Virus record (IMG/VR): IMGVR_UViG_3300009182_000030
Span: 1 to 64,000 of that record
Strand: one strand, 5' to 3'
Length of the DNA stretch: 64,000 bases
Source of the DNA: a virus
The translations under genes were made by a program, and so were the position numbers. Positions within the stretch are counted from its first letter, which is position 1. Every line of letters starts with the position of its first letter. Shown piece after piece: positions 1 to 64,000 of the stretch. The notes beneath the pieces were generated by a model that was given only the letters and a program-made list of their open reading frames with translations, had not been told where the DNA came from and did not search any database.

Positions 1-1941
1 AACACCAGCTGTTAATGTTGCGTTACCACGATACTCTGGCGATATGCGCAGTCTAGTATCATTGATGATTTCCATAACTCGATATGCCAAACCACGAATA
101 TTAACCCAATCACCTGGATTTAATTGTTTTAAGAATTTAGTTTGTTTAGCAGTACCAAGAGATGTAACAGAGTTAATTACATCTGAACCATTGGTAGCAG
201 TAATCAAACCAGACAACTGAGTTGTTGAGTTTCTTTTTACTGCATATAATTTTTGTCCATCGAATTCGTAAAAGAATCCATTTGATTGATCAAACATACC
301 GACACGAATAGCACCACCTCTCCAACCAACAATAGCAACTTGAGGGAAACCAGTAGCAGCAGTTGTTGATGGGGTTGTTGATGGTGTGTATGTAAATTCA
401 AATTCATTGTTTACGTCAACAACTGCAAATGATCCATTATAACCTGTTTCAGTTGCATTGAAAATAGTAATAGTATCTCCTGGTTGCAAGTTGTGTTGCT
501 CTTTTGTAGTAGCAGTACACGCACCAGTACCAGAAGAATATGTCAGCGCATCAAGTGTAAAGTTTGGACGTAAAACAGTACCAGTCGAGAATTGAATACC
601 TTTACCAGATTGGTATCGGAAATAACGACGAGTCTGTCTAATTGCTTGGTAATTGTGAGATTGAGTATTAACAGAGAAACGAACACCACCATCATATGGA
701 CGATGGGCAAATGTAGATTCGTTACGAACGTAACAAACCATTGTACCAATATTACTAATTGTTGGCACTAATGAACCAGCTGGCATAATAACGCCAAATC
801 TATTTGGTCCATAAATCGCAACAACTTGATATGATTGACGTCCTGGGTTTGTACCAGCAGCAACAGTTGCTTGACCAGTAATATAAACAAGATTACCAAC
901 AGTCAAAGCATGAGTTCTTGCTGTTGTGAAAACAACAATGATATCGTTAGCAGCTGAACCAGCAGCAGTTGCTGAATACGCAGTTGCGGTTGATAAAGCA
1001 ATAGAGGAGTTAGAATAAAATTGTCCCAAGAATGCTAATGTACCACCATTGTTGTAAACTGATCCAGTTACTCCAGAGAATTTAGCTGAGCCACGGAAAG
1101 TAATATCCCAACGTGTTGGACTAGATGCTGGTGCTGATGTTTCAACCAAGAAACCACCATTTGCGCCAGTAAACAATGAATCCTGAATTTGAACAGGAGT
1201 ATCAACTGTAGGGAATTGTTGTGGCGCATATTTAAATGCGCTTGATGTTATAGCAATTGCAGCATTTGCTTGCAATGTTAATGAAGTATCTGTTTCAACA
1301 GAAGAAACAATACCAATAAAAGTATCACCTGATGAATACAGTGCATTACCAGCTTGAATTTGCGACAAGAATGCTGTACCTGCGCCAGTTACTGTTGTTG
1401 GATTTGCTGATGTTGAAGTAGTCATTGTACCAGTACCATTATTATAAGTACAGTTCAATGTAATTGTACGGCTACCATTCGTTGCTTGAATATCATATAC
1501 ACCAAGTTGTGATTGGAAGTCAACGAAAAACGATGGGCGTCCATTTAATGTTGATACGTTTTCCCATTTAGTTGGCTGAAGACCATATTCAAAGTCGGTA
1601 TCAATTAATGACTGTGGTTGAGAAACACGCATCTTTTGGACTGGGTCCATATATGTTTCTGCTGGCACAATCTCTTGAATTGTATCATCGTACACAAACT
1701 GCAACGAGTCAGTAGAAGACATCGTTGTTGTGTTGTAGTTTAAAGTAATTGTCGTTACACCATTGACAACAGTATATCCAGTTGCAGTTAAGTTAGGATC
1801 ACTGAAGTTATAGATAACTTTGTTTTGTGTTACGTTGGTAATAAGAACAAGGTTTTCTCTTTGAATCGACTTCGGGATAATAACTACACGTGATGAAGGA
1901 TTAAAGGTATAATATTGTTCAATCAGGACTTTCTTTGCCAT
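1..1941 (-). CDS. Tail fibre-like virion protein, C-terminus outside window
   Basis: An open frame runs from ATG at 1941 to the left edge without a stop, so 647 codons of a longer gene are visible. The protein is a paralogue of the 1085-aa fibre protein at 3542-6799: both start with a MA(K/R)-x-VL-x(2)-QYY-(T/S)-FN motif and share IYNFSDPNL, a DTDFEYGLQPTKWE stretch and RQTRRYFRYQSGKG. It is rich in Thr, Ser, Asn and Gly with repeated beta modules, as expected of an adhesin-like fibre or baseplate-attached protein. A GGAG ribosome site lies 8 nt before the start, and a perfect late box TATAAATA lies 31 nt upstream, so it is probably expressed late from its own promoter. Exact role is inferred. 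Confidence 0.8.
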   Translation of the reverse strand, partial: MAKKVLIEQYYTFNPSSRVVIIPKSIQRENLVLITNVTQNKVIYNFSDPNLTATGYTVVNGVTTITLNYNTTTMSSTDSLQFVYDDTIQEIVPAETYMDPVQKMRVSQPQSLIDTDFEYGLQPTKWENVSTLNGRPSFFVDFQSQLGVYDIQATNGSRTITLNCTYNNGTGTMTTSTSANPTTVTGAGTAFLSQIQAGNALYSSGDTFIGIVSSVETDTSLTLQANAAIAITSSAFKYAPQQFPTVDTPVQIQDSLFTGANGGFLVETSAPASSPTRWDITFRGSAKFSGVTGSVYNNGGTLAFLGQFYSNSSIALSTATAYSATAAGSAANDIIVVFTTARTHALTVGNLVYITGQATVAAGTNPGRQSYQVVAIYGPNRFGVIMPAGSLVPTISNIGTMVCYVRNESTFAHRPYDGGVRFSVNTQSHNYQAIRQTRRYFRYQSGKGIQFSTGTVLRPNFTLDALTYSSGTGACTATTKEQHNLQPGDTITIFNATETGYNGSFAVVDVNNEFEFTYTPSTTPSTTAATGFPQVAIVGWRGGAIRVGMFDQSNGFFYEFDGQKLYAVKRNSTTQLSGLITATNGSDVINSVTSLGTAKQTKFLKQLNPGDWVNIRGLAYRVMEIINDTRLRISPEYRGNATLTAGV

Positions 1942-1971
1942 TTGGGATGCTCCGTAAGGTATTCTTTATGT

Positions 1972-1979
1972 TATTTATA
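1972..1979 (-). promoter_or_regulatory. T4-type late promoter for the left-edge fibre gene
   Basis: TATAAATA on the minus strand, 31 nt upstream of the ATG at 1941. It matches the T4 late promoter box exactly and overlaps the stop codon of the upstream gene. Confidence 0.7.
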
Positions 1980-2391
1980 TAATCCAGCGAACCTCTGGTT
2001 TAACTGGGAATGTTGGATTAACCTGAGGTCTAAGAAATAACTTTCTAACAGTATCTCTGTAATTTAACCAGTCCAAAGGATTTTCAATACATGATTGAAC
2101 ATCTGTTGTTGCTGCCCAATCAGATTCAGATAATAGTTTTCTTGCTTCATCTTTGCATTTTTGTTTTGCAAGTGATATTTTAATGTCATCTATGATTACT
2201 TCAATTTGTTCCCAGTTAAATGGTTGTGGTTGTGACCAATCAGGAATATTCCAATCGTCAACACCATTATGGAAACGAACATTTTCCATAAATTGTTCTT
2301 CATTGGTAACAATATTATTGAAATAAAATGGCACACCAACTTGTTCAGCAAGCTGTAAACATGCAGTAAAAACTTCCTCATTAGTATACAT
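1975..2391 (-). CDS. Tail fibre assembly chaperone-like protein (138 aa)
   Basis: The C-terminal half has the pattern LLSESDWAATTDV...WLNYRDTVRKL, typical of phage tail fibre assembly/chaperone proteins (family motif 'SDW..LPD....W..YR..LR'). Such proteins fold or trimerise fibre tips and usually lie next to a fibre gene, as here. The frame is open back to an ATG at 2436, but ATG 2391 is preferred. It shares its A with the upstream stop (TAATG) and has GGAG about 11 nt before it, whereas ATG 2436 would lie inside the preceding gene. Function is by family resemblance; which fibre it serves is not visible. Confidence 0.65.
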   Translation of the reverse strand: MYTNEEVFTACLQLAEQVGVPFYFNNIVTNEEQFMENVRFHNGVDDWNIPDWSQPQPFNWEQIEVIIDDIKISLAKQKCKDEARKLLSESDWAATTDVQSCIENPLDWLNYRDTVRKLFLRPQVNPTFPVKPEVRWII

Positions 2392-3536
2392 TATTGTATA
2401 ATCTCCATAACAGTAAGGGTTGACGGAACCTGACATGTGTATGAACCCTGTCCATTACTTGTTCCTGTCCATGATGTACCAACCACACAAGATTTAGTTG
2501 ACCAAGCATCAGCATGAACTGCACGAATTCTTAAATCTAAACTTGTTCCTGGATTAACATTATGATCATAGTATATCTGAGCAGTTCTATTTAAATGCAT
2601 ATTTGAGTTCATAGCATAAAAATATCCACCAAAATGCGCAGCTTGTTGACGATCAGATTGTGCAGGATAAACATCATAGTAAAATAAATTACCACCAGCA
2701 CCAGAAAGGTTTAAACCAGTTTGTATTGGAGATGTTCCAAGTGTAAAATGACCACGAACTGAAAAATCTTGTGGATATGAACCAGATGCGCTAGTAGTAA
2801 ACTGACCAGTCAATATTAATCTAGAAGTTTTATACTTCGGAGTAAATGACATAGTAACAACATCAACTGGTGTAGAAGATGAAGTACCAAAAGTAATGAT
2901 ACTTGAGTTTACTGCTGTTTTAGTTTGAACAACTGTACCAGATTGACCAGTTTGCGCATTGTTATTTAATGCATACTGTAATGGTGCTAGATCTGAATTT
3001 TGAACTTGTGGGGGATTAATCTGTGTTCCGTACCATGTTAATCCACCATCAAATGTGGTAAACTGAAACACATCCAGTTTAAATGGTAGATTCTGAAGAA
3101 CTGGATATCTTGAATCAAGTGTACCATAGTTTGTTAGTAAACCAAGGGTATTACCTAGTGGTCCGCTGTTTGGCCAAGTAAGATAAGATGGCCATGCGCC
3201 AATTACTCTATTGCCTAAGATATCTTGTTGTAGATAAACAGTTACTGTAAATGCACCTGCGCTTTTATCAGGCACATTAGTAAACGTGATAGTTGGGAAG
3301 TTAGAAGAGAGGGTAATATTATGCTGAGGATAATTGCAATCAATAACCAAAGTTTCATTTGTTCCATGAACCTTCGTTACATATGAAGTGGTGATTCTAT
3401 TCGTAAAAATAGAACCACCAACTTTTAGATCACCTTTTACTCCAACATTAGTACCAAGGGAGACGTTATCTCCCTCAGCAACTATTTGGTTACCAACCTT
3501 TAAACCATTTTGAGGTAAAGTAAGTTGAGTAGTCAT
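2391..3536 (-). CDS. Tail fibre/virion structural protein (381 aa)
   Basis: The N-terminus (LPQNGLKVGNQIVAEGDNV) resembles the start of fibre-like proteins of T4-like phages, where a short beta-rich attachment segment precedes the receptor-facing part. The middle is a beta-rich Thr/Asn/Gly region. The C-terminal 170 residues look like a compact globular tip ending in TLTVMEIIQ. It lies between the 1085-aa fibre and the assembly chaperone-like gene, 5 nt after the former, so the three are probably one late transcript. No enzymatic motif is seen. The fibre role is inferred from composition and neighbours. Confidence 0.6.
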   Translation of the reverse strand: MTTQLTLPQNGLKVGNQIVAEGDNVSLGTNVGVKGDLKVGGSIFTNRITTSYVTKVHGTNETLVIDCNYPQHNITLSSNFPTITFTNVPDKSAGAFTVTVYLQQDILGNRVIGAWPSYLTWPNSGPLGNTLGLLTNYGTLDSRYPVLQNLPFKLDVFQFTTFDGGLTWYGTQINPPQVQNSDLAPLQYALNNNAQTGQSGTVVQTKTAVNSSIITFGTSSSTPVDVVTMSFTPKYKTSRLILTGQFTTSASGSYPQDFSVRGHFTLGTSPIQTGLNLSGAGGNLFYYDVYPAQSDRQQAAHFGGYFYAMNSNMHLNRTAQIYYDHNVNPGTSLDLRIRAVHADAWSTKSCVVGTSWTGTSNGQGSYTCQVPSTLTVMEIIQ

Positions 3537-3541
3537 TCATA

Positions 3542-6500
3542 TTACGCTTGGGCTTCAGTCCATGATAGACGACTGTAGATGTTAGAAGCAGTCGAAGTCA
3601 TTTGTGTAGCCATAATTGTAACTACGTCAGGTCCATTTGGATAGTACATCTGGCAAGATGTACCATGGTTACCGTTCTTAGATTGTGTATCAGCAGAACC
3701 ACCACCAAGAACAGAGTTACCTAAGTCACGAACTACGTTCAAGTCGATACCTGTTGTTGTGTAACTTGTTGAACCAATAGTACTTGGAGGGTTCAAGTAG
3801 AAACCACCAATTGTTTCACCACCTAACATTGTGTTAGCAGCACTGTAGATAAAGTATTGAGCCAACGAAGCACCAGTTTGGTTTAGCCAAGTGTAGTTGT
3901 TTTGTGGATAACCATTCAACACAACTTCAATCAACATAGAACCATTTGAGTAAACATCAAGACCACGAAGAACTAACTGCATACGGTTAATCAAATCACG
4001 TAGACCTTGAGCTGAACCACCTTGTCCGTTGTTAATCATTGGAGCAACACGGATACCCATAATTGCGTTTCTTGTGTATTGAGTACCACTAATACCGAAA
4101 GCAGCAGTAGAACCACGTGTAAACACGAATGATTTATCGTCATCGAAACGACCATCCATAATCACAGAAGTACCCCAGTGTTGGATAGTACTTGCTGATT
4201 GTGGAGCATGTAGAGATATTTGAATCGGACGACTAGCACTATATGTATGTGTCACTGGAGGAGTTTGAGCCATCGCAGAGAAATATACAGTTGAAGCTGA
4301 GATGCTGTTAGTAATAGCACGTGACAATGTAATTGTTGTACCACTAATATCAGTTACAAAAGTGCTATGTGGAATTTGGCCAATAGTACCAGTATAAACC
4401 ATCATACCTTTCTGTATGTTAGAAGCAGAAGAAACTGTTATTTGAGTAGCACCCTGTGTAGCAGTAACTGTTTGTGAAGAACCAGACTGTCCACGAGTAC
4501 AACCAGTAAAGGAAGTAGTAGTAGTACCAGTATAGTTAAAGTATTCAAACACACCAGAAGAAGAACCAGTTGTACCGTGAATTAATGCAGTACCAACTGA
4601 TGGGAATCCTGTTGTACTTGATACGTTAATTGTAGTATCAGCTTGGTTAACAGTAGAAGTGATTTGAGTATACACAGGAGTAGTGTTAGACTCATAACGA
4701 GCTGGTAAGTTACCAGAACGCATCCATGCTTCTTGGTTTTGGTTGTTGTTAATAACTTTATGGCAGTAAATTACGTTACCGTCTTGAGTACGAACACCCC
4801 AACGAATGAAACCAGCACCATACCAGCTGAAGTCCATATAGAACATCTGCATCTTGGCTGGATCCATAATATAACCTGATGGACCTGTACCGTCTAAACG
4901 ATCTAAGTTCCACTGAGATTGTGGGATTCTTGTGTCAACACGTTTGCTAATAACAGCACGAGTTACGTTTGACTCACCACGGAACTGAGGAGCAATGTGG
5001 AATTCAGTATCAGAAACAATTTCCATTACTTTATAAGTTGCGCCACGAATTACAACAAAGTCACCAACAACTAATTGCTTAGAGAACAGAGTATTGATTG
5101 AACCAGCACCAGTTGGGTTAGTAATTGCTGTTGAAGAAACGACATAATCGTTTGCGTTAATTGCACCATAACCAGCTAATTGTGTTGTAGAAGAACGGCG
5201 AACAATCCATTGAGTTTGACCATCATGTTCAAAGAAAATACCGTTTTGATCATCGTACAAACCGCAACGATTAACGTGACCATACCATCCGTCAACAGTT
5301 AATGATGGAGTACCAGAAGCTGGTGAGTTCATACCAGTTGTTGTAGCGGTATATGTGAAGCGATAGTTATCAATAACTGAGGTAACTGTAAAATTGCTAA
5401 CTGCGCCAGTTGCGATATTGATTGTTGAGTTGTAACCAGATTCGTTACATCCAAGAACTCTAACAGTTGCGCCTGGAAGAATACCGTGTGGATATTTTGT
5501 AGAAACAGTTACTGTAGAACCAGAAGCAGTAATTTGTTCAACATATAACTGTGACTTCAATGAAGTACCAGTAGAGATCTGAACACCTTTACCTGATTGG
5601 TAACGGAAGTAACGACGAGTTTGGCGTACTAACTGTTGATTGTGGAAAGCATTGTTTGTTGAGAAGTGAACACCACCATCAAACGCACGATGCTTAGAAG
5701 TACCTGTAGGTATTACCATCAAATTATCAGCACTGAATGTACCAGCTGTACCAGTTGCTGAATCAGTATAGTAAGTAAAGATATATGGGGATGTAACACC
5801 AGTAACACAATGAGTACCATATGTTGATGTTGCAACACCAGCTACTGTTGTACTAGAGTTTTGATCGTTACGAACAGCAACCCAGTTACCGATTTCTAAG
5901 TTATGTGGCTTAGAACATGTAATTGTAACAACTTGACCAGAAACAGAAGCAGTAATTGTACCACCAAAACCACCATTGCTGAATAATGGTGCATCATAAA
6001 TTAGAGTTGGATAATCAGCATCTAATAGAGATGTTGATGGAGAAGCACCAGTTGTCCATGCTTCACGAGCACGGTAAGTAATTGTGTTACTTGACAACGC
6101 TTCAATAATGAAGAAACCATCAGCTGGACCCCATGTTGTATCTGTAACATAGATAAATTGACCGATTGCGAAACCAGTTGCAGAAGCAAGAGCTACTTGA
6201 ATAAAGCGAGAGTTGTTTGTCGCTGTAATTGAAGAGATTGTTGTTTGCGTACCTTGGTTACGACCCAATAATGGAAGACCAAGATAAACATATGGACCCA
6301 TTTTATTATTGATTGTAGATAGTTGTTCCCACTTTGTAGGTTGGAGACCATATTCAAAGTCAGTATCGACTAGAGCCTGTGGTTGGCTGATACGTAATTT
6401 GCCTACTGGGTCAAGCTGAGTTTCAGCAGGACGAGTAGCAATTTCATATTCATCAACAATAATTTGCAACTTATCTGTGTTGCTCATTGATGTTGTGTTA

Positions 6501-6799
6501 TAGTTTAATGTAATTTCAGTCCAAGTGTCATTGTTCGAACCAGCAAGACCCAAACTTGTGTTTGTTACGTAGCTGTTTGCATTAATGATAGTACCGCCTG
6601 CGCCTTGCGATGCGTTACCGACGAAATTAGCAAAACCAGTTGCTTTTAAATTAGGATCACTGAAGTTGTAGATAACAGTGTTTGTTGTTACGTTCGTAAT
6701 AAGCAGCAATTGTTCTCTTTTAAGAGGACGACGAATCGTGATCTTACGAGTTGATGCATTAAACGAGTAGTATTGGTCAGGTAGGACATTTCTTGCCAT
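3542..6799 (-). CDS. Tail fibre-like virion protein (1085 aa)
   Basis: Large Thr/Ser/Asn-rich protein with a conserved N-terminal block (residues 1-60, MARNVLPDQYYSFNA, then IYNFSDPNL) shared with the left-edge gene. Several internal modules of the form 'PHG(I/L)xxG..V.V.G....YN' occur at about residues 290 and 440. The motif RQTRRYFRYQSGKG is shared with the paralogue. No catalytic residues are evident. It is preceded by GGAGA 9 nt before ATG and a late box CTAAATA at 6837-6843. The likely role is a long fibre or baseplate-peripheral fibre. Two related copies in tandem suggest duplication followed by receptor-range divergence. Confidence 0.75.
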   Translation of the reverse strand: MARNVLPDQYYSFNASTRKITIRRPLKREQLLLITNVTTNTVIYNFSDPNLKATGFANFVGNASQGAGGTIINANSYVTNTSLGLAGSNNDTWTEITLNYNTTSMSNTDKLQIIVDEYEIATRPAETQLDPVGKLRISQPQALVDTDFEYGLQPTKWEQLSTINNKMGPYVYLGLPLLGRNQGTQTTISSITATNNSRFIQVALASATGFAIGQFIYVTDTTWGPADGFFIIEALSSNTITYRAREAWTTGASPSTSLLDADYPTLIYDAPLFSNGGFGGTITASVSGQVVTITCSKPHNLEIGNWVAVRNDQNSSTTVAGVATSTYGTHCVTGVTSPYIFTYYTDSATGTAGTFSADNLMVIPTGTSKHRAFDGGVHFSTNNAFHNQQLVRQTRRYFRYQSGKGVQISTGTSLKSQLYVEQITASGSTVTVSTKYPHGILPGATVRVLGCNESGYNSTINIATGAVSNFTVTSVIDNYRFTYTATTTGMNSPASGTPSLTVDGWYGHVNRCGLYDDQNGIFFEHDGQTQWIVRRSSTTQLAGYGAINANDYVVSSTAITNPTGAGSINTLFSKQLVVGDFVVIRGATYKVMEIVSDTEFHIAPQFRGESNVTRAVISKRVDTRIPQSQWNLDRLDGTGPSGYIMDPAKMQMFYMDFSWYGAGFIRWGVRTQDGNVIYCHKVINNNQNQEAWMRSGNLPARYESNTTPVYTQITSTVNQADTTINVSSTTGFPSVGTALIHGTTGSSSGVFEYFNYTGTTTTSFTGCTRGQSGSSQTVTATQGATQITVSSASNIQKGMMVYTGTIGQIPHSTFVTDISGTTITLSRAITNSISASTVYFSAMAQTPPVTHTYSASRPIQISLHAPQSASTIQHWGTSVIMDGRFDDDKSFVFTRGSTAAFGISGTQYTRNAIMGIRVAPMINNGQGGSAQGLRDLINRMQLVLRGLDVYSNGSMLIEVVLNGYPQNNYTWLNQTGASLAQYFIYSAANTMLGGETIGGFYLNPPSTIGSTSYTTTGIDLNVVRDLGNSVLGGGSADTQSKNGNHGTSCQMYYPNGPDVVTIMATQMTSTASNIYSRLSWTEAQA

Positions 6800-6836
6800 T
6801 TTAATTGTCTCCGTTAATTATTGGTCCAAGTTCTTT

Positions 6837-6843
6837 TATTTAG
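6837..6843 (-). promoter_or_regulatory. Late promoter variant CTAAATA
   Basis: CTAAATA on the minus strand, about 40 nt before the ATG of the 1085-aa fibre gene. The variant recurs before gp4 and gp32 and at 61993. Confidence 0.5.
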
Positions 6844-6847
6844 TCAT

Positions 6848-7315
6848 TTATGAAAGCACCACAGGAACTGCTCTAAAAACATTCCTAGTGACTGTATCGG
6901 TTGTATTGATATATGTACCGAGTAATCTTCCGTAAAATCTTTGCGTTGTCAATGGTGCATCGGCAAATGTAATTACATTACTGGACACTGTGTAATTTCC
7001 ACTTGGTACAACATCCATCTCTTGTGGAAATATGTATTGTTCATATGTGTTTATAACATATGGTGTTAAAATCATATTACCCAAGGTGATCAATAATGCA
7101 TGAGGACTATCAACTGTTACTGCACTAAAATTTGAAGTCAAGTTGAATGTCTTTGTTGTATTATCAAACGAATTCGTTAAGTCATCTAAAACTGTAACAG
7201 TAGCTGCGTTTCTAAGATTGATCAAATTCTGATCGATCTCCGCATTCGTCAGGGGTGCACTTTTAGTAGTGTCCCCTGAGTTACTCAGCGTACGTAATGT
7301 TAGTGCACTAGCCAC
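6848..7315 (-). CDS. Small virion/fibre-associated protein (155 aa)
   Basis: The N-terminal motif SAPLTNAEIDQNLINLRNA matches the 'PLTNAEVDxNFxNL' segment that opens many fibre-related proteins of T4-like phages, where it precedes the beta-structured part. The rest is beta-rich with no catalytic motif. The start is GTG at 7315, with GGGAG 5 nt upstream; no in-frame ATG fits. It lies 48 nt before the 1085-aa fibre gene on the same strand. Likely a fibre connector or attachment protein; exact position in the virion unknown. Confidence 0.6.
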   Translation of the reverse strand: MASALTLRTLSNSGDTTKSAPLTNAEIDQNLINLRNAATVTVLDDLTNSFDNTTKTFNLTSNFSAVTVDSPHALLITLGNMILTPYVINTYEQYIFPQEMDVVPSGNYTVSSNVITFADAPLTTQRFYGRLLGTYINTTDTVTRNVFRAVPVVLS

Positions 7316-7329
7316 ATCAACTCCCTATA

Positions 7330-7797
7330 TTAAGGTGCGTTGATTGTGATAGTCCAAGTAATTGCTAATGTGTCAGCTGGGTCTTTGTTAACAACTGAGA
7401 AAGTTGTACGGCAAAGCATTGTGCCACCAGATGAAGCATTGAAAATACCAGCTTCGTAAATACCAGTTGAACTCGCTGGGTTATTTGGTAGGAATGTGCC
7501 AACATAAGTAACCACGTTAGATGCACTGCTTGCTGCTGGAGAAAACACAACACGAGTTCCAACTTCTGAGCCAAGTGCTGTATCACCAGCTGCTGCAGCA
7601 GTAGAACCAGTACCAATAGCCATGTGAGTCATAGCAGCTGGACTGTTTGATGTTGTTTTCAACATAGAAGCAGCAATAAAGTTTTTACCTGTATCAACTA
7701 CCAAGTTATTAACATTTTGCTCTTGTTTAACTGTACCGTCTGGGGCAACAACTTGAATTTTCAAGCGTCCAACAGCACTCATATCTTCGTAAATCAT
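7330..7797 (-). CDS. Phage tail structural protein (155 aa)
   Basis: Compact beta-rich protein with the pattern 'NLVVDTGKNFIAASM...MTHMAIGTGSTAAAAGDTALGSEVGTRV', then 'TYVGTFLPNNPA...IYEAGIFNASSGGTMLCRTTF' and a 'TWTITI' end. This arrangement is common in small phage tail or baseplate-associated proteins of unknown exact function. ATG 7797 is chosen over ATG at codon 6 because AAGGAG lies 9 nt upstream. A perfect TATAAATA late box lies 49 nt upstream. Expected to be a virion component near the fibre attachment region. Confidence 0.6.
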   Translation of the reverse strand: MIYEDMSAVGRLKIQVVAPDGTVKQEQNVNNLVVDTGKNFIAASMLKTTSNSPAAMTHMAIGTGSTAAAAGDTALGSEVGTRVVFSPAASSASNVVTYVGTFLPNNPASSTGIYEAGIFNASSGGTMLCRTTFSVVNKDPADTLAITWTITINAP

Positions 7798-7845
7798 TCT
7801 TTTTTTCTCCTTAGATCTAGAGTAGGAATCAAAATTCTACTGGTT

Positions 7846-7853
7846 TATTTATA
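7846..7853 (-). promoter_or_regulatory. T4-type late promoter
   Basis: TATAAATA on the minus strand, 49 nt before ATG 7797, in the gap between the 1840-aa gene and the 155-aa gene. Confidence 0.7.
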
Positions 7854-7857
7854 ATCT

Positions 7858-10800
7858 TCAAAATGTTGAGGTTGTTACACCATCCGCTGTGTAATCCTCG
7901 AGGAAATATGGCGAAGTATCTATAACATACGCACCACTATTAAAATTTCTCACAGAGCCAGAATCATTTGACTTTGGATTCTCTGTTATACCTTTATTTA
8001 GTCGTTTTGTTGCAGTATCTACAGGATTCAACAATTCAGTTGTATATGGATCATAATATTGAGCAATATCATATCCTGGATTAAATTCATTAAAATCGCT
8101 CCAAATTCTGGTGCTATACGATCCAGGTTTACGATTCCACTGTCTTGATGTTGAATCAGAATATGATGCATTGTCGAATTTTATAGTCTTCATATAACCA
8201 TATGTCAACAATGTTTCATCGTATGATAAAATCTCATATGTATCCAACCAGAAAGTTGATGTAGAGTTACCAACTTGGGCAATACTTAAACTCTTTCCGA
8301 TTGTTTGTGATGCCAATAATGTATGAGGGAATCCTTTAGTTGGTAAGAATTGGATTGTTTCTCCAAGTAAAATTGCTTCAGATTTCTTAGGCTGAATTTT
8401 CTTAGTTATAGTCTCAACTGGGAAAATAATCTCATAACTACTTGCTGGTAAAATCTGAACCAAATCTTGTTCAATAGTTATCTCATTAAAGTCTGACCAA
8501 ATTGATTGTGGTTTACCAGCTGCTTTGCCATACTGTTTAGATGCCAATTCAGCAAGAGCCAGTGATTCAGATTTTGTGCCTTTACTTAATAATTTCTGAA
8601 CCAACTCAACACTCTTAACAATTTCAGGTGATGTTCTCTTAAATGACGCAACTCTTGTTAACACATCAACTGCTTGGATAATTTCAGTTTTATATGGTGT
8701 GGTAAACAAGTCTGAGAATTCAGAATAGATAAAATCGTCTAGATATTTGTTAAAGATTGGCAGAGCAAATGCGCTGTTATCTGAACCGATAGATCCGAAT
8801 ACTTGTACTGTTTCATCAAAGTTTGTAAGTTCAAGACCTGTGTCAAGCCATCTATTTACTGGATCAAAACCAGCCTGTTTGCTGAAGTTGAATCCCTTAG
8901 CATCGTTTACTGTTGACTTGTCAATTTTGTAGCTTGGATATTGACTTTGTAAACTTTCATCTATTAAAGAAAAGAACGCAATGTATTCTGGATTGTAAAT
9001 TAAATGGTCATTAACAGTTGTATTACCAACAGTTGGTTTTGTAATTAGTTTCGGGAATGTCTCAGGAGTAGTAATTATATCTGTTCTTGGTTTTCCGAAC
9101 GATTTGGTACTTGTTTCTGTCCAAGAAATAATTTCTGTAACATAGTCTTGTGGATATACCTGGACCAAGTCTTGAATAAAATATACTTCTTCATCAAATG
9201 TATTCCAAATATTCTGAACAATACCAGCTTTCTTGTTAAACTGATTTGTTCGTACATCAACCGATCTGTTAATATCAGTTGTAGAATCCGTACCACGATA
9301 ATAGTATTGAGCAAGTTCGGTTGCTAATTCCAATTCAACAAAATCTTGCCATGTACTGTATACTGATTTAACATTACCAGCTGCTTTAGTAATAAAGAAT
9401 GGGTGAATAAGATCAGCTGACTTAGCAATATCAGAATTTGTTCTCAACAACGTAAAGAATACGCTACCATTTTTAGACAATAACAATGAATCAGCAACAT
9501 GGATTGTTTCAGCAAATGTTCTTGTTGAGTTAAACACTCTTGAAAAGATATCACTAGATAACGCAGAGTCAGAGCCATACTGAGATGGAGTAAACAAATC
9601 TTCGCTAACTGTAAAACTTTCAAAATAATCTAAAAACTTAACATCTGGAAATACTTGGTTTCCTATATCACTAATACCACCGAATGTAACAACTGTATCA
9701 TCAAACGATGTTAACTCCATTCCTGTGTCAACATACTTACGTATTGGACCTGTGCCAAGAATTACTTTAGATATGAATGCACCTTTACTATCACTGACTG
9801 TTGACTTGTCAATTTTGTAATTTGGATACTGTCCCTGTAAACTTTCATCAATTAATGACAAGTAAGGAATATACTCAGGATTATATGTTAGGTGATCATT
9901 AAGAGTTGTATTACCAACACCACTCTTAGTAATTGTTTTAGGGAATGTCTCAGCAGCATTGAGTGTTTCAGCAAATGGTTTCGCTAAACTTATTTCAGTT
10001 TTATGTGTAAGTGTAGCGTAGTCTGTAGTTGTTGTGAATCCAAAACCTGTTTGAACCAAATCTTGATCAACTGTTGCTGCGAATGTTAAATCGTTATAAT
10101 CTGTCCAAACATAATTGAGGTTTACAACTTTCTTACTAAAAGTTTTAGGTAATGTTTCACCAAGTTGAATTAACTCATAACGACCTTCATATGATAATTC
10201 AATGTCTGACAGAACAGCAAGAGATGTTTCATCATAAGATCTCCAACTTCTATTAGCGTATGCGCCAGCAGAAACATTATACTTTTTTGCGAATGTTTGT
10301 GTTACACCAGCAGTATCTTCTTTTGGTTTTGATAGACTCTTAGGAATTATATCAGCAAGACTTACTGCATCGCGATTACGTTTTGTAAATCCAACAGTTG
10401 CTATTGAAGTAGTACCAATAACAGAAATCGTTTCTGGTGTTGATTTTGTCAAGTTTAATGACAAGTCTTGGTCTAAACCATTACCACTTCCGAATGATAG
10501 ATCAGCGAAGTCAGTCCACCAGCCTTGCGCATAATAGTATTGTGTCGCATTCTTAGAAACTGTTTTACCAACAGCATCACTATATTTTGCTGTATCGCCT
10601 GATGCTGTTGGGTTTAATGTAAATAATAAATCTTGACCAACAACATTTCGTTTGGTTTCATAACTCTTTGGTCCAACATCAACAGTTACTGATGATGGAT
10701 ATGTATATGTTCTAGCATCATACTGTACCAAATCTTGGTCAGCTGTTGTGCCAAAAGTTAATTGGGCATGGTCAGTAAAATATGCACTTTGTGTATTTGT

Positions 10801-13380
10801 TCTAGATGGTGTACCAGTAATATTCGTTATGAATAAAATTTTACCATCGCCAAATGTCGCTGCAACTTGGAATGAACAGTCAGTACCAATTCCTGTAGCT
10901 ACTGAAAAATACTGGTAAGTAGATGAATACTTTGTACCAGTGTTTAGTATTGTAACATTATAAGTTGGTGTGCCAGAAGGAACAGATGGCTGAACAACTT
11001 CAATTAATGCTGTTGCGTTTACACCACCAGTATCGCTGTAGAATTCATTCGTATAGAATATATCATTGAAGTCATTAAATACGTTTGGTTTAAAATCACC
11101 AACAGTTCTTGAAATAGTTTTAGGGAATGTGTCAGCAGCAGGAACAGTATCCGCTGGTAATCTTCTGTAAGTTACAGTTTTCGCAAAGGTATCAGCTGCT
11201 AATGCTCTTTCTGAATCAGCAGTATATGATGATGCGTATGATAGGTATTGGTCTTGATCAAATACAGCTGTAGTTGCGAAATTTGGATCAGTTGATATTA
11301 CTGAAGAACTTTCGGCGAATGTTAAGTCAGCATAATCTGTCCAAATAGAATTGTTATAGTATGTTAAAGTTTTGTTTGCAACTTTAGTTACATATTTTGC
11401 TGGTGAGTCAACTGGCTGTATAAAATCAACCCACTGAGAACCATAGTACTGGCATAATTCAACAGATACATATATGTCGTTGAAATCGTACCAGCGACTT
11501 TGGGCACTACCAGCAGTTTTAGATACTGTTTTAGGGAATGTCTCTGCTATCGCAGTAGTGTCATTGAACTGACGAATAAAGGAAACAAGTTTTCTAAACT
11601 GATCGTATACTTTAGATATGTTGGTTGGGTTGTGTCCAGGCGTAACTTCTGGATGGGTAAATCCAAAAGAAAATCGATCATTACCTTGTAAAGTATCAGC
11701 AAGTTTCTTAGCAAAATACTTGGCAGTAATTTGATCAACTGCTCTTGATATGTCAGCTGGTCTTCTTCTTGCTGTTAATACCTTACTGAATACATCTGTT
11801 GCTCTTGATGTGTCAGCTTTAGTTCTGTTATAAGAAACAACTCTTAAGAATACTTCTTGTGCTTTTGCTACATCAGCAGGTAATCTTCTGAATGTTACAA
11901 CCTTACTGAATACATCAGTTGCTTTTTGTATTTCTGCTGGCGATCTTCTAGCAACCCATGCTCTTGTTAATGTATCAGTTGCTCTTGGTACATCAAAGAA
12001 TGATCTTCTGTAATACTTAACAGTTGCAATAACATCAACAGAGTGTGTTGATGTAGCTGTTGAGTTTAAAGATTTATTAAATGAAACAAGTCGTGAGAAT
12101 GAATCAGATGTGCGAGCAGTATCTGTTTTATTTGGACGGATGGCTTTAGCTGCTGCATCAACTGCTCTGTTCGTTTCAGCAAATGTGCCTTTACCAATAT
12201 ATTTTGCTTTTGTATCAGTAAACGATGTTGTGTCATTCTTCGTTCTGTTAAACGAAACAACTTTACTAAAATTCTCAGCTAATGAGATTGCTTCGTTCTT
12301 AGGTCTATTGAATGTTACAACCTTGCGGAATGTATCAATAGTAGATTCGCTATCGCTGAATACTTTATGATATGATGCAACTCTTAAAACAGAATCAGCA
12401 GCAAGAGGTGTTTCTGTTCTTGGCTTACTTACTGTTTTCTTTCTACTCTCAACCAATGATGTAGTATCAGGAACAGATCTTACGAAGGAAACAATCTTAG
12501 AGAATGTATCGCCGATATGAGAAATGTCTAATCTAGAAGATGTGTTGTTCCAGTTTAGATTAGCATTATGTACGGCAGAAACAAAATCAATAATTCTCTT
12601 TGTCAACAACAATGTTCTGTTGTCGTTGGCTTTGAAGATTTCACTGGCAACTTTGCCGAAGTTTACTTTCTTTAAATCAGAGAAACTGACAGTTTGAGTT
12701 GATGGAGATTTAGATACCTGTTTAAAACGCGAATCAGCAGCACTAGCAGTTTCAGTTTTTGGTTTTGTTACACTTAATGCTTTTACATCTGCTGAAGAAA
12801 GTAATTCTGCTGGTAGTCTCTTAAAGGAAACAACTTTAGAAAAATTCTCAGCAAATTTGACAGTATCGTTTTTAGTTTTCTGAACACTCTTAACAGCAAC
12901 ATCAGTACCACGTGATGTGTCTGATTTAACTTTACCAATTAACTTGGTTCTAGTATCAGATAGGGAAAGGGTATCGTTCTTTGTTTTGTGGTAACTAACA
13001 ACACGAACAACTGTTTCGTTAAGTGTAACGATTTGTTGATAGACTTTACCAAGACGTTTAGTGGAGATTGCGTCACTAGCATGGGCAGTTTGAATAGCTG
13101 CCTTTGTAGTTTTAAGAGTTGCCTTATCGACTGCGTGTCCAGATTCGATAAGACTTAGGATATGACTTAGTGCGTCGTAAACAACACTTAGTTTTGCTGC
13201 GCCAACAACTGCTTGAGCCATTGCTGCTCGAACAGCTTCTGCTGGCATAGCAACAACTTTTTTAACTTGATTGCGAATATCCTGTGCGGATATTGCTTTG
13301 TTTTCAGAAAGTGATGATGCCTTAACCTTTACAGGTTGATTCAATTTATCATTGTTATTTGAACCTTTGGCAGATGGCAT
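7858..13380 (-). CDS. 1840-aa repeat protein, putative long fibre or whisker
   Basis: Built almost entirely of degenerate repeats of roughly 25-30 residues with the core 'D(T/S)xxxxDxFxKxVSFxR'. Examples are ENFSKVVSFNRTKNDT, DTFAKTVTYRRLPADT and DVFSKVVTFRRLPADV. From about residue 680 the repeats are interrupted by aromatic/acidic inserts of the type 'WTDFNDLTF..DQDLVQ' that recur about ten times. A lysine-rich N-terminal region (1-80) precedes the repeats. No enzymatic motif, signal peptide or membrane segment is seen. The gene lies within the late fibre block, with a TATAAATA box 67 nt upstream; no clear ribosome site is visible. A virion fibre is inferred from context and repetitive architecture. 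I do not recognise the family. Confidence 0.6.
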   Translation of the reverse strand: MPSAKGSNNNDKLNQPVKVKASSLSENKAISAQDIRNQVKKVVAMPAEAVRAAMAQAVVGAAKLSVVYDALSHILSLIESGHAVDKATLKTTKAAIQTAHASDAISTKRLGKVYQQIVTLNETVVRVVSYHKTKNDTLSLSDTRTKLIGKVKSDTSRGTDVAVKSVQKTKNDTVKFAENFSKVVSFKRLPAELLSSADVKALSVTKPKTETASAADSRFKQVSKSPSTQTVSFSDLKKVNFGKVASEIFKANDNRTLLLTKRIIDFVSAVHNANLNWNNTSSRLDISHIGDTFSKIVSFVRSVPDTTSLVESRKKTVSKPRTETPLAADSVLRVASYHKVFSDSESTIDTFRKVVTFNRPKNEAISLAENFSKVVSFNRTKNDTTSFTDTKAKYIGKGTFAETNRAVDAAAKAIRPNKTDTARTSDSFSRLVSFNKSLNSTATSTHSVDVIATVKYYRRSFFDVPRATDTLTRAWVARRSPAEIQKATDVFSKVVTFRRLPADVAKAQEVFLRVVSYNRTKADTSRATDVFSKVLTARRRPADISRAVDQITAKYFAKKLADTLQGNDRFSFGFTHPEVTPGHNPTNISKVYDQFRKLVSFIRQFNDTTAIAETFPKTVSKTAGSAQSRWYDFNDIYVSVELCQYYGSQWVDFIQPVDSPAKYVTKVANKTLTYYNNSIWTDYADLTFAESSSVISTDPNFATTAVFDQDQYLSYASSYTADSERALAADTFAKTVTYRRLPADTVPAADTFPKTISRTVGDFKPNVFNDFNDIFYTNEFYSDTGGVNATALIEVVQPSVPSGTPTYNVTILNTGTKYSSTYQYFSVATGIGTDCSFQVAATFGDGKILFITNITGTPSRTNTQSAYFTDHAQLTFGTTADQDLVQYDARTYTYPSSVTVDVGPKSYETKRNVVGQDLLFTLNPTASGDTAKYSDAVGKTVSKNATQYYYAQGWWTDFADLSFGSGNGLDQDLSLNLTKSTPETISVIGTTSIATVGFTKRNRDAVSLADIIPKSLSKPKEDTAGVTQTFAKKYNVSAGAYANRSWRSYDETSLAVLSDIELSYEGRYELIQLGETLPKTFSKKVVNLNYVWTDYNDLTFAATVDQDLVQTGFGFTTTTDYATLTHKTEISLAKPFAETLNAAETFPKTITKSGVGNTTLNDHLTYNPEYIPYLSLIDESLQGQYPNYKIDKSTVSDSKGAFISKVILGTGPIRKYVDTGMELTSFDDTVVTFGGISDIGNQVFPDVKFLDYFESFTVSEDLFTPSQYGSDSALSSDIFSRVFNSTRTFAETIHVADSLLLSKNGSVFFTLLRTNSDIAKSADLIHPFFITKAAGNVKSVYSTWQDFVELELATELAQYYYRGTDSTTDINRSVDVRTNQFNKKAGIVQNIWNTFDEEVYFIQDLVQVYPQDYVTEIISWTETSTKSFGKPRTDIITTPETFPKLITKPTVGNTTVNDHLIYNPEYIAFFSLIDESLQSQYPSYKIDKSTVNDAKGFNFSKQAGFDPVNRWLDTGLELTNFDETVQVFGSIGSDNSAFALPIFNKYLDDFIYSEFSDLFTTPYKTEIIQAVDVLTRVASFKRTSPEIVKSVELVQKLLSKGTKSESLALAELASKQYGKAAGKPQSIWSDFNEITIEQDLVQILPASSYEIIFPVETITKKIQPKKSEAILLGETIQFLPTKGFPHTLLASQTIGKSLSIAQVGNSTSTFWLDTYEILSYDETLLTYGYMKTIKFDNASYSDSTSRQWNRKPGSYSTRIWSDFNEFNPGYDIAQYYDPYTTELLNPVDTATKRLNKGITENPKSNDSGSVRNFNSGAYVIDTSPYFLEDYTADGVTTSTF

Positions 13381-13386
13381 TTTGAT

Positions 13387-13437
13387 TTGACATTAATTCT
13401 GTAACCTTGTATAATTACAGTGTTGGGTTTCTAGTTA
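13387..13437 (+). promoter_or_regulatory. Consensus early promoter plus conserved leader, antisense to late genes
   Basis: Plus-strand TTGACA (13387-13392), a 17-bp spacer and TATAAT (13410-13415), followed by the 18-nt leader GTGTTGGGTTTCTAGTTA (13420-13437). The same TTTGACATTAATT start and the identical 18-nt leader occur on the minus strand at 61097-61148. Here the promoter faces rightward, against the flanking minus-strand late genes, so an RNA from it would be antisense to the 1840-aa gene's late promoter and to the 3' part of the 112-aa gene. Confidence 0.65.
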
Positions 13438-13446
13438 TCAAACCAA

Positions 13447-13454
13447 TATTTATA
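13447..13454 (-). promoter_or_regulatory. T4-type late promoter for the 1840-aa gene
   Basis: TATAAATA on the minus strand, 67 nt upstream of ATG 13380, overlapping the stop codon of the 112-aa gene. Confidence 0.7.
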
Positions 13455-13788
13455 CTTGCGTAATCTGCGGTGATACGATTATTACACCCTCAACTGGTCT
13501 GGTTCTGAAATTAGATGTATCAACCATTTCAATATCATATAGATATCTTCCTGATTTTAATGCACCTGTTTGTGCTGCGCTCAAAGATAATACCACTTGA
13601 CCAGTAGCTGGAAGTGGAATTGTGCATGTAAATGTAGTTGCAGTTGAAGAAGCAAAAGACTTTCTTAATTGGGATGTAAACGAATACCCAGTCAAATTCA
13701 ATGGCGTAATTCCATTGTCAGCATACAATGTGATTCCAGTTTGGAAGTCGGCTCCCTGATCAATATACAGTGTTTGAACTAATGCCAT
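13450..13788 (-). CDS. Small beta-sandwich virion protein (112 aa)
   Basis: The pattern 'QGADFQTGITLYADNGITPLNLTGYSFTSQLRKS...GQVVLSLSAAQTGALKSGRYLYDIEM......RPVEGVIIVSPQIT' resembles small Ig-like baseplate or fibre proteins (BppU N-terminal-like) often found beside fibre genes of T4-like phages. No catalytic residues. It follows the 74-aa coiled-coil gene directly (stop TAA, then ATG). Virion location is inferred from this resemblance and the late block. Confidence 0.55.
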   Translation of the reverse strand: MALVQTLYIDQGADFQTGITLYADNGITPLNLTGYSFTSQLRKSFASSTATTFTCTIPLPATGQVVLSLSAAQTGALKSGRYLYDIEMVDTSNFRTRPVEGVIIVSPQITQV

Positions 13789-14013
13789 TTATTTTTTCTC
13801 TATTAAGTATCTAAGTAGATTTTTGATCTCAGCGATATCTTCTTTCATCGATTCAACTTCTTGTTCCAATGTCATTACTTGTTGACGTTTTGCCTCATTA
13901 ACAGAACGCTGGACAAGATATGCTTGATACGCATTATCATCATTATTTAGCACCACACCTGTCGCAAGGTTTTTTGTCAGGTGGGGTTCATCAGTTGGTA
14001 CAATCTTATCCAT
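13789..14013 (-). CDS. Short coiled-coil protein (74 aa)
   Basis: Residues 35-72 (NEAKRQQVMTLEQEVESMKE and onward) form a predicted coiled coil ending in EKK. The N-terminal part is polar. The start ATG overlaps the stop of the 2756-aa gene as TAATG, so the two are translationally coupled. Similar short coiled-coil proteins sit beside fibre genes in T4-like phages, but no function is assigned. Confidence 0.6.
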   Translation of the reverse strand: MDKIVPTDEPHLTKNLATGVVLNNDDNAYQAYLVQRSVNEAKRQQVMTLEQEVESMKEDIAEIKNLLRYLIEKK

Positions 14014-17000
14014 TATGCAGTTGCAATAATACGAAGATCTTTAATCTTTGGTACGTACGCAGGATTACGAGATCTCATTGTAATTTTAATAATAGCAGTA
14101 TTGAACGGATCTAAGTTATCAACTGTAAACGAATGATCAATATACTCAGATGGATCATCAGTCGTTGTCAACTGTCCCTTACCAACAGCAAGAGGATAGA
14201 TACCACCATAAGTACTGCTATCACCACCAATCGAAGTATCTGGTAAGATACGGAAATATGATTTATCTTCAATAGATGCTTGATTCTTTTGGTTTACGTC
14301 AGTTAGAGTATGATTCTCTTGAACCGAAGTTGCTGAGATATTAATCGCAGCATAGCCAGAAGTTCCTTTTTCAGTTTCAACCGCAGCAGTATATGAAGTT
14401 GCTAGTTTGATAGATGTTGTAGAAGCGAAGATAGCATAATATACAGTACCAGATTTTAAGTTGGTAATGACATTAGACTGAGCATTATACAACACAGCCG
14501 AACCAGTGTTCAAGTTATGTGCAATCGGGAAGTAGATAATATCATTTGTGCTATCTACACCATATGGGTTTGTACTAGCATTGTATTCATTAGACTGGAA
14601 CTGTAGAGCAGAAGTTGATACAGCATTACCACCATTAGTTATCTTAGCATATACCTCAACTTCAGAAGCTGGAGGTGTAGTAAATGATAACAAGTTAGTC
14701 GCAGTTCTTGATGACAATGTTGGAACAACATCAGCTGTTACAGCTTGATTCAACTCAATCGTTGGGTTGAAGAAGGTAATAACAGAGTTGTTACTGTTAA
14801 AGTAGAAGAAGTTTGAGTAACCAATTGTTGAAATTTCATCAAGAGGTGACAGCTTCTCAACTGTAATAGATTTAGCATCTGTGTTAACACGAAGAACACG
14901 ACGAACTGTCATTGGTGCCCAAACGTAAGTAGCATCATTGTTAGCATAGTTAAGAATGTAACAATACATACCTTGCTTAATGTTTGTCAAGTCATCCACG
15001 AAGAATGTCATTGTGTTTGTTGTTGGGTCAATACCGCTTCGGACACCATTAAACAACGCAACAGGAACTGCTGTTGTTGCTTCAACGAAAGCACCACTTG
15101 AATATGTACCAACTTTCTTAGTGAAGTAAGTATTCTTAGGTGCTTTAACAACATATGTATTAGAAGGAATTGGTGTTCCTGAACCACTAGTATTATTATA
15201 TGTTACATAATCGCCTACGTCAATTTGTTGAGTCTTATTCTGACCAGAGATATCGAAGCCAGTGAAGAAGTAAACAGTACCACTCGATGAAGAAGGAATA
15301 ATAACTTTAATCGCTTTGTCGAATGTTACGTTTGTGCTAGAGATACCATTAACACGTGTACCTGTTTGGATACCTGGACCATAAACATACATACCATCAA
15401 CAATACCAGTTACTGATTGGAAACCAATTGTAGTTGTACCGATTGCGTAAGTTGTTGTAATAGCAGTACGTTGAGTAACCACATCTGGGTGCTCAGAAGT
15501 ACGTGATCCAGATTTGATTTTAATTGGCAACGTAATAGATGGAGTTGACTTATCAATACCCATGTTTGATGGTACAGAAGCAGCGAACTGAATCTTTAAC
15601 AGCTTAGATGTATTTTTAAACTGCAGTTTACGAGTAATATATCCCATCTGCGCACCACCTTGCTTGTTCTCATATTCTGAGAAGAAGATTTGTGATCCAT
15701 CAAACCCACCAGTTGCTGAGTAGTAGTTACTATTCGGACTCTTAGTTGTTACTGGATCATCAATACGGTTTTGTGTGGCAGCAAGAACAACACGATCAAT
15801 ATCAACCATAGGAGAAACGAATTTACTCTTAGTCTGTAACTGTAGTCTTAACTCTAATGAATTTGCTCTGTCTAAAACATCAATTTCATTTTGTTTGTTT
15901 AAGATTACACGTTGACTTGGGAAGTAATTATTATCATTAAGAATAATATCATTCCAAGTATTGTCTTTCGTAAATGGAGTTTCTGATCCAGTTGGACTTC
16001 TTCCTGATGTTGTTTTAATTTGACCAGTAACAGTAGTTGCTTCCAAATTCATCATAGCTACTGATGGGTGAAGAACTGTATATAACGCATTCATAGATGC
16101 ATACATTTGATCACCACCAAACTGACCAGATCCTGTTGCTAAGCGAGCAGAACCACTGGTATCATACAATCTAATACTGTATAAATCATGGCTGTAAACT
16201 TTATATACTTTGTGTTTTACAATTGTTCCAGTTGTAACATATGCAGCTGTTTTAATATCATACTGTGTTTCAGTATGAGTGCCTGTATTAAATAAAGCAT
16301 TAGTAAAACCAAATGATTCAGAACCAGTTACATTTTGATATGTAACATAAGCACCAGCGATCATACCATGGTTTGGTTGACGAACAATAATTTCGCTCTT
16401 ACCTAATGTACAACGGAATGGGTTTAATGCCAATTTTGTAAACTTAGATTGTCTACCAGAATTGGATAATGGTTTAATATCTTTCGGTTTCAAATAGATG
16501 AAACTTTCGCCAACAGTTGTTCCTAAAGCATCAACAGTTGTTCCGCTTGATGTTGTATTAAAGATAGCACGATAGATAACCATCTTCAAATCTTGGGTCG
16601 ATGATTCGCTCCAAGTAGCAGAGTTTTGCGATCTAAACATAGATCCAGTAGCAGGATTCTTTAATACTTTTCCAAGTTTGTTGTTACTAATATCTGTTTT
16701 CTCAAGCGTAGCTGTATAAACTGAGTATGTTGGACTTAATGTTGACAATACAACACAATACATTTCGCCTTCTTTAACATATACTGGCGCATCAAACCTT
16801 ACTCTTGTACCAACAGTACCAGTTGTAGATGTAAGAATCTGTGATGGGTACAGATATTTCTGTCCGAATGGTAGAGTTGTTGTAGTTGGGTAACCATTTT
16901 GCGTAGTGCGAATCTCAACAGCGATTGGAGCGATTGGATCTTTATTGGCAAAGAAAAGTTCAACATCAGTAACAAACGATCCTTGACTTGCATCAGCCAT

Positions 17001-20000
17001 AGATGCAGCTGAAGAAACAATAAATGTTTGCGCCAACGGATCTTGTGATTGTGGAGGAGGTGGATCTGGAACATATGATGTTGATGTACTAGAAGCCAGC
17101 GTTTGTGTATATGAACGATCGCGAGTTACGTCGCCAACACCAACAGAAGCATTTCTTACGCCAACCACACCACCGCCACCAGCATCAATAATACCAACAG
17201 CAGAATAAACTGCATCAGCATAACATGTTCTATCTACAATACCAGCCGATGATGCTGTATTTGTTATAGTATCTTGTAAAGAGAATGTTCTCTTACCAGT
17301 TAAGAATTTTGGTGATGATTTATTGTTGATTGTTTGACCACTAGTAATCAACCATGTACCAGCAACACGACCAGTACCAGAAGTAATTAAATTACCTGGA
17401 GATGGTGCTTCAAAGTGACTAGATGCACGCAATGTTAATGTTAATACTCCACCATTTAATTTGTCACGTTTAATTGTACCAGATATCTGTTCACCTGCTT
17501 TAAATGTTCCACGAATATTTAAAACGTGTAAGCAATCAATAGAACCATCTGCGTTACCATTTTGTGTAGAAGTTGATTGTTCATGTAGAATAACAATAGC
17601 AGTTGCACCAGAAACCATTCCTTTAATTACTTCACCTTTTGTGAATGCTTGAACTTCAGAATTCTTAGGAATAAGGTTTGTACCAACATCACCAAGAATA
17701 GTACTAGTTCCTGTCGTTACGATACTTGATGGTTGAATTACAGTTCCATTAAACACACTAGTAAATGAAGTAGTATAATTAAAATCACTGTTTGCTAAAG
17801 AACCAATAAATGTTCTTTCATAGTTAGAAGTAGATCCAGAAAACACATCATCAGTGTTGAATGTTAACCAAACATTTCGTTCAGTTGCTGACTTACCAAA
17901 TTGGAATGGAACTTCTGAGTAATCAAATCCGCGAGCAGCAAGATATAGTCTAGATGCTTGAGTACAATAATCAGTTACGTTTGTTGTATCACAGAATGCA
18001 TAAACTCTTGAACCACCCTTCAATCCATTCGCTACGAATGTTACTGGACGTGAACGAATATATGACTGTGATTGACGAGCAGTTAAGCGACCATTAATTT
18101 GTGTAAGTCCAACACTTTCATTTAATGAAGTTGTTTTACCTTTTGCGCTCTCACTAACTTGTTGAGTTGTAACAGAAGTAGATGAGTAGTATGTACCAGC
18201 ACCACTTCTCCATGAACTATTGCTAACAGTAGTTACTGGGCGACCGAAACCACTAACTTGCCATTGATTCCAGATTGTGCCAAAATCAATACCAAGCGCA
18301 TCCGCTTGAGCAGCAACGCTGTCGTATGTTCCATTTTCATTAATAACAAGTTCTTGAGGAATATCTGTTTCAACCCATGTATCGCCAGAAGGGAATAGTG
18401 TAACAGTACCAGAAGAAGAACCAGTTAACAGAGCTGTAACTTGGACAGATTCTGTTGCATATGGTTGTTCCATAATGATAAGATCATTGTTCTCACGAAT
18501 TAGTGTTTCTTTTCTGAACAATTCTACAGAAGTTGCATTAGCACCTTTGTCAATAATTGTTTGAATTTCATTTTTATTTTTATAGAAGTACTCTGGTCCA
18601 GCATAGTATGGTAAAGTTGCGATATTGCCTGGATGAATTCTATAATTATATGTGTTGCGTTCAACAACAGATTGAGCAACCTCAACCATATCTACACCAA
18701 CTGTATAGAAAGCTGGACGTAAATTATTTTCTAAAATATCAATTGAACATTCGTAGTCAGGATTTGATACGTCACCAACTTTATGTCCTGTGAAGTTATC
18801 AACAACGAAACCATTCTTGAATCTATCTAAACCATCTTGGTCTTTAATTGAGAAGGTTGCTGTTGATCGCTCTAATGAATTTAATACGGTAGCATCTTCC
18901 AAGTTAGCAATACGTTTCTCTAACTTAGCAATATCTTTCATTGTGTAACGCTTGTTATCGATTGGCTTGATAAAGACGTTGCTTGAATTTACTTTGTATG
19001 TATATGGCTTGTATTCAACATCGAACAACTCCATAACATCATCAGGTAATTCTGGATATTGCGGATTTTCTGAAGATACACCTTGGATAACAACAAACTG
19101 TCCTGATTTGTTTAAAACAATTTTATCTTTGCGTGGCAAATAGTAAGCGAAGTCGCATTGGAAACCATATTTTTGTTGCGGTAAAGCAGTTAAAGAAGCT
19201 GTACCACCATCAAATGTACCACCATCGTTTACACGTGGACGATAATCAAGCACATCGCGTAAACTTATTGTTCTACCAGTAACTTTACTGAAGTAGTTTG
19301 GAATTTCTTCATACAATAGATCTGGGTATGAGTCAGCTGAGAAGTAGTCACCACCACTGTGTTCAAAATATTCATAAGTAATACGGATTGGACCAGATGG
19401 GAAAGCCACTGATTTACTCTTGATTAGTCGTGCAAGATCATAGTGAGTATCACGTTGACCATTGTCAAACTCATAGTTTGTTGTAATATCAACACCAGTT
19501 CCAGTAATTTGACCAGAAATATCATTACCGAAAATAACATTCGGGAACATTTCAATTTTAAGAATACGATATACGTCAGCTTTGTTAATTTTAATTGTAT
19601 CTAATTCAATATTCTGCTGAATTGTAATATCTTGAGAAGCAGAAACAAGAGATTTAACTTTCTCTTTAGCATTAGTCAAACGCTTTAGTGTTGGAATAAA
19701 CACACTGTAAGAATCGTTTTGTAAATATGCTAAACTATTTGTACGACTTGCTGATGCATTTAAACGAATTGACGCTGTTGTCAATGTGTTTAATGTAATA
19801 TCGTATGGGTTTACCAACTCACCAGTTGTGTTGTTAATAACAACATAAGCAGCAACATCGGTAATACGAATTTGATCAGGTTCAACTGAAGACACATTTA
19901 ATGTAACATATGTTCCATCTGAGGAACCACCAGTAACAACTGCCTTTTCCAGAGTTGTATATGTTGTATTATTGTCTTGAAGAGTTTCGCCACCACGAAT

Positions 20001-22283
20001 AGTCAACACATCTTTCTTAGGCATGTCGAATATTGAATCACCATCTTCAGGTTTCTGGAATACACAATCTGCTCTATATAATGGACCAGAAATATTATAT
20101 GTACTGAAACGTGTTACTAATGCGCCTCTATCGGATCCTTGAAGATCGCGAACAAAGAAGAACTGAGATGGCACATTTGGGAACCAAACCATATCACCAG
20201 CAGTTAACTGGGTTGAAGAAAGCCATTTAGTACCAAAACCAGTCATTGTTGCAGCAATATTTCCACTTGTTGCGATTGTAGCTGTACCAACTTGTGTTGA
20301 GTTATATGTTTGTGGGATTACTAGAGCACGGAAACACTGTGGATCACCACCAGCAGAAGTTGAACCAACGCTTAATGGTGTACCAATAACACGAACTTTA
20401 CGGAAATCTTTACCTGGATCCATTTGGACATCCATTAAAGATATTTTAGCAGTTGCTCTACCACCAATTGGCTGAGCACCTTCTACATAACGTAGACGAG
20501 CAGTACCAATTTTAGATGTTGGTAGGAAATACGCAGCATCATTTGATGAGCCACCAGAGTTATCTGTCCAGGATTGCATACTGTTTGTAAATACAGTCGT
20601 TGTAACTGTGTTCGCAAGAATCTTTGCAACAGTATATTCATTAACACCTGTTGATGATGTTTGATGCGCAACAATACCATATGTCAATTTGGCTGACATA
20701 TATCCCCATGAACCAACAGTACCAGAACTATCAGCTGATGCTGTTAAATACGGCATACTTTGTGAAGCATTTGGTGGAGTATCAACTGAATATAAGTCAA
20801 CAATTTGGAAACCATCAATATCTGGAACACCAAAAGGAATTACATCGATAAGGTTACCAACAGAAACTGGAACACCAGTATTTTTAATTTTGTTATATGA
20901 TCTTGCTTTTGGTGCTTCAACATATCTAACACCATTTACAGCAAATTCAAATCCTTTGATATATGCTTTACCATTTTTTAAACCAAATGCAATTTTTTCA
21001 GTATCTCCACCTTCAGACTCTGAATAGATACCATAATTATATGTGGCTTGTGGTGTAAATCTCCAGCGAACACCACCATCACTAACAGCACCAGAAACGT
21101 GCGTTGGGGCAGATGTACCAGAAACACCTGAATCTAAACAGATGTAGAAATTTGTTTTACCAGAAGATGGGCTTACATAATAAACTGTATCGCCTTTACC
21201 GTATGCCGTTGTTCCTGTCCAAACACCTTGGTCTGAGTTACGATGTTGACGCATTTCAATTTCAAAATCGCGAACAGTATAATCACCATTGGTATCATAT
21301 GTTCTGCGAGCAAGTACTTTTTCTAATTCAGCAAGACTTGAACCTTGCGCTTCGAATTGTAAAATACCTCTTCTTAATGTAGAAAGAACAATAAAACTTT
21401 CGCTGGCATAGCCAACGTCTTTTTTCGTAAGAACTAAAACAACTCTGTAGCGATGAGCACCTGGAGCAGTATAGTTTGGTGTTCCAGTTGAATTGTCTAA
21501 TAATGTTGTGTCTTGCTCTGGAGTTATGATGTTGTCAACAATATCTAAACCAACTGCAGTTGTTGGTGTATTTGTATATTTTGATAAACAAATTCTTTGT
21601 GAGTCAACTTTAACGAATGCGCCATTGACATAGAAAATACCAGTAGTGATGTTTGCGATATAAGAATCGTTTTGATAATCGCTTACGTTTTGAATTCTTA
21701 CACGATATGATCCAGAAGCAGCTGTAATTACTTCACCAGTTCTTGGATTTGTATATGTTGGAGAAACATAATCTGTTGTTGTTACAACTGGATCTGTTTC
21801 GCTTGTTCCACCAGTAGATGTTGTTACAACGCTTGCCACTACATCAAATTTTAATACTTCATTTTGTGAGAAATATTCTTCTCCGTTAAAACCTTGTGAA
21901 ACATATTTGATGTGGAAAAGTGGAGGATCACCAGCTGATGTAGATGGCTCACCCAAAACTAGAGTTGCTCTTACGCCAGTGGTTTCACCAGTAATTGTAA
22001 TGTTATCTAATGCTTGGATGAATGTATCAAGATTAAATGATTTGTCAATTTCTAGTGGTTCTAGTTTAATTGAGTATGCTGTAATGAGTTTCAACTCTCC
22101 AGGGATAACTCTGGACTTATTTTTAAATACATAATCGCCAAGTCTTTGGACTTGTTTTTGTAAGATCGTCTGCGCTTGTGTTAATTCACGTGCCTGAACA
22201 GAATATCCAGGACGGAACAGGACACGCAGGAATTTCTTATCCTCATCATAATCGTCGTAATATGGCGATACGTTAAAATTCAT
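14013..22283 (-). CDS. Giant DUF4815-type virion protein (2756 aa)
   Basis: The N-terminal 70 residues (NFNVSPYYDDYDEDKKFLRV, then RPGYSVQARELTQAQTILQ) are the hallmark of DUF4815 proteins, large structural/fibre-like proteins encoded near the baseplate wedge genes of T4-like phages. A lysine/tyrosine-rich middle and many Thr/Ser-rich beta modules follow. Modules of the 'HNLNTGSAVLYN...YYAIF..TTSIKLATSY' type near the C-terminus also occur in the gp8- and gp7-like proteins. It is unusually long for the family. Start ATG 22283 has GGAG 10 nt upstream and a GATAAATA late box at 22309-22316. Likely a large baseplate-attached fibre; enzymatic activity not seen. Confidence 0.75.
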   Translation of the reverse strand: MNFNVSPYYDDYDEDKKFLRVLFRPGYSVQARELTQAQTILQKQVQRLGDYVFKNKSRVIPGELKLITAYSIKLEPLEIDKSFNLDTFIQALDNITITGETTGVRATLVLGEPSTSAGDPPLFHIKYVSQGFNGEEYFSQNEVLKFDVVASVVTTSTGGTSETDPVVTTTDYVSPTYTNPRTGEVITAASGSYRVRIQNVSDYQNDSYIANITTGIFYVNGAFVKVDSQRICLSKYTNTPTTAVGLDIVDNIITPEQDTTLLDNSTGTPNYTAPGAHRYRVVLVLTKKDVGYASESFIVLSTLRRGILQFEAQGSSLAELEKVLARRTYDTNGDYTVRDFEIEMRQHRNSDQGVWTGTTAYGKGDTVYYVSPSSGKTNFYICLDSGVSGTSAPTHVSGAVSDGGVRWRFTPQATYNYGIYSESEGGDTEKIAFGLKNGKAYIKGFEFAVNGVRYVEAPKARSYNKIKNTGVPVSVGNLIDVIPFGVPDIDGFQIVDLYSVDTPPNASQSMPYLTASADSSGTVGSWGYMSAKLTYGIVAHQTSSTGVNEYTVAKILANTVTTTVFTNSMQSWTDNSGGSSNDAAYFLPTSKIGTARLRYVEGAQPIGGRATAKISLMDVQMDPGKDFRKVRVIGTPLSVGSTSAGGDPQCFRALVIPQTYNSTQVGTATIATSGNIAATMTGFGTKWLSSTQLTAGDMVWFPNVPSQFFFVRDLQGSDRGALVTRFSTYNISGPLYRADCVFQKPEDGDSIFDMPKKDVLTIRGGETLQDNNTTYTTLEKAVVTGGSSDGTYVTLNVSSVEPDQIRITDVAAYVVINNTTGELVNPYDITLNTLTTASIRLNASASRTNSLAYLQNDSYSVFIPTLKRLTNAKEKVKSLVSASQDITIQQNIELDTIKINKADVYRILKIEMFPNVIFGNDISGQITGTGVDITTNYEFDNGQRDTHYDLARLIKSKSVAFPSGPIRITYEYFEHSGGDYFSADSYPDLLYEEIPNYFSKVTGRTISLRDVLDYRPRVNDGGTFDGGTASLTALPQQKYGFQCDFAYYLPRKDKIVLNKSGQFVVIQGVSSENPQYPELPDDVMELFDVEYKPYTYKVNSSNVFIKPIDNKRYTMKDIAKLEKRIANLEDATVLNSLERSTATFSIKDQDGLDRFKNGFVVDNFTGHKVGDVSNPDYECSIDILENNLRPAFYTVGVDMVEVAQSVVERNTYNYRIHPGNIATLPYYAGPEYFYKNKNEIQTIIDKGANATSVELFRKETLIRENNDLIIMEQPYATESVQVTALLTGSSSGTVTLFPSGDTWVETDIPQELVINENGTYDSVAAQADALGIDFGTIWNQWQVSGFGRPVTTVSNSSWRSGAGTYYSSTSVTTQQVSESAKGKTTSLNESVGLTQINGRLTARQSQSYIRSRPVTFVANGLKGGSRVYAFCDTTNVTDYCTQASRLYLAARGFDYSEVPFQFGKSATERNVWLTFNTDDVFSGSTSNYERTFIGSLANSDFNYTTSFTSVFNGTVIQPSSIVTTGTSTILGDVGTNLIPKNSEVQAFTKGEVIKGMVSGATAIVILHEQSTSTQNGNADGSIDCLHVLNIRGTFKAGEQISGTIKRDKLNGGVLTLTLRASSHFEAPSPGNLITSGTGRVAGTWLITSGQTINNKSSPKFLTGKRTFSLQDTITNTASSAGIVDRTCYADAVYSAVGIIDAGGGGVVGVRNASVGVGDVTRDRSYTQTLASSTSTSYVPDPPPPQSQDPLAQTFIVSSAASMADASQGSFVTDVELFFANKDPIAPIAVEIRTTQNGYPTTTTLPFGQKYLYPSQILTSTTGTVGTRVRFDAPVYVKEGEMYCVVLSTLSPTYSVYTATLEKTDISNNKLGKVLKNPATGSMFRSQNSATWSESSTQDLKMVIYRAIFNTTSSGTTVDALGTTVGESFIYLKPKDIKPLSNSGRQSKFTKLALNPFRCTLGKSEIIVRQPNHGMIAGAYVTYQNVTGSESFGFTNALFNTGTHTETQYDIKTAAYVTTGTIVKHKVYKVYSHDLYSIRLYDTSGSARLATGSGQFGGDQMYASMNALYTVLHPSVAMMNLEATTVTGQIKTTSGRSPTGSETPFTKDNTWNDIILNDNNYFPSQRVILNKQNEIDVLDRANSLELRLQLQTKSKFVSPMVDIDRVVLAATQNRIDDPVTTKSPNSNYYSATGGFDGSQIFFSEYENKQGGAQMGYITRKLQFKNTSKLLKIQFAASVPSNMGIDKSTPSITLPIKIKSGSRTSEHPDVVTQRTAITTTYAIGTTTIGFQSVTGIVDGMYVYGPGIQTGTRVNGISSTNVTFDKAIKVIIPSSSSGTVYFFTGFDISGQNKTQQIDVGDYVTYNNTSGSGTPIPSNTYVVKAPKNTYFTKKVGTYSSGAFVEATTAVPVALFNGVRSGIDPTTNTMTFFVDDLTNIKQGMYCYILNYANNDATYVWAPMTVRRVLRVNTDAKSITVEKLSPLDEISTIGYSNFFYFNSNNSVITFFNPTIELNQAVTADVVPTLSSRTATNLLSFTTPPASEVEVYAKITNGGNAVSTSALQFQSNEYNASTNPYGVDSTNDIIYFPIAHNLNTGSAVLYNAQSNVITNLKSGTVYYAIFASTTSIKLATSYTAAVETEKGTSGYAAINISATSVQENHTLTDVNQKNQASIEDKSYFRILPDTSIGGDSSTYGGIYPLAVGKGQLTTTDDPSEYIDHSFTVDNLDPFNTAIIKITMRSRNPAYVPKIKDLRIIATA

Positions 22284-22308
22284 TTAATTTTCTCCAGTGG
22301 TAATGTTC

Positions 22309-22316
22309 TATTTATC
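22309..22316 (-). promoter_or_regulatory. Late promoter variant GATAAATA
   Basis: GATAAATA on the minus strand, 26 nt before ATG 22283, overlapping the last codons of the gp8-like gene. Confidence 0.6.
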
Positions 22317-24345
22317 AAAATTCTAGAACAAATCTAAATTTTTCTTTTTCTGTGGATCTTGTAACAGCATTTCTATACTCAGCAAACACCACATTACCAG
22401 TATACTTTTGAACTGTTGGATAAGAAACACTATCCGAACCTGTATATTTAAGGGTATGTGTACCAACGCCAAGACCAGTTAAATCGATGTTTGTTTTAGC
22501 GATTGCGTTGGCATATGATGTTGCTAATCTAATTTCGTTTGCAGTTACACGAATAATGTAATAGGTATTTCCACTCACAAGAGTAGAACCTGTTGTTGGG
22601 ATTGTTGTTCCACCACCATTTGTATATACTACTTGGTCGCCAGTAAGGAATGGGTGGGCATTGATAACAATAGTATCAGAAGCAATAACTACAACAGAAC
22701 CAGACGCTGAATTAAATGTAGCATATGGACCAAGATACATTGTTGTAGATGAATCTGTTTTTGTTAATAAATTACCAGCGACTAATGGTGATTGTTCAAC
22801 TAACTGTTCGGTTGAGCGGATAAAAGAAACATACCCTTTAACTACTGTGTCCGTAAATGTATGAGTAGAACCAATTCCAGCAGTAATTGAAATAGCAATA
22901 TTACCTTGCGCATTAGCCAAAGATGATGCCAATTTAAAATTATCAGTATCAACTTTAATTACAAAATATGATGCGCCATTTGTAAGATTACCAATTGTAG
23001 TACCACCACCTGTTGAATAATTTACTGTATCTCCAGTAACTAATCCGTGACCAATAGCAGCAATTGCTTTGGTTGATGCGTTAACTGCTGTTGCTGCATT
23101 GATAGTAACAATATCAGCAACATATGAATTATCTTGTCTCTCAGCAACAACTGTTCCGATTGCGTTTGACAATCCGCTTGTTGGTGAAGTATATCTATCA
23201 CCATATGCTACTGTACCTGTTACTGCGTTATATCTAAACTCAGTAAAATTTTTAAGTAAGGTATCAGTTGCAGCAGAAGTTGAATTATACTGTAGTGGAT
23301 CTTCCAATAAACCTACTGATCTATATGTTAAATTAGTAACATATGTTCCTGATGTTGCGCCATATGCAGTTGGTGCATTACCACGTGTTGGAAAATATAC
23401 ATCAGTATTGATATTTGAAATTCTAGCGATCAAATAATTTGGATCGATTTCATTTGATACATTGTTACCAAACCCACCATATGGTGCAACAACTGCTCTA
23501 GCAGTTGCTGTAGTTGTTGGAGTTCCACCACCACTAATTGTTAGTGTCAAATATGTATAACCAGAACCAGCAGTAGTAACTGGGATATATGCTATTGAAC
23601 CTGCAGAAAGAACTGGTGTACCAAGAACCAAACCAGTACCATCGCCTTTGACTGTTACAGTTGGTGTTGATGTATAACCAGCACCACGACTGAGCATAAC
23701 AATTGAAATTACTTGCCCAGAAGCTACTTTTGTTGATATTAAATTCGAAGGAATTGGCGCATAAGAAGATGTTAAAAATTCTTCAGCATCTGCTGTTGTT
23801 AATGTGCCATAATATTTCCAGCGATATCCATCAGACAATGTTTGAATTTGGTCTGTTGTGAATGTTGGTTTTGTTGTTGATGGAATTGCGTAACCAGTTG
23901 TTATGCTACGATTATCTATGCAACGATACAGTTTATATGAACCACTATCATATACAAGAACAAGACTATTTGTTTTAGATAAAGATAAAGGTAATGTAGA
24001 TGCGCCTGTTGTTGTTACGCCATTAACAGTGCCATCATAATCGTCTCTATACATATCATAATAGTTTCCGCTTACCCAATCATTTCTTTTATAAGAGAAA
24101 ACTATATCAGAAGATGATACTTTCTTCATGCCAATAATTCCATCCCAAATTTGTTTCTCGCAAAGTTGGGAATCTGTTGGTGTTGGAGGTGCTGTATCGC
24201 TGTAACTTCCACCTGGATATGTTGACCAAGCTACTGGGTTACCAAAATAATAATAGAGTTTTTTAGCACCACTAACAATGCTGGAATAATATCCCTTTGC
24301 ATTTTGTGCCTTTGATTCTTGTTTGATTATTGCATACTGTGCCAT
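22315..24345 (-). CDS. 8: Baseplate wedge subunit gp8-like (676 aa)
   Basis: The first 200 residues carry the pattern of gp8-type wedge proteins of environmental T4-like phages: AKGYYSSIVSGAKKLYYYFG, WDGIIGMKKVSSSDIVFSYK-RNDW, YDMYRDDYDG, YKLYRCIDNRS and LSDGYRWKYYGTLTTADAEEF. gp8 dimers hold the wedge arms of the baseplate. T4 gp8 is about half this length. The extra C-terminal part contains two copies of a module with GDxVxYxxGGGTTI...YY(V/I)I..V...(F/I)(K/R)LA(S/T)S. The gene follows the gp7-like gene with 1 nt between and has a TATAAATA late box 40 nt upstream. gp8 assignment is by pattern and order. Confidence 0.7.
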   Translation of the reverse strand: MAQYAIIKQESKAQNAKGYYSSIVSGAKKLYYYFGNPVAWSTYPGGSYSDTAPPTPTDSQLCEKQIWDGIIGMKKVSSSDIVFSYKRNDWVSGNYYDMYRDDYDGTVNGVTTTGASTLPLSLSKTNSLVLVYDSGSYKLYRCIDNRSITTGYAIPSTTKPTFTTDQIQTLSDGYRWKYYGTLTTADAEEFLTSSYAPIPSNLISTKVASGQVISIVMLSRGAGYTSTPTVTVKGDGTGLVLGTPVLSAGSIAYIPVTTAGSGYTYLTLTISGGGTPTTTATARAVVAPYGGFGNNVSNEIDPNYLIARISNINTDVYFPTRGNAPTAYGATSGTYVTNLTYRSVGLLEDPLQYNSTSAATDTLLKNFTEFRYNAVTGTVAYGDRYTSPTSGLSNAIGTVVAERQDNSYVADIVTINAATAVNASTKAIAAIGHGLVTGDTVNYSTGGGTTIGNLTNGASYFVIKVDTDNFKLASSLANAQGNIAISITAGIGSTHTFTDTVVKGYVSFIRSTEQLVEQSPLVAGNLLTKTDSSTTMYLGPYATFNSASGSVVVIASDTIVINAHPFLTGDQVVYTNGGGTTIPTTGSTLVSGNTYYIIRVTANEIRLATSYANAIAKTNIDLTGLGVGTHTLKYTGSDSVSYPTVQKYTGNVVFAEYRNAVTRSTEKEKFRFVLEF

Positions 24346-24346
24346 A

Positions 24347-27300
24347 TTAGGTCGTCATCTCTGTTATGATTGCATTACTTGTATTATTTATAGTGCTTCC
24401 ATTAAGAACTGTATTGCCAAGTTTCTCTACACCCGAATTAACTGTAAAATAATCAACCTCGCCAAATACAGCAAAACCAGCTGGATGAACCAGTTTATTG
24501 AAGTAAGGTTTCCAATTATCGTGCGAGTTAGCACCTCTGATTACATACGAATAGTCTTGGTAATAATGAGAGTCTTGCAATCTTGTTGTTGTATTTAATA
24601 AGTTTTTATCGCTTGCGTAGTTGTTACTTGATCCATTTTCTGTAGATTCTGTAATCGCAGAAGGAGCAGCAGAAGCAACAGCAGTAAACATACCAGAACG
24701 ACCAACAGCTGTATATGCAGTATAACCTGATGGCTGCGCAGCTGTTACAGGAACTGACAATTTTCTATCTGTATAAAGTCTAAATTTATTAGATCCCATA
24801 ATAGAAGCATAGTAGTAACCATCAGCAATATTTGGTGAGAACCCACTTATGTAAACCATATCTTGATTTACCATATGGTGCTCATCGCCTGTTGTCACAA
24901 CAGATGTACCTTCTGATACTGCGATACTAGCAATAGTGAATGCTCTTCCAACAAGTGCTGTTGCTCCAGATGTTACGCCAGTAATTGTAGTACCAACTCC
25001 TGGAGTTGTGTTGCCCAGAGTAATTGGTGTTACCTGATTCCAGTTAATCTTAAAGTAGTGTCCTTCTTTGGACAGTAATGTTCCAACTTCTGATGTTCCA
25101 ACTTTAATTGTTTCGCCCTGCACAAAAGTACCACTGATTGTATCAGACATAAACGAATATGGAACATATAATGTTCTTGATACATTGTGAACACCACCAT
25201 CCATAATTTCAAAACCAGTAATCGAACCTACTTGATTTGTTATTGGATATATGTCAGCACCAGAACCTGAACGCTGACCAGCTGTTTTAATTGTAACAGT
25301 TGGAACTTTTCTATAATGACCTGGAGATGTTAGCACAACTTGGTCAAGATATCCTGTTTCTGTTTGTAGATTTGATCCATATGTGATTGTAAATTCTTCA
25401 ATACCTGTTCCTGTTACACCTGGATTTAATGTCGCAGCATAATTTGGTTGAGTTGAATATGGAATTAATTCAGCAATTTCAGAAGCTGTATCAAAATCTG
25501 TTCTTGTAAAATACTGTGAACCAGTTCCTCTAGCAGTAATATTGATAGGATTGTTGTTTATCGCATCAATAAAAGATGCAGCTATTTTGAAAGTAGTTGA
25601 ATTTATTTTAATTACATACACTGTAGAAACTGCTGGTGCGAACGATGTTCCGCTAGTACTGTAAGATATTTCATCACCAGTATAAAACACGTGACCATAT
25701 GGAGCTGTAATTATATCAGTATCAGGATCCATATTAGTAGATAACAATGTCAAATAACCAAAATTACTTGTTGTTAAATTTGATCTTGTTGTCAGACCAA
25801 ATGATTCAGTTGATCCTGTTGTTGAATCTTTAACAAACATTGTTTGACCACTATCAATTAATGTGCTTAAAGATCTTTGTGTTCTAATTGTTACCTTATC
25901 ACCAGTATTTAAATAATTTGTATATTGACCAGGAGTAAAGAATTGTTGTTCTTTGATTGTATTGTTTGGAAACAAATTACCATTAGTACCTTTTACGATA
26001 ATAGAAGCTGTTCCAGAACCAACAGTTTTAGGAACAATTGGAATATTGTTTGATGCGTTCTCTAGGGATGAAGCGAATTTAATTTCTAGATCATCAACAT
26101 AAATTACATAATACTCAGCATTATTTGTCAGTCCAGATGGTACAGTTCCTGTTGTTGAAAATACTACCTTACTTAAACCAGACAATGTATGTGGGGTTGC
26201 GAAAGTAATACCACCAGTAATTGTATCAACAGTACTGATTGCAATTGAACTTACATATAATCTAGTATCAAAAGATAAATCTTTAATTGAGTTAAAATTT
26301 AATGATTGCGGTACAGTTTGTAGAGAACATGTTTTGCCAGATGTTGCGAATGCAGTAAATGTAACATATGTGTTTGAACTGTAATTTGCAAAAGATGAAC
26401 ATAATTTTACAGTGTTTGCATCTATTACTTTTACATAATATGTTGTGTTATCAACCAAACCAGATGGAGCATTTCCATTAAAATCTGTTCTAAATCTTAC
26501 CCAAGAACCATCAACCAAATTATGATTTCTAACTGTTATCGAAGAAGATGATACGTTTGTTGATGGATCAAAAAATCTTGCCAATGAAATATTATTATCT
26601 TTTATTAATCCTGTGAATGGATTCTTAACACCAACGCTTGATAATGGATTTGTATATGTACTTGCTACTGTTGTTCCTGAGACAACAGGATTATAAAATA
26701 ATTCATTACCTTCTAAATTGGAACCGAAGTTTGCGCCAAGAGAGAATGGTGTTATTGAATTTGTGTCAGCAACTGCATCTTCATATGTTGGGTACATCTT
26801 AACATATTTACCATAATCATTTTGACCATTTACAATATAAACTTCTTGAATGAATGGTGATACATATGAACCAGTTTCTATTGAATGTTGTGGATCATTT
26901 GCTAATAATTGTGAATCTGAAACTTTTTCAATAATATAATCAGATTTCTGTAATGATTTGATTGTTACAGTATAATCTTTAATAGTTGTATTAGGTACTA
27001 CGTTTTGATTTGGCGACCAACAATTCATAAATGTATAGATTGTTCTTTGTACGTCGCTAGAAATTTTAGTGTAATCTGCTTTGTTTGCATAATATACTAA
27101 ATGTTTTCTTGGGTCAGCAGGATCCAATGATGGCGAGAAAAACTCAAGCATTATCGTTGGATTCATAATTGACATTTTTTGTTGCGCTAATGATGCATAG
27201 CCATTTGTGTTTGTTTCAAAGGCAATACTATCACCACCCTCTAACAAAAACACATCACTTCCAGCATATGGAACACCCTCTAAAGAAACGCTGTCATTAA

Positions 27301-30300
27301 AATCAACATCGGTAAAAGAAAAACCATCTTTAGTAGATTCAATAATATTTGTCAGATTAACTTCGAAAGGCATATCAACATTATAATTTAATTCTCTTGG
27401 TAATGAGAAGTTAATTGTAAAATATTTCTTTTTATTTGTATTGTATGCAGTTTCGCTTGTTACTGTGCCAGTTACTGTTTTAGATATACCAACTGGTCCA
27501 TTGTTTGACATTGGATATGCTGGTTCATTATCATAATTTGTTGTTTCAACAAAACTTATTCTACGTTGATCATCAAGCTGCGCTGAGTAAATAAAATTAC
27601 CTTGACCAGCTCCGTCTGTATAATATACAGAATTATTTTTAGATGAAGCCACCATCATTGTTGGACCAAAATTAGCAAACTCTGATGGACCAGAGGAATA
27701 CAATGTAATGTCGCTTGGTAATATTGCATTTACATATGGTTGGTCAGAGTATTCATCTGAGTAGATGTTTTTATTTGTGTTATACAATTCTTGATATGTG
27801 CTAATCTCAGCATAATCATTCCATGCTCTGAACAAACGCTGTTGACCTCTGTTAATATCGTCAACCATTTGCAAGGATTTACGCTCGACCATAACACGTG
27901 CTTGAGAATAATCTGGAATGTCAACTGTTAAAATATTTTGTTTAATAGAAACATCTGATTTTTCTAAAGCAATGAATGGATTTGTTACATAATCTTCAAT
28001 CTCTGATGGATTTGTTTTATTGATTTCTAAATTATATGGCACAACAGTATTATCAAAATCGTTTCTTTCCGATATTAAGTAATCAGTATTTTCATTAATC
28101 GATTGAAACAGATAAACTTTATTGTCTACTGTATATGGATACATTGTTTTGAAACCTGTATTACTATCAGTCGGAATATTTGGATCAAGATTATATTTTA
28201 AACCCATATCCCTTGTTCCGCAAGATCTTTTCTTAGCAGAGATAGTAATCGCAGAATTAGCAACAGCTGTTGATGTATAATTTGCACCATTGGTTACATG
28301 AGAGCCAGCGAAATTTGTAAAATAACATGTTGTTCCAGATGAAGCAGCTGGTGTTAATACTTGAGCAAGACCAACATTATATGCTTCACTGTTAGATCCT
28401 CCATATGGTAACAATATAATGTTGTTAGAATCCACAGGCAAGCAGTTAAATAATTGCCCATCAGTAATTCCACCAACAGTACCTGAATATATACCAGCTT
28501 CGATATCTTGGAAAGTATTATATCGAATTATCTCACCATCATTAAACCCATGCGATGGTACATTAATTACAATATAAGCACCTGCGCCACCCAGCTGTGT
28601 TACATTTGCTGGATCAAAACCAACTCTTCTAAATGTTCCATCATATGTTTCTTGAATCAGAATGTTTGATGCATCATTCTCTTCATAAAAATCTGTTGTT
28701 CCATCTTCGCCAACAATCTTAACAGAACGAAGATCGTATTGAACTGGCATAATAAAAATTTTGAATTTAACAACTGTATCTTTACGGAAAACAAATCTAT
28801 ATTCCCATGGTCTTGTTGTATTTAAATCGTGACCACAAAGTTGATTTGTTTCTCGAATGTAAATTATTGGACCTCTGCTTTGTGTACCAGCATTTTCAGA
28901 GAATGGATATAGTGGGCTGAGTGTATTTTGCGACAACTCATATGCACCAATCTGTTGCTGTAATGAAAGGTTGCCAATTTTTGTATCAAGCAATACTGTA
29001 TCAGTAACATTTTTATTAACAACACCAATTGATGGTGTTACTGTTGACGAACCTCTTGATGTTAATTCATAATATTCTAATGCGTTATAATCAGTATCAG
29101 TGTCAAACTGAATAATTACAGTTCCTGGATTTGGTGGTGTTCCTTCGGTACAATTGATTGACCCAATATATAATTCTTCATCAATCAATGCTACACTAAT
29201 ACCTTCATTTTTTGTCCAGTTTAATGCATAGTTTGATGATGCACCAACACGTGGAAGAATTGTTCTAAACAATCCTTGGTTATATGTATACGATGCTCTA
29301 GTATAAGATATTGAATCTTCTTGTTGCTGCTCAGCAAGAATACCAAATTCTGCTGAAGAAATTGAACCAGTGTTGATACCTTTTGTTGTTTCATCAGTAA
29401 CTGACATATTGGCTGCTGCTGGTGCACCAAAATTACCATACTCTTGACGAATTTCAAAATTATCTTCGAATGTAAATTTATCCTCTGGTTCAAGCCAATT
29501 AAAATCATTTATCTCTGATATGATTTGTTTATTGATTGTGCTTTGAACTCTAGCAGTTGCTGGAACTTCGCCATCTAGTGGTGTTCCAAAATCAACTGTA
29601 TCATAAACTGAATAGTTATCGCCACGACTTAACAATACAAGTTGTTCAATTGTTCCTGATGAAACTGTTGATACTTTAATATTTTCTGTGTTGGATTGTG
29701 CTGTTGGTAATACAGCGGAATCTCCTGGAGCATAATTCTGCCCACCAAATGTTGGAGTTGTTGTTGACAACTGAGATTTTAAATTAAATGTTACGCTTGT
29801 TCCATTAACATTGGTTGCATAAACTAAATCTGCTGTTGTGAAATTTAAAATTAAATTGTCAGCAGAAAGATAAAGGATATCGTAGTTTGGATCATAGTCA
29901 ACTACACGTGCCTTAACTGTTTTGTGACCATTGATGGCATCAACTTGATAAATTTCTGAACCAAGAAGATGTTCAATTTGGTCGCCTGAAAGATTATATA
30001 TTTTAATCTTAAATGTTTTTCTCCAAATACCAGCATCTAATTTTAAGATGTCTTCTTTTGGTAAAAAGAGTTGAACTTCTTCGCCATATAAAATTCTAAA
30101 GAATGCTTTGATCGAATCAATAGAACCTTTTGAATTATAAAACTCAGCGATATGTTTTAATACAAACTTCTTGTCAGATACAACGAATTGTGGAAAATCT
30201 GGCAAGAACAATGTGTAAAATGTAGAAAGAATATCAGGATCATCTTGATCATCGATATCATTATATGTATCGATATTTCTTAATACATCATTCGCCTTAC

Positions 30301-30415
30301 CATCTTGTTCAACATACTCATAATACTTTTGAAGGAATGTGATGAACTTCGCATAGTCTGAACGAATAAACTCAGGAGCCTGAGAATCTACAACGATAGA
30401 GGTTTTAATTGTCAT
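24347..30415 (-). CDS. 7: Baseplate wedge protein, gp7-like (2022 aa)
   Basis: Lies directly after gp6 and before gp8, the T4 order 6-7-8. The N-terminus (SIVVDSQAPEFIRSDYAKFI, FLQKYYEYVEQDGKANDVLR, then a segment ending FYNSKGSIDSIKAFFRILYG) is a conserved block in wedge-initiator proteins of T4-like environmental phages. Length is about twice that of T4 gp7. At least three internal copies of a beta module (HGxxxGDxVxY...YYVxxVxxxxxKLxSSxxxA) lie between about residues 1400 and 1720. Start ATG immediately follows the gp6 stop. gp7 assignment rests on position and N-terminal block. Confidence 0.65.
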   Translation of the reverse strand: MTIKTSIVVDSQAPEFIRSDYAKFITFLQKYYEYVEQDGKANDVLRNIDTYNDIDDQDDPDILSTFYTLFLPDFPQFVVSDKKFVLKHIAEFYNSKGSIDSIKAFFRILYGEEVQLFLPKEDILKLDAGIWRKTFKIKIYNLSGDQIEHLLGSEIYQVDAINGHKTVKARVVDYDPNYDILYLSADNLILNFTTADLVYATNVNGTSVTFNLKSQLSTTTPTFGGQNYAPGDSAVLPTAQSNTENIKVSTVSSGTIEQLVLLSRGDNYSVYDTVDFGTPLDGEVPATARVQSTINKQIISEINDFNWLEPEDKFTFEDNFEIRQEYGNFGAPAAANMSVTDETTKGINTGSISSAEFGILAEQQQEDSISYTRASYTYNQGLFRTILPRVGASSNYALNWTKNEGISVALIDEELYIGSINCTEGTPPNPGTVIIQFDTDTDYNALEYYELTSRGSSTVTPSIGVVNKNVTDTVLLDTKIGNLSLQQQIGAYELSQNTLSPLYPFSENAGTQSRGPIIYIRETNQLCGHDLNTTRPWEYRFVFRKDTVVKFKIFIMPVQYDLRSVKIVGEDGTTDFYEENDASNILIQETYDGTFRRVGFDPANVTQLGGAGAYIVINVPSHGFNDGEIIRYNTFQDIEAGIYSGTVGGITDGQLFNCLPVDSNNIILLPYGGSNSEAYNVGLAQVLTPAASSGTTCYFTNFAGSHVTNGANYTSTAVANSAITISAKKRSCGTRDMGLKYNLDPNIPTDSNTGFKTMYPYTVDNKVYLFQSINENTDYLISERNDFDNTVVPYNLEINKTNPSEIEDYVTNPFIALEKSDVSIKQNILTVDIPDYSQARVMVERKSLQMVDDINRGQQRLFRAWNDYAEISTYQELYNTNKNIYSDEYSDQPYVNAILPSDITLYSSGPSEFANFGPTMMVASSKNNSVYYTDGAGQGNFIYSAQLDDQRRISFVETTNYDNEPAYPMSNNGPVGISKTVTGTVTSETAYNTNKKKYFTINFSLPRELNYNVDMPFEVNLTNIIESTKDGFSFTDVDFNDSVSLEGVPYAGSDVFLLEGGDSIAFETNTNGYASLAQQKMSIMNPTIMLEFFSPSLDPADPRKHLVYYANKADYTKISSDVQRTIYTFMNCWSPNQNVVPNTTIKDYTVTIKSLQKSDYIIEKVSDSQLLANDPQHSIETGSYVSPFIQEVYIVNGQNDYGKYVKMYPTYEDAVADTNSITPFSLGANFGSNLEGNELFYNPVVSGTTVASTYTNPLSSVGVKNPFTGLIKDNNISLARFFDPSTNVSSSSITVRNHNLVDGSWVRFRTDFNGNAPSGLVDNTTYYVKVIDANTVKLCSSFANYSSNTYVTFTAFATSGKTCSLQTVPQSLNFNSIKDLSFDTRLYVSSIAISTVDTITGGITFATPHTLSGLSKVVFSTTGTVPSGLTNNAEYYVIYVDDLEIKFASSLENASNNIPIVPKTVGSGTASIIVKGTNGNLFPNNTIKEQQFFTPGQYTNYLNTGDKVTIRTQRSLSTLIDSGQTMFVKDSTTGSTESFGLTTRSNLTTSNFGYLTLLSTNMDPDTDIITAPYGHVFYTGDEISYSTSGTSFAPAVSTVYVIKINSTTFKIAASFIDAINNNPINITARGTGSQYFTRTDFDTASEIAELIPYSTQPNYAATLNPGVTGTGIEEFTITYGSNLQTETGYLDQVVLTSPGHYRKVPTVTIKTAGQRSGSGADIYPITNQVGSITGFEIMDGGVHNVSRTLYVPYSFMSDTISGTFVQGETIKVGTSEVGTLLSKEGHYFKINWNQVTPITLGNTTPGVGTTITGVTSGATALVGRAFTIASIAVSEGTSVVTTGDEHHMVNQDMVYISGFSPNIADGYYYASIMGSNKFRLYTDRKLSVPVTAAQPSGYTAYTAVGRSGMFTAVASAAPSAITESTENGSSNNYASDKNLLNTTTRLQDSHYYQDYSYVIRGANSHDNWKPYFNKLVHPAGFAVFGEVDYFTVNSGVEKLGNTVLNGSTINNTSNAIITEMTT
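24385..24392 (-). promoter_or_regulatory. Internal late promoter before the gp8-like gene
   Basis: TATAAATA on the minus strand inside the last codons of the gp7-like gene, 40 nt before ATG 24345. Confidence 0.55.
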
Positions 30416-32188
30416 TTATCGTACCAATGGTTTTCTTGTATCTAATACACCATATACCTCAACATCTGAATCTTGAATAGTCAAAATTTGATTACGCATT
30501 GATTCAACATCTGGTTTTGTTGGCTTCGCGAAAATTTTACAGTTGTCAGTCAACATTGAAAAAGCAGTTGCTGGTATTGTAATTATACCAGTTTGATAAT
30601 CAACAAACCCAAAGGCAGTTGATTCAATAACAACTTTACCATTGTTATAATAATATTTTTGAATCTTACCATCACCATCATCTTTAAGATAATAATCAGT
30701 TGAGTTGTTGACTAATCTAAATGATGTGCTGGTAATTGTGTTAATTGGATTTAAAAAATCAAATTTATAATTTAATCTGTTCTCAGAGTTTATTTGTAAA
30801 TATTTGTAGAGAGTTACTTGCGTATTACTATTTAAAATTGCTTTACTTGTGTAATCAATCTCTCTGCTTAATTGACTCTTTCTAAAAATAGAATCGTAAT
30901 TATTTAAATTTGAATCTTCAAAATTCTGAATAGTAGCACGGACGTTGGCTTCTAATGTTTCTTTTGGTGTTGTTGTTTTTGATGGATCATAATAGAATGT
31001 TGTTTCTAACATTAAGTACAGAAATTCTAGATCAATAAACTCTGGTGTGATACCAACAACATTCTTTCTGTTTAAAATAGATGACAGTCTTGTTTTTGTT
31101 TCATCAGTTAATGATGTTCCATTTTTTGGCTTGGCACTAATATAAACTTTACCATATACTGGAGGACTTGCATTATCGCCACCCCAAGCACTAACAGCTT
31201 CGATATCAGATGCTTCTGCTAGAATAATGTTTTTATAATCTTCAGCAGTAACAGCACGATTTTGTGTAACGAAAAATTTTGATGCATTATTTCTTATCGA
31301 TTCAATTGTTTCGCGATCGCGACCACCCAATGATTTCTGAGCCAATGTTAATGTAAAATTTGTAACAGTAAATGCCGAAATACCACCAAGCGTAAATGAA
31401 GTAGCGTTATTAGCAATTGTACCATTAGAGATTAGATATGTCATTCTAACAACATTACCATCGACCAATGCTTTACCAATAGCATCATCTCCGAATACTA
31501 ATTGATAGTAACCATCACGTGTTTCTTCTAAGAAATATACTGGATCTGTTCCAGTAACTGTTGTGTAATCTTTATTTCCAGCCAAGTTGAATGTTTGAGT
31601 TGTTGCATCTGCTGAACTTGTTTGAACTTCTACCAACAATGTAGAAGTGTCAACATTAGAATTTGGAATTAAGAATTTTGTTTGTCCATTTTGAACTGTA
31701 TATCTGTAAGTTAATGGCTTACCTTCAACGATTTCAACATTATTGTATGTAAATGTATTTGCGCTTACTGGAGTTGTTGTTATGTTTGAAAGATTATAGA
31801 AACTATAATCTGTTCCATCAATCGTTGTTGTAAATGTAGTATATCTTGGTAACATCAAAGATTGTGGTGAACCAGTTGTTGTAACTGTAAGATTAATCTT
31901 TGCTCTTGATGAAACAATAGAACGAGGTGTATAACCAAAATGTTTTGCTAATGATACAACTGAAGAACGCTTCGCTGCTGTGTCTAAGAACATTTCATTG
32001 GCAACAAAGTTTGCATAGATTGCGTTATAGTGTGTATTGTATGCCAACAGGTCAAGCAATACAGACATAGCTGAACCTTCAAAATCATAATCGGTAAATT
32101 CGTCTTGCGATTTTAGAAATGTTTTTAAATTATCTTTGATGTTATCAAAGTCTAATTCGGTTACTCTTAGATTTGATGAGTTCGCCAT
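30416..32188 (-). CDS. 6: Baseplate wedge subunit gp6 (590 aa)
   Basis: The N-terminal signature LRVTELDFDNIKDNLKTFLK, FTDYDFEGSAMSVLLDLLAY, NTHYNAIYANFVANEMFLDT is that of T4 gp6, a baseplate J-like protein that forms the inner baseplate ring through dimerisation. The middle contains the LGGRDRETIESIRNNASKFF region with RAVTAEDY, also typical of baseplate J proteins. Length fits T4 gp6 (about 660 aa). It lies between gp25 and the gp7-like gene with 1-nt spacings, so these wedge genes form one coupled operon in the T4 order. Confidence 0.92.
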   Translation of the reverse strand: MANSSNLRVTELDFDNIKDNLKTFLKSQDEFTDYDFEGSAMSVLLDLLAYNTHYNAIYANFVANEMFLDTAAKRSSVVSLAKHFGYTPRSIVSSRAKINLTVTTTGSPQSLMLPRYTTFTTTIDGTDYSFYNLSNITTTPVSANTFTYNNVEIVEGKPLTYRYTVQNGQTKFLIPNSNVDTSTLLVEVQTSSADATTQTFNLAGNKDYTTVTGTDPVYFLEETRDGYYQLVFGDDAIGKALVDGNVVRMTYLISNGTIANNATSFTLGGISAFTVTNFTLTLAQKSLGGRDRETIESIRNNASKFFVTQNRAVTAEDYKNIILAEASDIEAVSAWGGDNASPPVYGKVYISAKPKNGTSLTDETKTRLSSILNRKNVVGITPEFIDLEFLYLMLETTFYYDPSKTTTPKETLEANVRATIQNFEDSNLNNYDSIFRKSQLSREIDYTSKAILNSNTQVTLYKYLQINSENRLNYKFDFLNPINTITSTSFRLVNNSTDYYLKDDGDGKIQKYYYNNGKVVIESTAFGFVDYQTGIITIPATAFSMLTDNCKIFAKPTKPDVESMRNQILTIQDSDVEVYGVLDTRKPLVR

Positions 32189-32189
32189 G

Positions 32190-32591
32190 TTATCTTGTTC
32201 TCTCTACTGTTATTGTTAATTCTTCTGTTGTCTGTAGTCCAATAATCTCATAAGTGATAGATATATCACAAGCATTTTGCTCATCCTGCATAAATATGTT
32301 TACATCAAGAACACGAATTCTTGGTTCAAAATTCTCTAGAGTATCAATAATTCCACGCTTTAATGTATGGACTGTTAATGGGGTTGCTAATTCAAATAAC
32401 AATCCTCTGACTGGTGAACCAATTTCACTGTGAAATGGTCTCTCATAATATTGTGTTAAGATTAAACTCTTTACAGATTGTTTAATTGCTTCTTCGTTGC
32501 GCTTCTTAACAACATCTTTAGTATTTGGATGTGCTGTGAAAAGGAGATCGATATCCTTAAATATTTGAGTTTGTCTTGTTATTGTAACCAT
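32190..32591 (-). CDS. 25: Baseplate wedge subunit gp25 (133 aa)
   Basis: Carries the GPW/gp25 family core: FKDIDLLFTAHPNTKDVVK, IKQSVKSLILTQYYERPFH and EIGSPVRGLLFEL, then 'ENFEPRIRVLDVNI'. gp25 joins the wedge core bundle with gp6 and gp53 and contacts the sheath, nucleating its assembly. Length matches T4 gp25 (132 aa). Only weak ribosome-site bases (AAAGAT) precede the ATG. It lies directly upstream of gp6, giving the order PAAR - small protein - gp25 - gp6. Confidence 0.93.
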   Translation of the reverse strand: MVTITRQTQIFKDIDLLFTAHPNTKDVVKKRNEEAIKQSVKSLILTQYYERPFHSEIGSPVRGLLFELATPLTVHTLKRGIIDTLENFEPRIRVLDVNIFMQDEQNACDISITYEIIGLQTTEELTITVERTR

Positions 32592-32608
32592 ATCTTTATT
32601 TATTCGTT

Positions 32609-32944
32609 TTATCCACCACCAGAACCAGTATCTGGTCTAGAATCTCCACCACCCAAATCGCCTTCTGGAATATCTGGATTGGCAGAAGCCTCAAGTTGTT
32701 GCAAAGCAACTACGACTGCCAGTTCGTTTAAATTCTCAAACAATTCACCAACAGTTGCTGGTCGTATACCAAACAGATTACTAATCTGGGAAACCTTTGT
32801 TCTTGCTAATGTCTCTAAATCTGCAACCTTCGTTAACTCTGAAGGATAATTTTTATAATTTGTGAAGATCCTCGAGTATAAGTCTTGAGTCGAATACTTT
32901 TGTAAAAATTCAGTTTTTGCTTGGGTTAGCGCAAGAACTGACAT
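32609..32944 (-). CDS. Unrecognised small protein between PAAR tip and gp25 (111 aa)
   Basis: Mostly helical N-terminal 85 residues (SVLALTQAKTEFLQKYSTQD and onward), then a Gly/Asp/Ser-rich acidic tail (GDLGGGDSRPDTGSGGG). The frame is open further upstream to 33004, but ATG 32944 is chosen because it lies 2 nt after the stop of the PAAR gene, whereas the earlier start would lie inside that gene. No known motif. Its position in the tightly packed hub/wedge operon suggests a baseplate accessory or assembly role, which is inference only. Confidence 0.6.
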   Translation of the reverse strand: MSVLALTQAKTEFLQKYSTQDLYSRIFTNYKNYPSELTKVADLETLARTKVSQISNLFGIRPATVGELFENLNELAVVVALQQLEASANPDIPEGDLGGGDSRPDTGSGGG

Positions 32945-32946
32945 AG

Positions 32947-33255
32947 TTAAGGTCCAACAAAAATGTCTGTATCGTGTGGTTGACTTGTAATAGGATCCCC
33001 ACAACTAGCAAGACATCCATCATATGCTAATGGTATGTGATCTGGTCCAAGAAACACAGATGTACTTCCCTGAACAATTTTTGGTAGAAAATTATGTGGT
33101 GGGGGTCCATGCGCCTGGATAGTTGTACCAACAACACCTGGAACCAGTTTTGCTGGTGTTATTGCAACTCCAAGTTTAATATCGTTTCTTACATTACCGC
33201 TACCAACATTACTAAGTTGACCGCATGCTATTTGCCCTGTAGGTGGTTGTGCCAT
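32947..33255 (-). CDS. 5.4: PAAR-type spike tip protein, gp5.4-like (102 aa)
   Basis: A small Gly/Pro-rich protein with the PAAR pattern: 'TIQAHGPPPHNFLPKIVQGSTSVFLGPDHIPLAYDGCLASCGDPI' (read with the intervening residues) and a final H-D-T-D-I-F-V. PAAR proteins form a metal-binding cone that sharpens the central spike; His and Cys residues (H49, H53, Cys near 80-84, His near 94) are available for a metal site. AAGGAT precedes the ATG. It lies 10 nt after the gp5 spike gene, as expected for the protein that caps gp5. Confidence 0.85.
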   Translation of the reverse strand: MAQPPTGQIACGQLSNVGSGNVRNDIKLGVAITPAKLVPGVVGTTIQAHGPPPHNFLPKIVQGSTSVFLGPDHIPLAYDGCLASCGDPITSQPHDTDIFVGP

Positions 33256-33265
33256 AATATATCCT

Positions 33266-36181
33266 TTATGCTAATAGTGTAAATGCACCCTTGGTATGGG
33301 TATGATGATTGTTCATTGTGAAATTCATATTTCTTTGTGTTCCCATACCATTATATGATACGTGAATCCATACAATATTTGAGTCTTGATATTCTAAGAT
33401 TAATTGATCATGCGGAACCTTTGCTGCAATTTCTTGAATCAAGTCATAATGTTTCTTACGATCTCTAGCCGACTTCTTCAGAACAATATCAGCAGCCATA
33501 CCTTTTGGATGCTGAGAGGTTGCGCTTTCTGCGCCAACCAATCCCTTCTGACGATATCCTGAAGTAATAGTAATCTCAGATTTCGGAACAATCTTAATAA
33601 TGTTTTCAAGAACATTCTCAGCCAATGCTTTTAAGTTACACACAATCTGTGCTTTAGTCAAACCATCTTGGTCTTGTAACTTATGTGGTGATTTCGCTGA
33701 ACAAATGTAACCAGTGCCACCACCAGGAATAAAGTCACCAAGATAGAAGTTTGCTGACAGTTTTGTAGTAACTGGGAACTCAGTCATATTCTTGAATCCC
33801 TCGCAAGGAACAGCAACACCAGCTGGTGGTGGTTTGCTCGGAGTAGCAGTATCATTTGTAGTTGGTGCTTGATCAGTTGGTGGCATACGACCACTCTGTC
33901 TTTGCTTATCAATATACTTAGAAGGATCACCATCTTCTGGTGCTTCAAACATTTGAGAACCAGAAACATTTCTTGGAGGTAAACTCAAGTGAGCAAAGTA
34001 TGGATTAACTGCAGTAATTCTATCGCCAGCATATTCTAAGTCAACTGCATCTTTCTGAGTTGCTGATTCTGCTTCGTTAGGATAGACTACGTTGAACGAT
34101 GGCGAAACACCCACGTTGTTTCCGTTCAAGTAAATCGCACCACCAGAACCAGCATCGATGTTTACGTTATTAGTTCTTGACTTAATGTCGAAACGACCAA
34201 TAGAACGCATCAACATACCTTGCGAAGCAACACCAAAATATTTTGTTTGAATGTTGATATCAGCTGGTGTTCTTAAATTAAAATCATACAGAGAGTAAAG
34301 ATTTAAATAACTCTCAGACTTAATGTTTGTTGAGAAACCACTCTTCAGTAACAAGTTAGAAACAGCATCTACGTTGATGTTACCCAATGCTGTAACATAT
34401 GTGCTAACACCAGAGAACAAATGTGTATCGTTTGTAGTTTTGAGATAAAAACTATCTGCCGTATTGACAGTCATGTTTCCTCTAGTCTTAATGCTTAGGT
34501 TTTCACATTCAATATTAAAATCCTCAGCAATAGACAGATCCATTTTACCAGCAACACGCATATCTACGTTGTTTCTGAAGTACGCTTTAGTATCTCCAAT
34601 AATTTCAATGTTGGCTGCGCTTCGAACAAATATGTTTGCTACTCCATCAATCGTAATATCCTGAACACCTTTAACATATAGGTATCCATTTCTATCAACA
34701 ATCTGATAATTGTCGCCAACAATTTTATTTACTTGTGTGCCATTAGCATCCCACTCAGTAAACGAACCACTCTTATGATAATGGTGAATACGTTCGTTTT
34801 CTGGAGTGTCATCAAACTCTTGTACATGTCCAGACTCTGATTGGTAAACGTGATTAAATGGATAACTGGCATTGAATGGCGATTCTGGTTGATCCCACGT
34901 TGCTTGAGTTATTGATACTGGAACTTTGGTTGTTCTTGTTGCGTCTTTTTTACCAACGATAGTGTTATCAATTTGTTCATGTCGAGCAAGACGATTCGTA
35001 TCTGGTTCATTTAAAAATTCTTTTAATGGATATTTTTTATTTGGGTCACCAAATCCATAAGAGACACCACTGTTATTTGTGCCATCACTTATAGTTCCAT
35101 CTGGTCGTGTTTCACCAAGAGGTACTGTTTGTGCATCAACACCAGCTGGTACGTTCTGTGGTAATGTTTTTGGCTGGTCGCCTTCTATTGAAGAGTAGCC
35201 AGATTTATATAAATCTGTTGTTGTGTTTCCGTAACCATCATCAATATCTTGTCCAGATTTTAATGCTTGTGCTCTGCTGGTTCCATCTGGATGTGATGCT
35301 TGTAGATAACCAGCAATTTCTTTTTTATCTGATGTACTACTAATAATACCAAGACGAGTAAGTTCAGCATAATTATATGCAGTCCACTCATCCATAACCT
35401 GTTCTTGAAGATCGGCAGTTGAGAGGAATACGGCAACAGAAGTTGCGCCACCTTTACCAGTCCAAACTGTGTCATCAGCTAATTTAAAGTTAGATGGTGG
35501 TACTGTTTCGCCATTAGCATTTAATACACGTTTAACATAACCAAGTAAGTTCAAAGACTTTGCGTCCATTTGATACTTACCAATTCTGCCTTGTGGATTT
35601 ACTACACCATAATTCTGCTGTCCGACATTACCTGTAATAGTAAAATCTCGTTCGCCTCCAGGTGTTGATGTTGTTTCTAACAAAGCAACATTGTCTTTGT
35701 ATTTTCCAACATCTAAATCTGTTAATGGACCAATTGCTTCATCGCGACCAGCAACTGGTTCGGTAGGTTCTGGATCAGTACTTGCTGATCCACCCTGATT
35801 AGTTGGTTGATTGGTTGCGTCTTCAGCACCACCACCATCTGTTTTAATTAAATAATCATCACCATCGTTTACATAATTAGAATCAATACCTTTGTCTTGA
35901 GGAACACCACCAATCGTTCCCATCATAACAGGTTGTTGACACTCTTGATCTCTAAAGAAAATTACAACCCATGTCCCCTCAACTGGTCCAAGTGGTGTAT
36001 GACCAATACCATTCATCGCTGCCGATGTAACAGGTTGCATTGGATATGCCCATGGTAATAACTCCATAGGTAATTCGTTTTTGTTTTCGGTGTGTAAACC
36101 AACAACTCGAACTTGACAACGTCCAAGTTGTAATGGGTCTAATCTATTTTCGACAACACCTGTGTAAAACACACCATTCAT
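33266..36181 (-). CDS. 5: Baseplate central spike gp5 with two wall-hydrolase-like domains (971 aa)
   Basis: Residues 1-110 form the gp5/VgrG-like OB-fold (FYTGVVENRLDPLQLGRCQV, then PLGPVEGTWVVIFFRDQE, QQPVMMGTIGG). About 150-320 is a lysozyme/transglycosylase-like domain (GRIGKYQMDAKSLNLLGYVK, W-TGKGG, later YLQASHPDG). About 480-690 is a beta-helix of spike repeats (IDGVANIFVRSAANIEIIG and similar). The C-terminus (780-971) carries a D,D-peptidase M15-like motif, SQHPKGMAADIV (H891, D898) and WIHVSY (H940). T4 gp5 has only one enzymatic domain. The spike punctures the outer membrane and cuts peptidoglycan. Start ATG overlaps the hub gene stop (TAATG). Confidence 0.88.
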   Translation of the reverse strand: MNGVFYTGVVENRLDPLQLGRCQVRVVGLHTENKNELPMELLPWAYPMQPVTSAAMNGIGHTPLGPVEGTWVVIFFRDQECQQPVMMGTIGGVPQDKGIDSNYVNDGDDYLIKTDGGGAEDATNQPTNQGGSASTDPEPTEPVAGRDEAIGPLTDLDVGKYKDNVALLETTSTPGGERDFTITGNVGQQNYGVVNPQGRIGKYQMDAKSLNLLGYVKRVLNANGETVPPSNFKLADDTVWTGKGGATSVAVFLSTADLQEQVMDEWTAYNYAELTRLGIISSTSDKKEIAGYLQASHPDGTSRAQALKSGQDIDDGYGNTTTDLYKSGYSSIEGDQPKTLPQNVPAGVDAQTVPLGETRPDGTISDGTNNSGVSYGFGDPNKKYPLKEFLNEPDTNRLARHEQIDNTIVGKKDATRTTKVPVSITQATWDQPESPFNASYPFNHVYQSESGHVQEFDDTPENERIHHYHKSGSFTEWDANGTQVNKIVGDNYQIVDRNGYLYVKGVQDITIDGVANIFVRSAANIEIIGDTKAYFRNNVDMRVAGKMDLSIAEDFNIECENLSIKTRGNMTVNTADSFYLKTTNDTHLFSGVSTYVTALGNINVDAVSNLLLKSGFSTNIKSESYLNLYSLYDFNLRTPADINIQTKYFGVASQGMLMRSIGRFDIKSRTNNVNIDAGSGGAIYLNGNNVGVSPSFNVVYPNEAESATQKDAVDLEYAGDRITAVNPYFAHLSLPPRNVSGSQMFEAPEDGDPSKYIDKQRQSGRMPPTDQAPTTNDTATPSKPPPAGVAVPCEGFKNMTEFPVTTKLSANFYLGDFIPGGGTGYICSAKSPHKLQDQDGLTKAQIVCNLKALAENVLENIIKIVPKSEITITSGYRQKGLVGAESATSQHPKGMAADIVLKKSARDRKKHYDLIQEIAAKVPHDQLILEYQDSNIVWIHVSYNGMGTQRNMNFTMNNHHTHTKGAFTLLA

Positions 36182-37479
36182 TAAGTAGTTCCTTCTTTAG
36201 ACAAATCAATGATCAACGAATCTTTGATTAGCGACATATGTATTAAATGCTTTTCTCTATTTAGATTATGACACAGAGCAGCAATTAGGTAACGACCTGA
36301 GAAAGTTTTATCAATAATATCTTCTTCTTGATCTTTTTGACTTATTGGGGAATTTCTGTAAATGAAAACATCAATTACATCACCAACACATAAGTCAGAT
36401 CTACCAGGAACTGTTACTTCCATTGAATATGCATTAACTTCAGCCATCTCCATAATTCCTTTGAGATGCCAGTTCTTCATTTTGTCTGTTTTAAAATTAG
36501 TATATGTTTCTAATGCTCTTGGTTGAACATCTAAGAATGCTAATGTCTTAGATGGTAAATTACCAGTAGACATTGGATATGGATTTAAGTGATTATGTTT
36601 CTCAAAATTATCTGCGTAAGAAAGTGTTTGAACATTGTACGTTTTAGTAACAAGTTCATGTGTAATCAATCTAGACTTATACATACCAGATTGAATTCTA
36701 TTCATATAGTCATATGCTGTTCTGATTTCATATTTTGTAATACGCTGTAAATCTGCAGCAGTATTACGAGATGCGCTACCACCATCGCCTGATGGTTTTC
36801 TTGAAGTGTTATCGTAGATATATCTTGCTTTAGAATCTTGTTGTAATAATTTATCAATAGATACAAAATTAAATGCTCTGTTATTTTCAAAGAATACAAA
36901 ATTTGCTGAATCAGTTTCTTTCGAAATAGATCTTTTTGCCAAATAATTTATGTTTGTGAATGGTGTCCAATAGTTTGAAACATATATAATTGTGTTTGCT
37001 GTTTCTTCAATGTTCAAAGGTTTTTCTGTTTGTAAATCTGATCTAAGAAACTTTGGAACAATATCACTAATTGTTCCAGCAAATCCTTTACTAACTTTTG
37101 CATTTAAATCTCTAACAGTTTCAAAAGAAGCAAAATGCAATGTATACTGAACAGCTCTTTCAGCAGTATATGTTCTGTCTGTCATTTTGTAAACATAAAA
37201 TGCTTGTGACCACAAACCATCATCGTCGTTCATTGATGGAGTTTTAAATGTAATCAATAATTTTTCTTCGCCAATCATTGGCATTAAATTTACCAAATCT
37301 TGAGCATCATTTAATACAATGTTTCCTGAAATTGTAGGGGAATGCATATCTTCGTAAACATTAATGTCAATAACAAAGTTAAATACGTCAAATATAATTC
37401 CTCTAGCAGATCCAATTTTTGCATCAATTAACTGATAATCACCTGCGAATTTTAAATTCTCTTGGACTTCTATTGTCAC
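36181..37479 (-). CDS. 27: Baseplate hub subunit, gp27-like (432 aa)
   Basis: Lies between gp53 and gp5 and has hub-like features: FNFVIDINVYEDMHSPTISG, NLMPMIGEEKLLITFKTPSM, a long Ser/Tyr-rich middle with 'TIIYVSNYWTPFTNINYLAK', and a C-terminal 'VTVPGRSDLCVGDVIDVFIY'-type beta domain seen in gp27/gpD hub proteins. gp27 trimers bridge the tail tube and the gp5 spike. Start is GTG at 37479, whose GTG overlaps the TGA stop of gp53, so translation is coupled. A CTAAATA box inside its 3' end could serve gp5. Confidence 0.75.
   Translation of the reverse strand: MTIEVQENLKFAGDYQLIDAKIGSARGIIFDVFNFVIDINVYEDMHSPTISGNIVLNDAQDLVNLMPMIGEEKLLITFKTPSMNDDDGLWSQAFYVYKMTDRTYTAERAVQYTLHFASFETVRDLNAKVSKGFAGTISDIVPKFLRSDLQTEKPLNIEETANTIIYVSNYWTPFTNINYLAKRSISKETDSANFVFFENNRAFNFVSIDKLLQQDSKARYIYDNTSRKPSGDGGSASRNTAADLQRITKYEIRTAYDYMNRIQSGMYKSRLITHELVTKTYNVQTLSYADNFEKHNHLNPYPMSTGNLPSKTLAFLDVQPRALETYTNFKTDKMKNWHLKGIMEMAEVNAYSMEVTVPGRSDLCVGDVIDVFIYRNSPISQKDQEEDIIDKTFSGRYLIAALCHNLNREKHLIHMSLIKDSLIIDLSKEGTT
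36258..36264 (-). promoter_or_regulatory. Possible internal late promoter before gp5
   Basis: CTAAATA on the minus strand inside the hub gene, 77 nt before the gp5 ATG. A weak call because the box is short and lies in coding sequence. Confidence 0.25.
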
Positions 37480-37994
37480 TTCAGTACCTCTCTGAATTGT
37501 CTAATAACATCACCAAGAACATTAGGTGGAATAATTTTCATTCTTCGTTTGGCTTCATTTAATTGTAATTCGTAATCATAATTTGTTATTGGTGTTGCAT
37601 CAGCTACACCATTTGGATTTACATAATCTGACATTACCCAATAGCCATCAGAAGATTCATAATGGTTGATGTCATATTGAGCATCCCCATATTTGTCATA
37701 GATATACGCTTCAAGATTAATTTGCGTTAATGGAAAATCATCGACGTAACTATACTTCTCGTTAATTAACATCAAGACCCAATGATATTGTGATGTGCCA
37801 TAAAACAATTCAGAAATAATTTCTGGTGTTTCACCATCTTTAATGTCATACTCTTCGTAATATACAAGATTCTTCAATAAATCTGCTTTTATTCTTACGT
37901 TTGTAATAATATCGCTGATGAGATATTTTTTTGAATCTTGTCCAAATTCTGAGAAATCTACAATGGTTGTTGGTATGTATTGAAAATATGCCAT
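37476..37994 (-). CDS. 53: Baseplate wedge subunit gp53 (172 aa)
   Basis: Pattern of the gp53 family: ISDIITNVRIKADLLKNLVY, then YYEEYDIKDGETPEIISELF, YGTSQYHWVLMLINE and DFPLTQINLEAYIYDKYGDA. gp53 clamps the wedge core and is one of the last wedge proteins added. Length is close to T4 gp53 (196 aa). It lies 3 nt after gp48 and overlaps the start of the hub gene (GTGA). Recognition is by conserved blocks in the usual order. Confidence 0.9.
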   Translation of the reverse strand: MAYFQYIPTTIVDFSEFGQDSKKYLISDIITNVRIKADLLKNLVYYEEYDIKDGETPEIISELFYGTSQYHWVLMLINEKYSYVDDFPLTQINLEAYIYDKYGDAQYDINHYESSDGYWVMSDYVNPNGVADATPITNYDYELQLNEAKRRMKIIPPNVLGDVIRQFREVLK

Positions 37995-37996
37995 GA

Positions 37997-39277
37997 TTAG
38001 AACGCTGCCAAGTTAGGATCTTCAAAATTCTGTGATGAGAATTTTGGTTGGCCATCTGGTGACTCGCCAAGGAAACGCTCTTTAGATAATGTTTCTAGTT
38101 CTAGGAATGACATTTGCACATTTATCTGAGCAGGCATACCATCATCGAACGTAGCCATCTGACCATTTGGTGAATAGTTTACTTGTAAATCTGTAAGAAC
38201 ACAAGTTGAAATTTTATTCAAGTGCGGATGTTCTTTATCACCGAAGTAATAAACAATATCAAACTCAGAAGGGAACAAATACAACATCTTGTTTACGTTG
38301 TTTTGATATTCTGGATGCATGTAGAATTTAAAAGTATTGATAATACGCTGGATATTTTCAGCTTCTTTTCTAGTTCTTGGAGCAAACTGATAATTGAATG
38401 AGAATCGACGAAATTCCATCGATTTAAATAATTGTTCTTTTCTTGGGTTTGGTGCTGCTTTATATAATGCTGAAAGAGCAGCACGAGCAGGATTCATTTC
38501 CATACCCTTAACAACAGCACTCTGTAATCCCATACTAGCAGTTCCAGCATTTGGGTTTGTTGCTGCTTCTGCGCCAGCACCAAAAATAGCACCGAGTTCT
38601 TCCTCACCATAAGTCGCACGATAACCAACTGAAACTTCATTCGGAACATGTAAAGCAATAGCAGTTTTCAAACGCTTTGTGCTTTGTGTTGTTTTTAATC
38701 CAGGAAATGCTGTTTCCATCAACAATCCTTGAGCCTCAACAGCACCACCAGTTACAGCAGCACCTTTAACAGCACCAGCAGCAGCGGTTCCTAATGTTCC
38801 CTTAACAAATGATACTACAGATTCTTTTTTAGTTGGAACAGTACCATCAGGTCTTTTTGCGCCAAAATTACCAGCTTCTTTTCCAGCACCATCTGCCAAT
38901 CCAACAACAACACCAACAGCTGCACCACCAGTAGCTGATACTGCTGCTGCTTTACCTAGTGATGCTTGTTTACCTTGGACTGTATTTTGATCAGATTTAT
39001 CTACATCACCAACGATTTGTATTTTACCATCAGTAAATACACGTGACTGAGAAGATACGTTGATATAAAACACAACATAGTTTTTGTAGATTTGATTAAA
39101 GTAACTGTTGCCACTTCCACCTGTTGTGGTGCTGCCTTCTCCACTAAACAAATCTATTGGATACTGTAGATTATCAATAGCGTATTTTTGTCTGTTAAGA
39201 GAAGTTTCTCTTTTAACTTTCTGTGGCGTACTTTGTTTTGCTTTATTAGTATTTGCGCCTTGGGTGTTTGATGCCAT
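37997..39277 (-). CDS. 48: Baseplate tail tube cap gp48 (426 aa)
   Basis: The C-terminal half carries the gp48 block: KSMEFRRFSFNYQFAPRTRK, EAENIQRIINTFKFYMHPEY, YLFPSEFDIVYYFGDKEHPH and LNKISTCVLTDLQVNYSPNG. gp48 caps the hub and gives the platform on which gp54 and tube protein stack. An Ala/Gly-rich hydrophobic segment (about 100-175) interrupts the N-terminal half, longer than in T4. AGGA lies 5 nt before ATG, and a late-type box (GAATAAATA) lies at 39312-39320. First gene of the long leftward late block. Confidence 0.9.
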   Translation of the reverse strand: MASNTQGANTNKAKQSTPQKVKRETSLNRQKYAIDNLQYPIDLFSGEGSTTTGGSGNSYFNQIYKNYVVFYINVSSQSRVFTDGKIQIVGDVDKSDQNTVQGKQASLGKAAAVSATGGAAVGVVVGLADGAGKEAGNFGAKRPDGTVPTKKESVVSFVKGTLGTAAAGAVKGAAVTGGAVEAQGLLMETAFPGLKTTQSTKRLKTAIALHVPNEVSVGYRATYGEEELGAIFGAGAEAATNPNAGTASMGLQSAVVKGMEMNPARAALSALYKAAPNPRKEQLFKSMEFRRFSFNYQFAPRTRKEAENIQRIINTFKFYMHPEYQNNVNKMLYLFPSEFDIVYYFGDKEHPHLNKISTCVLTDLQVNYSPNGQMATFDDGMPAQINVQMSFLELETLSKERFLGESPDGQPKFSSQNFEDPNLAAF

Positions 39278-39283
39278 ATCTGT

Positions 39284-39291
39284 CCTAAATA
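39284..39291 (+). promoter_or_regulatory. Plus-strand late promoter before gp4
   Basis: CCTAAATA on the plus strand, 30 nt before ATG 39321. It sits back to back with the minus-strand late box for gp48. Confidence 0.5.
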
Positions 39292-39311
39292 GAGAATGGT
39301 TATTTTAGTAT

Positions 39312-39320
39312 TATTTATTC
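39312..39320 (-). promoter_or_regulatory. Minus-strand late promoter before gp48
   Basis: GAATAAATA on the minus strand, 35 nt before the gp48 ATG at 39277, in a 43-nt divergent intergenic region. One base off TATAAATA. Confidence 0.45.
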
Positions 39321-39779
39321 ATGTTCTACAAAGGCAAGTTCAAACCAAAAAACCCACAAAAGTATGATGGAGACCCAACCAACATTATCTATCGCAGTAG
39401 TTGGGAACTTCGTTTTATGGTGTGGGCAGACGAAAAACCGAACGTACTAAAATGGCGTTCGGAGGAAACCATCATTCCTTATTTATCCCCAATTGATAAC
39501 AAGTTTCATCGTTATTTTGTAGATTTTCAAATACAGATAAGAAATAAAGATGGGATGTTAAGAACATATCTTATTGAGATTAAACCAGAGGCACAAACAA
39601 AACCACCTGTGCCACAAAAGAAAGTAACAAAAAAATACCTTGAGGAAGTTATGACTTGGGGTAAGAATGACGCAAAATGGAAGGCAGCTGACAGCTACGC
39701 TAAAGATCGTGGCTGGCAATTTTTGATTTTAAATGAAAAGCATTTGGGTATAAAGCCCAACTGGTATAGGAATAAATAG
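39321..39779 (+). CDS. 4: Head completion protein gp4, TnsA-like nuclease fold (152 aa)
   Basis: Matches T4 gp4 (gp50/65): FYKGKFKPKNPQKYDGDPTN, IIYRSSWELRFMVWAD, then 'WRSEETIIPYLSPIDNKFHRYFVDF' and 'YLIEIKPEAQTKPP'. The E..., YFVDF and EIKP elements are the TnsA/endonuclease-like core that completes heads after packaging. Length matches T4 gp4 (150 aa). Translation starts at ATG 39321 without a clear ribosome site. First gene of the rightward block. Confidence 0.9.
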   Translation: MFYKGKFKPKNPQKYDGDPTNIIYRSSWELRFMVWADEKPNVLKWRSEETIIPYLSPIDNKFHRYFVDFQIQIRNKDGMLRTYLIEIKPEAQTKPPVPQKKVTKKYLEEVMTWGKNDAKWKAADSYAKDRGWQFLILNEKHLGIKPNWYRNK

Positions 39780-39784
39780 ATAAT

Positions 39785-40381
39785 ATGGCTAAAGATAACA
39801 AAATAATTGCTGCTAAATCGCTGGAATCTATCTTTAATGATAGATCGTATGACATTTCAGCTGCTAAAAAATCACAGTCTTGGTTCTCCAATCAAGTAAG
39901 AGGATTGAGTGCAGTAACACCAAACAAACTTCTAAACCAAGCGAACTTTGTAAGCACATTAACTCCTGGTGATATGTATTTGTTTTACTATGATCCAAAG
40001 CATAAAGATACATTACCATACTTTGATAGATTTCCTTTGGTTTTACCATTCCGTAAAGTCAAGGGTGGGTTTTATGGATTAAATTTCCACTATCTTCCTC
40101 CGCTTTTACGTGTTAAACTATTAGATAGACTGCTAATGTTTTCAAACACTAAAGGTATTACAGAAGATACAAGATTAAGATTTAAATATCAGATGCTCGC
40201 AGGCAGTGCCAAGTTTGGTTGGGCACAACCATGCGTTAAGATGTATTTAAATGCACATGTAAGAAGTAGATTTGCTAGAATTGAACCAGAACATTGGGTA
40301 ACTGCTATGATGTTACCAGTTGAACGCTTTGCTAAACAAACAAAAGAAACAGTCTGGAGAGAGTCAAGAAAGGCATTCTAA
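39785..40381 (+). CDS. Conserved T4-like virion protein, possibly gp2 DNA end protector (198 aa)
   Basis: Contains strongly patterned segments MYLFYYDPKHKDTLPYFDRF, PLVLPFRKVKGGFYGLNFHY, LPPLLRVKLLDRLL and, near the end, RSRFARIEPEHWVTAMMLPV. I recognise this as a conserved protein of environmental T4-like phages located near gp4. In T4 the gene beside gp4 is gp2, which binds DNA ends and protects them from RecBCD. Homology to gp2 cannot be shown from sequence alone, so the role is tentative. Five nt separate it from gp4, and no good ribosome site is seen. Confidence 0.55.
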   Translation: MAKDNKIIAAKSLESIFNDRSYDISAAKKSQSWFSNQVRGLSAVTPNKLLNQANFVSTLTPGDMYLFYYDPKHKDTLPYFDRFPLVLPFRKVKGGFYGLNFHYLPPLLRVKLLDRLLMFSNTKGITEDTRLRFKYQMLAGSAKFGWAQPCVKMYLNAHVRSRFARIEPEHWVTAMMLPVERFAKQTKETVWRESRKAF

Positions 40382-40385
40382 TTAA

Positions 40386-41051
40386 ATGGCAGAAATAAAC
40401 GAATTTATTGCACTTGTAAAAAATGAAGGATTGGCAAGAACCAATCGCTTTGTGGTTTACATCACACCACCAGCAAGATTGTTGGGGGTAGCAAACAATA
40501 CGAAATTAAGATTTCTTTGTGAATCAGCTTCAATTCCTGGCATGAATTTTTTATCTAATCCAGTAATGACATATGGTGAACAAAGGGAAGTAATTTATAA
40601 TCGTTCTTTTGAACCTGTTAATCTTGAGTTTATGTTAGACCAAGATATGGAAATTAAAAGATTCTTTGATTCTTGGCAAAATTTAATCATTAACCCAAGA
40701 ACAAGAATGCTGACATATTATGAAAACTATATTGGAACTGTAGAGATCTATCAATTAGATAATTCTGGAAAAGAATCATCTAGATATATTGTTAGATTAA
40801 ACGAAGCATTTCCAAAATCAGTTGCGCCAATATCATACAGTTATGGTAATAAAGACATAACAAAATTATCTGTTGCCATGGAATACAAGTTCTGGGTACC
40901 ATTAACAACAGCAAATAAAGGTGGCACTACTGGACAACTACAAGTTTCTCCGCAACCAAAGTTTGGAAAAATGGGCTTGGATACTGGTGGATTATCTGGA
41001 CAAAATAGTTCAGATATACCATCAGGTGGCAATAATGATACTCCTGTATAA
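40386..41051 (+). CDS. Tail tube family protein (gp54 initiator or gp19-like, 221 aa)
   Basis: Shows the contractile tail tube pattern: GLARTNRFVVYITPPARLLG, FLCESASIPGMNFLSNPVMT, YGEQREVIYNRSFEPVNLEF, then 'MEIKRFFDSWQNLIINP' and 'LSVAMEYKFWVPL'. These residues form the beta-barrel of gp19 and of the related gp54, the tube initiator on the baseplate. gp19 normally lies beside sheath gp18, while here the neighbours are baseplate and terminase genes, so gp54 is favoured. The polar C-terminal 40 residues are an extension. It follows the preceding gene by 4 nt. Confidence 0.75.
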   Translation: MAEINEFIALVKNEGLARTNRFVVYITPPARLLGVANNTKLRFLCESASIPGMNFLSNPVMTYGEQREVIYNRSFEPVNLEFMLDQDMEIKRFFDSWQNLIINPRTRMLTYYENYIGTVEIYQLDNSGKESSRYIVRLNEAFPKSVAPISYSYGNKDITKLSVAMEYKFWVPLTTANKGGTTGQLQVSPQPKFGKMGLDTGGLSGQNSSDIPSGGNNDTPV

Positions 41052-41073
41052 AAATAAGAATAAAGGAATCAAA

Positions 41074-41526
41074 ATGGCAGAAGAAATTAAAAAAGACGAA
41101 GATTGGATGCAGAAAAAATGGAGACCAGCCATGGGCTGGATGTACATGATTATTTGTACACTAGATATGGGTGTGTTTCCAGTAATGTGGAGTTTGTTAC
41201 AAGTGTTTACGCATCAAACAATTACACAATGGAACCCACTAACACTACAAGGTGCTGGTTTGTTCCACTTAGCAATGGGTGCTGTTCTTGGTATCGCAGC
41301 TTGGGGTCGTACTCAAGAAAAACTCGGAGGCGCAGCAAACAATACAACTACTACCACACCAACAGCAAGCACCTTCGGCTCAGCTATGCCAGCAACACCT
41401 AGCATTTCTGCGCCAGTATCAACACCAAGCGCAAATCCATTTGGGGCAACAGACAATAGTAACCCATTTGGATCAACACCTCCAGCACCACCAGCTGGGA
41501 TATCTAAAGGAAAAATAATTGATTGA
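41074..41526 (+). CDS. Three-TM holin-like membrane protein (150 aa)
   Basis: ATG 41074 has AAGGA 6 nt upstream. The protein begins MAEEIKKDEDWMQKKWRPAM, then two or three hydrophobic segments: GWMYMIICTLDMGVFPVMWS, and after WNPLTLQG the segment AGLFHLAMGAVLGIAAWGRT. This WRP...W(T/N)PLTLQGAG...GAVLGIAAWGRTxEK pattern is the 3-TM holin family also found in gene transfer agents. It would form lesions in the inner membrane at lysis. A Thr/Pro/Ala-rich polar tail (95-150) is an addition. The last 8 nt overlap the small terminase gene. Confidence 0.75.
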   Translation: MAEEIKKDEDWMQKKWRPAMGWMYMIICTLDMGVFPVMWSLLQVFTHQTITQWNPLTLQGAGLFHLAMGAVLGIAAWGRTQEKLGGAANNTTTTTPTASTFGSAMPATPSISAPVSTPSANPFGATDNSNPFGSTPPAPPAGISKGKIID

Positions 41527-41941
41527 TAAATCTTTGAGCGAAGTTTTTGACATTGAAGCAGAAACTCCAAAAGGAGTTGTGAAACAACTTGTCATTAATG
41601 ATGATGTGGCTAAGACTGATGTTACTAAAGTAGAATCAGATTTCGATGATGCCAGAAAAAACTTACAAATTTTACTTATGCAAGGTGAAGATGCTTTGAT
41701 GGGTGCTCTTGAGGTTGCTAAGCAATCTGAGCACCCTCGTGCGTTTGAAGTTGTTGGTAATTTAATTAAACAACTGGCTGATGTAAATCAACAGTTAATG
41801 GATCTACACAAACAAAAGCAACAATTAGAAGGCACAAATGAAAGTGGCTCTAAGAAAAGTGTTACAAATAATAATGCTATATTTGTTGGTAGTACAACTG
41901 ATCTAAACAAAATGATACACAAATTGACTAAAGGAGATTGA
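41519..41941 (+). CDS. 16: Terminase small subunit gp16 (140 aa)
   Basis: Core pattern of T4-like small terminases: 'DFDDARKNLQILLMQGEDALMGALEVAKQSEHPRAFEVVGNLIKQLADVNQQLMDLHKQ' (coiled coil, about 40-100), then 'NNNAIFVGSTTDLNKMIHKL', the C-terminal element typical of gp16. gp16 forms rings that recognise DNA for packaging by gp17. The start is TTG at 41519 inside the end of the holin gene, with AAAGG 8 nt upstream; the first ATG would remove a third of the protein. A TTG start with overlap suggests coupled, reduced expression. Confidence 0.85.
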   Translation: MIDKSLSEVFDIEAETPKGVVKQLVINDDVAKTDVTKVESDFDDARKNLQILLMQGEDALMGALEVAKQSEHPRAFEVVGNLIKQLADVNQQLMDLHKQKQQLEGTNESGSKKSVTNNNAIFVGSTTDLNKMIHKLTKGD

Positions 41942-41942
41942 A

Positions 41943-42653
41943 ATGAAGTTGCCTGTATATAAACATCCTGTCTATACATTAACTCTACCATCAAATGGTA
42001 AACAGATTAAGTATAGACCATTTTTAGTAAAGGATGAGAAAAATTTGTTGCTTGCGCAGCAGAGCGAAATTGAACTGAACATGATTGATACATTAAAGAC
42101 AGTTGTAACTGACTGTATTTTGGATAAAAATGTTGATGTTGAGTCTATGCCAATTTTTGATTTAGAATATATCTTTACCCAACTACGTGCAAAATCAGTT
42201 GGTGAGATGGTAGAATTATTATTCACATGCAGAAATACTGAATGTGATGAGAAAACAAAAATCTCTTTCAAGATCGATCCAGTTCTTGTTAAAGAAGAAG
42301 GACATACAAACAAAATTGATTTGTTTGATGGTGTTGGTGTTGTAATGAAATATGCCAGCGTAAATTTATTACATGAAATTGCCAAATTAGATTTGAACAA
42401 TCCAGATGAGATTGTCAAATTGATTACTAAAACAATTGATTACATTTATGATTCTGAATCTGTATATCCAGCTAGTGAACAGAAAGAAGAAGATTTGATT
42501 GCATTTGTTGAGGGATTACCAAGATCCCCTACAGAAAAACTTAAGAATTTCTTTCAATCGCCACCAAAACTACAACAGAGAGTTACTTATGATTGCCCAA
42601 AATGCAGCAACCATAACGAATACGATGTAGAAGGTATTGAAAGTTTTTTCTAA
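41943..42653 (+). CDS. 26: Baseplate hub assembly protein gp26 (236 aa), zero-frame product
   Basis: Matches the T4_baseplate/gp26 family: YTLTLPSNGKQIKYRPFLVK, DEKNLLLAQQSE, 'DVESMPIFDLEYIFTQLRAKSVGE'. Two Cys pairs (CRNTEC near 97 and CPKCSNHN near 221) could bind zinc. GGAG precedes the ATG. The last codons are AGT TTT TTC TAA, containing the slippery heptamer T TTT TTC (42644-42650). A -1 slip here bypasses the stop and adds 62 residues (see next entry). The position just before the tape measure is that of the tail assembly chaperone genes of other long-tailed phages. Confidence 0.85.
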   Translation: MKLPVYKHPVYTLTLPSNGKQIKYRPFLVKDEKNLLLAQQSEIELNMIDTLKTVVTDCILDKNVDVESMPIFDLEYIFTQLRAKSVGEMVELLFTCRNTECDEKTKISFKIDPVLVKEEGHTNKIDLFDGVGVVMKYASVNLLHEIAKLDLNNPDEIVKLITKTIDYIYDSESVYPASEQKEEDLIAFVEGLPRSPTEKLKNFFQSPPKLQQRVTYDCPKCSNHNEYDVEGIESFF

Positions 42654-42682
42654 TTTGTCTTAGCCATGAAAGTTTGGTAAAT
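42644..42682 (+). promoter_or_regulatory. Candidate -1 programmed frameshift signal
   Basis: Heptamer T TTT TTC at 42644-42650 is in the X XXY YYZ register relative to gp26, followed at once by the TAA stop. A bulged stem (TTAGCCA at 42660-42666 with TGGTAA at 42675-42680) starts 9 nt downstream. Weak stem, but spacing fits known signals. Confidence 0.6.
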
Positions 42683-42838
42683 TATTATCAGATTAACTTT
42701 GGGTTGTTACAGCACCATAAGTATTCGCTTGAAGATTTAGAAAACATGATGCCGTTTGAGCGAGAGATCTACGTTACTATGTTAATAAATTACCTAGAAC
42801 AAGAAAAAGAACGAATCAAGGAAAGACTTAAAAGATGA
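42650..42838 (+). CDS. gp26 C-terminal extension reached by probable -1 frameshift (62 codons)
   Basis: In the -1 frame after the slippery site the reading is open: it passes through HESLVNYYQINFGLLQHHKY and SLEDLENMMPFEREIYVTML to the end ERIKERLKR. It ends with TGA at 42836-42838, which overlaps the ATG of the tape measure gene (ATGA). No ATG with a ribosome site opens this frame; only TTG 42674 or ATT 42653 could start it independently. A weak hairpin (TTA-g-CCA pairing with TGGTAA) begins 9 nt after the heptamer. The helical, charged composition fits a GT-type chaperone tail. Frameshifting is inferred, not shown. Confidence 0.7.
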   Translation, partial: LICLSHESLVNYYQINFGLLQHHKYSLEDLENMMPFEREIYVTMLINYLEQEKERIKERLKR

Positions 42839-44697
42839 GACTAGTCTTAGATAGAATAGAAGATCAGCAGTCAGGAAGCACCAAACTAAAACAGTTTGCA
42901 GGTGACTTAGCAGACACACTCAAATCTACGTACGAAAAGAAAATACGTCCAGGTGCAATGGGTGGGATTCCTGGCGCAGGTAAGTTTAGTTCTTCATTTC
43001 TAGGATCTCTTGGATTTACTGGTCTTGCTGAATCAGTAAAAGAAAATGCTGAAGCAAAAGAAGCCAAACGACAAGAAAAAGAAAAGTTCGTTGGCGATTT
43101 CCAGCAATATTCTGATGCTGGTAAAACACTATCATCAAATACAGCAAGAGATGTAGCTGAATCTTTATATGATGAAATTGAAGCAAAGACAAAAGAATTA
43201 AAGAAACTTCAAGAAGAAGCTGATAAACAAAAGAAAGCTGGATATGGAGTAGATCCAGAAAATGCAAAGAAACAAGAAGAACTACTCAAAGCAATTCAAG
43301 CAATCGATCCAAGAAATAAAGGTAAGGGAGCAAGTGACAAAGATATTCAAGCTGTTGATGCTGATAATAAAAAAATAGAAGATGGAAAGAAACAAGAAGA
43401 AATAATAAAGGCACTTGACCCAAACAAAAATCAAGGATCAAGCGACAAGAACATTCAAGCAGTTCAAGCTGATGAAGCGAAGATAGAAACTGCTGAGAAA
43501 CAAAAAGAAACATTTGAAGTTAATAAAAAAGAGCAAGAAGATTTAACTGCTCTCTACACCATTACCGATGACCACTTCAAGAAACAGGATAAGTGGAATG
43601 AAGATTCCATGAAACTTCTTGAAACTATTGCTGCCAATGGAACAGGTGGCGGTGGTGGTGGAGGTGGCTTACTATCATCAGCAGCTGAGATGGCTGGTGA
43701 TTTAATGGGCAATGGTAAGGGTAAAGGTGGTGGTAAATTAGGTAAGTTGGGTAAGGTAGGTAAATTCCTTACTGGAAATGCTGGTAAAATTGCTGGTGTT
43801 GGTGCTGGTTTATTATCTGTTGGTACTGCTGCTTACGAAGGATATAATGAATATAATCAAGCTGACGAACAAGTTAAGTCAGGTGAAATTACCAAAGAGC
43901 AAGGGCAAGAAAAAAAAGGTGAAGCAGTTGGTGGCGCAGTAGGTGGTGCTGCTGGTGGATGGGCAGGTGCTTCAACAGGCGCATCAGCAGGTGCTGCGAT
44001 TGGAACACTGCTGTTTCCTGGAGTTGGTACTGTTATTGGTGGTGCTCTTGGTGCTGCAGCAGGTGGTGCTCTTGGATATTGGGGTGGTAAAAAAGTAGGA
44101 CAAACAGTAGGTGGCGGTGCAGTAAAAGGTTATCAAGCACTTGGTGGTAATGATCCAAATTCTGGTGCAATGGAAAATGTTGATGCGATGGGCAACCCAA
44201 CTGGTATGTCTAGTGATAGTTCTCCACCATCCAACGCAGATCCTAAGAAAGATAAACTAGCAAGAGATTGGGCTTGGTCAATTATGACTGAGCAAGCAGG
44301 AGATAAAAAACCTGACGCATCTATCAAAGCACAAGTTGATACTATCATGAAAACTGATACTCAACTACAAACACAAGCAAAAGCATATCTCGAAAATAAA
44401 AAAGCTGGTGCTAAGAAAGTTGACAAATCGCAACAAATATCCAAAGTTGAAGCACAACCAGAAAGAGTTTCACCAGATACAGGTAATGCTCTTGCTCAAA
44501 GAACTAACGAAGTTGAAGATGCTAGATCTGCTGCTCAGAACAATTCAAATATAGTAAATGCACCACAATCTAGTGTAACAAATATTACGAATAATAATGG
44601 TGGTGGAAAAGAATCATCTAAGCCATCTGCAAGAAATGATGAAACCACTTACCAAAGATACCTAGATAGAAGATATTATCCAATGCGCGATTTTTAA
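42835..44697 (+). CDS. 29: Tail tape measure protein, gp29-like (620 aa)
   Basis: Length is close to T4 gp29 (590 aa), the tape measure/hub protein. Residues 60-260 are strongly helical and charged (EAKEAKRQEKEKFVGDFQ and Lys/Glu/Gln-rich repeats with 'ASDKDIQAV' and 'SSDKNIQAV' units). A Gly run near 270 leads to an Ala/Gly zipper hydrophobic region (about 310-420), as in tape measures that insert in the membrane during DNA ejection. The C-terminus ends YQRYLDRRYYPMRDF. It starts within the stop of the gp26 extension (ATGA). Identity rests on length, composition and position after gp26. Confidence 0.75.
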   Translation: MRLVLDRIEDQQSGSTKLKQFAGDLADTLKSTYEKKIRPGAMGGIPGAGKFSSSFLGSLGFTGLAESVKENAEAKEAKRQEKEKFVGDFQQYSDAGKTLSSNTARDVAESLYDEIEAKTKELKKLQEEADKQKKAGYGVDPENAKKQEELLKAIQAIDPRNKGKGASDKDIQAVDADNKKIEDGKKQEEIIKALDPNKNQGSSDKNIQAVQADEAKIETAEKQKETFEVNKKEQEDLTALYTITDDHFKKQDKWNEDSMKLLETIAANGTGGGGGGGGLLSSAAEMAGDLMGNGKGKGGGKLGKLGKVGKFLTGNAGKIAGVGAGLLSVGTAAYEGYNEYNQADEQVKSGEITKEQGQEKKGEAVGGAVGGAAGGWAGASTGASAGAAIGTLLFPGVGTVIGGALGAAAGGALGYWGGKKVGQTVGGGAVKGYQALGGNDPNSGAMENVDAMGNPTGMSSDSSPPSNADPKKDKLARDWAWSIMTEQAGDKKPDASIKAQVDTIMKTDTQLQTQAKAYLENKKAGAKKVDKSQQISKVEAQPERVSPDTGNALAQRTNEVEDARSAAQNNSNIVNAPQSSVTNITNNNGGGKESSKPSARNDETTYQRYLDRRYYPMRDF

Positions 44698-44706
44698 GGA
44701 AAAATT

Positions 44707-45303
44707 ATGTTAGCTGAAATGTATTATGAACCAGACTTCTTGTCAAATGAAGAATGCCTTTATTTGATTCAACACTATAAAGAAAATGAAGATAAGTCAA
44801 AACGTGGAGCATGTGGATATCCCCCACACAGAAGAATCAATTTCTTAAAACGAATATCAAATGTATTGACAGTTGATAAAGAAGATCCAAAAATAAAAGA
44901 GATTAATGATAAAGTCTTCGATAAAATCAAACAAGTAAACGAAGATGTGTTCTTCTTTGATATTGATTATGATTACTCATCCAAACTAGATTACCCTACC
45001 ATTGTGCATTATGATGGAAATGAGAAGGCATTTTGGTCAAAACAAGCGCATGTGAACTGGATTTCTAACAATATGCAGCAAAAACTCTTTGTTTCTGTTA
45101 CTCTTTCTGCGCAAGAGGAATATGAGGGTGGCGATGTTATTTACTACTTTGGTAAACATCAAGATCGCCCAACACCAAAAGAACATCGTCAGCGTGGTCT
45201 ACTTACAATTTTCCCATCGTTCCGAGCAACGCAAACTATGCCTGTACTCTCAGGTGTCAAATATACCTACGACTTCAGATTCGAAGGTCCATGTTGGAAA
45301 TAA
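44707..45303 (+). CDS. Degenerate 2OG-Fe(II) oxygenase-like protein (198 aa)
   Basis: Overall fold pattern of prolyl hydroxylase-like oxygenases: FVSVTLSAQEEYEGGDVIYY, then RGLLTIFPSF and MPVLSGVKYTYDF. The catalytic set is altered. The expected H-x-D is HVN in QAHVNW, the distal His after FPSF is replaced (FPSFRATQTMPV), and the 2OG-binding Arg is Lys (GVKY). The protein is therefore probably not an active dioxygenase and may be structural or regulatory. AAGGA lies 7 nt before ATG. It closes the rightward late block and converges with gp32. Confidence 0.7.
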   Translation: MLAEMYYEPDFLSNEECLYLIQHYKENEDKSKRGACGYPPHRRINFLKRISNVLTVDKEDPKIKEINDKVFDKIKQVNEDVFFFDIDYDYSSKLDYPTIVHYDGNEKAFWSKQAHVNWISNNMQQKLFVSVTLSAQEEYEGGDVIYYFGKHQDRPTPKEHRQRGLLTIFPSFRATQTMPVLSGVKYTYDFRFEGPCWK

Positions 45304-45324
45304 AAAAAGGGAGCCGAAGCTCCC
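45302..45324 (-). terminator. Rho-independent terminator of gp32
   Basis: On the minus strand GGGAGC-TTCG-GCTCCC is followed by TTTTTTTA. UUCG tetraloop and a T run fit a strong terminator for gp32. On the plus strand no T run follows, so it would act in one direction only. Confidence 0.8.
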
Positions 45325-45347
45325 CCAAAATTGCTCAGAGTATTTAA

Positions 45348-46262
45348 TTACTCGTTAGCAAGTTTCTGAAAATAAGATAAGTCATCTTCATCATCAGCAG
45401 TTGTAGCAGCAACACGTGGTTGTGGTGCTGGCTTGCTAACACGCTCAGGTGCAGCTGCAGCAGGACGATCTTCTTCTTCAGCCATTTGGGCAGCAGAACG
45501 AGAAGGAGCAGATTCACCGCTCAATACCATCTCCAGTTTTTTCTTCAATTCGTCATAAGACTTGAAGTTCTTACGATCTGTGAATTCAGATAACTTGTAT
45601 TGCTTAGAAACAATAGCAAGTTTCTCTTCATCAGTTGGAGCAATTTCAGTTTGCTCATTGAATTGAGATTGGTCGTAGTTAGAATAACCATCAACCTTGC
45701 GCATACGTAGTTTAAAGTCTGCGCCTTCCCACAAATCAAACACGAGAACTGGCTTCTCATCTTCAAACGTAGGGTTGGCTTTGTCCATAATCTTATCAAA
45801 GATTTTCTTACCAAACTTAAACAACTTAACAGTGCCATTGTTCTCTGGTTTAGCAGGATCGTTGATGATATAGACGTTAGCAATGTAAGATAACTTACGT
45901 TTTTGCTTGCGAGCAATTTCTTTATTGGCTTCAGAGCCAGAATTCCACAAACGTGAATTCAACTCACCAACAGGATCGTTCTCACCGAGAGTCGTTAGAC
46001 TGTTCTCGATGTACCATTTACCAGTTGGACCTTGGAAACTGTGATTGAACACACGTGCCCATGGGAACTCGTCGCCTTCTACTCGTGGGAGAAAACGAAT
46101 CGTTGCGGTAGCATTTCCTGCTTTGTCTGGAGTAAGTTTCCAGAAACGATCGTCTTCATAAGATTTGCCACCACCTTCAGATGGTTTGGCAATTTTGTCG
46201 AACTCTCCAAGGATCTTAGAAAAATCTTGGTTGCGTGACTTGCGTAATGTTTGAATATCCAT
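45348..46262 (-). CDS. 32: Single-stranded DNA-binding protein gp32 (304 aa)
   Basis: Conserved OB-fold pattern of T4-like gp32: 'FWKLTPDKAGNATATIRFLP', 'FPWARVFNHSFQGPTGKWYIEN', SLTTLGENDPVGELNSRLWN and 'KRKLSYIANVYIINDPAKPENNGTVKLFKFGKKIFDKI'. It coats ssDNA in replication, recombination and repair. The C-terminal 60 residues are Ala/Pro/Glu-rich and end in an acidic DDEDDLSYFQ tail for partner binding. The Cys residues of the T4 zinc finger are missing, as in other environmental T4-like phages. AAAGGA precedes the ATG, and a CTAAATA box lies about 70 nt upstream. Confidence 0.93.
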   Translation of the reverse strand: MDIQTLRKSRNQDFSKILGEFDKIAKPSEGGGKSYEDDRFWKLTPDKAGNATATIRFLPRVEGDEFPWARVFNHSFQGPTGKWYIENSLTTLGENDPVGELNSRLWNSGSEANKEIARKQKRKLSYIANVYIINDPAKPENNGTVKLFKFGKKIFDKIMDKANPTFEDEKPVLVFDLWEGADFKLRMRKVDGYSNYDQSQFNEQTEIAPTDEEKLAIVSKQYKLSEFTDRKNFKSYDELKKKLEMVLSGESAPSRSAAQMAEEEDRPAAAAPERVSKPAPQPRVAATTADDEDDLSYFQKLANE

Positions 46263-46273
46263 TTGTATTTCCT

Positions 46274-46306
46274 TTGTCGTATAAAAGTGTATTTAAATTG
46301 TCGTAT
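46274..46306 (-). promoter_or_regulatory. Paired ATACGACAA direct repeats in the gp32 leader
   Basis: ATACGACAA occurs twice on the minus strand (46298-46306 and 46274-46282), 24 nt apart, in the A/T-rich leader before gp32. T4 gp32 represses its own translation by binding an unstructured leader. These repeats could be such an operator (inference). Confidence 0.35.
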
Positions 46307-46330
46307 TTCACATTAGTCATGATATACAAC

Positions 46331-46337
46331 TATTTAG
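46331..46337 (-). promoter_or_regulatory. Late promoter variant before gp32
   Basis: CTAAATA on the minus strand, 69 nt before the gp32 ATG and adjacent to the stop of the upstream oxygenase-like gene. Confidence 0.4.
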
Positions 46338-47168
46338 TCATAGTATATCTGAAACTTCAGTTTCTGTCAAGTTTTTTTCTCCAATTTCTTCTTCCTTCGG
46401 CTTGGCTTGCCAGAATGGAATTTGAATAATTGGAGCATCAAGGTATCCGCTCAGTACATATTGCGTATCCTCAATTTTGTCATCCTCAAAATAAATTTGA
46501 TGGAAGTATAGTGGGTCATAAATTACCACACTATTGTATTCGAATTTCTCGTAGGCATATGGTTTCCAATTTTCATTGCCTTCGAAGTTTGTCCATTTAA
46601 CTTTTTCTGGATTCTCTTGTTGTTTATATACAGGAAAAATTGTATTAAACAATTCTTCATCACAACCTTTGATCTCATCATTGTATCTTGCGTAAATATG
46701 CTCTGGGTCAATGACAGCTTGGAAAAACCCCATCCCCATTTTAGCATCCTTAGACAAACACAATTGTGTTGCTAATGGATATGGTGAGAACCTTGGCATA
46801 TTGTTATTGTTGGTAGCAACCATATCAGTATGATAGATTCCAGAGGTATAATACCATGAAGACATCTTAGATTCAAATGAAGTAAATTCTTTAAACAACT
46901 GAGCATATAACTTTGTCAGTGTTGGAATTTCCAGTGAACTAATCAACTGTCGATATCCAGGTGTGTTAATTTCAACATCACCACCATAGGCATTATGTTT
47001 CTGCATAATCTCAACAAACGCATCTGGATCTTGTAAAACATTTTTAATCACATAATACTGCAAGCCAGTGTTTTTATCGGAAACAGTTTCTACTTCCAAT
47101 TTCTTACTCACAGCAATTGATTCGAAATGTTTACTTCTGTCTATCAGATTGAATTTGTTCAAACTCAT
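46338..47168 (-). CDS. 2OG-Fe(II) oxygenase-like protein (276 aa)
   Basis: Contains an H-x-D motif (SGIYHTDMVA, about residue 115), a Pro/Leu-rich stretch ending ATQLCLS, and a distal His in 'NSVVIYDPLYFHQIYFEDD' followed by 'YVLSGYLD'. The arrangement resembles the DUF6445 group of double-stranded beta-helix oxygenases. Substrate unknown. ATG 47168 is preferred to ATG 47204 because GAGG lies 7 nt upstream. The start overlaps the end of the 62-aa gene. It lies in the gp33-gp59-gp32 replication operon, though no link to replication is evident. Confidence 0.55.
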   Translation of the reverse strand: MSLNKFNLIDRSKHFESIAVSKKLEVETVSDKNTGLQYYVIKNVLQDPDAFVEIMQKHNAYGGDVEINTPGYRQLISSLEIPTLTKLYAQLFKEFTSFESKMSSWYYTSGIYHTDMVATNNNNMPRFSPYPLATQLCLSKDAKMGMGFFQAVIDPEHIYARYNDEIKGCDEELFNTIFPVYKQQENPEKVKWTNFEGNENWKPYAYEKFEYNSVVIYDPLYFHQIYFEDDKIEDTQYVLSGYLDAPIIQIPFWQAKPKEEEIGEKNLTETEVSDIL

Positions 47169-47319
47169 GTTCTTCCTCTTCTTCATAATCTTCCTCGTCT
47201 TCAAAGAAGACTGTATTTTGGTTTTTAGTATACTTCTTTTCTAGAATACTATTTAGACGCTTTTTAGCACCACGTCCATATTCGTCAAATGACTTTTCTT
47301 TCCTGTATGTATGACCCAT
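47131..47319 (-). CDS. Small protein with acidic tail (62 aa)
   Basis: Begins MGHTYRKEKSFDEYGRGAKK (basic) and ends with a strongly acidic run (FEDEEDYEEEEEHEFEQIQ). ATG 47319 follows the gp59 stop by 1 nt, so coupling is likely; an earlier in-frame ATG at 47373 lies inside gp59. The 'MGHTYRKEK.FDEYG' opening is seen in small conserved proteins beside gp59/gp33 in T4-like phages. No function known. Confidence 0.6.
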   Translation of the reverse strand: MGHTYRKEKSFDEYGRGAKKRLNSILEKKYTKNQNTVFFEDEEDYEEEEEHEFEQIQSDRQK

Positions 47320-47320
47320 T

Positions 47321-47938
47321 TTAGAACTCTTGAATAAACTCCAAATAAATTGGTTTGACCTTTGCCTCATCAAATTTCACAAATGGTTTGGTTTTGATGA
47401 TGCGACGAATATCATCCGAGAATAGATTACCGATGGATGTTTTCCAAGTATCTAAGAACGGATGAAACTTATCCAACATCACAATTGTCTCAAGTGTTAT
47501 ATGGTTGCCCAGAAACATTTGAAATAAATGTGGTATGGTTGGAAACTTTGATTGAATGTCAGGTAGAAACTTAATCTCGTTTGTCTCATAATGCAAACGA
47601 ATCTTACTCAAGTCATTTTTAAAGATTTGAGTAATTGATTCTTTTCTACGATTCCACTCTTTTAAATTCTGGTCAGATTCAGAGGTGCCATAAATGATAT
47701 CAGTATTGCCCCATGCTCCATAAGCAAAGTTGGCAATTAGATATTGTGCCATCTCAGATTTTTTATCGAATTTATCCGCAAACTTTTCATATAGTGATGA
47801 TTGGTTTCGTTCGTCAAACTTTTTGTACGAAACACGAACATGATCTCGGCTGTCTGTGATATCATACTTATCAGTCATAAAGTGTAATTTCACAGCAAGA
47901 TACATTCTATAAGCATTAATTGCTTTGTTACTGGACAT
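47321..47938 (-). CDS. 59: Helicase loader gp59 (205 aa)
   Basis: Matches the gp59 pattern: NAYRMYLAVKLHFMTDKYDI, VSYKKFDERNQSSLYEKFAD, MAQYLIANFAYGAWGNTDI and LKEWNRRKESITQIFKNDL. gp59 loads the gp41 helicase on gp32-covered forks. Length is near T4 gp59 (217 aa). ATG 47938 lies inside the end of gp33 and fits the conserved start (SSNKAINAYRMYL); ATG 47986 would add 16 unconserved residues. Neither has a clear ribosome site. gp33-gp59-gp32 order parallels the T4 33-59-32 cluster. Confidence 0.85.
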   Translation of the reverse strand: MSSNKAINAYRMYLAVKLHFMTDKYDITDSRDHVRVSYKKFDERNQSSLYEKFADKFDKKSEMAQYLIANFAYGAWGNTDIIYGTSESDQNLKEWNRRKESITQIFKNDLSKIRLHYETNEIKFLPDIQSKFPTIPHLFQMFLGNHITLETIVMLDKFHPFLDTWKTSIGNLFSDDIRRIIKTKPFVKFDEAKVKPIYLEFIQEF

Positions 47939-48200
47939 CGATGTCGAGAGTGGCTGGCTTTGGGAAATAGTTGAGTTCTGTAGCATTAACTTTAATTTTA
48001 TCTTTAAGTGATTTGTTTATCAGCTTCTTAATATCTTCTGGTTCAATAAAATTTTCTTTACAATATTCTAATACAGCATCCATGTGCGAGATGCGTCTAT
48101 CCTTGACTATCTGTTCAATGTAGAGAGAAAATTCTTTTGGACTATTAAACATTCTTGTTAAGATAATATCTTGATTGTGCAACACATCGTTCAATATCAT
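47928..48200 (-). CDS. 33: Late transcription coactivator gp33 (90 aa)
   Basis: Pattern of late-transcription coactivators: FSLYIEQIVKDRRISHMDAV, LEYCKENFIEPEDIKKLINK, SLKDKIKVNATELNY. gp33 bridges the sliding clamp, gp55 and RNA polymerase at TATAAATA late promoters, many of which appear in this window. ATG 48200 is supported by AAAGGA 5 nt upstream. It overlaps the preceding 91-aa gene and gp59. Confidence 0.85.
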   Translation of the reverse strand: MILNDVLHNQDIILTRMFNSPKEFSLYIEQIVKDRRISHMDAVLEYCKENFIEPEDIKKLINKSLKDKIKVNATELNYFPKPATLDIDVQ

Positions 48201-48420
48201 TGTATTCCTTTAACATAATTTTATATTGCTTCCAAGAAGCACTGTCAAACTGGTCAGATTGATTCATTTCTTCTTCAAACTCATCAAGGAACAATGAGAA
48301 TTGTTTATCGAGTTTCATTTTTTCTAGAACAAATGTTTGATGTACATCATCGATATTGACATTTGTGTCAGCCATATACATATATCTGTTAATGGCATCC
48401 TTGGCTTCAATTACATTCAT
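48145..48420 (-). CDS. Unrecognised helical protein (91 aa)
   Basis: An all-helical, Glu/Lys/Gln-rich protein (MNVIEAKDAINRYMYMADTN; later DEFEEEMNQSDQFDSASWKQ). Its ATG overlaps the TGA of the 52-aa gene (ATGA), and its end overlaps gp33, so it is part of the early promoter-driven operon starting near 48615. No motif recognised. Position suggests a small replication or transcription accessory protein (inference). Confidence 0.6.
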   Translation of the reverse strand: MNVIEAKDAINRYMYMADTNVNIDDVHQTFVLEKMKLDKQFSLFLDEFEEEMNQSDQFDSASWKQYKIMLKEYNDIERCVAQSRYYLNKNV

Positions 48421-48575
48421 GCTACATCTTTTCCGTTGAGATGTTCTTTTAAAAACTTCACAACTTGACTATATCTAGTAAAAACAAAAGTTTGGTCTAT
48501 CAATTCGTCTTCAATGTCTTTGTTAATACTCACCACAAATCCATTGTCAACTTTTTTAATGTTAATTTCTAACAT
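48417..48575 (-). CDS. Small conserved-looking protein (52 aa)
   Basis: Reads MLEINIKKVDNGFVVSINKD, then a region ending VVKFLKEHLNGKDVA. GGAGGA lies 5 nt before ATG 48575, and the stop TGA overlaps the ATG of the next gene. The beta-beta-helix-like pattern 'ixiKKVDNGFVVSI..D....E...FxRYSQVVKFLKEHL' resembles small proteins near gp33 in T4-like phages. It is the first gene after a perfect sigma70 promoter, so probably early. Function unknown. Confidence 0.7.
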   Translation of the reverse strand: MLEINIKKVDNGFVVSINKDIEDELIDQTFVFTRYSQVVKFLKEHLNGKDVA

Positions 48576-48609
48576 ATACTTCCTCCATAATTATCAACAC
48601 GGTATTATT

Positions 48610-48638
48610 ATTATACTATAAATCGGTATTATTGTCAA
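48610..48638 (-). promoter_or_regulatory. Consensus sigma70 promoter for the gp33-gp59-gp32 operon
   Basis: Minus-strand TTGACA (48633-48638), 17-bp spacer, TATAAT (48610-48615). Transcription would start about 30 nt before the 52-aa gene. It overlaps the 3' end of the PP-loop-like gene. Confidence 0.85.
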
Positions 48639-49698
48639 GCATTAGATCGTCTTCTGTGATATTTAATATCGAATCAAATACAGATTCTAATGTTTGCTCA
48701 CGATCGCCACTGTTACTGTGCCATACTGTCATTGTCTGCGATGATTCGAAATGCTCTTTCATTTCAGAGTAATCGATATATACTGTTTTATCTTGTTTAA
48801 ATTTCGGTTTCTGTAAATAGAATTCGGAAACCATTGCGAAAGATGTATCTTGATCATTCAAAATATCTTTTGATTTATCAAACATTGGGATCAATTCTGG
48901 CCAATGATTTTTTAAGAACAGTGGCTTTAAACAGTATTCGAATATTTTATTGTATTCATCGACTGGTATTAAATTTGGTGTGTAGATTAACTCTTGCGAA
49001 TTGACAAACGACAACAGTTCTTTACTCATAATAAATGAAGCAATCAACTCTGGTGTGTATAAGAAGAAATTTGAAATAGCATTTTCTTCTCTGTCAATGA
49101 AGTATTGTTGAATTGGCGATGATGGTATTTTCCAAGAGCATTCGCTATATGTAGTACCATCTATTCCGATTGGATATCTGTTTAATTCCATGAGTTTTCC
49201 AGATACAAAAAACCCACCATGTTCAAGTCTTACTTGTTCTTGAACCCATAGATTCATCAGTTCTTGCGAAGTAACAAAACTGTATTGTTTGATTATTGGT
49301 GCGCAAAATTCTTTAAAGAAAGTTGGCATATGAATTTTAAACAACAAGTATCTGAGTTTAAATTTCTCACAAAATTTCTTTGCTTGTTGAACATCATCTA
49401 CGTTAAGATTGTTTCCCATTGATGGAATACAAATAGTAAAATCTAATTGCGCTTCCAACATTGAGAAACAAATCACTTGCGTATCGAGACTACTGTCCCA
49501 CATAACATAAAGACGTCTTTGAGTTTGCTGAGAAATAGTGTCAGCTGCAATAATACACTCTTCACGGAATGAAGAATACTCACGTTTACATGCACCGATA
49601 CCAACTCGCAAGGTTTGGGATTCTTGTGATTGATTATTAAACCACTTATTGTGATCCCATCCCCAACGAAAATGATTATTCAGTGTATACTGAAACAT
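48616..49698 (-). CDS. Degenerate PP-loop (asparagine synthetase-like) protein (360 aa)
   Basis: Residues 60-130 resemble an N-type ATP-pyrophosphatase core (RRLYVMWDSSLDTQVICFSM, then ICIPSMGNNLNVDDV). The canonical SGGxDS loop is altered to SSLDTQ, so ATP use is doubtful. The same segment in the 420-aa protein at 55796-57058 keeps SGGMDST, and the two are probably distant paralogues. The C-terminus is acidic. ATG overlaps the stop of the RNase H-like gene (TAATG). Function unknown; aminotransfer or nucleotide-modifying activity of relatives cannot be assumed. Confidence 0.5.
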   Translation of the reverse strand: MFQYTLNNHFRWGWDHNKWFNNQSQESQTLRVGIGACKREYSSFREECIIAADTISQQTQRRLYVMWDSSLDTQVICFSMLEAQLDFTICIPSMGNNLNVDDVQQAKKFCEKFKLRYLLFKIHMPTFFKEFCAPIIKQYSFVTSQELMNLWVQEQVRLEHGGFFVSGKLMELNRYPIGIDGTTYSECSWKIPSSPIQQYFIDREENAISNFFLYTPELIASFIMSKELLSFVNSQELIYTPNLIPVDEYNKIFEYCLKPLFLKNHWPELIPMFDKSKDILNDQDTSFAMVSEFYLQKPKFKQDKTVYIDYSEMKEHFESSQTMTVWHSNSGDREQTLESVFDSILNITEDDLMLDNNTDL

Positions 49699-50180
49699 TA
49701 TGCAGCCCTTGCGTAATCCATAACAAACTTCATTCTATCTGCAGCATATGAAGCAGCAAATGCTTTTGGTTTAACCAGAGGAACAACATTACACATTCCC
49801 TTGATGTAACCAATCGCTTCATTGATAACGCAACTTGATCCATGCATTTCATTTGGATTAATATCTAAATGAACTTCAATATCATTTGGGATTGCTTGAG
49901 CAAGTTGTAAATAGAGATCGGCAACTTTATATACTTCGTTCATCAAACGCATACGAGGTTTGTCTTGCTTTTGATCAAAGTCTTGTTCTTTTTGAATAGC
50001 ACCAAAGATTTTACATCCATTGTTACCATTGATGTGAACAACAACAGCGAGAATATAATCAGCCATCCAGCCTTTATCAACTCGGTATCTTTCAGAGTCA
50101 CAACCAATATACACTTTGGTATCTGGTCCACAGTTTTCAATAAACTCTCTCACTTCGTTGATATCAATTTCTCTTTTCAT
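49698..50180 (-). CDS. RNase H-like nuclease, YkuK/DUF458-type (160 aa)
   Basis: The pattern 'TKVYIGCDSERYRVDKGWMADYILAVVVHI' gives the first RNase H-fold Asp and strand set. A later 'PNDIEVHLDINPNEMHGSSCVINEAIGYIKGM' supplies the second Asp/Glu region of the YkuK (DUF458) family of RNase H-like proteins. Substrate unknown. AGGAG lies 9 nt before ATG 50180. It is the last protein gene before the tRNA array on the same strand and is coupled to the PP-loop-like gene. Confidence 0.65.
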   Translation of the reverse strand: MKREIDINEVREFIENCGPDTKVYIGCDSERYRVDKGWMADYILAVVVHINGNNGCKIFGAIQKEQDFDQKQDKPRMRLMNEVYKVADLYLQLAQAIPNDIEVHLDINPNEMHGSSCVINEAIGYIKGMCNVVPLVKPKAFAASYAADRMKFVMDYARAA

Positions 50181-50194
50181 TACTTTCTCCTAAC

Positions 50195-50279
50195 TGGTGC
50201 GAGTAGCCAGAATCGAACTGGCACGACCGAAGTCGAGAGATTTTAAGTCTCTTGTGTCTACCTATTTCACCATACTCGC
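50195..50279 (-). tRNA. tRNA-Leu (UAA)
   Basis: Minus-strand cloverleaf with anticodon TAA, long variable arm, acceptor GCGAGTA/TACTCGC and encoded CCA. Confidence 0.9.
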
Positions 50280-50286
50280 ATTTACC

Positions 50287-50364
50287 TGGAGCACAGAGTG
50301 AGATTCGAACTCACGACTTTACGGATTTGCAATCCGTTGCATTTGACCTCTCTGCCATCTGTGC
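50287..50364 (-). tRNA. tRNA-Cys (GCA)
   Basis: Loop TTGCAAA with anticodon GCA. Acceptor GCACAGA/TCTGTGC, discriminator U, encoded CCA. The next gene's stop codon lies 1 nt beyond its 5' end. Confidence 0.9.
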
Positions 50365-50365
50365 A

Positions 50366-50899
50366 CTAATATGCCCACGCTACATACGTATACCTTATAC
50401 CCTTTGTTACTTCTGTTACACTATGTGGGTAGATAAAGGTTGATGGAAACATAATTATGTCTCCCTGCTTCATCTCTATTACTTCTTTGTTCAATAAAAA
50501 TTGTCCACCATCATAGTTATCATTTAGTGCTCCCAAAAATGTTAGCACTGGAATACCATCTGTTTTATTTCTGCGTATCAGATCAAAATGTTCTGACATC
50601 ACAGTTCCAGTTTTATACTTGTTCAATCTTATATTGCTATGATTGCTTACAAGGTTTGTTAATTTTAACTCATCGTAGTATTTTTGTAAAGCAATTTGTA
50701 GATATGGTTTTAGAATATCCAAGTTTTTATTGTAAAGAACATCCAACTCTTTAGTGTGTTGTGGTTTCTTTTCATCAGCAACATTGTTATACCAGTTATG
50801 CGTTTTCCATTCTTCATCAGTATCGTACTGTTGAATTACAGTTTCACATATATCTTTGGGCACAACATTAAAAACTCTTACAAAATGTTTTACGTCCAT
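50366..50899 (-). CDS. 2OG-Fe(II) oxygenase, prolyl hydroxylase-like (177 aa)
   Basis: The complete catalytic set is visible: H-x-D in 'SEHFDLIRRNKTDG', core 'VLTFLGALNDNYDGGQFLLN', then 'GDIIMFPSTFIYPHSVTEVTKGIRYTYVAW' with the distal His and the 2OG-binding Arg. It should hydroxylate a protein or nucleic acid substrate, unknown in phages. Start ATG 50899 has AAGGA 4-5 nt upstream, placed directly after the CCA end of tRNA-Met, so the gene is embedded in the tRNA transcript. Confidence 0.85.
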   Translation of the reverse strand: MDVKHFVRVFNVVPKDICETVIQQYDTDEEWKTHNWYNNVADEKKPQHTKELDVLYNKNLDILKPYLQIALQKYYDELKLTNLVSNHSNIRLNKYKTGTVMSEHFDLIRRNKTDGIPVLTFLGALNDNYDGGQFLLNKEVIEMKQGDIIMFPSTFIYPHSVTEVTKGIRYTYVAWAY

Positions 50900-50908
50900 A
50901 CGTTTCCT

Positions 50909-50985
50909 TGGTGGGCTGAGTGGGATTCTAACCCACGATCAATCGATTATGAGTCGACTGCTTTAGGACTCTAAGCTACCAGCCC
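50909..50985 (-). tRNA. tRNA-Met/Ile2 (CAU), copy 1
   Basis: Anticodon loop CTCATAA, acceptor GGGCTGG/TCAGCCC, encoded CCA. The T-loop is TTAGAAT, with A at the usual C56. Its 5' 15 nt also encode the end of the thioredoxin gene. Confidence 0.85.
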
Positions 50986-51219
50986 AAATTTTTTACGAAT
51001 AGCAGCTGGTGCCTGCGTTCCCATAATCCTGTCTACCTCAACACCATCTTTCATCAAGACCAATGTTGGTACACTACGAACTTTAAATTGATTTGCCATA
51101 TCTGAATTCTCATCAATATCAACTTCTTCAACCTCAACTCCGAGTGGATCTTTCTCTAACATTTTAGATAAAGACTTACATGGTTGACACCAACTAGCAC
51201 TAAACTTAATTACTTTCAT
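50971..51219 (-). CDS. Thioredoxin-like protein (82 aa)
   Basis: Short thioredoxin fold: MKVIKFSASWCQPCKSLSKM with redox motif WCQPC, then 'VEEVDIDENSDMANQFKVRSVPTLVLMKDG' with the cis-Pro (SVPT). It likely reduces disulfides, for example of phage or host ribonucleotide reductase (inference). ATG 51219 has AGGAG 7 nt upstream; the frame is open further back through tRNA-Arg but no better start exists. The last five codons (GLVA and stop TAG) lie inside tRNA-Met, using that tRNA's conserved bases as the stop. Confidence 0.85.
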   Translation of the reverse strand: MKVIKFSASWCQPCKSLSKMLEKDPLGVEVEEVDIDENSDMANQFKVRSVPTLVLMKDGVEVDRIMGTQAPAAIRKKFGLVA

Positions 51220-51236
51220 GTTTTCTCCTGTTAAAT

Positions 51237-51311
51237 TGGCCTCGCCAGCAGGAATCGAACCCACATTATAGGTGTAGAAGACCCATGTATTATCCGTTAT
51301 ACGATGGCGAG
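51237..51311 (-). tRNA. tRNA-Arg (UCU)
   Basis: Anticodon TCT, acceptor CTCGCCA/TGGCGAG, discriminator G, encoded CCA. Confidence 0.9.
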
Positions 51312-51318
51312 AAAAAAT

Positions 51319-51408
51319 TGGCGGTGAGTCAGGGAGTCGAACCCTGTCAGCTACTTTCATAACTGTACGGATTAGCAATCCGCTGCATTACCATCCTGCC
51401 CACTCACC
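51319..51408 (-). tRNA. tRNA-Ser (GCU)
   Basis: Anticodon GCT in loop TTGCTAA, long variable arm, acceptor GGTGAGT/ACTCACC, discriminator G, encoded CCA. Confidence 0.9.
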
Positions 51409-51544
51409 TTGTTACTTTACGTAGCAACTTATACCAGTAATATTTAAACCCTCTCCAAGTTGGGAGAAAATTCATGTCCCAGAAAAACCCAACTTCTTTG
51501 GGCACATTTCCGTACGCTTTTTGTAATGTTTCGTCTGACTTCAT
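51404..51544 (-). CDS. Small protein ending inside tRNA-Ser (46 aa)
   Basis: ATG 51544 overlaps the TGA of the phosphoesterase gene (ATGA). It reads MKSDETLQKAYGNVPKEVGF, then a Trp/Tyr-rich basic end (FKYYWYKLLRKVTR). The stop TGA at 51404-51406 lies in the first bases of tRNA-Ser. No family recognised. Tight coupling and lack of any other gene in this gap support that it is real. Confidence 0.55.
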   Translation of the reverse strand: MKSDETLQKAYGNVPKEVGFFWDMNFLPTWRGFKYYWYKLLRKVTR

Positions 51545-52122
51545 GTTGGTCCATTCCCATTTTTAAATCCAATCGTTCCACCTTCTTCTTTGATTCTGTC
51601 AATGACTTCTTCAAAAAGAATAGGACGAAAGTCAGTTTGTTCTACGCAAACGCAATGGTAACGTGTGTCAACAATGTCAGTAATTTTGCCACCAAATCCA
51701 GGTAACATAACTCTATTGCTATGAGTATGTCCATGAATGTTGACACCAAACCTACCAAGACTTTCAGGATGAAGCGGAATATGTGAAAGAATCATTCCAT
51801 TCATCACATGATATGCACGCAGTTCACGAAAGTGTTGACGATATTCTTCATCTCTAAAGATATCATGGTTACCACGAATCAGAACCTTATCGCCATTCAG
51901 TCTACGCATGATTCCCAGTGCTTTCCTGTTAATCACTACGTCACCAAGATGATAAACTTTGTCTGTTGGTTTGACAGTTTCGTTCCATGCTTTTACCATG
52001 GCTTCATCCATTTCCTCAGGATTATCCCAAGGACGAAGTTTTGTAACACCATCATTGCGAGTAAACTTACAAACACCCATGTGTCCGAAGTGAGTATCGC
52101 TGACTAAAAATACGCTTGGCAT
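51541..52122 (-). CDS. Calcineurin-like metallophosphoesterase (193 aa)
   Basis: All metal-site motifs are present in order: SDTHFGH (near 8), GDVV (near 60), GNHD (near 83), a single SHIPLHP (near 112) and GHTH (near 129). These bind two divalent metals and hydrolyse phosphoester bonds; the substrate could be nucleotides, RNA or protein. ATG 52122 is chosen over GTG 52128 because AGGAGG lies 7 nt before the ATG. It follows the tyrosine phosphatase gene directly, suggesting linked dephosphorylation roles (inference). Confidence 0.88.
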   Translation of the reverse strand: MPSVFLVSDTHFGHMGVCKFTRNDGVTKLRPWDNPEEMDEAMVKAWNETVKPTDKVYHLGDVVINRKALGIMRRLNGDKVLIRGNHDIFRDEEYRQHFRELRAYHVMNGMILSHIPLHPESLGRFGVNIHGHTHSNRVMLPGFGGKITDIVDTRYHCVCVEQTDFRPILFEEVIDRIKEEGGTIGFKNGNGPT

Positions 52123-52124
52123 AA

Positions 52125-52553
52125 TCACTCCTCCTTGTAAGTTAGTCCAAGAACCTGCATCAATTTTTTCTTCACACGAAGATTTGGTTGACGATAATTA
52201 TCAGTTGGTGTAAATCCCATCATGGTCGCAACTTCAACAACTGCCCCACTGCGACAAATACCAGCAAAACAATGAACGACTACATTCATACGCTGATCAA
52301 GTGCGCGATTCAACAGAGCAATAATATTTTCTGCTTGCTCATCCTGAAATTTACACTCATCAGGAAAATCATCCTCATCCTCAGCATCAAGAAATTCAAA
52401 TTCATGAACCTCTTTGAAGTTGTGTTTGGGGTTTGGCTTCCAACCAGCAGGATCGGTAATGCTAATAAGCATAGCATTCGGTCCAGCATCGTAGTGAAAT
52501 CCAGTGTTTACATCAGAAGCTGCTACGTTTTCGATAAATCTAATTGTTTCCAT
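52125..52553 (-). CDS. Protein tyrosine/dual-specificity phosphatase-like (142 aa)
   Basis: Active-site P-loop VVVHCFAGICRSGAVVEVA gives HC-x5-RS with Cys near 95 and Arg near 101, the signature of Cys-based phosphatases. The acidic middle (FLDAEDEDDFPDE) could hold the general-acid Asp loop. It could dephosphorylate host or phage proteins or RNA 5' ends. The promoter TTGACT-17-TATAAT ends only 6 nt before ATG 52553, so the mRNA may be leaderless. Ends 3 nt beyond the next gene's start (overlap). Confidence 0.8.
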   Translation of the reverse strand: METIRFIENVAASDVNTGFHYDAGPNAMLISITDPAGWKPNPKHNFKEVHEFEFLDAEDEDDFPDECKFQDEQAENIIALLNRALDQRMNVVVHCFAGICRSGAVVEVATMMGFTPTDNYRQPNLRVKKKLMQVLGLTYKEE

Positions 52554-52559
52554 ACCTAT

Positions 52560-52588
52560 ATTATACCTGATTATTGCTTAAAAGTCAA
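52560..52588 (-). promoter_or_regulatory. Sigma70 promoter giving a near-leaderless mRNA
   Basis: Minus-strand TTGACT (52583-52588), 17-bp spacer, TATAAT (52560-52565). The ATG of the phosphatase gene begins 7 nt after the -10 box, about where transcription should start. Confidence 0.75.
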
Positions 52589-52608
52589 TACCCCTGGAAA
52601 CTCTTATC

Positions 52609-52684
52609 TGGAGCGGGAGACGAGACTCGAACTCGCGACATCTTGCTTGGCAAGCAAGTGCTCTACCAACTGAGCTACTCCCGC
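52609..52684 (-). tRNA. tRNA-Gly (GCC)
   Basis: Anticodon GCC in loop TTGCCAA, acceptor GCGGGAG/CTCCCGC, discriminator U, encoded CCA. Confidence 0.92.
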
Positions 52685-52687
52685 ATT

Positions 52688-52763
52688 TGGCACCCCCTGA
52701 TGGACTCGAACCACCGCATGTCGGAATCAAAATCCGATGCCTTACCAACTTGGCGAAGAGGGT
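52688..52763 (-). tRNA. tRNA-Gln (UUG)
   Basis: Anticodon TTG in loop TTTTGAT, acceptor ACCCTCT/AGGGGGT, discriminator G, encoded CCA. Confidence 0.9.
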
Positions 52764-52792
52764 ATAATAAATTTGTGGCAGGTGAGGTATCT

Positions 52793-52814
52793 AGTCATTG
52801 TCTAGACAACGACT
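52793..52814 (-). repeat. Near-perfect 22-nt palindrome in a tRNA spacer
   Basis: Arms AGTC(G/A)TTGT and ACAA(C/T)GACT around a central CTAG. As minus-strand RNA it pairs fully with one G-U. It lies in the 86-nt spacer between tRNA-Gln and tRNA-Trp, which holds no recognisable gene. Possible processing site. Confidence 0.45.
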
Positions 52815-52849
52815 TGCCCATTCTCCTTTTACTTTCCTTACCACAAAAC

Positions 52850-52923
52850 TGGCATCCCGATAGGGACTCGAACCCCAACCAACAGTTTTGGAGACTGCTA
52901 TGCTGCCATTACACCATCGAGAT
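52850..52923 (-). tRNA. tRNA-Trp (CCA)
   Basis: Anticodon CCA in loop CTCCAAA, acceptor ATCTCGA/TCGGGAT, discriminator G, encoded 3' CCA. Confidence 0.9.
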
Positions 52924-52927
52924 ATTT

Positions 52928-53194
52928 TTACTTTTCTATAACAGCGACAACATGTTCTTCAGTAAGAATAACACGTTGAGCACCTTCAAGAACAACAATC
53001 TGTGACTTGCCCCAATCAATGAGAACAACATCACCAACATTAACAAGTGTTACTTCTGGACCAACAGCCAACACAGTCGCAGTTTTAGATTCGCGAGTTG
53101 AGTCAGCACCTTCAAGGATAATTCCTGATGCAGTTTTTGTTTCTGCTTTATTCTCTGCAACAAGAACACGTTTTCCTAATGGTTTTGCAATCAT
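52928..53194 (-). CDS. GroES-like co-chaperonin, copy 1 (88 aa)
   Basis: Cpn10 pattern: IAKPLGKRVLVAENKAETKT, ASGIILEGADSTRESKTATV, LAVGPEVTLVNVGDVVLIDW. It should form a heptameric lid on host GroEL, replacing GroES for folding large phage proteins, the role of T4 gp31. GAGG lies 9 nt before the ATG. A second, divergent copy lies at 53517-53792, separated by three tRNA genes. Length (88 aa) is shorter than T4 gp31 (111) and near bacterial GroES. Confidence 0.85.
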   Translation of the reverse strand: MIAKPLGKRVLVAENKAETKTASGIILEGADSTRESKTATVLAVGPEVTLVNVGDVVLIDWGKSQIVVLEGAQRVILTEEHVVAVIEK

Positions 53195-53220
53195 AATAAT
53201 CCTCTGTTATTTTAAATTAG

Positions 53221-53256
53221 TGACATACTACTTATCCTTTTATACTCCGTATGTCA
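53221..53256 (-). repeat. 8-bp inverted repeat between tRNA-Ser and the GroES-like gene
   Basis: TGACATAC (53221-53228) and GTATGTCA (53249-53256) flank 20 nt. The hairpin would lie between the 3' end of tRNA-Ser(UGA) and the mRNA of the co-chaperonin. Possible processing or stability element. Confidence 0.4.
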
Positions 53257-53266
53257 GGGAGAGGTT

Positions 53267-53355
53267 TGGCGGAAGAACTGAGATTCGAACTCAGGGACCT
53301 TGTTACAGTCGGCAGTTTTCAAGACTGCTGGTTTAAACCACTCACCCACTCTTCC
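53267..53355 (-). tRNA. tRNA-Ser (UGA)
   Basis: Anticodon TGA in loop CTTGAAA, long variable arm, acceptor GGAAGAG/TTCTTCC, discriminator G, encoded CCA. Confidence 0.9.
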
Positions 53356-53363
53356 TTAAACTT

Positions 53364-53438
53364 TGGCACCCAATGAGAGAATCAAACTCCCAACCCAGCG
53401 TTCGTAGCACTGTGTGATATTCATTTCACCAATCGGGT
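53364..53438 (-). tRNA. tRNA-Arg (ACG)
   Basis: Anticodon ACG in loop CTACGAA, acceptor ACCCGAT/ATTGGGT, discriminator G, encoded CCA. A34 needs host TadA to become inosine. Confidence 0.88.
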
Positions 53439-53440
53439 AT

Positions 53441-53515
53441 TGGTACCTCGTGACAGATTCGAACTGCCGACCTTCTCCGTGTAAAAGAGACACTCTACCA
53501 CTGAGTTAACGAGGC
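53441..53515 (-). tRNA. tRNA-Val (UAC)
   Basis: Anticodon TAC in loop TTTACAC, acceptor GCCTCGT/ACGAGGT, discriminator A, encoded CCA. Confidence 0.9.
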
Positions 53516-53516
53516 A

Positions 53517-53792
53517 TTATTCTTCAATGAGCATTAAGATTTCTTTCTCAGAAACCATAACTCTTTTCTTTCCTTCTACATCAATCTCGTGTGCTTTATG
53601 CCAATTCACAATACACACATCACCTATTTTTACAGTCTTAGTATCTGGACCAATGCCAAGTACAGTACAGTGCCAAGTGTTTCCACCAACACCATTTTCT
53701 TGACCAAGATCTAACTCAATACCACTTGCTGTTTTTGTATCTTTCTTGTTCTTAGCAAGATAGACCATATCTTTAATTGGTTTAATTTCCAT
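53517..53792 (-). CDS. GroES-like co-chaperonin, copy 2 (91 aa)
   Basis: Divergent Cpn10: MEIKPIKDMVYLAKNKKDTK, TASGIELDLGQENGVGGN (mobile-loop region), CTVLGIGPDTKTVKIGDVCI. It aligns end to end with copy 1 but has a different mobile-loop segment, which binds GroEL. AAGGAT lies 6-7 nt upstream of ATG. Two diverged copies may form a hetero-oligomeric lid or serve two GroEL paralogues (inference). It ends 1 nt from tRNA-Val. Confidence 0.82.
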   Translation of the reverse strand: MEIKPIKDMVYLAKNKKDTKTASGIELDLGQENGVGGNTWHCTVLGIGPDTKTVKIGDVCIVNWHKAHEIDVEGKKRVMVSEKEILMLIEE

Positions 53793-53794
53793 AA

Positions 53795-54496
53795 TTATCC
53801 TTTAATATAACCTGCTTTAATGTGTTCTTCAAGTGTAAGATATCCGTATTCTTCTGGCTTTGGATAAACATACTGATCATAATGGTCAGAGTTTGTTCTT
53901 CCAACTGGCATACAGTTTGCTCCAATAATCATTCTATATGTGCTTGGCGATGGTAGAGCTACATGATTTGCCCAAGACGGAAATATAATTGCCGTTCCTG
54001 GAACAAATGGAATCTGTTCTTGAATCGAGAAAAACTTTCTCGCACCTTTTTTAATTCTAGGCACAATCTGAAACAGATTAGCATTATGATTCTTAAAAGC
54101 AGTACCATTCGCATTACCATCTATATCAAACAAATACAAAACACCTGCTAGAAAGGTATTGGCATGAACATGTTCATGGTGATTGCCACCTTGCTTATGT
54201 CTGGTTGCCCACATTGATGTAATACCAATATCTTTTTCATAACCACATTTATCCATCACATCCTCAAAACATGATGTAAAAAATTCTGTAACTTCAGACA
54301 GTTGAGGATGTAATGTTTTATCATTTAAATTACCATCAGTAATTTGTAAACCATTACGTTCTCTTTCAACAAAAAAGTTTTTGTCTTGAGCCAAGTACGT
54401 TGTCAATTCCTTTTGTTTCTTCTGAAAATCAGGAAACTGATAACGCCAAACTGGTGTCGGAAAGAAATCGTGACGATCTAAAAAATTATTGTTCAT
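53795..54496 (-). CDS. 2OG-Fe(II) oxygenase, TIGR02466-like (233 aa)
   Basis: Pattern of the '2OG-FeII_Oxy_5' group: DFFPTPVWRYQFPDF at the start, NGLQITDGNLND, W-ATRHKQGGNHHEHVHANTF followed by LAGVLYLFDID, then 'PGTAIIFPSWANHVALPS' with the distal His and 'YRMIIGANCMPVG' with the Arg. Substrate unknown; common in marine phages. Start ATG 54496 overlaps the end of the DUF2061 gene by 11 nt, so coupled. Ends 2 nt before the GroES-like gene's start. Confidence 0.82.
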   Translation of the reverse strand: MNNNFLDRHDFFPTPVWRYQFPDFQKKQKELTTYLAQDKNFFVERERNGLQITDGNLNDKTLHPQLSEVTEFFTSCFEDVMDKCGYEKDIGITSMWATRHKQGGNHHEHVHANTFLAGVLYLFDIDGNANGTAFKNHNANLFQIVPRIKKGARKFFSIQEQIPFVPGTAIIFPSWANHVALPSPSTYRMIIGANCMPVGRTNSDHYDQYVYPKPEEYGYLTLEEHIKAGYIKG

Positions 54497-54722
54497 CTAC
54501 TTTCTTACCCCAATCAGACACATTCCAAGCACGTTCATGGAAGAAGTACATAATGCTATTTACGACAAGCGCAAAACTAACAACACCAAGTCCTACCATC
54601 CAGCTACCACTTGCTAACCAACCACCAATAAAATTGGTAATCGTCACAAGGATACGCCATGTAATAACTTTAGCAAGAGATCGTGGAATACGTTCTTGAA
54701 ATTTCGTTTTAAAATTAAACAT
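54486..54722 (-). CDS. DUF2061 membrane protein (78 aa)
   Basis: Matches the DUF2061 pattern: 'RIPRSLAKVITWRILVTITN', hydrophobic helices FIGGWLASGS and VGLGVVSFALVVNSIMYF, then HERAWNV. Two membrane segments are expected in the inner membrane. Function unknown. GGAG lies 7-8 nt before ATG. Its promoter (54772-54800) starts transcription just inside a hairpin that also looks like the terminator of the upstream gene. Confidence 0.8.
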   Translation of the reverse strand: MFNFKTKFQERIPRSLAKVITWRILVTITNFIGGWLASGSWMVGLGVVSFALVVNSIMYFFHERAWNVSDWGKKVDEQ

Positions 54723-54737
54723 AATAATTCTCCAAAA

Positions 54738-54772
54738 TGAAAAAAGAGCTGGGGTTTATTCCAACTCTTTTA
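54738..54772 (-). terminator. Terminator of the TRAP-like gene, also a 5' hairpin
   Basis: On the minus strand AAAGAGTTGG and CCAGCTCTTT pair (one G-U) around AATAAACC, followed by a T run. It terminates transcripts from 55751 and overlaps the start of the next promoter's RNA. Confidence 0.7.
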
Positions 54773-54800
54773 TTATACTTTACTTTTGATTATTTGTAAA
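54772..54800 (-). promoter_or_regulatory. Sigma70 promoter for DUF2061 and downstream genes
   Basis: Minus-strand TTTACA (54795-54800), 17-bp spacer, TATAAT (54772-54777). Confidence 0.75.
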
Positions 54801-54806
54801 GTTTTT

Positions 54807-55751
54807 TTATGCTTCCTGTATTCGTTGGACTAATCCAGGACTAAAGTATGTAGAGAATCGAGTATATACTTTGGATGTTAATTCTTTAAATTTCGATTTC
54901 TCTGTTTCATTCATTCTTACTACTTCAACATTATTATCTGCGCATTGTTGTAAGATGTTTGGTATATCTGCTACCGAAGTTTGTCTTTCTTGTCTAGCAG
55001 CATTAAATGCAGCTGTTGACATAATTTCTTGAGTAGCTTCATCAAACTGACTGAAGAATTGTTTATTGACAATAATTGATGTCAAAAACAAACTATGTTC
55101 AGTGTCATTAACAACTTCGAATGTTTTATGCTGCTCTAGTGGGAACACACGAACGTATGTTGATTCACCAGCTTCAATAAGACCTTGCTCAACAGCAGAA
55201 TGCATTTCTTCTAAAGAGATACGATCTTTTGGCACAGCACCAAGCATTTTAAATGTCTCAACAGCAACTGGGCTGCGAGCCACACGAACTTTTTTACCAC
55301 GCCAAGAATCAACTGTATCAGCACGGAAATTAGCAGGAACAATTCTGAACCCACCTGAATATGTAAAACTCATTGCCTTCGTGTTGGAATTTTTCTCCAC
55401 ACTTGAAAGCAACTCTGCACCGATTTCGCCTTCTAATACACGATCAGCATGATCATGATCTTTGAATAAGAAAGGTAAATCTAATGCATGTAAATCTTTG
55501 TTGTAGTCAGCCAACCATGTTGTGTAGATATGGCTCATTTCAATTTCGCCAGAATCAATCAACCCCATTAAGTCGTCTTTCATAATGTGTTTGCCATCAT
55601 TGTATTTTTCTGAATAATCAGACAATGATAGAACTTCGCACTGGAAATTACCACCAGTCTTTTCATTTACTTCGGCTACAAATGCCTCAGCTACTTTTAC
55701 AAAGTAGTCAATTGGTTCATGGGCAATCACCCAACGAATTGGTTTTGTCAT
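54807..55751 (-). CDS. TRAP-type solute-binding protein without signal peptide (314 aa)
   Basis: Resembles DctP-family TRAP receptors: 'IDYFVKVAEAFVAEVNEKTGGNFQCEV' (N-terminal lobe), 'LDLPFLFKDHDHADRVL', 'WRGKKVRVARSPVAVETFKMLGAVP' with the substrate-pairing Arg region, EEMHSAVEQGLIEAGE and 'LTSIIVNKQFF'. Length is that of a mature receptor. It starts MTKPIRWVIAHEP with no signal peptide, so it should stay in the cytoplasm or in virions. No TRAP permease is nearby. AGGAG lies 6 nt before ATG, and a perfect TATAAATA late box lies 34 nt upstream. Ligand unknown. Confidence 0.8.
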   Translation of the reverse strand: MTKPIRWVIAHEPIDYFVKVAEAFVAEVNEKTGGNFQCEVLSLSDYSEKYNDGKHIMKDDLMGLIDSGEIEMSHIYTTWLADYNKDLHALDLPFLFKDHDHADRVLEGEIGAELLSSVEKNSNTKAMSFTYSGGFRIVPANFRADTVDSWRGKKVRVARSPVAVETFKMLGAVPKDRISLEEMHSAVEQGLIEAGESTYVRVFPLEQHKTFEVVNDTEHSLFLTSIIVNKQFFSQFDEATQEIMSTAAFNAARQERQTSVADIPNILQQCADNNVEVVRMNETEKSKFKELTSKVYTRFSTYFSPGLVQRIQEA

Positions 55752-55784
55752 TTTATCTCCTGATATAAGGTACTATTACAACCT

Positions 55785-55792
55785 TATTTATA
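55785..55792 (-). promoter_or_regulatory. T4-type late promoter before the TRAP-like gene
   Basis: TATAAATA on the minus strand, 34 nt upstream of ATG 55751, in a 44-nt intergenic gap. Confidence 0.65.
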
Positions 55793-55795
55793 TGA

Positions 55796-57058
55796 CTAAT
55801 TTGGCCAATCTATATCATAACGCTGTAAATGGTATTTAAAATATCGTCTTACAGATAGGTTTTTTCTGTTCAAGATTTGGTAGTTGGAATCAAGTCCAAG
55901 TAAATGACGTCCTCTAACATCTTTTCGAACTTCCCTTGGTTTGCGTTTTGAGTTCAAATTTCCCAAAGATTCCAGCTTGGTTTTGAAATGGAAGTACCAG
56001 TCGTTCTTGTCTAGATCGTAGATATATTGTCGCTGAGCATATTTGTATGTTGCAAGAGTACTACCAATTTTCTGACCATTGTTATTGTTAGCCATACTCC
56101 ATTGTTGATATTCGCCACCATTATACCAGTTTTCCATTGAGTCAATACATTCGCGAATCGGTATGGTATAATTAAAGTAGATCGCACCACGAACTGAACA
56201 ATTTAAATACTTGACATTAAAAATTAACCACCAAAAGAAATCGTGTAAACTATGAATAGGAACAGATCCAGTATTGGCATTATGAACATACTTATGGTAC
56301 AACAGCCTACCAAACTCACGACCCTCTGGTGTATTGTTATATGATAGATGTTTGATAATTAAATCTTTATACAAACTATAATGAGCATCAGCAGAAGATA
56401 TCTTATTTTTGATTGACAATAAGTTTTGTCTTACCTCAGGACTTAAATCCTGAATGTAGTAATCGTAGTTGTGGTATAATTGTAAACCAATTGATGTACC
56501 AAAAATACAATCACCTTCGTCTGCAGTAATTGGTCTATAACCATCACGAATTAAATCATCATAGAAACATGTATATGAATCAATTACTTTTAATTTATTG
56601 TGTATAAATTTTTCCCAGAATACTGGATTTTCAGCAATACTATGTATGCTGGCGCAGACAACAACTGATTTTAATTCTTCTTCATTTAAGTTTTTAATCA
56701 ACGAAGCAAGAACCAGTGTACTATCCATACCACCAGAATACATCACAACAAGTTTCTCACCATTATGAATTCTTTGACGCATTTGAAGCGCACGTTCATC
56801 AGTAACTTGTTCATACGATTTTGAGAAGTTTGGATCATATGGTGGCATTTCAAATCCAGGAATCAAAGGTTGTTTCCATGGCAACGACCACTCGCCATTG
56901 CGTGTGACAAATCTATTTTGCGTTAGACGTTTTGCAATATCAATGTAGAACTTTCCACCTGCGCCACATTCTTCTCTGGTCTCTGCCCAGAAACCTTGTT
57001 GTGGGGTTTGGTCTAGTCGAATGTTATAAAAATAAATTGGGTCGTCTAATGCTATCAT
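55796..57058 (-). CDS. PP-loop ATP pyrophosphatase, asparagine synthetase-like (420 aa)
   Basis: Residues 95-125 (LVVMYSGGMDSTLVLASL) contain the SGGxDS PP-loop of N-type ATP pyrophosphatases such as asparagine synthetase and related enzymes, which adenylate a carboxylate or carbonyl before amide or thiol transfer. No glutaminase domain is visible at the N-terminus (which begins MIALDDPIYFYNIRLD), so ammonia or another donor would be needed. The C-terminus is basic and Tyr/Arg-rich. Substrate unknown. The start overlaps the end of the 238-aa gene (ATGA), so the two are coupled. Confidence 0.75.
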   Translation of the reverse strand: MIALDDPIYFYNIRLDQTPQQGFWAETREECGAGGKFYIDIAKRLTQNRFVTRNGEWSLPWKQPLIPGFEMPPYDPNFSKSYEQVTDERALQMRQRIHNGEKLVVMYSGGMDSTLVLASLIKNLNEEELKSVVVCASIHSIAENPVFWEKFIHNKLKVIDSYTCFYDDLIRDGYRPITADEGDCIFGTSIGLQLYHNYDYYIQDLSPEVRQNLLSIKNKISSADAHYSLYKDLIIKHLSYNNTPEGREFGRLLYHKYVHNANTGSVPIHSLHDFFWWLIFNVKYLNCSVRGAIYFNYTIPIRECIDSMENWYNGGEYQQWSMANNNNGQKIGSTLATYKYAQRQYIYDLDKNDWYFHFKTKLESLGNLNSKRKPREVRKDVRGRHLLGLDSNYQILNRKNLSVRRYFKYHLQRYDIDWPN

Positions 57059-57771
57059 AAAATTTTCAGATTTGGAACTTCATCAAGGAATTTATAATAC
57101 TCATTGGCAAGAGTAACAACTTTGTTGTAGTCTTTCTCCCAAACACCTTTGATATTATCACGTGCTTCTTCAACACTGTTTGACATATAAAGTTGTTTCT
57201 TTACTTCTTTAATTACACCATCTTCAAATTTGGTTGCGTCTCTATATAATGTTACACCATTCAACCAGTCATTTGGTAAATATTGTTCAGCAAAAGTTTT
57301 GTTATCAACATAATTGACAATCGTATTAGATAAACTCAAAGCATATACACATCTATTAACATACTCAGCGTATTCTTTCAGCTGAATTAACTTATCGTAT
57401 CTACTACCTGTGTCAAATTCTTTTGGTAATCCAACTTCAACAAGTTGTGTTGCGTCGTTTAACACTTTTACTGTAGGAATTTGACTGGTAATTAAATCAG
57501 CAGCAGCACCACGTTTCTCTGCTGTCTTATTGAACACCATGTAATTTAAACAGTTATCATTGGTCATACCACTAGTAATTTTGGGCAGAACATAAACTGT
57601 GGTCGCGATCTTTGAAGACAAAAGTTGAGCGGTCTGCAGTGTAATCCAGTAATCATAATCATCAAGCATAAGCCAACGATCAAAAATCTGACAGTAGATA
57701 CCATTCGTTCTTCTATTTCCTTCCTCGTCGTAGTACATGTTATCTACGATTTTAATAGTGTTACGTTGCAT
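57055..57771 (-). CDS. Unrecognised protein coupled to the PP-loop gene (238 aa)
   Basis: No motif recognised. It begins MQRNTIKIVDNMYYDEEGNR, has a region 'WLMLDDYDYWITLQTAQLLSSKIATTVYVLPK' that could be an alpha/beta core, and ends helical. AAGGAT lies 7 nt upstream of ATG, immediately after the CCA of tRNA-Ala. It overlaps the PP-loop gene by ATGA and could be its partner or substrate-supplying protein (inference). Confidence 0.65.
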   Translation of the reverse strand: MQRNTIKIVDNMYYDEEGNRRTNGIYCQIFDRWLMLDDYDYWITLQTAQLLSSKIATTVYVLPKITSGMTNDNCLNYMVFNKTAEKRGAAADLITSQIPTVKVLNDATQLVEVGLPKEFDTGSRYDKLIQLKEYAEYVNRCVYALSLSNTIVNYVDNKTFAEQYLPNDWLNGVTLYRDATKFEDGVIKEVKKQLYMSNSVEEARDNIKGVWEKDYNKVVTLANEYYKFLDEVPNLKIL

Positions 57772-57784
57772 AATTTATCCTTAA

Positions 57785-57858
57785 TGGTGGAGGATGAGAG
57801 AATCGAACTCTCAATAATGACTTGCAAAGCCATGGTTATCCCATTTAACTAATCCCCC
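57785..57858 (-). tRNA. tRNA-Ala (UGC)
   Basis: Anticodon TGC in loop TTTGCAA, acceptor GGGGGAT/ATCCTCC, discriminator A, encoded CCA. Confidence 0.9.
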
Positions 57859-57861
57859 AAT

Positions 57862-57939
57862 TGGTCTCAGTAGAAGGATTCGAACCTTCGACCCCCTGCT
57901 CCCAAAGCAGGTGCGCTAACCAGACTGCGCTACACTGAG
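57862..57939 (-). tRNA. tRNA-Pro (UGG)
   Basis: Anticodon TGG in loop TTTGGGA, acceptor CTCAGTG with 3' ACTGAG, encoded CCA. Confidence 0.9.
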
Positions 57940-57946
57940 TTAATTT

Positions 57947-58021
57947 TGGTGGTGATGGTTGGATTCGAGCCAACGACCCCCTGCGTATGAAGCAGATGCA
58001 CTACCACTGTGCTACATCACC
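57947..58021 (-). tRNA. tRNA-Met/Ile2 (CAU), copy 2
   Basis: Anticodon CAT in loop TTCATAC, perfect acceptor GGTGATG/CATCACC, T-loop CTCGAAT, encoded CCA. Could be elongator Met or lysidine-modified Ile; not resolvable by eye. Confidence 0.88.
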
Positions 58022-58028
58022 GAAATTC

Positions 58029-58111
58029 TGGTGCCCCAAGAGAGACTCGAACTCTCACGCTTGCGCACTGGCTTCTAAGACCAGCGTGTCTACCAATTCC
58101 ACCATCGGGGC
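58029..58111 (-). tRNA. tRNA-Leu (UAG)
   Basis: Anticodon TAG in loop CTTAGAA, long variable arm, acceptor GCCCCGA/TTGGGGC, encoded CCA. Confidence 0.9.
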
Positions 58112-58130
58112 ATACTTCTACTTCAATAAA

Positions 58131-58204
58131 TGGTGCCCCCACACAGAATCGAACTGCGGATTGATGCTTACAAGGCAACTGTTATACCATTTAACTATGA
58201 GGGC
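58131..58204 (-). tRNA. tRNA-Thr (UGU)
   Basis: Anticodon TGT in loop CTTGTAA, acceptor GCCCTCA with 3' TGGGGGC, encoded CCA. Confidence 0.9.
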
Positions 58205-58210
58205 AATAAC

Positions 58211-58285
58211 TGGCTCCAGTGGCTGGGATCGAACCAACGACCAATTGATTAACAGTCAACTGCACTACCGCTGTGCTACACTGGA
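58211..58285 (-). tRNA. tRNA-Asn (GUU)
   Basis: Anticodon GTT in loop CTGTTAA, acceptor TCCAGTG/CACTGGA, discriminator G, encoded CCA. Confidence 0.9.
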
Positions 58286-58512
58286 ATAATGAATTTGTAA
58301 GTTGTGCCACCATCGTTATTGGCACCATTCACCTGTTTATACAAGGGCGACCAGGACTCGGTACGTCACTTGGGATTCATCCAGTTGATACGCCACCTGT
58401 ATACCTCCACCGTAAACGGCGATAAGTCGGAATCGAACCGCAACCTTTTACTAACTTGGTCCTTCGAAGAAACTTCATTAGCATGACTTCACTTGCTGAC
58501 ACTTACAAAACT
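58286..58512 (-). other. 227-nt structured spacer in the tRNA array
   Basis: No complete tRNA or convincing gene. On the minus strand it contains a nested pairing (TATACA and GGCG with CGCC and TGTATA, about 58330-58402) and a T-arm-like GCGGTTCGATTCCG near 58428-58441 lacking a proper stem. Terminal 9-nt complementarity (TTTGTAAGT near 58294 with ACTTACAAA near 58500) could bring the ends together. One frame is open except for a single TGA. Possible stable RNA, remnant gene or decayed tRNA. Confidence 0.35.
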
Positions 58513-58589
58513 TGGTAGCGGAGGTTGGATTCGAACCAACGATTCTTGGCTTATGAGACCAAGCGGATAGACCACTTCCATACACCGCA
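58513..58589 (-). tRNA. tRNA-Met (CAU), copy 3, with unpaired acceptor end
   Basis: Anticodon CAT in loop CTCATAA, standard T-loop TTCGAAT, encoded CCA. Acceptor TGCGGTG/CTCCGCT has mismatches at 1:72 and 6:67. A 1:72 mismatch is a trait of initiator tRNA, but the anticodon stem lacks the GGG/CCC pairs. Confidence 0.85.
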
Positions 58590-58631
58590 ACAATTATATT
58601 ATGTATATATCTGTTACATACATAAAACAAC

Positions 58632-58707
58632 TGGTGGGACTGCTGGGACTCGAACCCAGAATTGGCAGATTAAAAGTCTGCTGTGATAACCATTTCACTA
58701 CAATCCC
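58632..58707 (-). tRNA. tRNA-Lys (UUU)
   Basis: Anticodon TTT in loop CTTTTAA, acceptor GGGATTG/CAGTCCC, discriminator A, encoded CCA. Confidence 0.92.
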
Positions 58708-58739
58708 ATTCGCTTTCGAACTTTCGTCTTTCGTTTCAT
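58698..58739 (-). CDS. 13-aa basic micro-ORF ending in tRNA-Lys
   Basis: AAGGAG lies 6 nt before ATG 58739. It reads MKRKTKVRKRMGL and stops at the TAG formed by positions 8-10 of tRNA-Lys. Seven of 13 residues are basic. The upstream bases (AAGGAGAAAGTAATG) resemble the start region of the RNase H-like gene at 50180, so it could be a truncated gene start left by tRNA insertion rather than a functional peptide. Confidence 0.35.
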   Translation of the reverse strand: MKRKTKVRKRMGL

Positions 58740-58759
58740 TACTTTCTCCTTAAAAAAAT

Positions 58760-58834
58760 TGGTACCCAAGGGTGGGAACGATCCACCGACCCTCGCCTTA
58801 TCAAGACGATGCTCTACCACTGAGCTACTTGGGC
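58760..58834 (-). tRNA. tRNA-Ile (GAU), unusual T-loop
   Basis: Anticodon GAT in loop TTGATAA, acceptor GCCCAAG/CTTGGGT, encoded CCA. The T-loop is ATCGTTC: A at 54 and T at 58 instead of T54 and A58. Confidence 0.88.
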
Positions 58835-58842
58835 ATTATTAT

Positions 58843-58918
58843 TGGTGCTGCCTAGTAGAATCGAACTACTTTCAATGGTTCTTCAAACCACCGCTATGAC
58901 CACATCAGCTAAAGCAGC
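58843..58918 (-). tRNA. tRNA-Phe (GAA)
   Basis: Anticodon GAA in loop TTGAAGA, acceptor GCTGCTT/AGGCAGC, discriminator A, encoded CCA. Confidence 0.88.
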
Positions 58919-58920
58919 AT

Positions 58921-58995
58921 TGGGGTGTCGTATGAGAATTGAACTCATGATGACGGAATCACAATCCGTAGTTTTACCACTAAACTAACAACACC
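58921..58995 (-). tRNA. tRNA-His (GUG)
   Basis: Anticodon GTG in loop TTGTGAT, discriminator C as expected for His, encoded CCA. The genomic base at -1 is T, not G. Confidence 0.9.
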
Positions 58996-59001
58996 ATAAG
59001 A

Positions 59002-59076
59002 TGGCGGTCTCAAGGGGTAACGATCCCCTTCTTCGACAGTGACAGTGTCGTGTGCGTCCATGAACACTTTGAGACC
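59002..59076 (-). tRNA. tRNA-Asp (GUC), unusual T-loop
   Basis: Anticodon GTC in loop CTGTCAC, perfect acceptor GGTCTCA/TGAGACC, discriminator G, encoded CCA. T-loop ATCGTTA shows the same A54/T58 swap as tRNA-Ile, and positions 8-9 are AA. Confidence 0.88.
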
Positions 59077-59204
59077 TGAATAAGTTGGCATTACGAAGTT
59101 TAGCCGTGCATCTTTCGTGCGCACCGAATAGACTGACTGACGTCAGCCCCAAATAACACGCTAGACCCTTTGTCTAGATTGACAGCAACGATAGTTGCTG
59201 TTTA
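59077..59204 (-). other. Structured spacer with two hairpins
   Basis: No gene recognised. CTAGAC-ccttt-GTCTAG (59161-59177) and ACAGCAAC-GATA-GTTGCTGT (59182-59201) are perfect stems just downstream of tRNA-Asp and before tRNA-Tyr. They could be processing stems. Confidence 0.45.
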
Positions 59205-59289
59205 TGGTGGATGCGGTTGGAGTCGAACCAACAGTGCCAGAGGCGGGAGATTTACAGTCTCCTGGGGTTACCAGTTTTCCTACACATCC
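59205..59289 (-). tRNA. tRNA-Tyr (GUA)
   Basis: Anticodon GTA in loop CTGTAAA, long variable arm, acceptor GGATGTG with 3' GCATCC, discriminator A, encoded CCA. Confidence 0.9.
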
Positions 59290-59411
59290 ATTAGTAGAAT
59301 TCTCTGCACTATTTGCCTACGTTCAACAGCTTTACTCGAGTTTACTGTTTATTGCGTAAGTTACATAACGAATGATCAATCCTCTGTGCTTACAGAGAAT
59401 TCTACTAATGG
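59288..59411 (-). repeat. Perfect 19-bp inverted repeat joining two tRNA ends
   Basis: CCATTAGTAGAATTCTCTG (59288-59306) and its exact complement CAGAGAATTCTACTAATGG (59393-59411) flank 86 nt. The outer ends coincide with the first bases of tRNA-Tyr and the CCA of tRNA-Gly(UCC). The transcript would form a long stem exactly between the two tRNAs. Confidence 0.85.
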
Positions 59412-59482
59412 AGCGGAATATCAGAATCGAACTGATGACCGAAGATTGGAAATCTGCTGTTTTACCATTAAACTAATCCCGC
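59409..59482 (-). tRNA. tRNA-Gly (UCC)
   Basis: Anticodon TCC in loop TTTCCAA, acceptor GCGGGAT with 3' ATTCCGC, discriminator U, encoded CCA. Confidence 0.9.
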
Positions 59483-59757
59483 AACTATATGGCAACCTGA
59501 GTGTCTCACGACAAGTCTGCTACCATAGTAAAATACATGAGGATGATCAGCAACAACCATCACCCGATGGCTAACCACGTATTCGTCATACGATTGGTTG
59601 CTTCTCACATTACGTTCCAACTTTCTCCAGCGTGACCACCGTATCCACCTTTCGGCTTCGTTTCCATCTTTCGTGTAATCTAGCGAGAGCCAATCCGTCG
59701 ATTGGTTATCCTCTCCTAGATCACCTACTGGTTTTGGTAACCCAATGCATTTTACTA
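59483..59757 (-). other. 275-nt tRNA spacer with open frame but no start
   Basis: No known gene. One minus-strand frame is open across the whole spacer and stops inside tRNA-Gly. It encodes a basic/aromatic stretch (NEAERWIRWSRWRKLERNV and later DHPHVFYYGSRLVVRH) but has no ATG or GTG with a ribosome site near its beginning. Could be a remnant gene, an unannotated gene with an unusual start, or chance. Confidence 0.3.
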
Positions 59758-59762
59758 TGGTA
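59521..59762 (-). repeat. 18-bp inverted repeat (one mismatch) around the 59483-59757 spacer
   Basis: TACCATAGTAAAATACAT (59521-59538) pairs with ATGCATTTTACTATGGTA (59745-59762), 17 of 18 positions. The right arm contains the CCA end of tRNA-Glu, as in the Tyr-Gly spacer. Confidence 0.7.
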
Positions 59763-59833
59763 CTCGATGGGGGAATCGAACCCCTCCTTCCTGCCGTGAA
59801 AGAGCAGTGTCCTAACCGATAGACGAATCGAGC
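59758..59833 (-). tRNA. tRNA-Glu (UUC), first tRNA of the array
   Basis: Anticodon TTC in loop CTTTCAC, acceptor GCTCGAT/ATCGAGT, encoded CCA. First structural RNA after the array promoter. Confidence 0.92.
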
Positions 59834-59848
59834 ACATGGTGAACAAAT

Positions 59849-59879
59849 TTTTAAAGAACAGTTGGCTGGGCTTTGCCCA
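59849..59879 (-). promoter_or_regulatory. boxB/boxA-like antitermination leader of the tRNA operon
   Basis: On the minus strand a short hairpin (TGGGC-AAA-GCCCA, 59867-59879) is followed by TGTTCTTTAAAA (59849-59860). The latter matches bacterial rrn boxA (TGYTCTTTAAMA). The order hairpin then boxA is that of rRNA leaders. It lies between the promoter and the first tRNA. Confidence 0.7.
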
Positions 59880-59946
59880 TTTAATGTTTCCTGCTCAGCG
59901 TTTTGCTTTTCAGCGTGCTTCGCGTTTTGAAACAACCTCAGAAACA

Positions 59947-59975
59947 ATTATATCTCATTTCTGTTTATTTGTCAA
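59947..59975 (-). promoter_or_regulatory. Consensus sigma70 promoter of the tRNA operon
   Basis: Minus-strand TTGACA (59970-59975), 17-bp spacer, TATAAT (59947-59952). Confidence 0.88.
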
Positions 59976-60000
59976 GCACTATTTCTAGTAGCCTACAAAA

Positions 60001-60032
60001 CAAAAAACCCCAAGGACTTTCATCTCTTGGGG
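60001..60032 (-). terminator. Strong Rho-independent terminator
   Basis: On the minus strand CCCCAAG and CTTGGGG pair around an 11-nt loop, followed by TTTTTTGTTTT. It ends a ~200-nt transcript from the promoter at 60213-60241 and shields the tRNA promoter. Confidence 0.85.
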
Positions 60033-60056
60033 TACTTTGGTTTGGAAACTTTTCGT

Positions 60057-60137
60057 TTACCTTACCGTACCCCCACGAATCTCTGGATTGTTATAGCCAA
60101 ATGCTGATGTGCGTGTATCTCCAGCCCATGACTTCAT
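60057..60137 (-). CDS. Micro-ORF 2 of the short early/late unit (26 aa)
   Basis: Starts at ATG 60137 overlapping the stop of micro-ORF 1 (ATGA). Reads MKSWAGDTRTSAFGYNNPEI, then RGGTVR. It may be a separate peptide or, with ORF 1, the second half of a small zinc-ribbon-like protein joined by frameshift. It is the only plausible coding content between its promoter and terminator. Confidence 0.4.
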   Translation of the reverse strand: MKSWAGDTRTSAFGYNNPEIRGGTVR

Positions 60138-60202
60138 GGTCTTATGACTTTGGAGATGTAAACACATTTGTAACATTTGAAATTAAAATCCTTTTCATTC
60201 AT
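60134..60202 (-). CDS. Micro-ORF 1 of the short early/late unit (22 aa, CxxC)
   Basis: ATG 60202 lies about 4 nt after the expected transcription start. Reads MNEKDFNFKCYKCVYISKVI, then RP and stop. The CYKC pair suggests a metal-binding knuckle. No ribosome site, so translation would be leaderless. The whole unit could instead be a non-coding RNA. Confidence 0.4.
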   Translation of the reverse strand: MNEKDFNFKCYKCVYISKVIRP

Positions 60203-60203
60203 C

Positions 60204-60222
60204 GAGGTATCAATTATACCTC
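60204..60222 (-). promoter_or_regulatory. 19-nt operator-like palindrome over the -10 box
   Basis: GAGGTAT and ATACCTC (7-bp perfect arms) around 5 nt, with TATAAT embedded. A DNA-binding dimer here would block the promoter, or the RNA start could fold. Confidence 0.5.
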
Positions 60223-60241
60223 TTTTATTTATATAAGTCAA
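60213..60241 (-). promoter_or_regulatory. Sigma70 promoter with an embedded late box
   Basis: Minus-strand TTGACT (60236-60241), 17-bp spacer, TATAAT (60213-60218). The spacer contains a perfect late box TATAAATA (60226-60233). Both could drive the micro-ORF unit. Confidence 0.75.
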
Positions 60242-60525
60242 GCACTATTTTCAGTTGTTTCGGAAAATATTTTTGACCATGTTTGAAGTTTATTCAACTT
60301 CTCATTCTTCGCAGTCATAACAGCAGCTTCGCTAACGATACCGCTGTCAATCAGCAAGTCAATCATACACATTAAATCACCAACTTCTTCTTCAAGATGT
60401 TGTCGATTGCTCAATCCTTTGAAGAAATCGTCAGCACCAAACCGAAACACTTTACTAATCGCCTGAGTTACCTCGGCACATTCTTCCTGCGTAATCAGCA
60501 GGATTTCTTTTTGTACTTCATTCAT
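60238..60525 (-). CDS. mazG: MazG-like NTP pyrophosphohydrolase (95 aa)
   Basis: All-alpha MazG pattern: EECAEVTQAISKVFRFG (E-x-x-E helix), then HLEEEVGDLMCMIDLLID with the E-x-x-D metal motif. It would hydrolyse nucleoside triphosphates or alarmones such as ppGpp; MazG is common in marine T4-like phages. ATG 60525 shares bases with the stop of the 44-aa gene (TGATG), preferred to the GTG one codon earlier. Its last codons overlap the downstream early/late promoter. Confidence 0.8.
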   Translation of the reverse strand: MNEVQKEILLITQEECAEVTQAISKVFRFGADDFFKGLSNRQHLEEEVGDLMCMIDLLIDSGIVSEAAVMTAKNEKLNKLQTWSKIFSETTENSA

Positions 60526-60659
60526 CACTTCAATTCCTTTTCCTCAATATACCATTCTTGCAAATCGTAGTATTTCGCAGCTTTTTCTGCTTCTTCTCTA
60601 CTACGATATACTGCTAGGTTATCGCCTTCGTCAATCAGAATGTAAACATATGTCTTCAT
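60525..60659 (-). CDS. Small protein (44 aa)
   Basis: Reads MKTYVYILIDEGDNLAVYRS, then a helical REEAEKAAKYYDLQEWYIEE end. GGGGAG lies 8 nt upstream of ATG 60659, and the stop overlaps the MazG start. An in-frame ATG at 60704 would add 15 residues but lies inside the previous gene. The pattern resembles small phage proteins with a beta strand pair and one helix. Function unknown. Confidence 0.6.
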   Translation of the reverse strand: MKTYVYILIDEGDNLAVYRSREEAEKAAKYYDLQEWYIEEKELK

Positions 60660-60690
60660 ACGCTTAACTCCCCAATCTTTTTCTGATTCA

Positions 60691-60948
60691 TTATGCGTAC
60701 TCATAAAATTTAACAGTCGGATCCAACTTCTGAAGTTGTTGGGCTACAGTTGTCAACTCGCGATACTTCGCTTGAACCACACTGCGTGGCAACTCACCAT
60801 CACAAGTCAAATTCTCAGGACTCAAGTCAGCATGAATTTTATCTGCCAAACTTTGACGATCGGCATGACTATCGAGACTGTATTGTTTACCTTTGAAAAT
60901 CGAATTCCACTGGTTTGTCTTGGCAACATAAGCATTTAACTGTTTCAT
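60691..60948 (-). CDS. Unrecognised early protein (85 aa)
   Basis: Reads MKQLNAYVAKTNQWNSIFKG, then a helical region ending KLDPTVKFYEYA. ATG 60948 has AAGGA 7 nt upstream and is preferred to ATG 60972. First gene after a consensus sigma70 promoter, so probably among the earliest expressed. No known motif. Confidence 0.6.
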   Translation of the reverse strand: MKQLNAYVAKTNQWNSIFKGKQYSLDSHADRQSLADKIHADLSPENLTCDGELPRSVVQAKYRELTTVAQQLQKLDPTVKFYEYA

Positions 60949-60978
60949 TTCAAGTTCCTTTTTGATCATCATAAGATA

Positions 60979-61007
60979 ATTATACGTCTAAACCGAATTT
61001 ATGTCAA
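60979..61007 (-). promoter_or_regulatory. Consensus sigma70 promoter before the 85-aa gene
   Basis: Minus-strand TTGACA (61002-61007), 17-bp spacer, TATAAT (60979-60984). Confidence 0.85.
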
Positions 61008-61011
61008 GCAC

Positions 61012-61114
61012 TTTCTTTAATAACCTTACAGTCTGTAGGGGTATCTGTAAGTCCTTGAAAGTAAACGATTTGTTTTAGGACTGTAACTCTTAGGTCTAAC
61101 TAGAAACCCAACAC
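61012..61114 (-). ncRNA. Candidate small RNA or leader between tandem early promoters
   Basis: The minus-strand stretch starts with the 18-nt leader shared with 13420-13437. It has no ATG and contains a 7-bp inverted repeat (CTTACAG...CTGTAAG, about 61024-61050). No T run follows, so the transcript may continue into the 85-aa gene. Confidence 0.35.
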
Positions 61115-61147
61115 CGCTATTATACACCGACTGTTAATTAATGTCAA
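61097..61147 (-). promoter_or_regulatory. Early promoter plus conserved leader cassette, copy 2
   Basis: Minus-strand TTGACA (61142-61147), 17-bp spacer, TATAAT (61119-61124), then GTGTTGGGTTTCTAGTTA (61097-61114). Same cassette as at 13387-13437. Confidence 0.85.
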
Positions 61148-61171
61148 ATGCTTTTCCGAACCCCCCAAAGG

Positions 61172-61179
61172 GATAAATA
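61172..61179 (+). promoter_or_regulatory. Plus-strand late promoter GATAAATA
   Basis: GATAAATA, 31 nt before ATG 61210. Confidence 0.6.
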
Positions 61180-61209
61180 TAATTCGAATCCCATAAAAAC
61201 AATAAAAAA

Positions 61210-61992
61210 ATGGATCCCTTAACACTCTTTGCGCTTGCGAATGGGGCAGTCTCGGCTGTCAAGGCAGGATGTAAACTATACAAAGACATAAAGGGTGCTG
61301 CTGGTGAAGTCAAAGATGTTCTAAAAGATTTAGATAACCAGTTCAATAAACTTCATCCACCAGAAAAACCTGCTACTGTTGCACAGAAAAATGCTTATAT
61401 ACAGGAAAAGAATCGTGTAATCGAGTTAAACAAAAAAGCCAATGCTAATGATCACACTGGTGTGTATACTGAGATCGGCGAACATCTAGGTACATACTAC
61501 GATAACTATTACAAATGTATTGCTATTTTTGATGAAGAAGAAAAGAAGAGTAAGAATGAAATTTATACAGGCGACGCCAGTTTAGGTAAACGTGCTTTAC
61601 AACGTGTCTTGATGCGCAAACAATTAGAACAGATGGGCACTGAATTGCGTGAGATTATGGTATATCAAAGCCCACCTGAACTTGGTGCACTTTATACTGA
61701 AGTTGAAGAGATGATGGGAGTTATGGGCAAACAGCAGAAGAGTCTTATCATCCAACAAATGAAGAGGCATGCAATTGAAGAAAAGCGCAGAGCTGCAAGA
61801 AGAAGACAACTTAATGAGCAATGTTTATGGGGAATTGGTGTTATGGTTTGTATTTTCTTTTTTTTCTTTATAATGATGTTAGTAGCAAAATCTCGCCAAG
61901 AAATGTATCCACAATATGGTAATGAGTTATTCCCAAAGACAGAGGAACAACGAAGAAGAGAAGCATTGCCACAGGTATATGTAGGCAGATAA
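61210..61992 (+). CDS. Membrane-anchored helical protein (260 aa)
   Basis: Begins MDPLTLFALANGAVSAVKAG, is helical and charged through residue 200, then has one hydrophobic segment (MVCIFFFFFIMMLVAKSR, about 213-230) and a short polar tail. The 'MDP.T.FA.A.GA..AVK' opening is shared by conserved late proteins of unknown role in environmental T4-like phages. No ribosome site is clear; a GATAAATA late box precedes it. Could be a spanin-like, injection or membrane-remodelling protein (inference). Confidence 0.65.
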   Translation: MDPLTLFALANGAVSAVKAGCKLYKDIKGAAGEVKDVLKDLDNQFNKLHPPEKPATVAQKNAYIQEKNRVIELNKKANANDHTGVYTEIGEHLGTYYDNYYKCIAIFDEEEKKSKNEIYTGDASLGKRALQRVLMRKQLEQMGTELREIMVYQSPPELGALYTEVEEMMGVMGKQQKSLIIQQMKRHAIEEKRRAARRRQLNEQCLWGIGVMVCIFFFFFIMMLVAKSRQEMYPQYGNELFPKTEEQRRREALPQVYVGR

Positions 61993-61999
61993 CTAAATA
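61993..61999 (+). promoter_or_regulatory. Plus-strand late promoter variant CTAAATA
   Basis: CTAAATA directly after the stop of the 260-aa gene and 44 nt before ATG 62043. Confidence 0.5.
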
Positions 62000-62042
62000 A
62001 AAGAGCGGTAAGTCTAATAATAAAAATAAAAGGAAGACTAAA

Positions 62043-62387
62043 ATGGCAGAAGAAAACAAACAGAACGACAAAGGTGCATTCATCGAGAAGTTGCTATTTG
62101 CACTATTACCATTACTAATCGGTTCTACTGGTTATCTGATTAGTGCATTGGGTTCATTACAACATGATGTAACGATTTTAAATCAGAAAGTAAGTTTGGT
62201 TGTTACCACAGATAACAAACAAGCATCTAACACTGGTGCTGAATTGGCTCGTGAGAAACTACGTCAAGATCTTGAAAAAGAAATCCAAAAGAATCGTGAT
62301 AGTATCATGGAGAATAGAACTCACATTGCTATCATTGAAGATAGACAAGGAATCAAAAATAAGATTGGTCCAGTAAAATCTGATTAA
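62043..62387 (+). CDS. Small membrane protein with coiled coil (114 aa)
   Basis: One hydrophobic segment near the N-terminus (KLLFALLPLLIGSTGYLISAL, about 15-35) and then a coiled-coil region with Glu/Gln/Lys heptads (LAREKLRQDLEKEIQKNRDS). AAGGA lies 8 nt upstream of ATG. The topology resembles i-spanin-like or holin-associated proteins, but no family was recognised. Late by promoter. Confidence 0.65.
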   Translation: MAEENKQNDKGAFIEKLLFALLPLLIGSTGYLISALGSLQHDVTILNQKVSLVVTTDNKQASNTGAELAREKLRQDLEKEIQKNRDSIMENRTHIAIIEDRQGIKNKIGPVKSD

Positions 62388-62397
62388 GGAAATTAAA

Positions 62398-62922
62398 ATG
62401 GCAGAAGTAAAACAATTATCACGCAGCGAACGTGAAGCATTAATTAAAGACAAGGCTGGTTGGGTAATTGTTGTATTTGCAGCATTACTTGCGATTAATA
62501 CATATATGGCTGGTGGTAACAGTAGTAAAGTATTAAACAACACAATTGATGCAAATAATACTTGGGCATTTTATCAAGCAAAATCAATCAAGCAGACTCT
62601 CGCAGAAATGAGATTAGAAGATGCTAAGGATCCTAAGAAAATTAGAGAGTTAGCAGCTAAGATTGAACGCTACGAATCTGATCCAAAAACTGGAGAAGGT
62701 AAAAAAGAATTGATGGCAAAAGCACGCCACCTCGAAGATGAGAGAGCAGTTGCTAAGTCACGTTCACCATGGTATACATACGCAGGAAGTTTGTTTCAAA
62801 TTGCGATTGTATTACTAACAGCATCTATTCTTTCAGTCAAGAATAGTTTGTTTAATGCAAGTGTAGGAGTAGGCATAATTGCAGCGATATTGATGTCGCA
62901 AGCATTGTGGTTATGGATTTAA
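62398..62922 (+). CDS. DUF4337-like membrane protein (174 aa)
   Basis: An N-terminal membrane segment (WVIVVFAALLAINTYMA), a middle 'NNTWAFYQAKSIKQTLAEMR' with long helix, and two C-terminal segments (YAGSLFQIAIVLLTASIL; VGVGIIAAILMSQALWLW). 'N(T/Q)WAFYQAKSIKQ' is the hallmark of DUF4337. Function unknown. AAGGA lies 7 nt before ATG; the gene follows the 114-aa gene by 10 nt. Confidence 0.75.
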   Translation: MAEVKQLSRSEREALIKDKAGWVIVVFAALLAINTYMAGGNSSKVLNNTIDANNTWAFYQAKSIKQTLAEMRLEDAKDPKKIRELAAKIERYESDPKTGEGKKELMAKARHLEDERAVAKSRSPWYTYAGSLFQIAIVLLTASILSVKNSLFNASVGVGIIAAILMSQALWLWI

Positions 62923-62940
62923 TTTTTTAAAAGGAATGAT

Positions 62941-63798
62941 ATGGATATCGAAATGAAAATCAGAAACGCGAAATATATTTGTTTGTTTATGTTAGCAGTA
63001 ATAGTTGGTAGTTATGCTTTCCACGCAATGGCTTGGACTCAGCGTCAACCATTACCAGTAGCAGAATGTAAAGTACATGCACCTTACGGTTTCCCACAAA
63101 CAGGTGGTGCTACTCCAATTTGTCGTCAAGCATATTTGGTTGGTTATGATGCTGTTGCAAAATTACCAAAATTTGTAACATATGAGTTGGCTCCAAAAAA
63201 TGCACTTGGTTGCGTTGCTCGTACTAATGCTTTTGCTGCTGACCAATCTGTTCAAGGTGGTGCAGTTCCAGGTGATTATGTTGCTACAAATTATGACAAA
63301 GGACATATGGCTCCAGATGGAGATTTGTCTTGGGATCCGCAAGTAGAGTATGAATCTTTTTTGATGACCAATATGTCACCCCAAGCTGGCTCTTTGAATC
63401 GTGGCATATGGAAACTGTTAGAGACCTCTGTAAGAGGATGGTCCGTTCAAAGAAACCAATCGTATACGATTTATGTTGGAGGCATCTATGGTGCGACTGA
63501 CAGAAAAATTGGTAATGGTGTTATCGTTCCTCATGGGTTTTATAAAATTGTAATTAACAATCAAACCAATGAAGTTGCTGGTTGGTCATTCCCTCATGTA
63601 CCACCATACCCAAATTTGGGTAACGACTTACGTCCTTTCCGCAAACCAATCGCTGATATTCAGAAAGAAGCTGGTGTTAAATACGCATTCCCAGCTGGCG
63701 CAATCGAACTTGCTCCAGGAAAAGAATGGCCAGTTGATTTTGGTGCACTAACAAAAGCAAAACGTGCTAAGTGTGGTGCAGGAGCAAACGATGACTAA
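62941..63798 (+). CDS. Secreted DNA/RNA non-specific endonuclease (285 aa)
   Basis: An N-terminal hydrophobic segment (KYICLFMLAVIVGSYAFHAM, about 10-30) looks like a signal peptide or anchor. Catalytic motif YDKGHMAPDGDLSW matches the DRGHM motif of Serratia-type/EndA nucleases (His in GHM as general base), and 'NMSPQAGSLNRGIWKLLE' supplies the metal-binding Asn. It would degrade extracellular or periplasmic nucleic acid. Several Cys residues could form disulfides after export. AAGGA lies 5 nt before ATG. Ends 8 nt beyond the start of the lipoprotein gene. Confidence 0.88.
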   Translation: MDIEMKIRNAKYICLFMLAVIVGSYAFHAMAWTQRQPLPVAECKVHAPYGFPQTGGATPICRQAYLVGYDAVAKLPKFVTYELAPKNALGCVARTNAFAADQSVQGGAVPGDYVATNYDKGHMAPDGDLSWDPQVEYESFLMTNMSPQAGSLNRGIWKLLETSVRGWSVQRNQSYTIYVGGIYGATDRKIGNGVIVPHGFYKIVINNQTNEVAGWSFPHVPPYPNLGNDLRPFRKPIADIQKEAGVKYAFPAGAIELAPGKEWPVDFGALTKAKRAKCGAGANDD

Positions 63799-64000
63799 AA
63801 TTATCACAGCTTTAGTTGTACTTCAGATTGCTGCTTGTTCAGTAATCTTACCAATACCACATGATCCAGTTATGTTTGGATATTTGGTTGATACAAAAAT
63901 TGCTGTAGATAGATTAAGTTGTGATGAGAAAACATGGGCATGGGAAACTGCCCAATCTCAAATCGAGAGATTAAAAGTTTATTCAACTCTAAGGCATGAC
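63791..64000 (+). CDS. Lipoprotein, C-terminus outside window
   Basis: ATG 63791 overlaps the nuclease gene by 8 nt. Begins MTKIITALVVLQIAACSVIL: a short basic n-region, hydrophobic core and lipobox IAAC with Cys16, so it should be lipid-anchored. Seventy codons are visible before the edge, ending in a helical stretch (ETAQSQIERLKVY). Could be an outer-membrane spanin or a partner of the nuclease; not decidable here. Confidence 0.65.
   Translation, partial: MTKIITALVVLQIAACSVILPIPHDPVMFGYLVDTKIAVDRLSCDEKTWAWETAQSQIERLKVYSTLRHD

Follow-up and report, generated by a model that had tools for sequence, protein, structure and literature searches.

The stretch of DNA analysed here (the window) comprises bases 1-64000 of a 105,871-bp (105.9-kb) virus contig. 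The contig is that of a T4-like myovirus, with baseplate and tail PHROGs, an L-shaped-fibre assembly protein, primase gp61, ribonucleotide reductase, and 26 tRNAs, whose genes are clustered in the early region at window positions 50195-59833. The main genes across 1975-39277 are all encoded on the minus strand. Among them are the genes for a 1840-aa repetitive structural protein of the long tail fibre region (7858-13380) and a 112-aa protein of the L-shaped tail fibre assembly family (phrog_3304; 13450-13788). The gap between the two contains, on the plus strand and just to the right of the start of the 1840-aa gene, the sequence TTGACATTAATTCTGTAACCTTGTATAAT (13387-13415), which matches TTGACA-17-TATAAT at 12 of 12 positions, as described in the original prediction. 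The promoter opposes all of its neighbours, as had also been claimed; no same-strand gene is near, and the nearest downstream gene on the plus strand lies 25.9 kb away.

The promoter consists of a -35 hexamer (TTGACA, 13387-13392), a 17-nt spacer (13393-13409), a -10 hexamer (TATAAT, 13410-13415), and a discriminator with a start-site leader, GTGTTGGGTTTCTA(GTTA), at 13416-13437, all on the plus strand. The discriminator, TACA here and usually AACA, precedes the 18-nt leader GTGTTGGGTTTCTAGTTA (13420-13437), and the predicted +1 is near 13421-13422. A small peptide, GTG TTG GGT TTC TAG, was rejected, as its frame is not maintained among relatives. Five 12/12 promoter sites occur in the whole window, and this is the sole one within 5-24 kb. 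An early-promoter model, trained on 92 promoters from five other contigs and run over the whole 106 kb, gave the promoter a score of 27.8 against a cut of 14. The scan detected 15 early-type sites in the contig. Fourteen of them occupy the minus strand at 46-96 kb; for nearly all of these, a gene on the same strand lies no more than a few hundred bases away, and one site precedes the tRNA cluster. The fifteenth, at 13422 (+), is the sole early-type promoter within the late-gene block of the contig. The start of the spacer (TTAATTC...) also opens ordinary early promoters, and the conserved -35/spacer core, TTGACATTAATTC, is the same in both. The designation as an early promoter is therefore well supported, since the site is recovered by the model built on other contigs and shares its body with the promoters of early genes. 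The ordinary early promoters of these phages share the TTGACA-17-TATAAT body, often as TTGACATTAATTC; however, they run straight into the start codon, without the AACA-GTGTTGGGTTT start-site block of the cassette. These results identify 13387-13437 as an early promoter of the sigma-70 type that has a special, conserved leader at its start site and is predicted from the sequence to be active.

It had further been proposed that the RNA would be complementary to the late promoter of the 1840-aa gene. A plausible TATAAATA, likely the T4-type late promoter of this gene, is present at 13454-13447 on the minus strand and would be covered by the predicted antisense RNA, and the first gene beneath that RNA is the 112-aa gene, at its 3' end. 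This T4 late -10 motif was found six times on the minus strand and not at all on the plus strand. The element at 13454-13447 is present only in the closest relatives of the window and is missing from the remaining phages with the antisense promoter. No extra synonymous constraint was found in the 112-aa gene beneath the antisense RNA, and the third positions of its conserved codons gave a mean identity of 0.56.

The exact recurrence of the leader was confirmed, with GTGTTGGGTTTCTAGTTA found again at 61097-61114 (-) behind a second TTGACATTAATT...TATAAT, and TTTGACATTAATT sits before both leader copies. The second cassette copy (TTGACATTAATT...TATAATAGCG plus GTGTTGGGTTTCTAGTTA; 61097-61147, -) lies in a strand-switch intergenic region. 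Shuffled sequence gave a mean of 0.01 leader matches, even with 3 mismatches allowed, and the search for further copies of the 18-mer found no third GTGTTGGGTTTCTAGTTA in the whole 105,871-bp contig. Among cultured relatives, no real match to the leader was found in seven Kyanoviridae records or T4; a BLAST match in S-B68 is within a coding region. A leader that mimics the host was also considered and rejected: a scan of bacterial genomes gave 40 matches, mostly in gut Firmicutes, and none in a plausible freshwater host.

Relatives were collected via homologues of the neighbouring 112-aa gene. The antisense promoter was detected in the same ~60-nt gap between this gene and the long fibre gene in nine contigs (that of the window, L003-L009, and L011), reaching down to 70% protein identity, and was absent from the more distant relatives L010 and L012-L017. 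The -35 hexamer is identical across all relatives at this gap. Pairwise comparison of the six distinct sequences gave identities of 1.00 (-35), 0.94 (-10), 0.87 (discriminator), and 0.91 (first 14 bases of the leader), whereas identity was lower in the spacer (0.60), of which only the length of 17 is constant, and in the next 13 nt past the leader (0.51). A conserved 5' hairpin was rejected, as the folds vary among relatives.

A weight matrix was then scanned over six whole contigs for cassette members. Full members scored 39-65 and one degenerate copy 26, while other promoters scored at most 24 and shuffled sequences at most 15. The family was found at up to five orthologous places (loci A-E) per genome, which supports the original description of an antisense and recurrent cassette. 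Locus A is the tail-fibre gap, where the cassette is antisense in all six contigs; its RNA would be complementary to the 112-aa/1840-aa transcript in all relatives, and the other loci face other targets. Locus B, to which the degenerate copy belongs, is an early intergenic region, where the cassette is in sense orientation before a gene with the motif ITQEECAEVTQAISKVFRFG (61.1 kb in the window, and four other contigs). Locus C (G005, G007, and contig L071) is upstream of primase gp61, where the cassette runs antisense to a holin-like gene, locus D is in the early region in sense orientation (G002, G005, G006, and G007), and locus E is in antisense orientation between gp23 (major head protein) and gp19 (tail tube), ~0.6 kb from uvsY (G005, G006, and contig L401). 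The cassette is thus antisense at three of the five loci (A, C, and E), flanked by late or replication genes, and B and D are in early regions. The contig of the window carries no copy at gp61; locus C has been lost there. The copies have leaders of the types GTGTTGGG, GTGTAGGG, and ATGTAGAG. The leaders of loci B and D covary within a genome, being ATGTAGAG in G006 and GTGTAGRGG in G007, which suggests gene conversion or a shared recognition factor.

Two relatives listed as linear, G005 (L503-L511; ~174 kb) and G007 (L512-L520; ~165 kb), are in fact complete, circularly permuted genomes, because their ends are repeated: the first and last 50 bp recur, and a 2756-aa protein of G005 is encoded across the contig ends. 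On the closed circles, the spacing of the copies is more even than that of random points: G007 has four copies with gaps of 36-47 kb (P=0.002) and G005 has five copies with gaps of 23-48 kb (P=0.012), P values that are post hoc and come from two genomes sharing orthologous loci.

The start-site block GTGTTGGGTTTGA, with the 17-nt spacer and 4 nt after the -10, was also detected in other T4-like contigs. The first pattern scan (120 rows) gave many chance matches in unrelated contigs, and only the T4-like rows were used. In another T4-like lineage, antisense copies lie between gp55 (late sigma factor) and uvsW (helicase), at terminase gp16/gp17, and at gp4. Members in sense orientation lie directly before (small) genes in L122, L398, L399, L403, and L406, so the leader is a feature of the promoter class and not specific to origins. 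A Fisher test for antisense enrichment was unreliable because crude ORF calls make false antisense cases.

The arrangement of the loci was compared with the replication origins of T4. In T4, oriG is inside tail-fibre gene 34 with its primer RNA opposite to the gene, and the primer RNA of oriE complements gene 5; oriF maps to uvsY and oriA near dam/61, within ~2 kb of gene 61 (NC_000866). At least 5 origins are active early, and most early synthesis starts in late-gene regions; T4 uses R-loop priming, the minimal oriF and oriG are ~100 bp and comprise a promoter and an unwinding element, and oriE appears to use an early promoter (Kreuzer and Brister, PMC3016281). No local sequence motif is common to all T4 origins, and it is an open question in T4 if R-loops form at other origins and what governs the choice of origin (PMC3016281).

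The cassette at 13.4 kb resembles oriG/ori(34) and oriE in that its promoter, in a late structural region, would direct RNA against a late gene, as theirs do (34 and 5, respectively). Several copies occur per genome at roughly even distances, as do the origins of T4, of which oriG is also at the tail fibre. Locus E, 0.6 kb from uvsY, shares its gene neighbourhood with oriF/ori(uvsY), and locus C, beside gp61, with oriA; however, the primers of oriF and oriA are sense transcripts of uvsY and 56, whereas the cassettes at C and E have antisense orientation and flank the gene on its other side. The promoters also differ, as oriF and oriG have MotA-dependent middle promoters, whereas a single cassette, combining the consensus -35 with a conserved leader, is common to all the sites here. 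The strand opposite gene 34 of T4 carries TTTGCTTCA...TGTATAAT, which is presumably a MotA-box, middle-type promoter, and the cassette is absent from the T4 genome. At 13.4 kb, no MotA-box middle promoter was found, the -35 being the consensus TTGACA. The cassette is likened to oriF and oriG in anatomy and is not classed with them, as it lacks the MotA-type promoter and no unwinding element was found.

From this anatomy, we infer that the cassette promoters mark T4-type early replication origins. In such a mechanism, host RNA polymerase would produce the antisense RNA from ~13421 soon after infection, and this RNA would remain annealed near its start as an R-loop and be trimmed, so that its 3' end primes leading-strand synthesis. 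The site at 13.4 kb would be the counterpart of T4 oriG/ori(34), and the leader may allow the site to be read in trans by a shared factor or aid R-loop formation. An origin promoter of this kind, making an R-loop primer, is favoured over antisense silencing and is given close to an even chance, because the T4 oriG and oriE primers are likewise antisense in late genes and the neighbourhoods of loci A, C, and E match those of oriG, oriA, and oriF. The stronger proposal, that a shared promoter-plus-leader cassette marks all early origins of these phages, some of its copies being antisense within late genes, and that a factor acting in trans recognises the leader, is made more tentatively. Counted for the origin reading were the retention of place and sequence in nine contigs while the spacer and flanks diverge, the sharp score separation of the family, the even spacing on two closed circles, the position of the promoter as the sole early-type site in the late block with no plus-strand gene for 25.9 kb, and the antisense copies of the other T4-like lineage. 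As with T4 origins, the copies are several per genome (4-5 per closed genome), spread over the circle, and, for three of the five loci, situated antisense among late or replication genes. Counted against it were the sense copies in front of genes, the missing locus C in the contig of the window, and the missing cassette in T4. No consistent AT-rich unstable stretch was found downstream of the copies; the +8 to +68 region of the window copy is within the least stable 19% of the contig, while the copies overall are near the genome average. No GC-skew switch was found at loci A, C, and E, and the only one, at B, coincides with the gene-strand switch.

One reading offered in the original prediction was that the promoter keeps late genes off. 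In such antisense silencing, the early transcript or polymerase collision would block premature tail-fibre expression or readthrough until late transcription begins. The site does oppose the late operon, and in the window and its closest relatives it overlaps the likely late promoter (13454-13447); at three of the five loci, the cassette is antisense to genes that are late or structural. However, the late promoter is not kept along with the antisense promoter that overlaps it, and the putative targets vary by lineage (fibre, holin-like/gp61, gp23/gp19, uvsW/gp55, terminase, and gp4). Most late operons carry no copy, loci B and D in the early regions face nothing obvious to silence, and the covered gene shows no extra synonymous constraint. 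Lambda OOP and P22 sar are phage antisense RNAs that act on mRNA, and the cassette resembles them in having a promoter opposing a gene and a predicted noncoding RNA; it differs in its many dispersed copies, in the lack of a conserved target gene, and in that a short terminated RNA is not seen. Silencing is not the best reading, because the junctions bearing the cassette are few and differ among lineages and the layout resembles T4 origins, and we regard it as rather unlikely.

A trans-acting small RNA or a regulatory/operator cassette, giving a short 5' RNA with a GTGTTGGGTTT end that could, for example, sequester a factor, would be consistent with a leader kept as sequence rather than as a common hairpin, with the B/D covariation in G006 and G007, which hints at recognition in trans, with the palindrome CACTTGACAAGTG in the spacer in another lineage, and with the ~80-105 nt that separate locus B in the window from the next promoter. 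It is nevertheless quite improbable, as no common terminator or body was found past the leader, the sense copies run into genes, and the search of Rfam gave only tRNAs and one sub-threshold match. A short antisense RNA ended by a hairpin at gp23 in G006 was dropped, as the hairpin has no T-run on that strand. Spread of a duplicated early-promoter cassette through recombination, in which the copy at 13.4 kb has no role tied to its location and makes tolerated antisense noise, would account for copies that are near identical and shift places, for the >60 bp that are nearly alike at two late junctions in one lineage, and for the loss of locus C from the contig of the window. Free drift would have eroded such a promoter, however; its persistence between the same two genes in nine contigs, to as low as 70% protein identity, and the conservation of its parts but not of its spacer make this explanation very doubtful.

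If the origin reading is correct, the presence of one cassette at 4-5 evenly spaced sites would make the T4 origin questions directly testable; origins would be predictable in uncultured phages, with the whole set readable from sequence, and the scattered, motif-less origins of T4 would have relatives marked by sequence. Should the cassette instead have a regulatory role, an early promoter in antisense orientation, conserved along with its start-site leader and repeated across phage lineages, would still apparently be an undescribed promoter class, and no published description of such a class was found in literature searches.

An HNH endonuclease-like ORF (28526 / L384) is directly behind the gp23/gp19 antisense promoter in G005 and not in G006. 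In L104 and L151, the antisense copies at terminase and gp4 share nearly one 60-bp cassette, the spacer of which contains the palindrome CACTTGACAAGTG, which looks like an operator. A sharp GC-skew switch occurs at window position 61000, where locus B and the gene-strand switch lie, and likewise in relatives. Downstream of the locus B copy is an ordinary early promoter (60979-61007, -) directly before a 93-aa gene (60691-60972). The region 60979-61147 of the window thus has two tandem early promoters ~140 nt apart with a hairpin-capable stretch between them, a layout that is also present in G004-G007 and could encode a small RNA.

Follow-up and report, generated by a model that had tools for sequence, protein, structure and literature searches.

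A probable -1 ribosomal frameshift joining gp26 to a gp51-like extension in an uncultured T4-like phage

Gene arrangement and homology to T4 gp26 and gp51

The gp26 gene of the uncultured phage IMGVR_UViG_3300009182_000030 ends in a run of Ts directly at its stop codon, and an open -1 frame continues from there to the next gene. Is this frame a gene of its own, or is it reached by ribosomes that slip at the end of gp26? An earlier note on the same 64-kb stretch of DNA (hereafter the window) had proposed the latter, with a G/GT-like pair of proteins made by -1 frameshifting just before the tape measure gene, and this proposal fits all comparative evidence. Judged from the sequences, the phage very probably makes a pair of tail assembly chaperones (TAC), TAC-N and TAC-NC, through -1 ribosomal frameshifting. 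The features of the locus in the window are as follows.

41943..42653, + strand: gp26, the putative TAC-N, 236 aa, with the C-terminus ...EGIESFF before the stop
42629..42634, + strand: Shine-Dalgarno-like AGAAGG, ending 9 nt 5' of the heptamer; probable frameshift stimulator
42644..42650, + strand: slippery heptamer T TTT TTC, in the gp26 register
42651..42653, + strand: zero-frame stop TAA, abutting the heptamer
42650..42838, + strand: -1 frame extension, the putative TAC-C domain, 62 codons plus TGA; homologue of the T4 gp51 C-terminus
42835..44697, + strand: tape-measure-like gene, 620 aa; phrog_794, tail length tape measure protein (E 3e-12)

The 3' end of gp26 reads AGT TTT TTC TAA (42642-42653), in agreement with the claim that T TTT TTC stands in the gp26 register and abuts the stop. 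Beginning 10 nt 5' of the gp26 stop, the -1 frame stays open as far as a TGA at 42836-42838, which overlaps the ATG of the tape-measure-like gene at 42835, and the 62 open codons described earlier are found at these coordinates. When all stop-to-stop ORFs of at least 60 codons on both strands of the window were scanned, gp26 was the sole ORF with a T6/A6 slip site four codons or fewer from its stop. The gp26 protein matched the Pfam profile T4_baseplate (E 9e-56) and phrog_150, baseplate hub (E 3e-59), and the extension matched phrog_634, baseplate hub assembly catalyst (E 3e-27); NCBIfam gave no match for gp26, the extension or the tape-measure-like protein. The site lies immediately 5' of the tape measure gene (phrog_794), as expected of a T4-like TAC-N/TAC-NC pair. 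Elsewhere in the window, a small holin-like gene (40999-41523) is located between the genes for the tail tube and the terminase small subunit, and one of the 26 tRNA genes (58843-58918) encodes tRNA-Phe with a GAA anticodon, the tRNA expected to slip on T TTT TTC.

By profile match, T4 gp26 can be aligned to the 236-aa product, and T4 gp51, an unbroken ORF, to the predicted 298-aa fusion from one end to the other. A profile built from 88 predicted fusions matched T4 gp26 with its gp26 part and was collinear with residues 15-244 of T4 gp51, crossing the slip point (E-values refer to a target set of two sequences). In tblastn searches with the window fusion, gp51 of T4-group phages was hit by single pieces that cover both parts; one such piece, query residues 19-281, falls within an annotated gp51-type gene of PspYZU05. 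Since the fusion is collinear with T4 gp51, the frameshift product exists elsewhere as an unbroken protein. These alignments suggest that gp26 is TAC-N, that the extension corresponds to the C-terminal domain of T4 gp51 and that the whole fusion corresponds to T4 gp51. The earlier assignment of gp26 as the G-like product thus stands; placing the extension alone at the position of gp51 has to be amended, since it appears to equal only the C-terminal domain of that protein. T4 differs from the present phage in that gp26 and gp51, the likely counterparts of TAC-N and the fusion, are encoded by two separate, divergently placed genes without a frameshift. The AlphaFold model of gp26 had a mean pLDDT of 94.9, and its highest-probability Foldseek match in the PDB was the HK97 tail assembly chaperone 2ob9 (probability 0.85, with a weak E-value of 0.54), which is suggestive only of a likeness to the HK97 TAC fold. 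The model of the 62-aa extension gave no useful fold match in the PDB.

Conservation of the slippery site and coding of the extension

The first relatives were gathered from IMG/VR with gp26 as query, and every one of them retains the site. Against the bias of this query, 80 more loci were retrieved by the extension peptide alone, and TTTTTT was in register in 80/80. The 104 loci in total, from IMG/VR and from phage records (Kyanoviridae, Emmerichvirinae, Pootjesviridae, Schizotequatrovirus, Menderavirus, Busanvirus and Chakrabartyvirus), were reduced to 94 non-redundant ones. The alignment of relatives that had been suggested as a check on the conservation of the heptamer had a clear outcome: T TTT TTN is in register at all 94. 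Its last base is C in 48 loci, T in 42, A in three and G in one, and the gap between heptamer and stop is 0 or 1 codon in 88/94. The codon 5' of the heptamer is always AGT, GAT, AAT or TCT. As the Ser, Asp or Asn codon ends in T every time, the synonymous choice exceeds what the protein needs; AGT makes up 83% of the Ser codons at this position vs 22% in the rest of gp26. The joint probability of this pattern is about 10^-42.6 given the codon use of each gene, a value that assumes independent loci and is indicative only, since the 94 loci are mutually related and products of probabilities overstate their independence.

The extension evolves as a coding sequence, with 8099/3741/16032 substitutions at codon positions 1/2/3 in pairs of at least 70% identity. 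That it has no good start of its own, as noted earlier, was borne out: close to its beginning the window offers a single usual start, a TTG at 42674 after eight codons, and 46/94 loci lack ATG, GTG and TTG all the way from the upstream stop to codon nine. In 39 start-less loci LSHESL, the first conserved stretch, carries 1441/793/2687 substitutions at codon positions 1/2/3 and so evolves as protein. Since this stretch is selected as protein and no start precedes it, it must be reached from gp26. An ATG near the beginning of the extension occurs in 15/94 relatives, some of which could therefore also make it separately.

This bears on the possibility that the extension is translated by itself as a small protein, the "gp51" of cyanophages, through termination-reinitiation or from a non-standard start close to where gp26 stops. 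Public records do annotate it as a separate gene, and in S-PM2, Sf-FR1, Moby, V07 and D482 an ATG lies 2-5 nt 3' of the base that opens the gp26 stop; the window carries ATT there. However, an independently started gene is disfavoured by the 46 start-less loci and by the coding pattern of LSHESL, which lies before any start, and such a gene would give no reason to keep the heptamer; we therefore regard this explanation as very improbable. Less probable still, to the point of being barely credible, is that RNA polymerase slips along the T run and produces a shifted mRNA. The heptamer is T TTT TTT at 42/94 sites, with the T of the stop codon often extending the run, but the window and 47 other loci have six Ts only, followed by C, whereas runs of nine are quoted for such slippage in bacteria (PMC5009743), and the register of the heptamer is bound to codons.

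Candidate stimulatory signals and proposed mechanism

A -1 frameshift on T TTT TTC could be stimulated from either side of the heptamer. That the shift is real and driven by a downstream RNA stem was suggested by a bulged stem reported in the earlier note, and a hairpin can indeed be drawn at 42671-42694. It was no better than shuffled sequences, however (z = -0.9 and -1.06), and no consensus RNA structure was present downstream of the site in 24 relatives. The stem was thus rejected as a stimulator, a 3' stimulatory stem of the dnaX type is not supported at the locus, and a stem-driven shift seems highly unlikely.

Upstream of the heptamer, GG is found at -11/-10 in all 94 relatives, within a conserved LEGL motif. 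Codon choice there is skewed, with GAG at 54% vs a background of 28% and GGG/GGA at 51% vs 32%. Over the relatives, pairing with the anti-SD sequence has a mean energy of -6.1 kcal/mol vs -4.9 kcal/mol for synonymous shuffles, 0/60 of which reach it (z about -5 to -9); the signal is the strongest in the last 48 codons of gp26 and persists in 45 representatives. As in dnaX-type sites, an SD-like element at proper spacing is thus found across the relatives beyond what the protein sequence accounts for. The AGAAGG of the window is weaker than the average of its relatives (-4.6 vs -6.1 kcal/mol). The SD-like element probably helps the slip and is more likely to be the stimulator than the downstream stem.

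What the sequences themselves show is a conserved slippery site, a coding -1 frame and homology to T4 gp26 and gp51; from these we infer the slip itself, its efficiency and the effect of the SD-like element. Most ribosomes on gp26 would end at the TAA at 42651 and release TAC-N of 236 aa. Pairing between AGAAGG (42629-42634) and 16S rRNA would hold a minority in place; with tRNA-Phe occupying both the P and the A site, these would slip by -1 on T TTT TTC and continue to 42838, giving the 298-aa TAC-NC fusion as the equivalent of T4 gp51. The chaperone function would follow by analogy with lambda G/GT: TAC-N may coat the product of the following gene, the tape measure protein, and TAC-NC may recruit tube subunits. 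SD-like element, heptamer and stop would form a compact, testable signal for the ratio of the two chaperones in T4-like phages.

Known systems and related loci

The TAC genes of T4-like phages were reportedly identified by Vladimirov, Gautam & Davidson in 2022 (Virology 566:9-15), who are also said to have made the gp26/gp51 assignment. The slippery sequence of lambda gpG/gpGT differs from T TTT TTC, and the spacing between SD-like element and heptamer in E. coli dnaX is about 10 nt, similar to that in the present phage. In dnaX an SD stimulator 5' of a -1 heptamer is established (PMC5009743), but dnaX adds a 3' stem-loop, has another heptamer and is an unrelated gene. Lambda gpG/gpGT likewise slips by -1 shortly before the short form ends, immediately 5' of the tape measure gene (PMC5009743), but no sequence similarity to the present pair has been shown.

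PMC12846349 credits Vladimirov et al. (2022) with the finding that TAC-N genes of T4-like phages have polyT slippery sites, and PMC10885494 cites the same work for other T4-like phages, in which one gene is short and a second one is longer and fused. The frameshifted TAC pair in T4-like phages is thus already published, and the present phage, alike in the kind of gene pair and in the polyT slippery site ending TAC-N (as related in PMC12846349 and PMC10885494), is a clear new example of something mostly known. It differs in being uncultured, and the probable SD-like stimulator and the lack of a supported stem add to what is known; no description of either was found in the literature accessible apart from the paper of Vladimirov et al. 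(2022) itself. Literature searches for frameshifting of cyanophage gp26/gp51 gave no direct report, only works citing Vladimirov et al. According to PMC12846349, TAC genes of Vandenendeviridae and Andersonviridae also have a conserved -1 frameshift at a T run ending TAC-N, but these are other families and their motif is GTTTTT rather than T TTT TTN.

On balance we favour the view that the TAC frameshift of T4-like phages relies, across many T4-like families, on a two-part signal without 3' RNA structure (an SD-like element placed some 10 nt 5' and a stop-adjacent T TTT TTN), and that Ackermannviridae keep the -1 layout around another site, NTT TTC A.... The stand-alone gp51 annotation in many records of cyanophages and relatives is probably wrong. 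In such records the extension appears as a free-standing gp51 with varying, probably wrong starts (L002, 3220-3393; L112, 3271-3414), and in those of Aswh_1, ACP17 and Atu_ph04 it is unannotated. In the Ackermannviridae loci L018, L108, L114, L115 and L116 and in L106 (Vibrio phage K355), a gp51-like domain (...SIFEISESMPWHLD...) also lies in the -1 frame after gp26, and in May, Guerrero, phiMAM1 and phiA8-29 it lacks a start codon near its beginning; the loci of this group have no T6 heptamer and carry a conserved NTT TTC A before the gp26 stop, possibly a different slip site of the single-tRNA type U_UUC.
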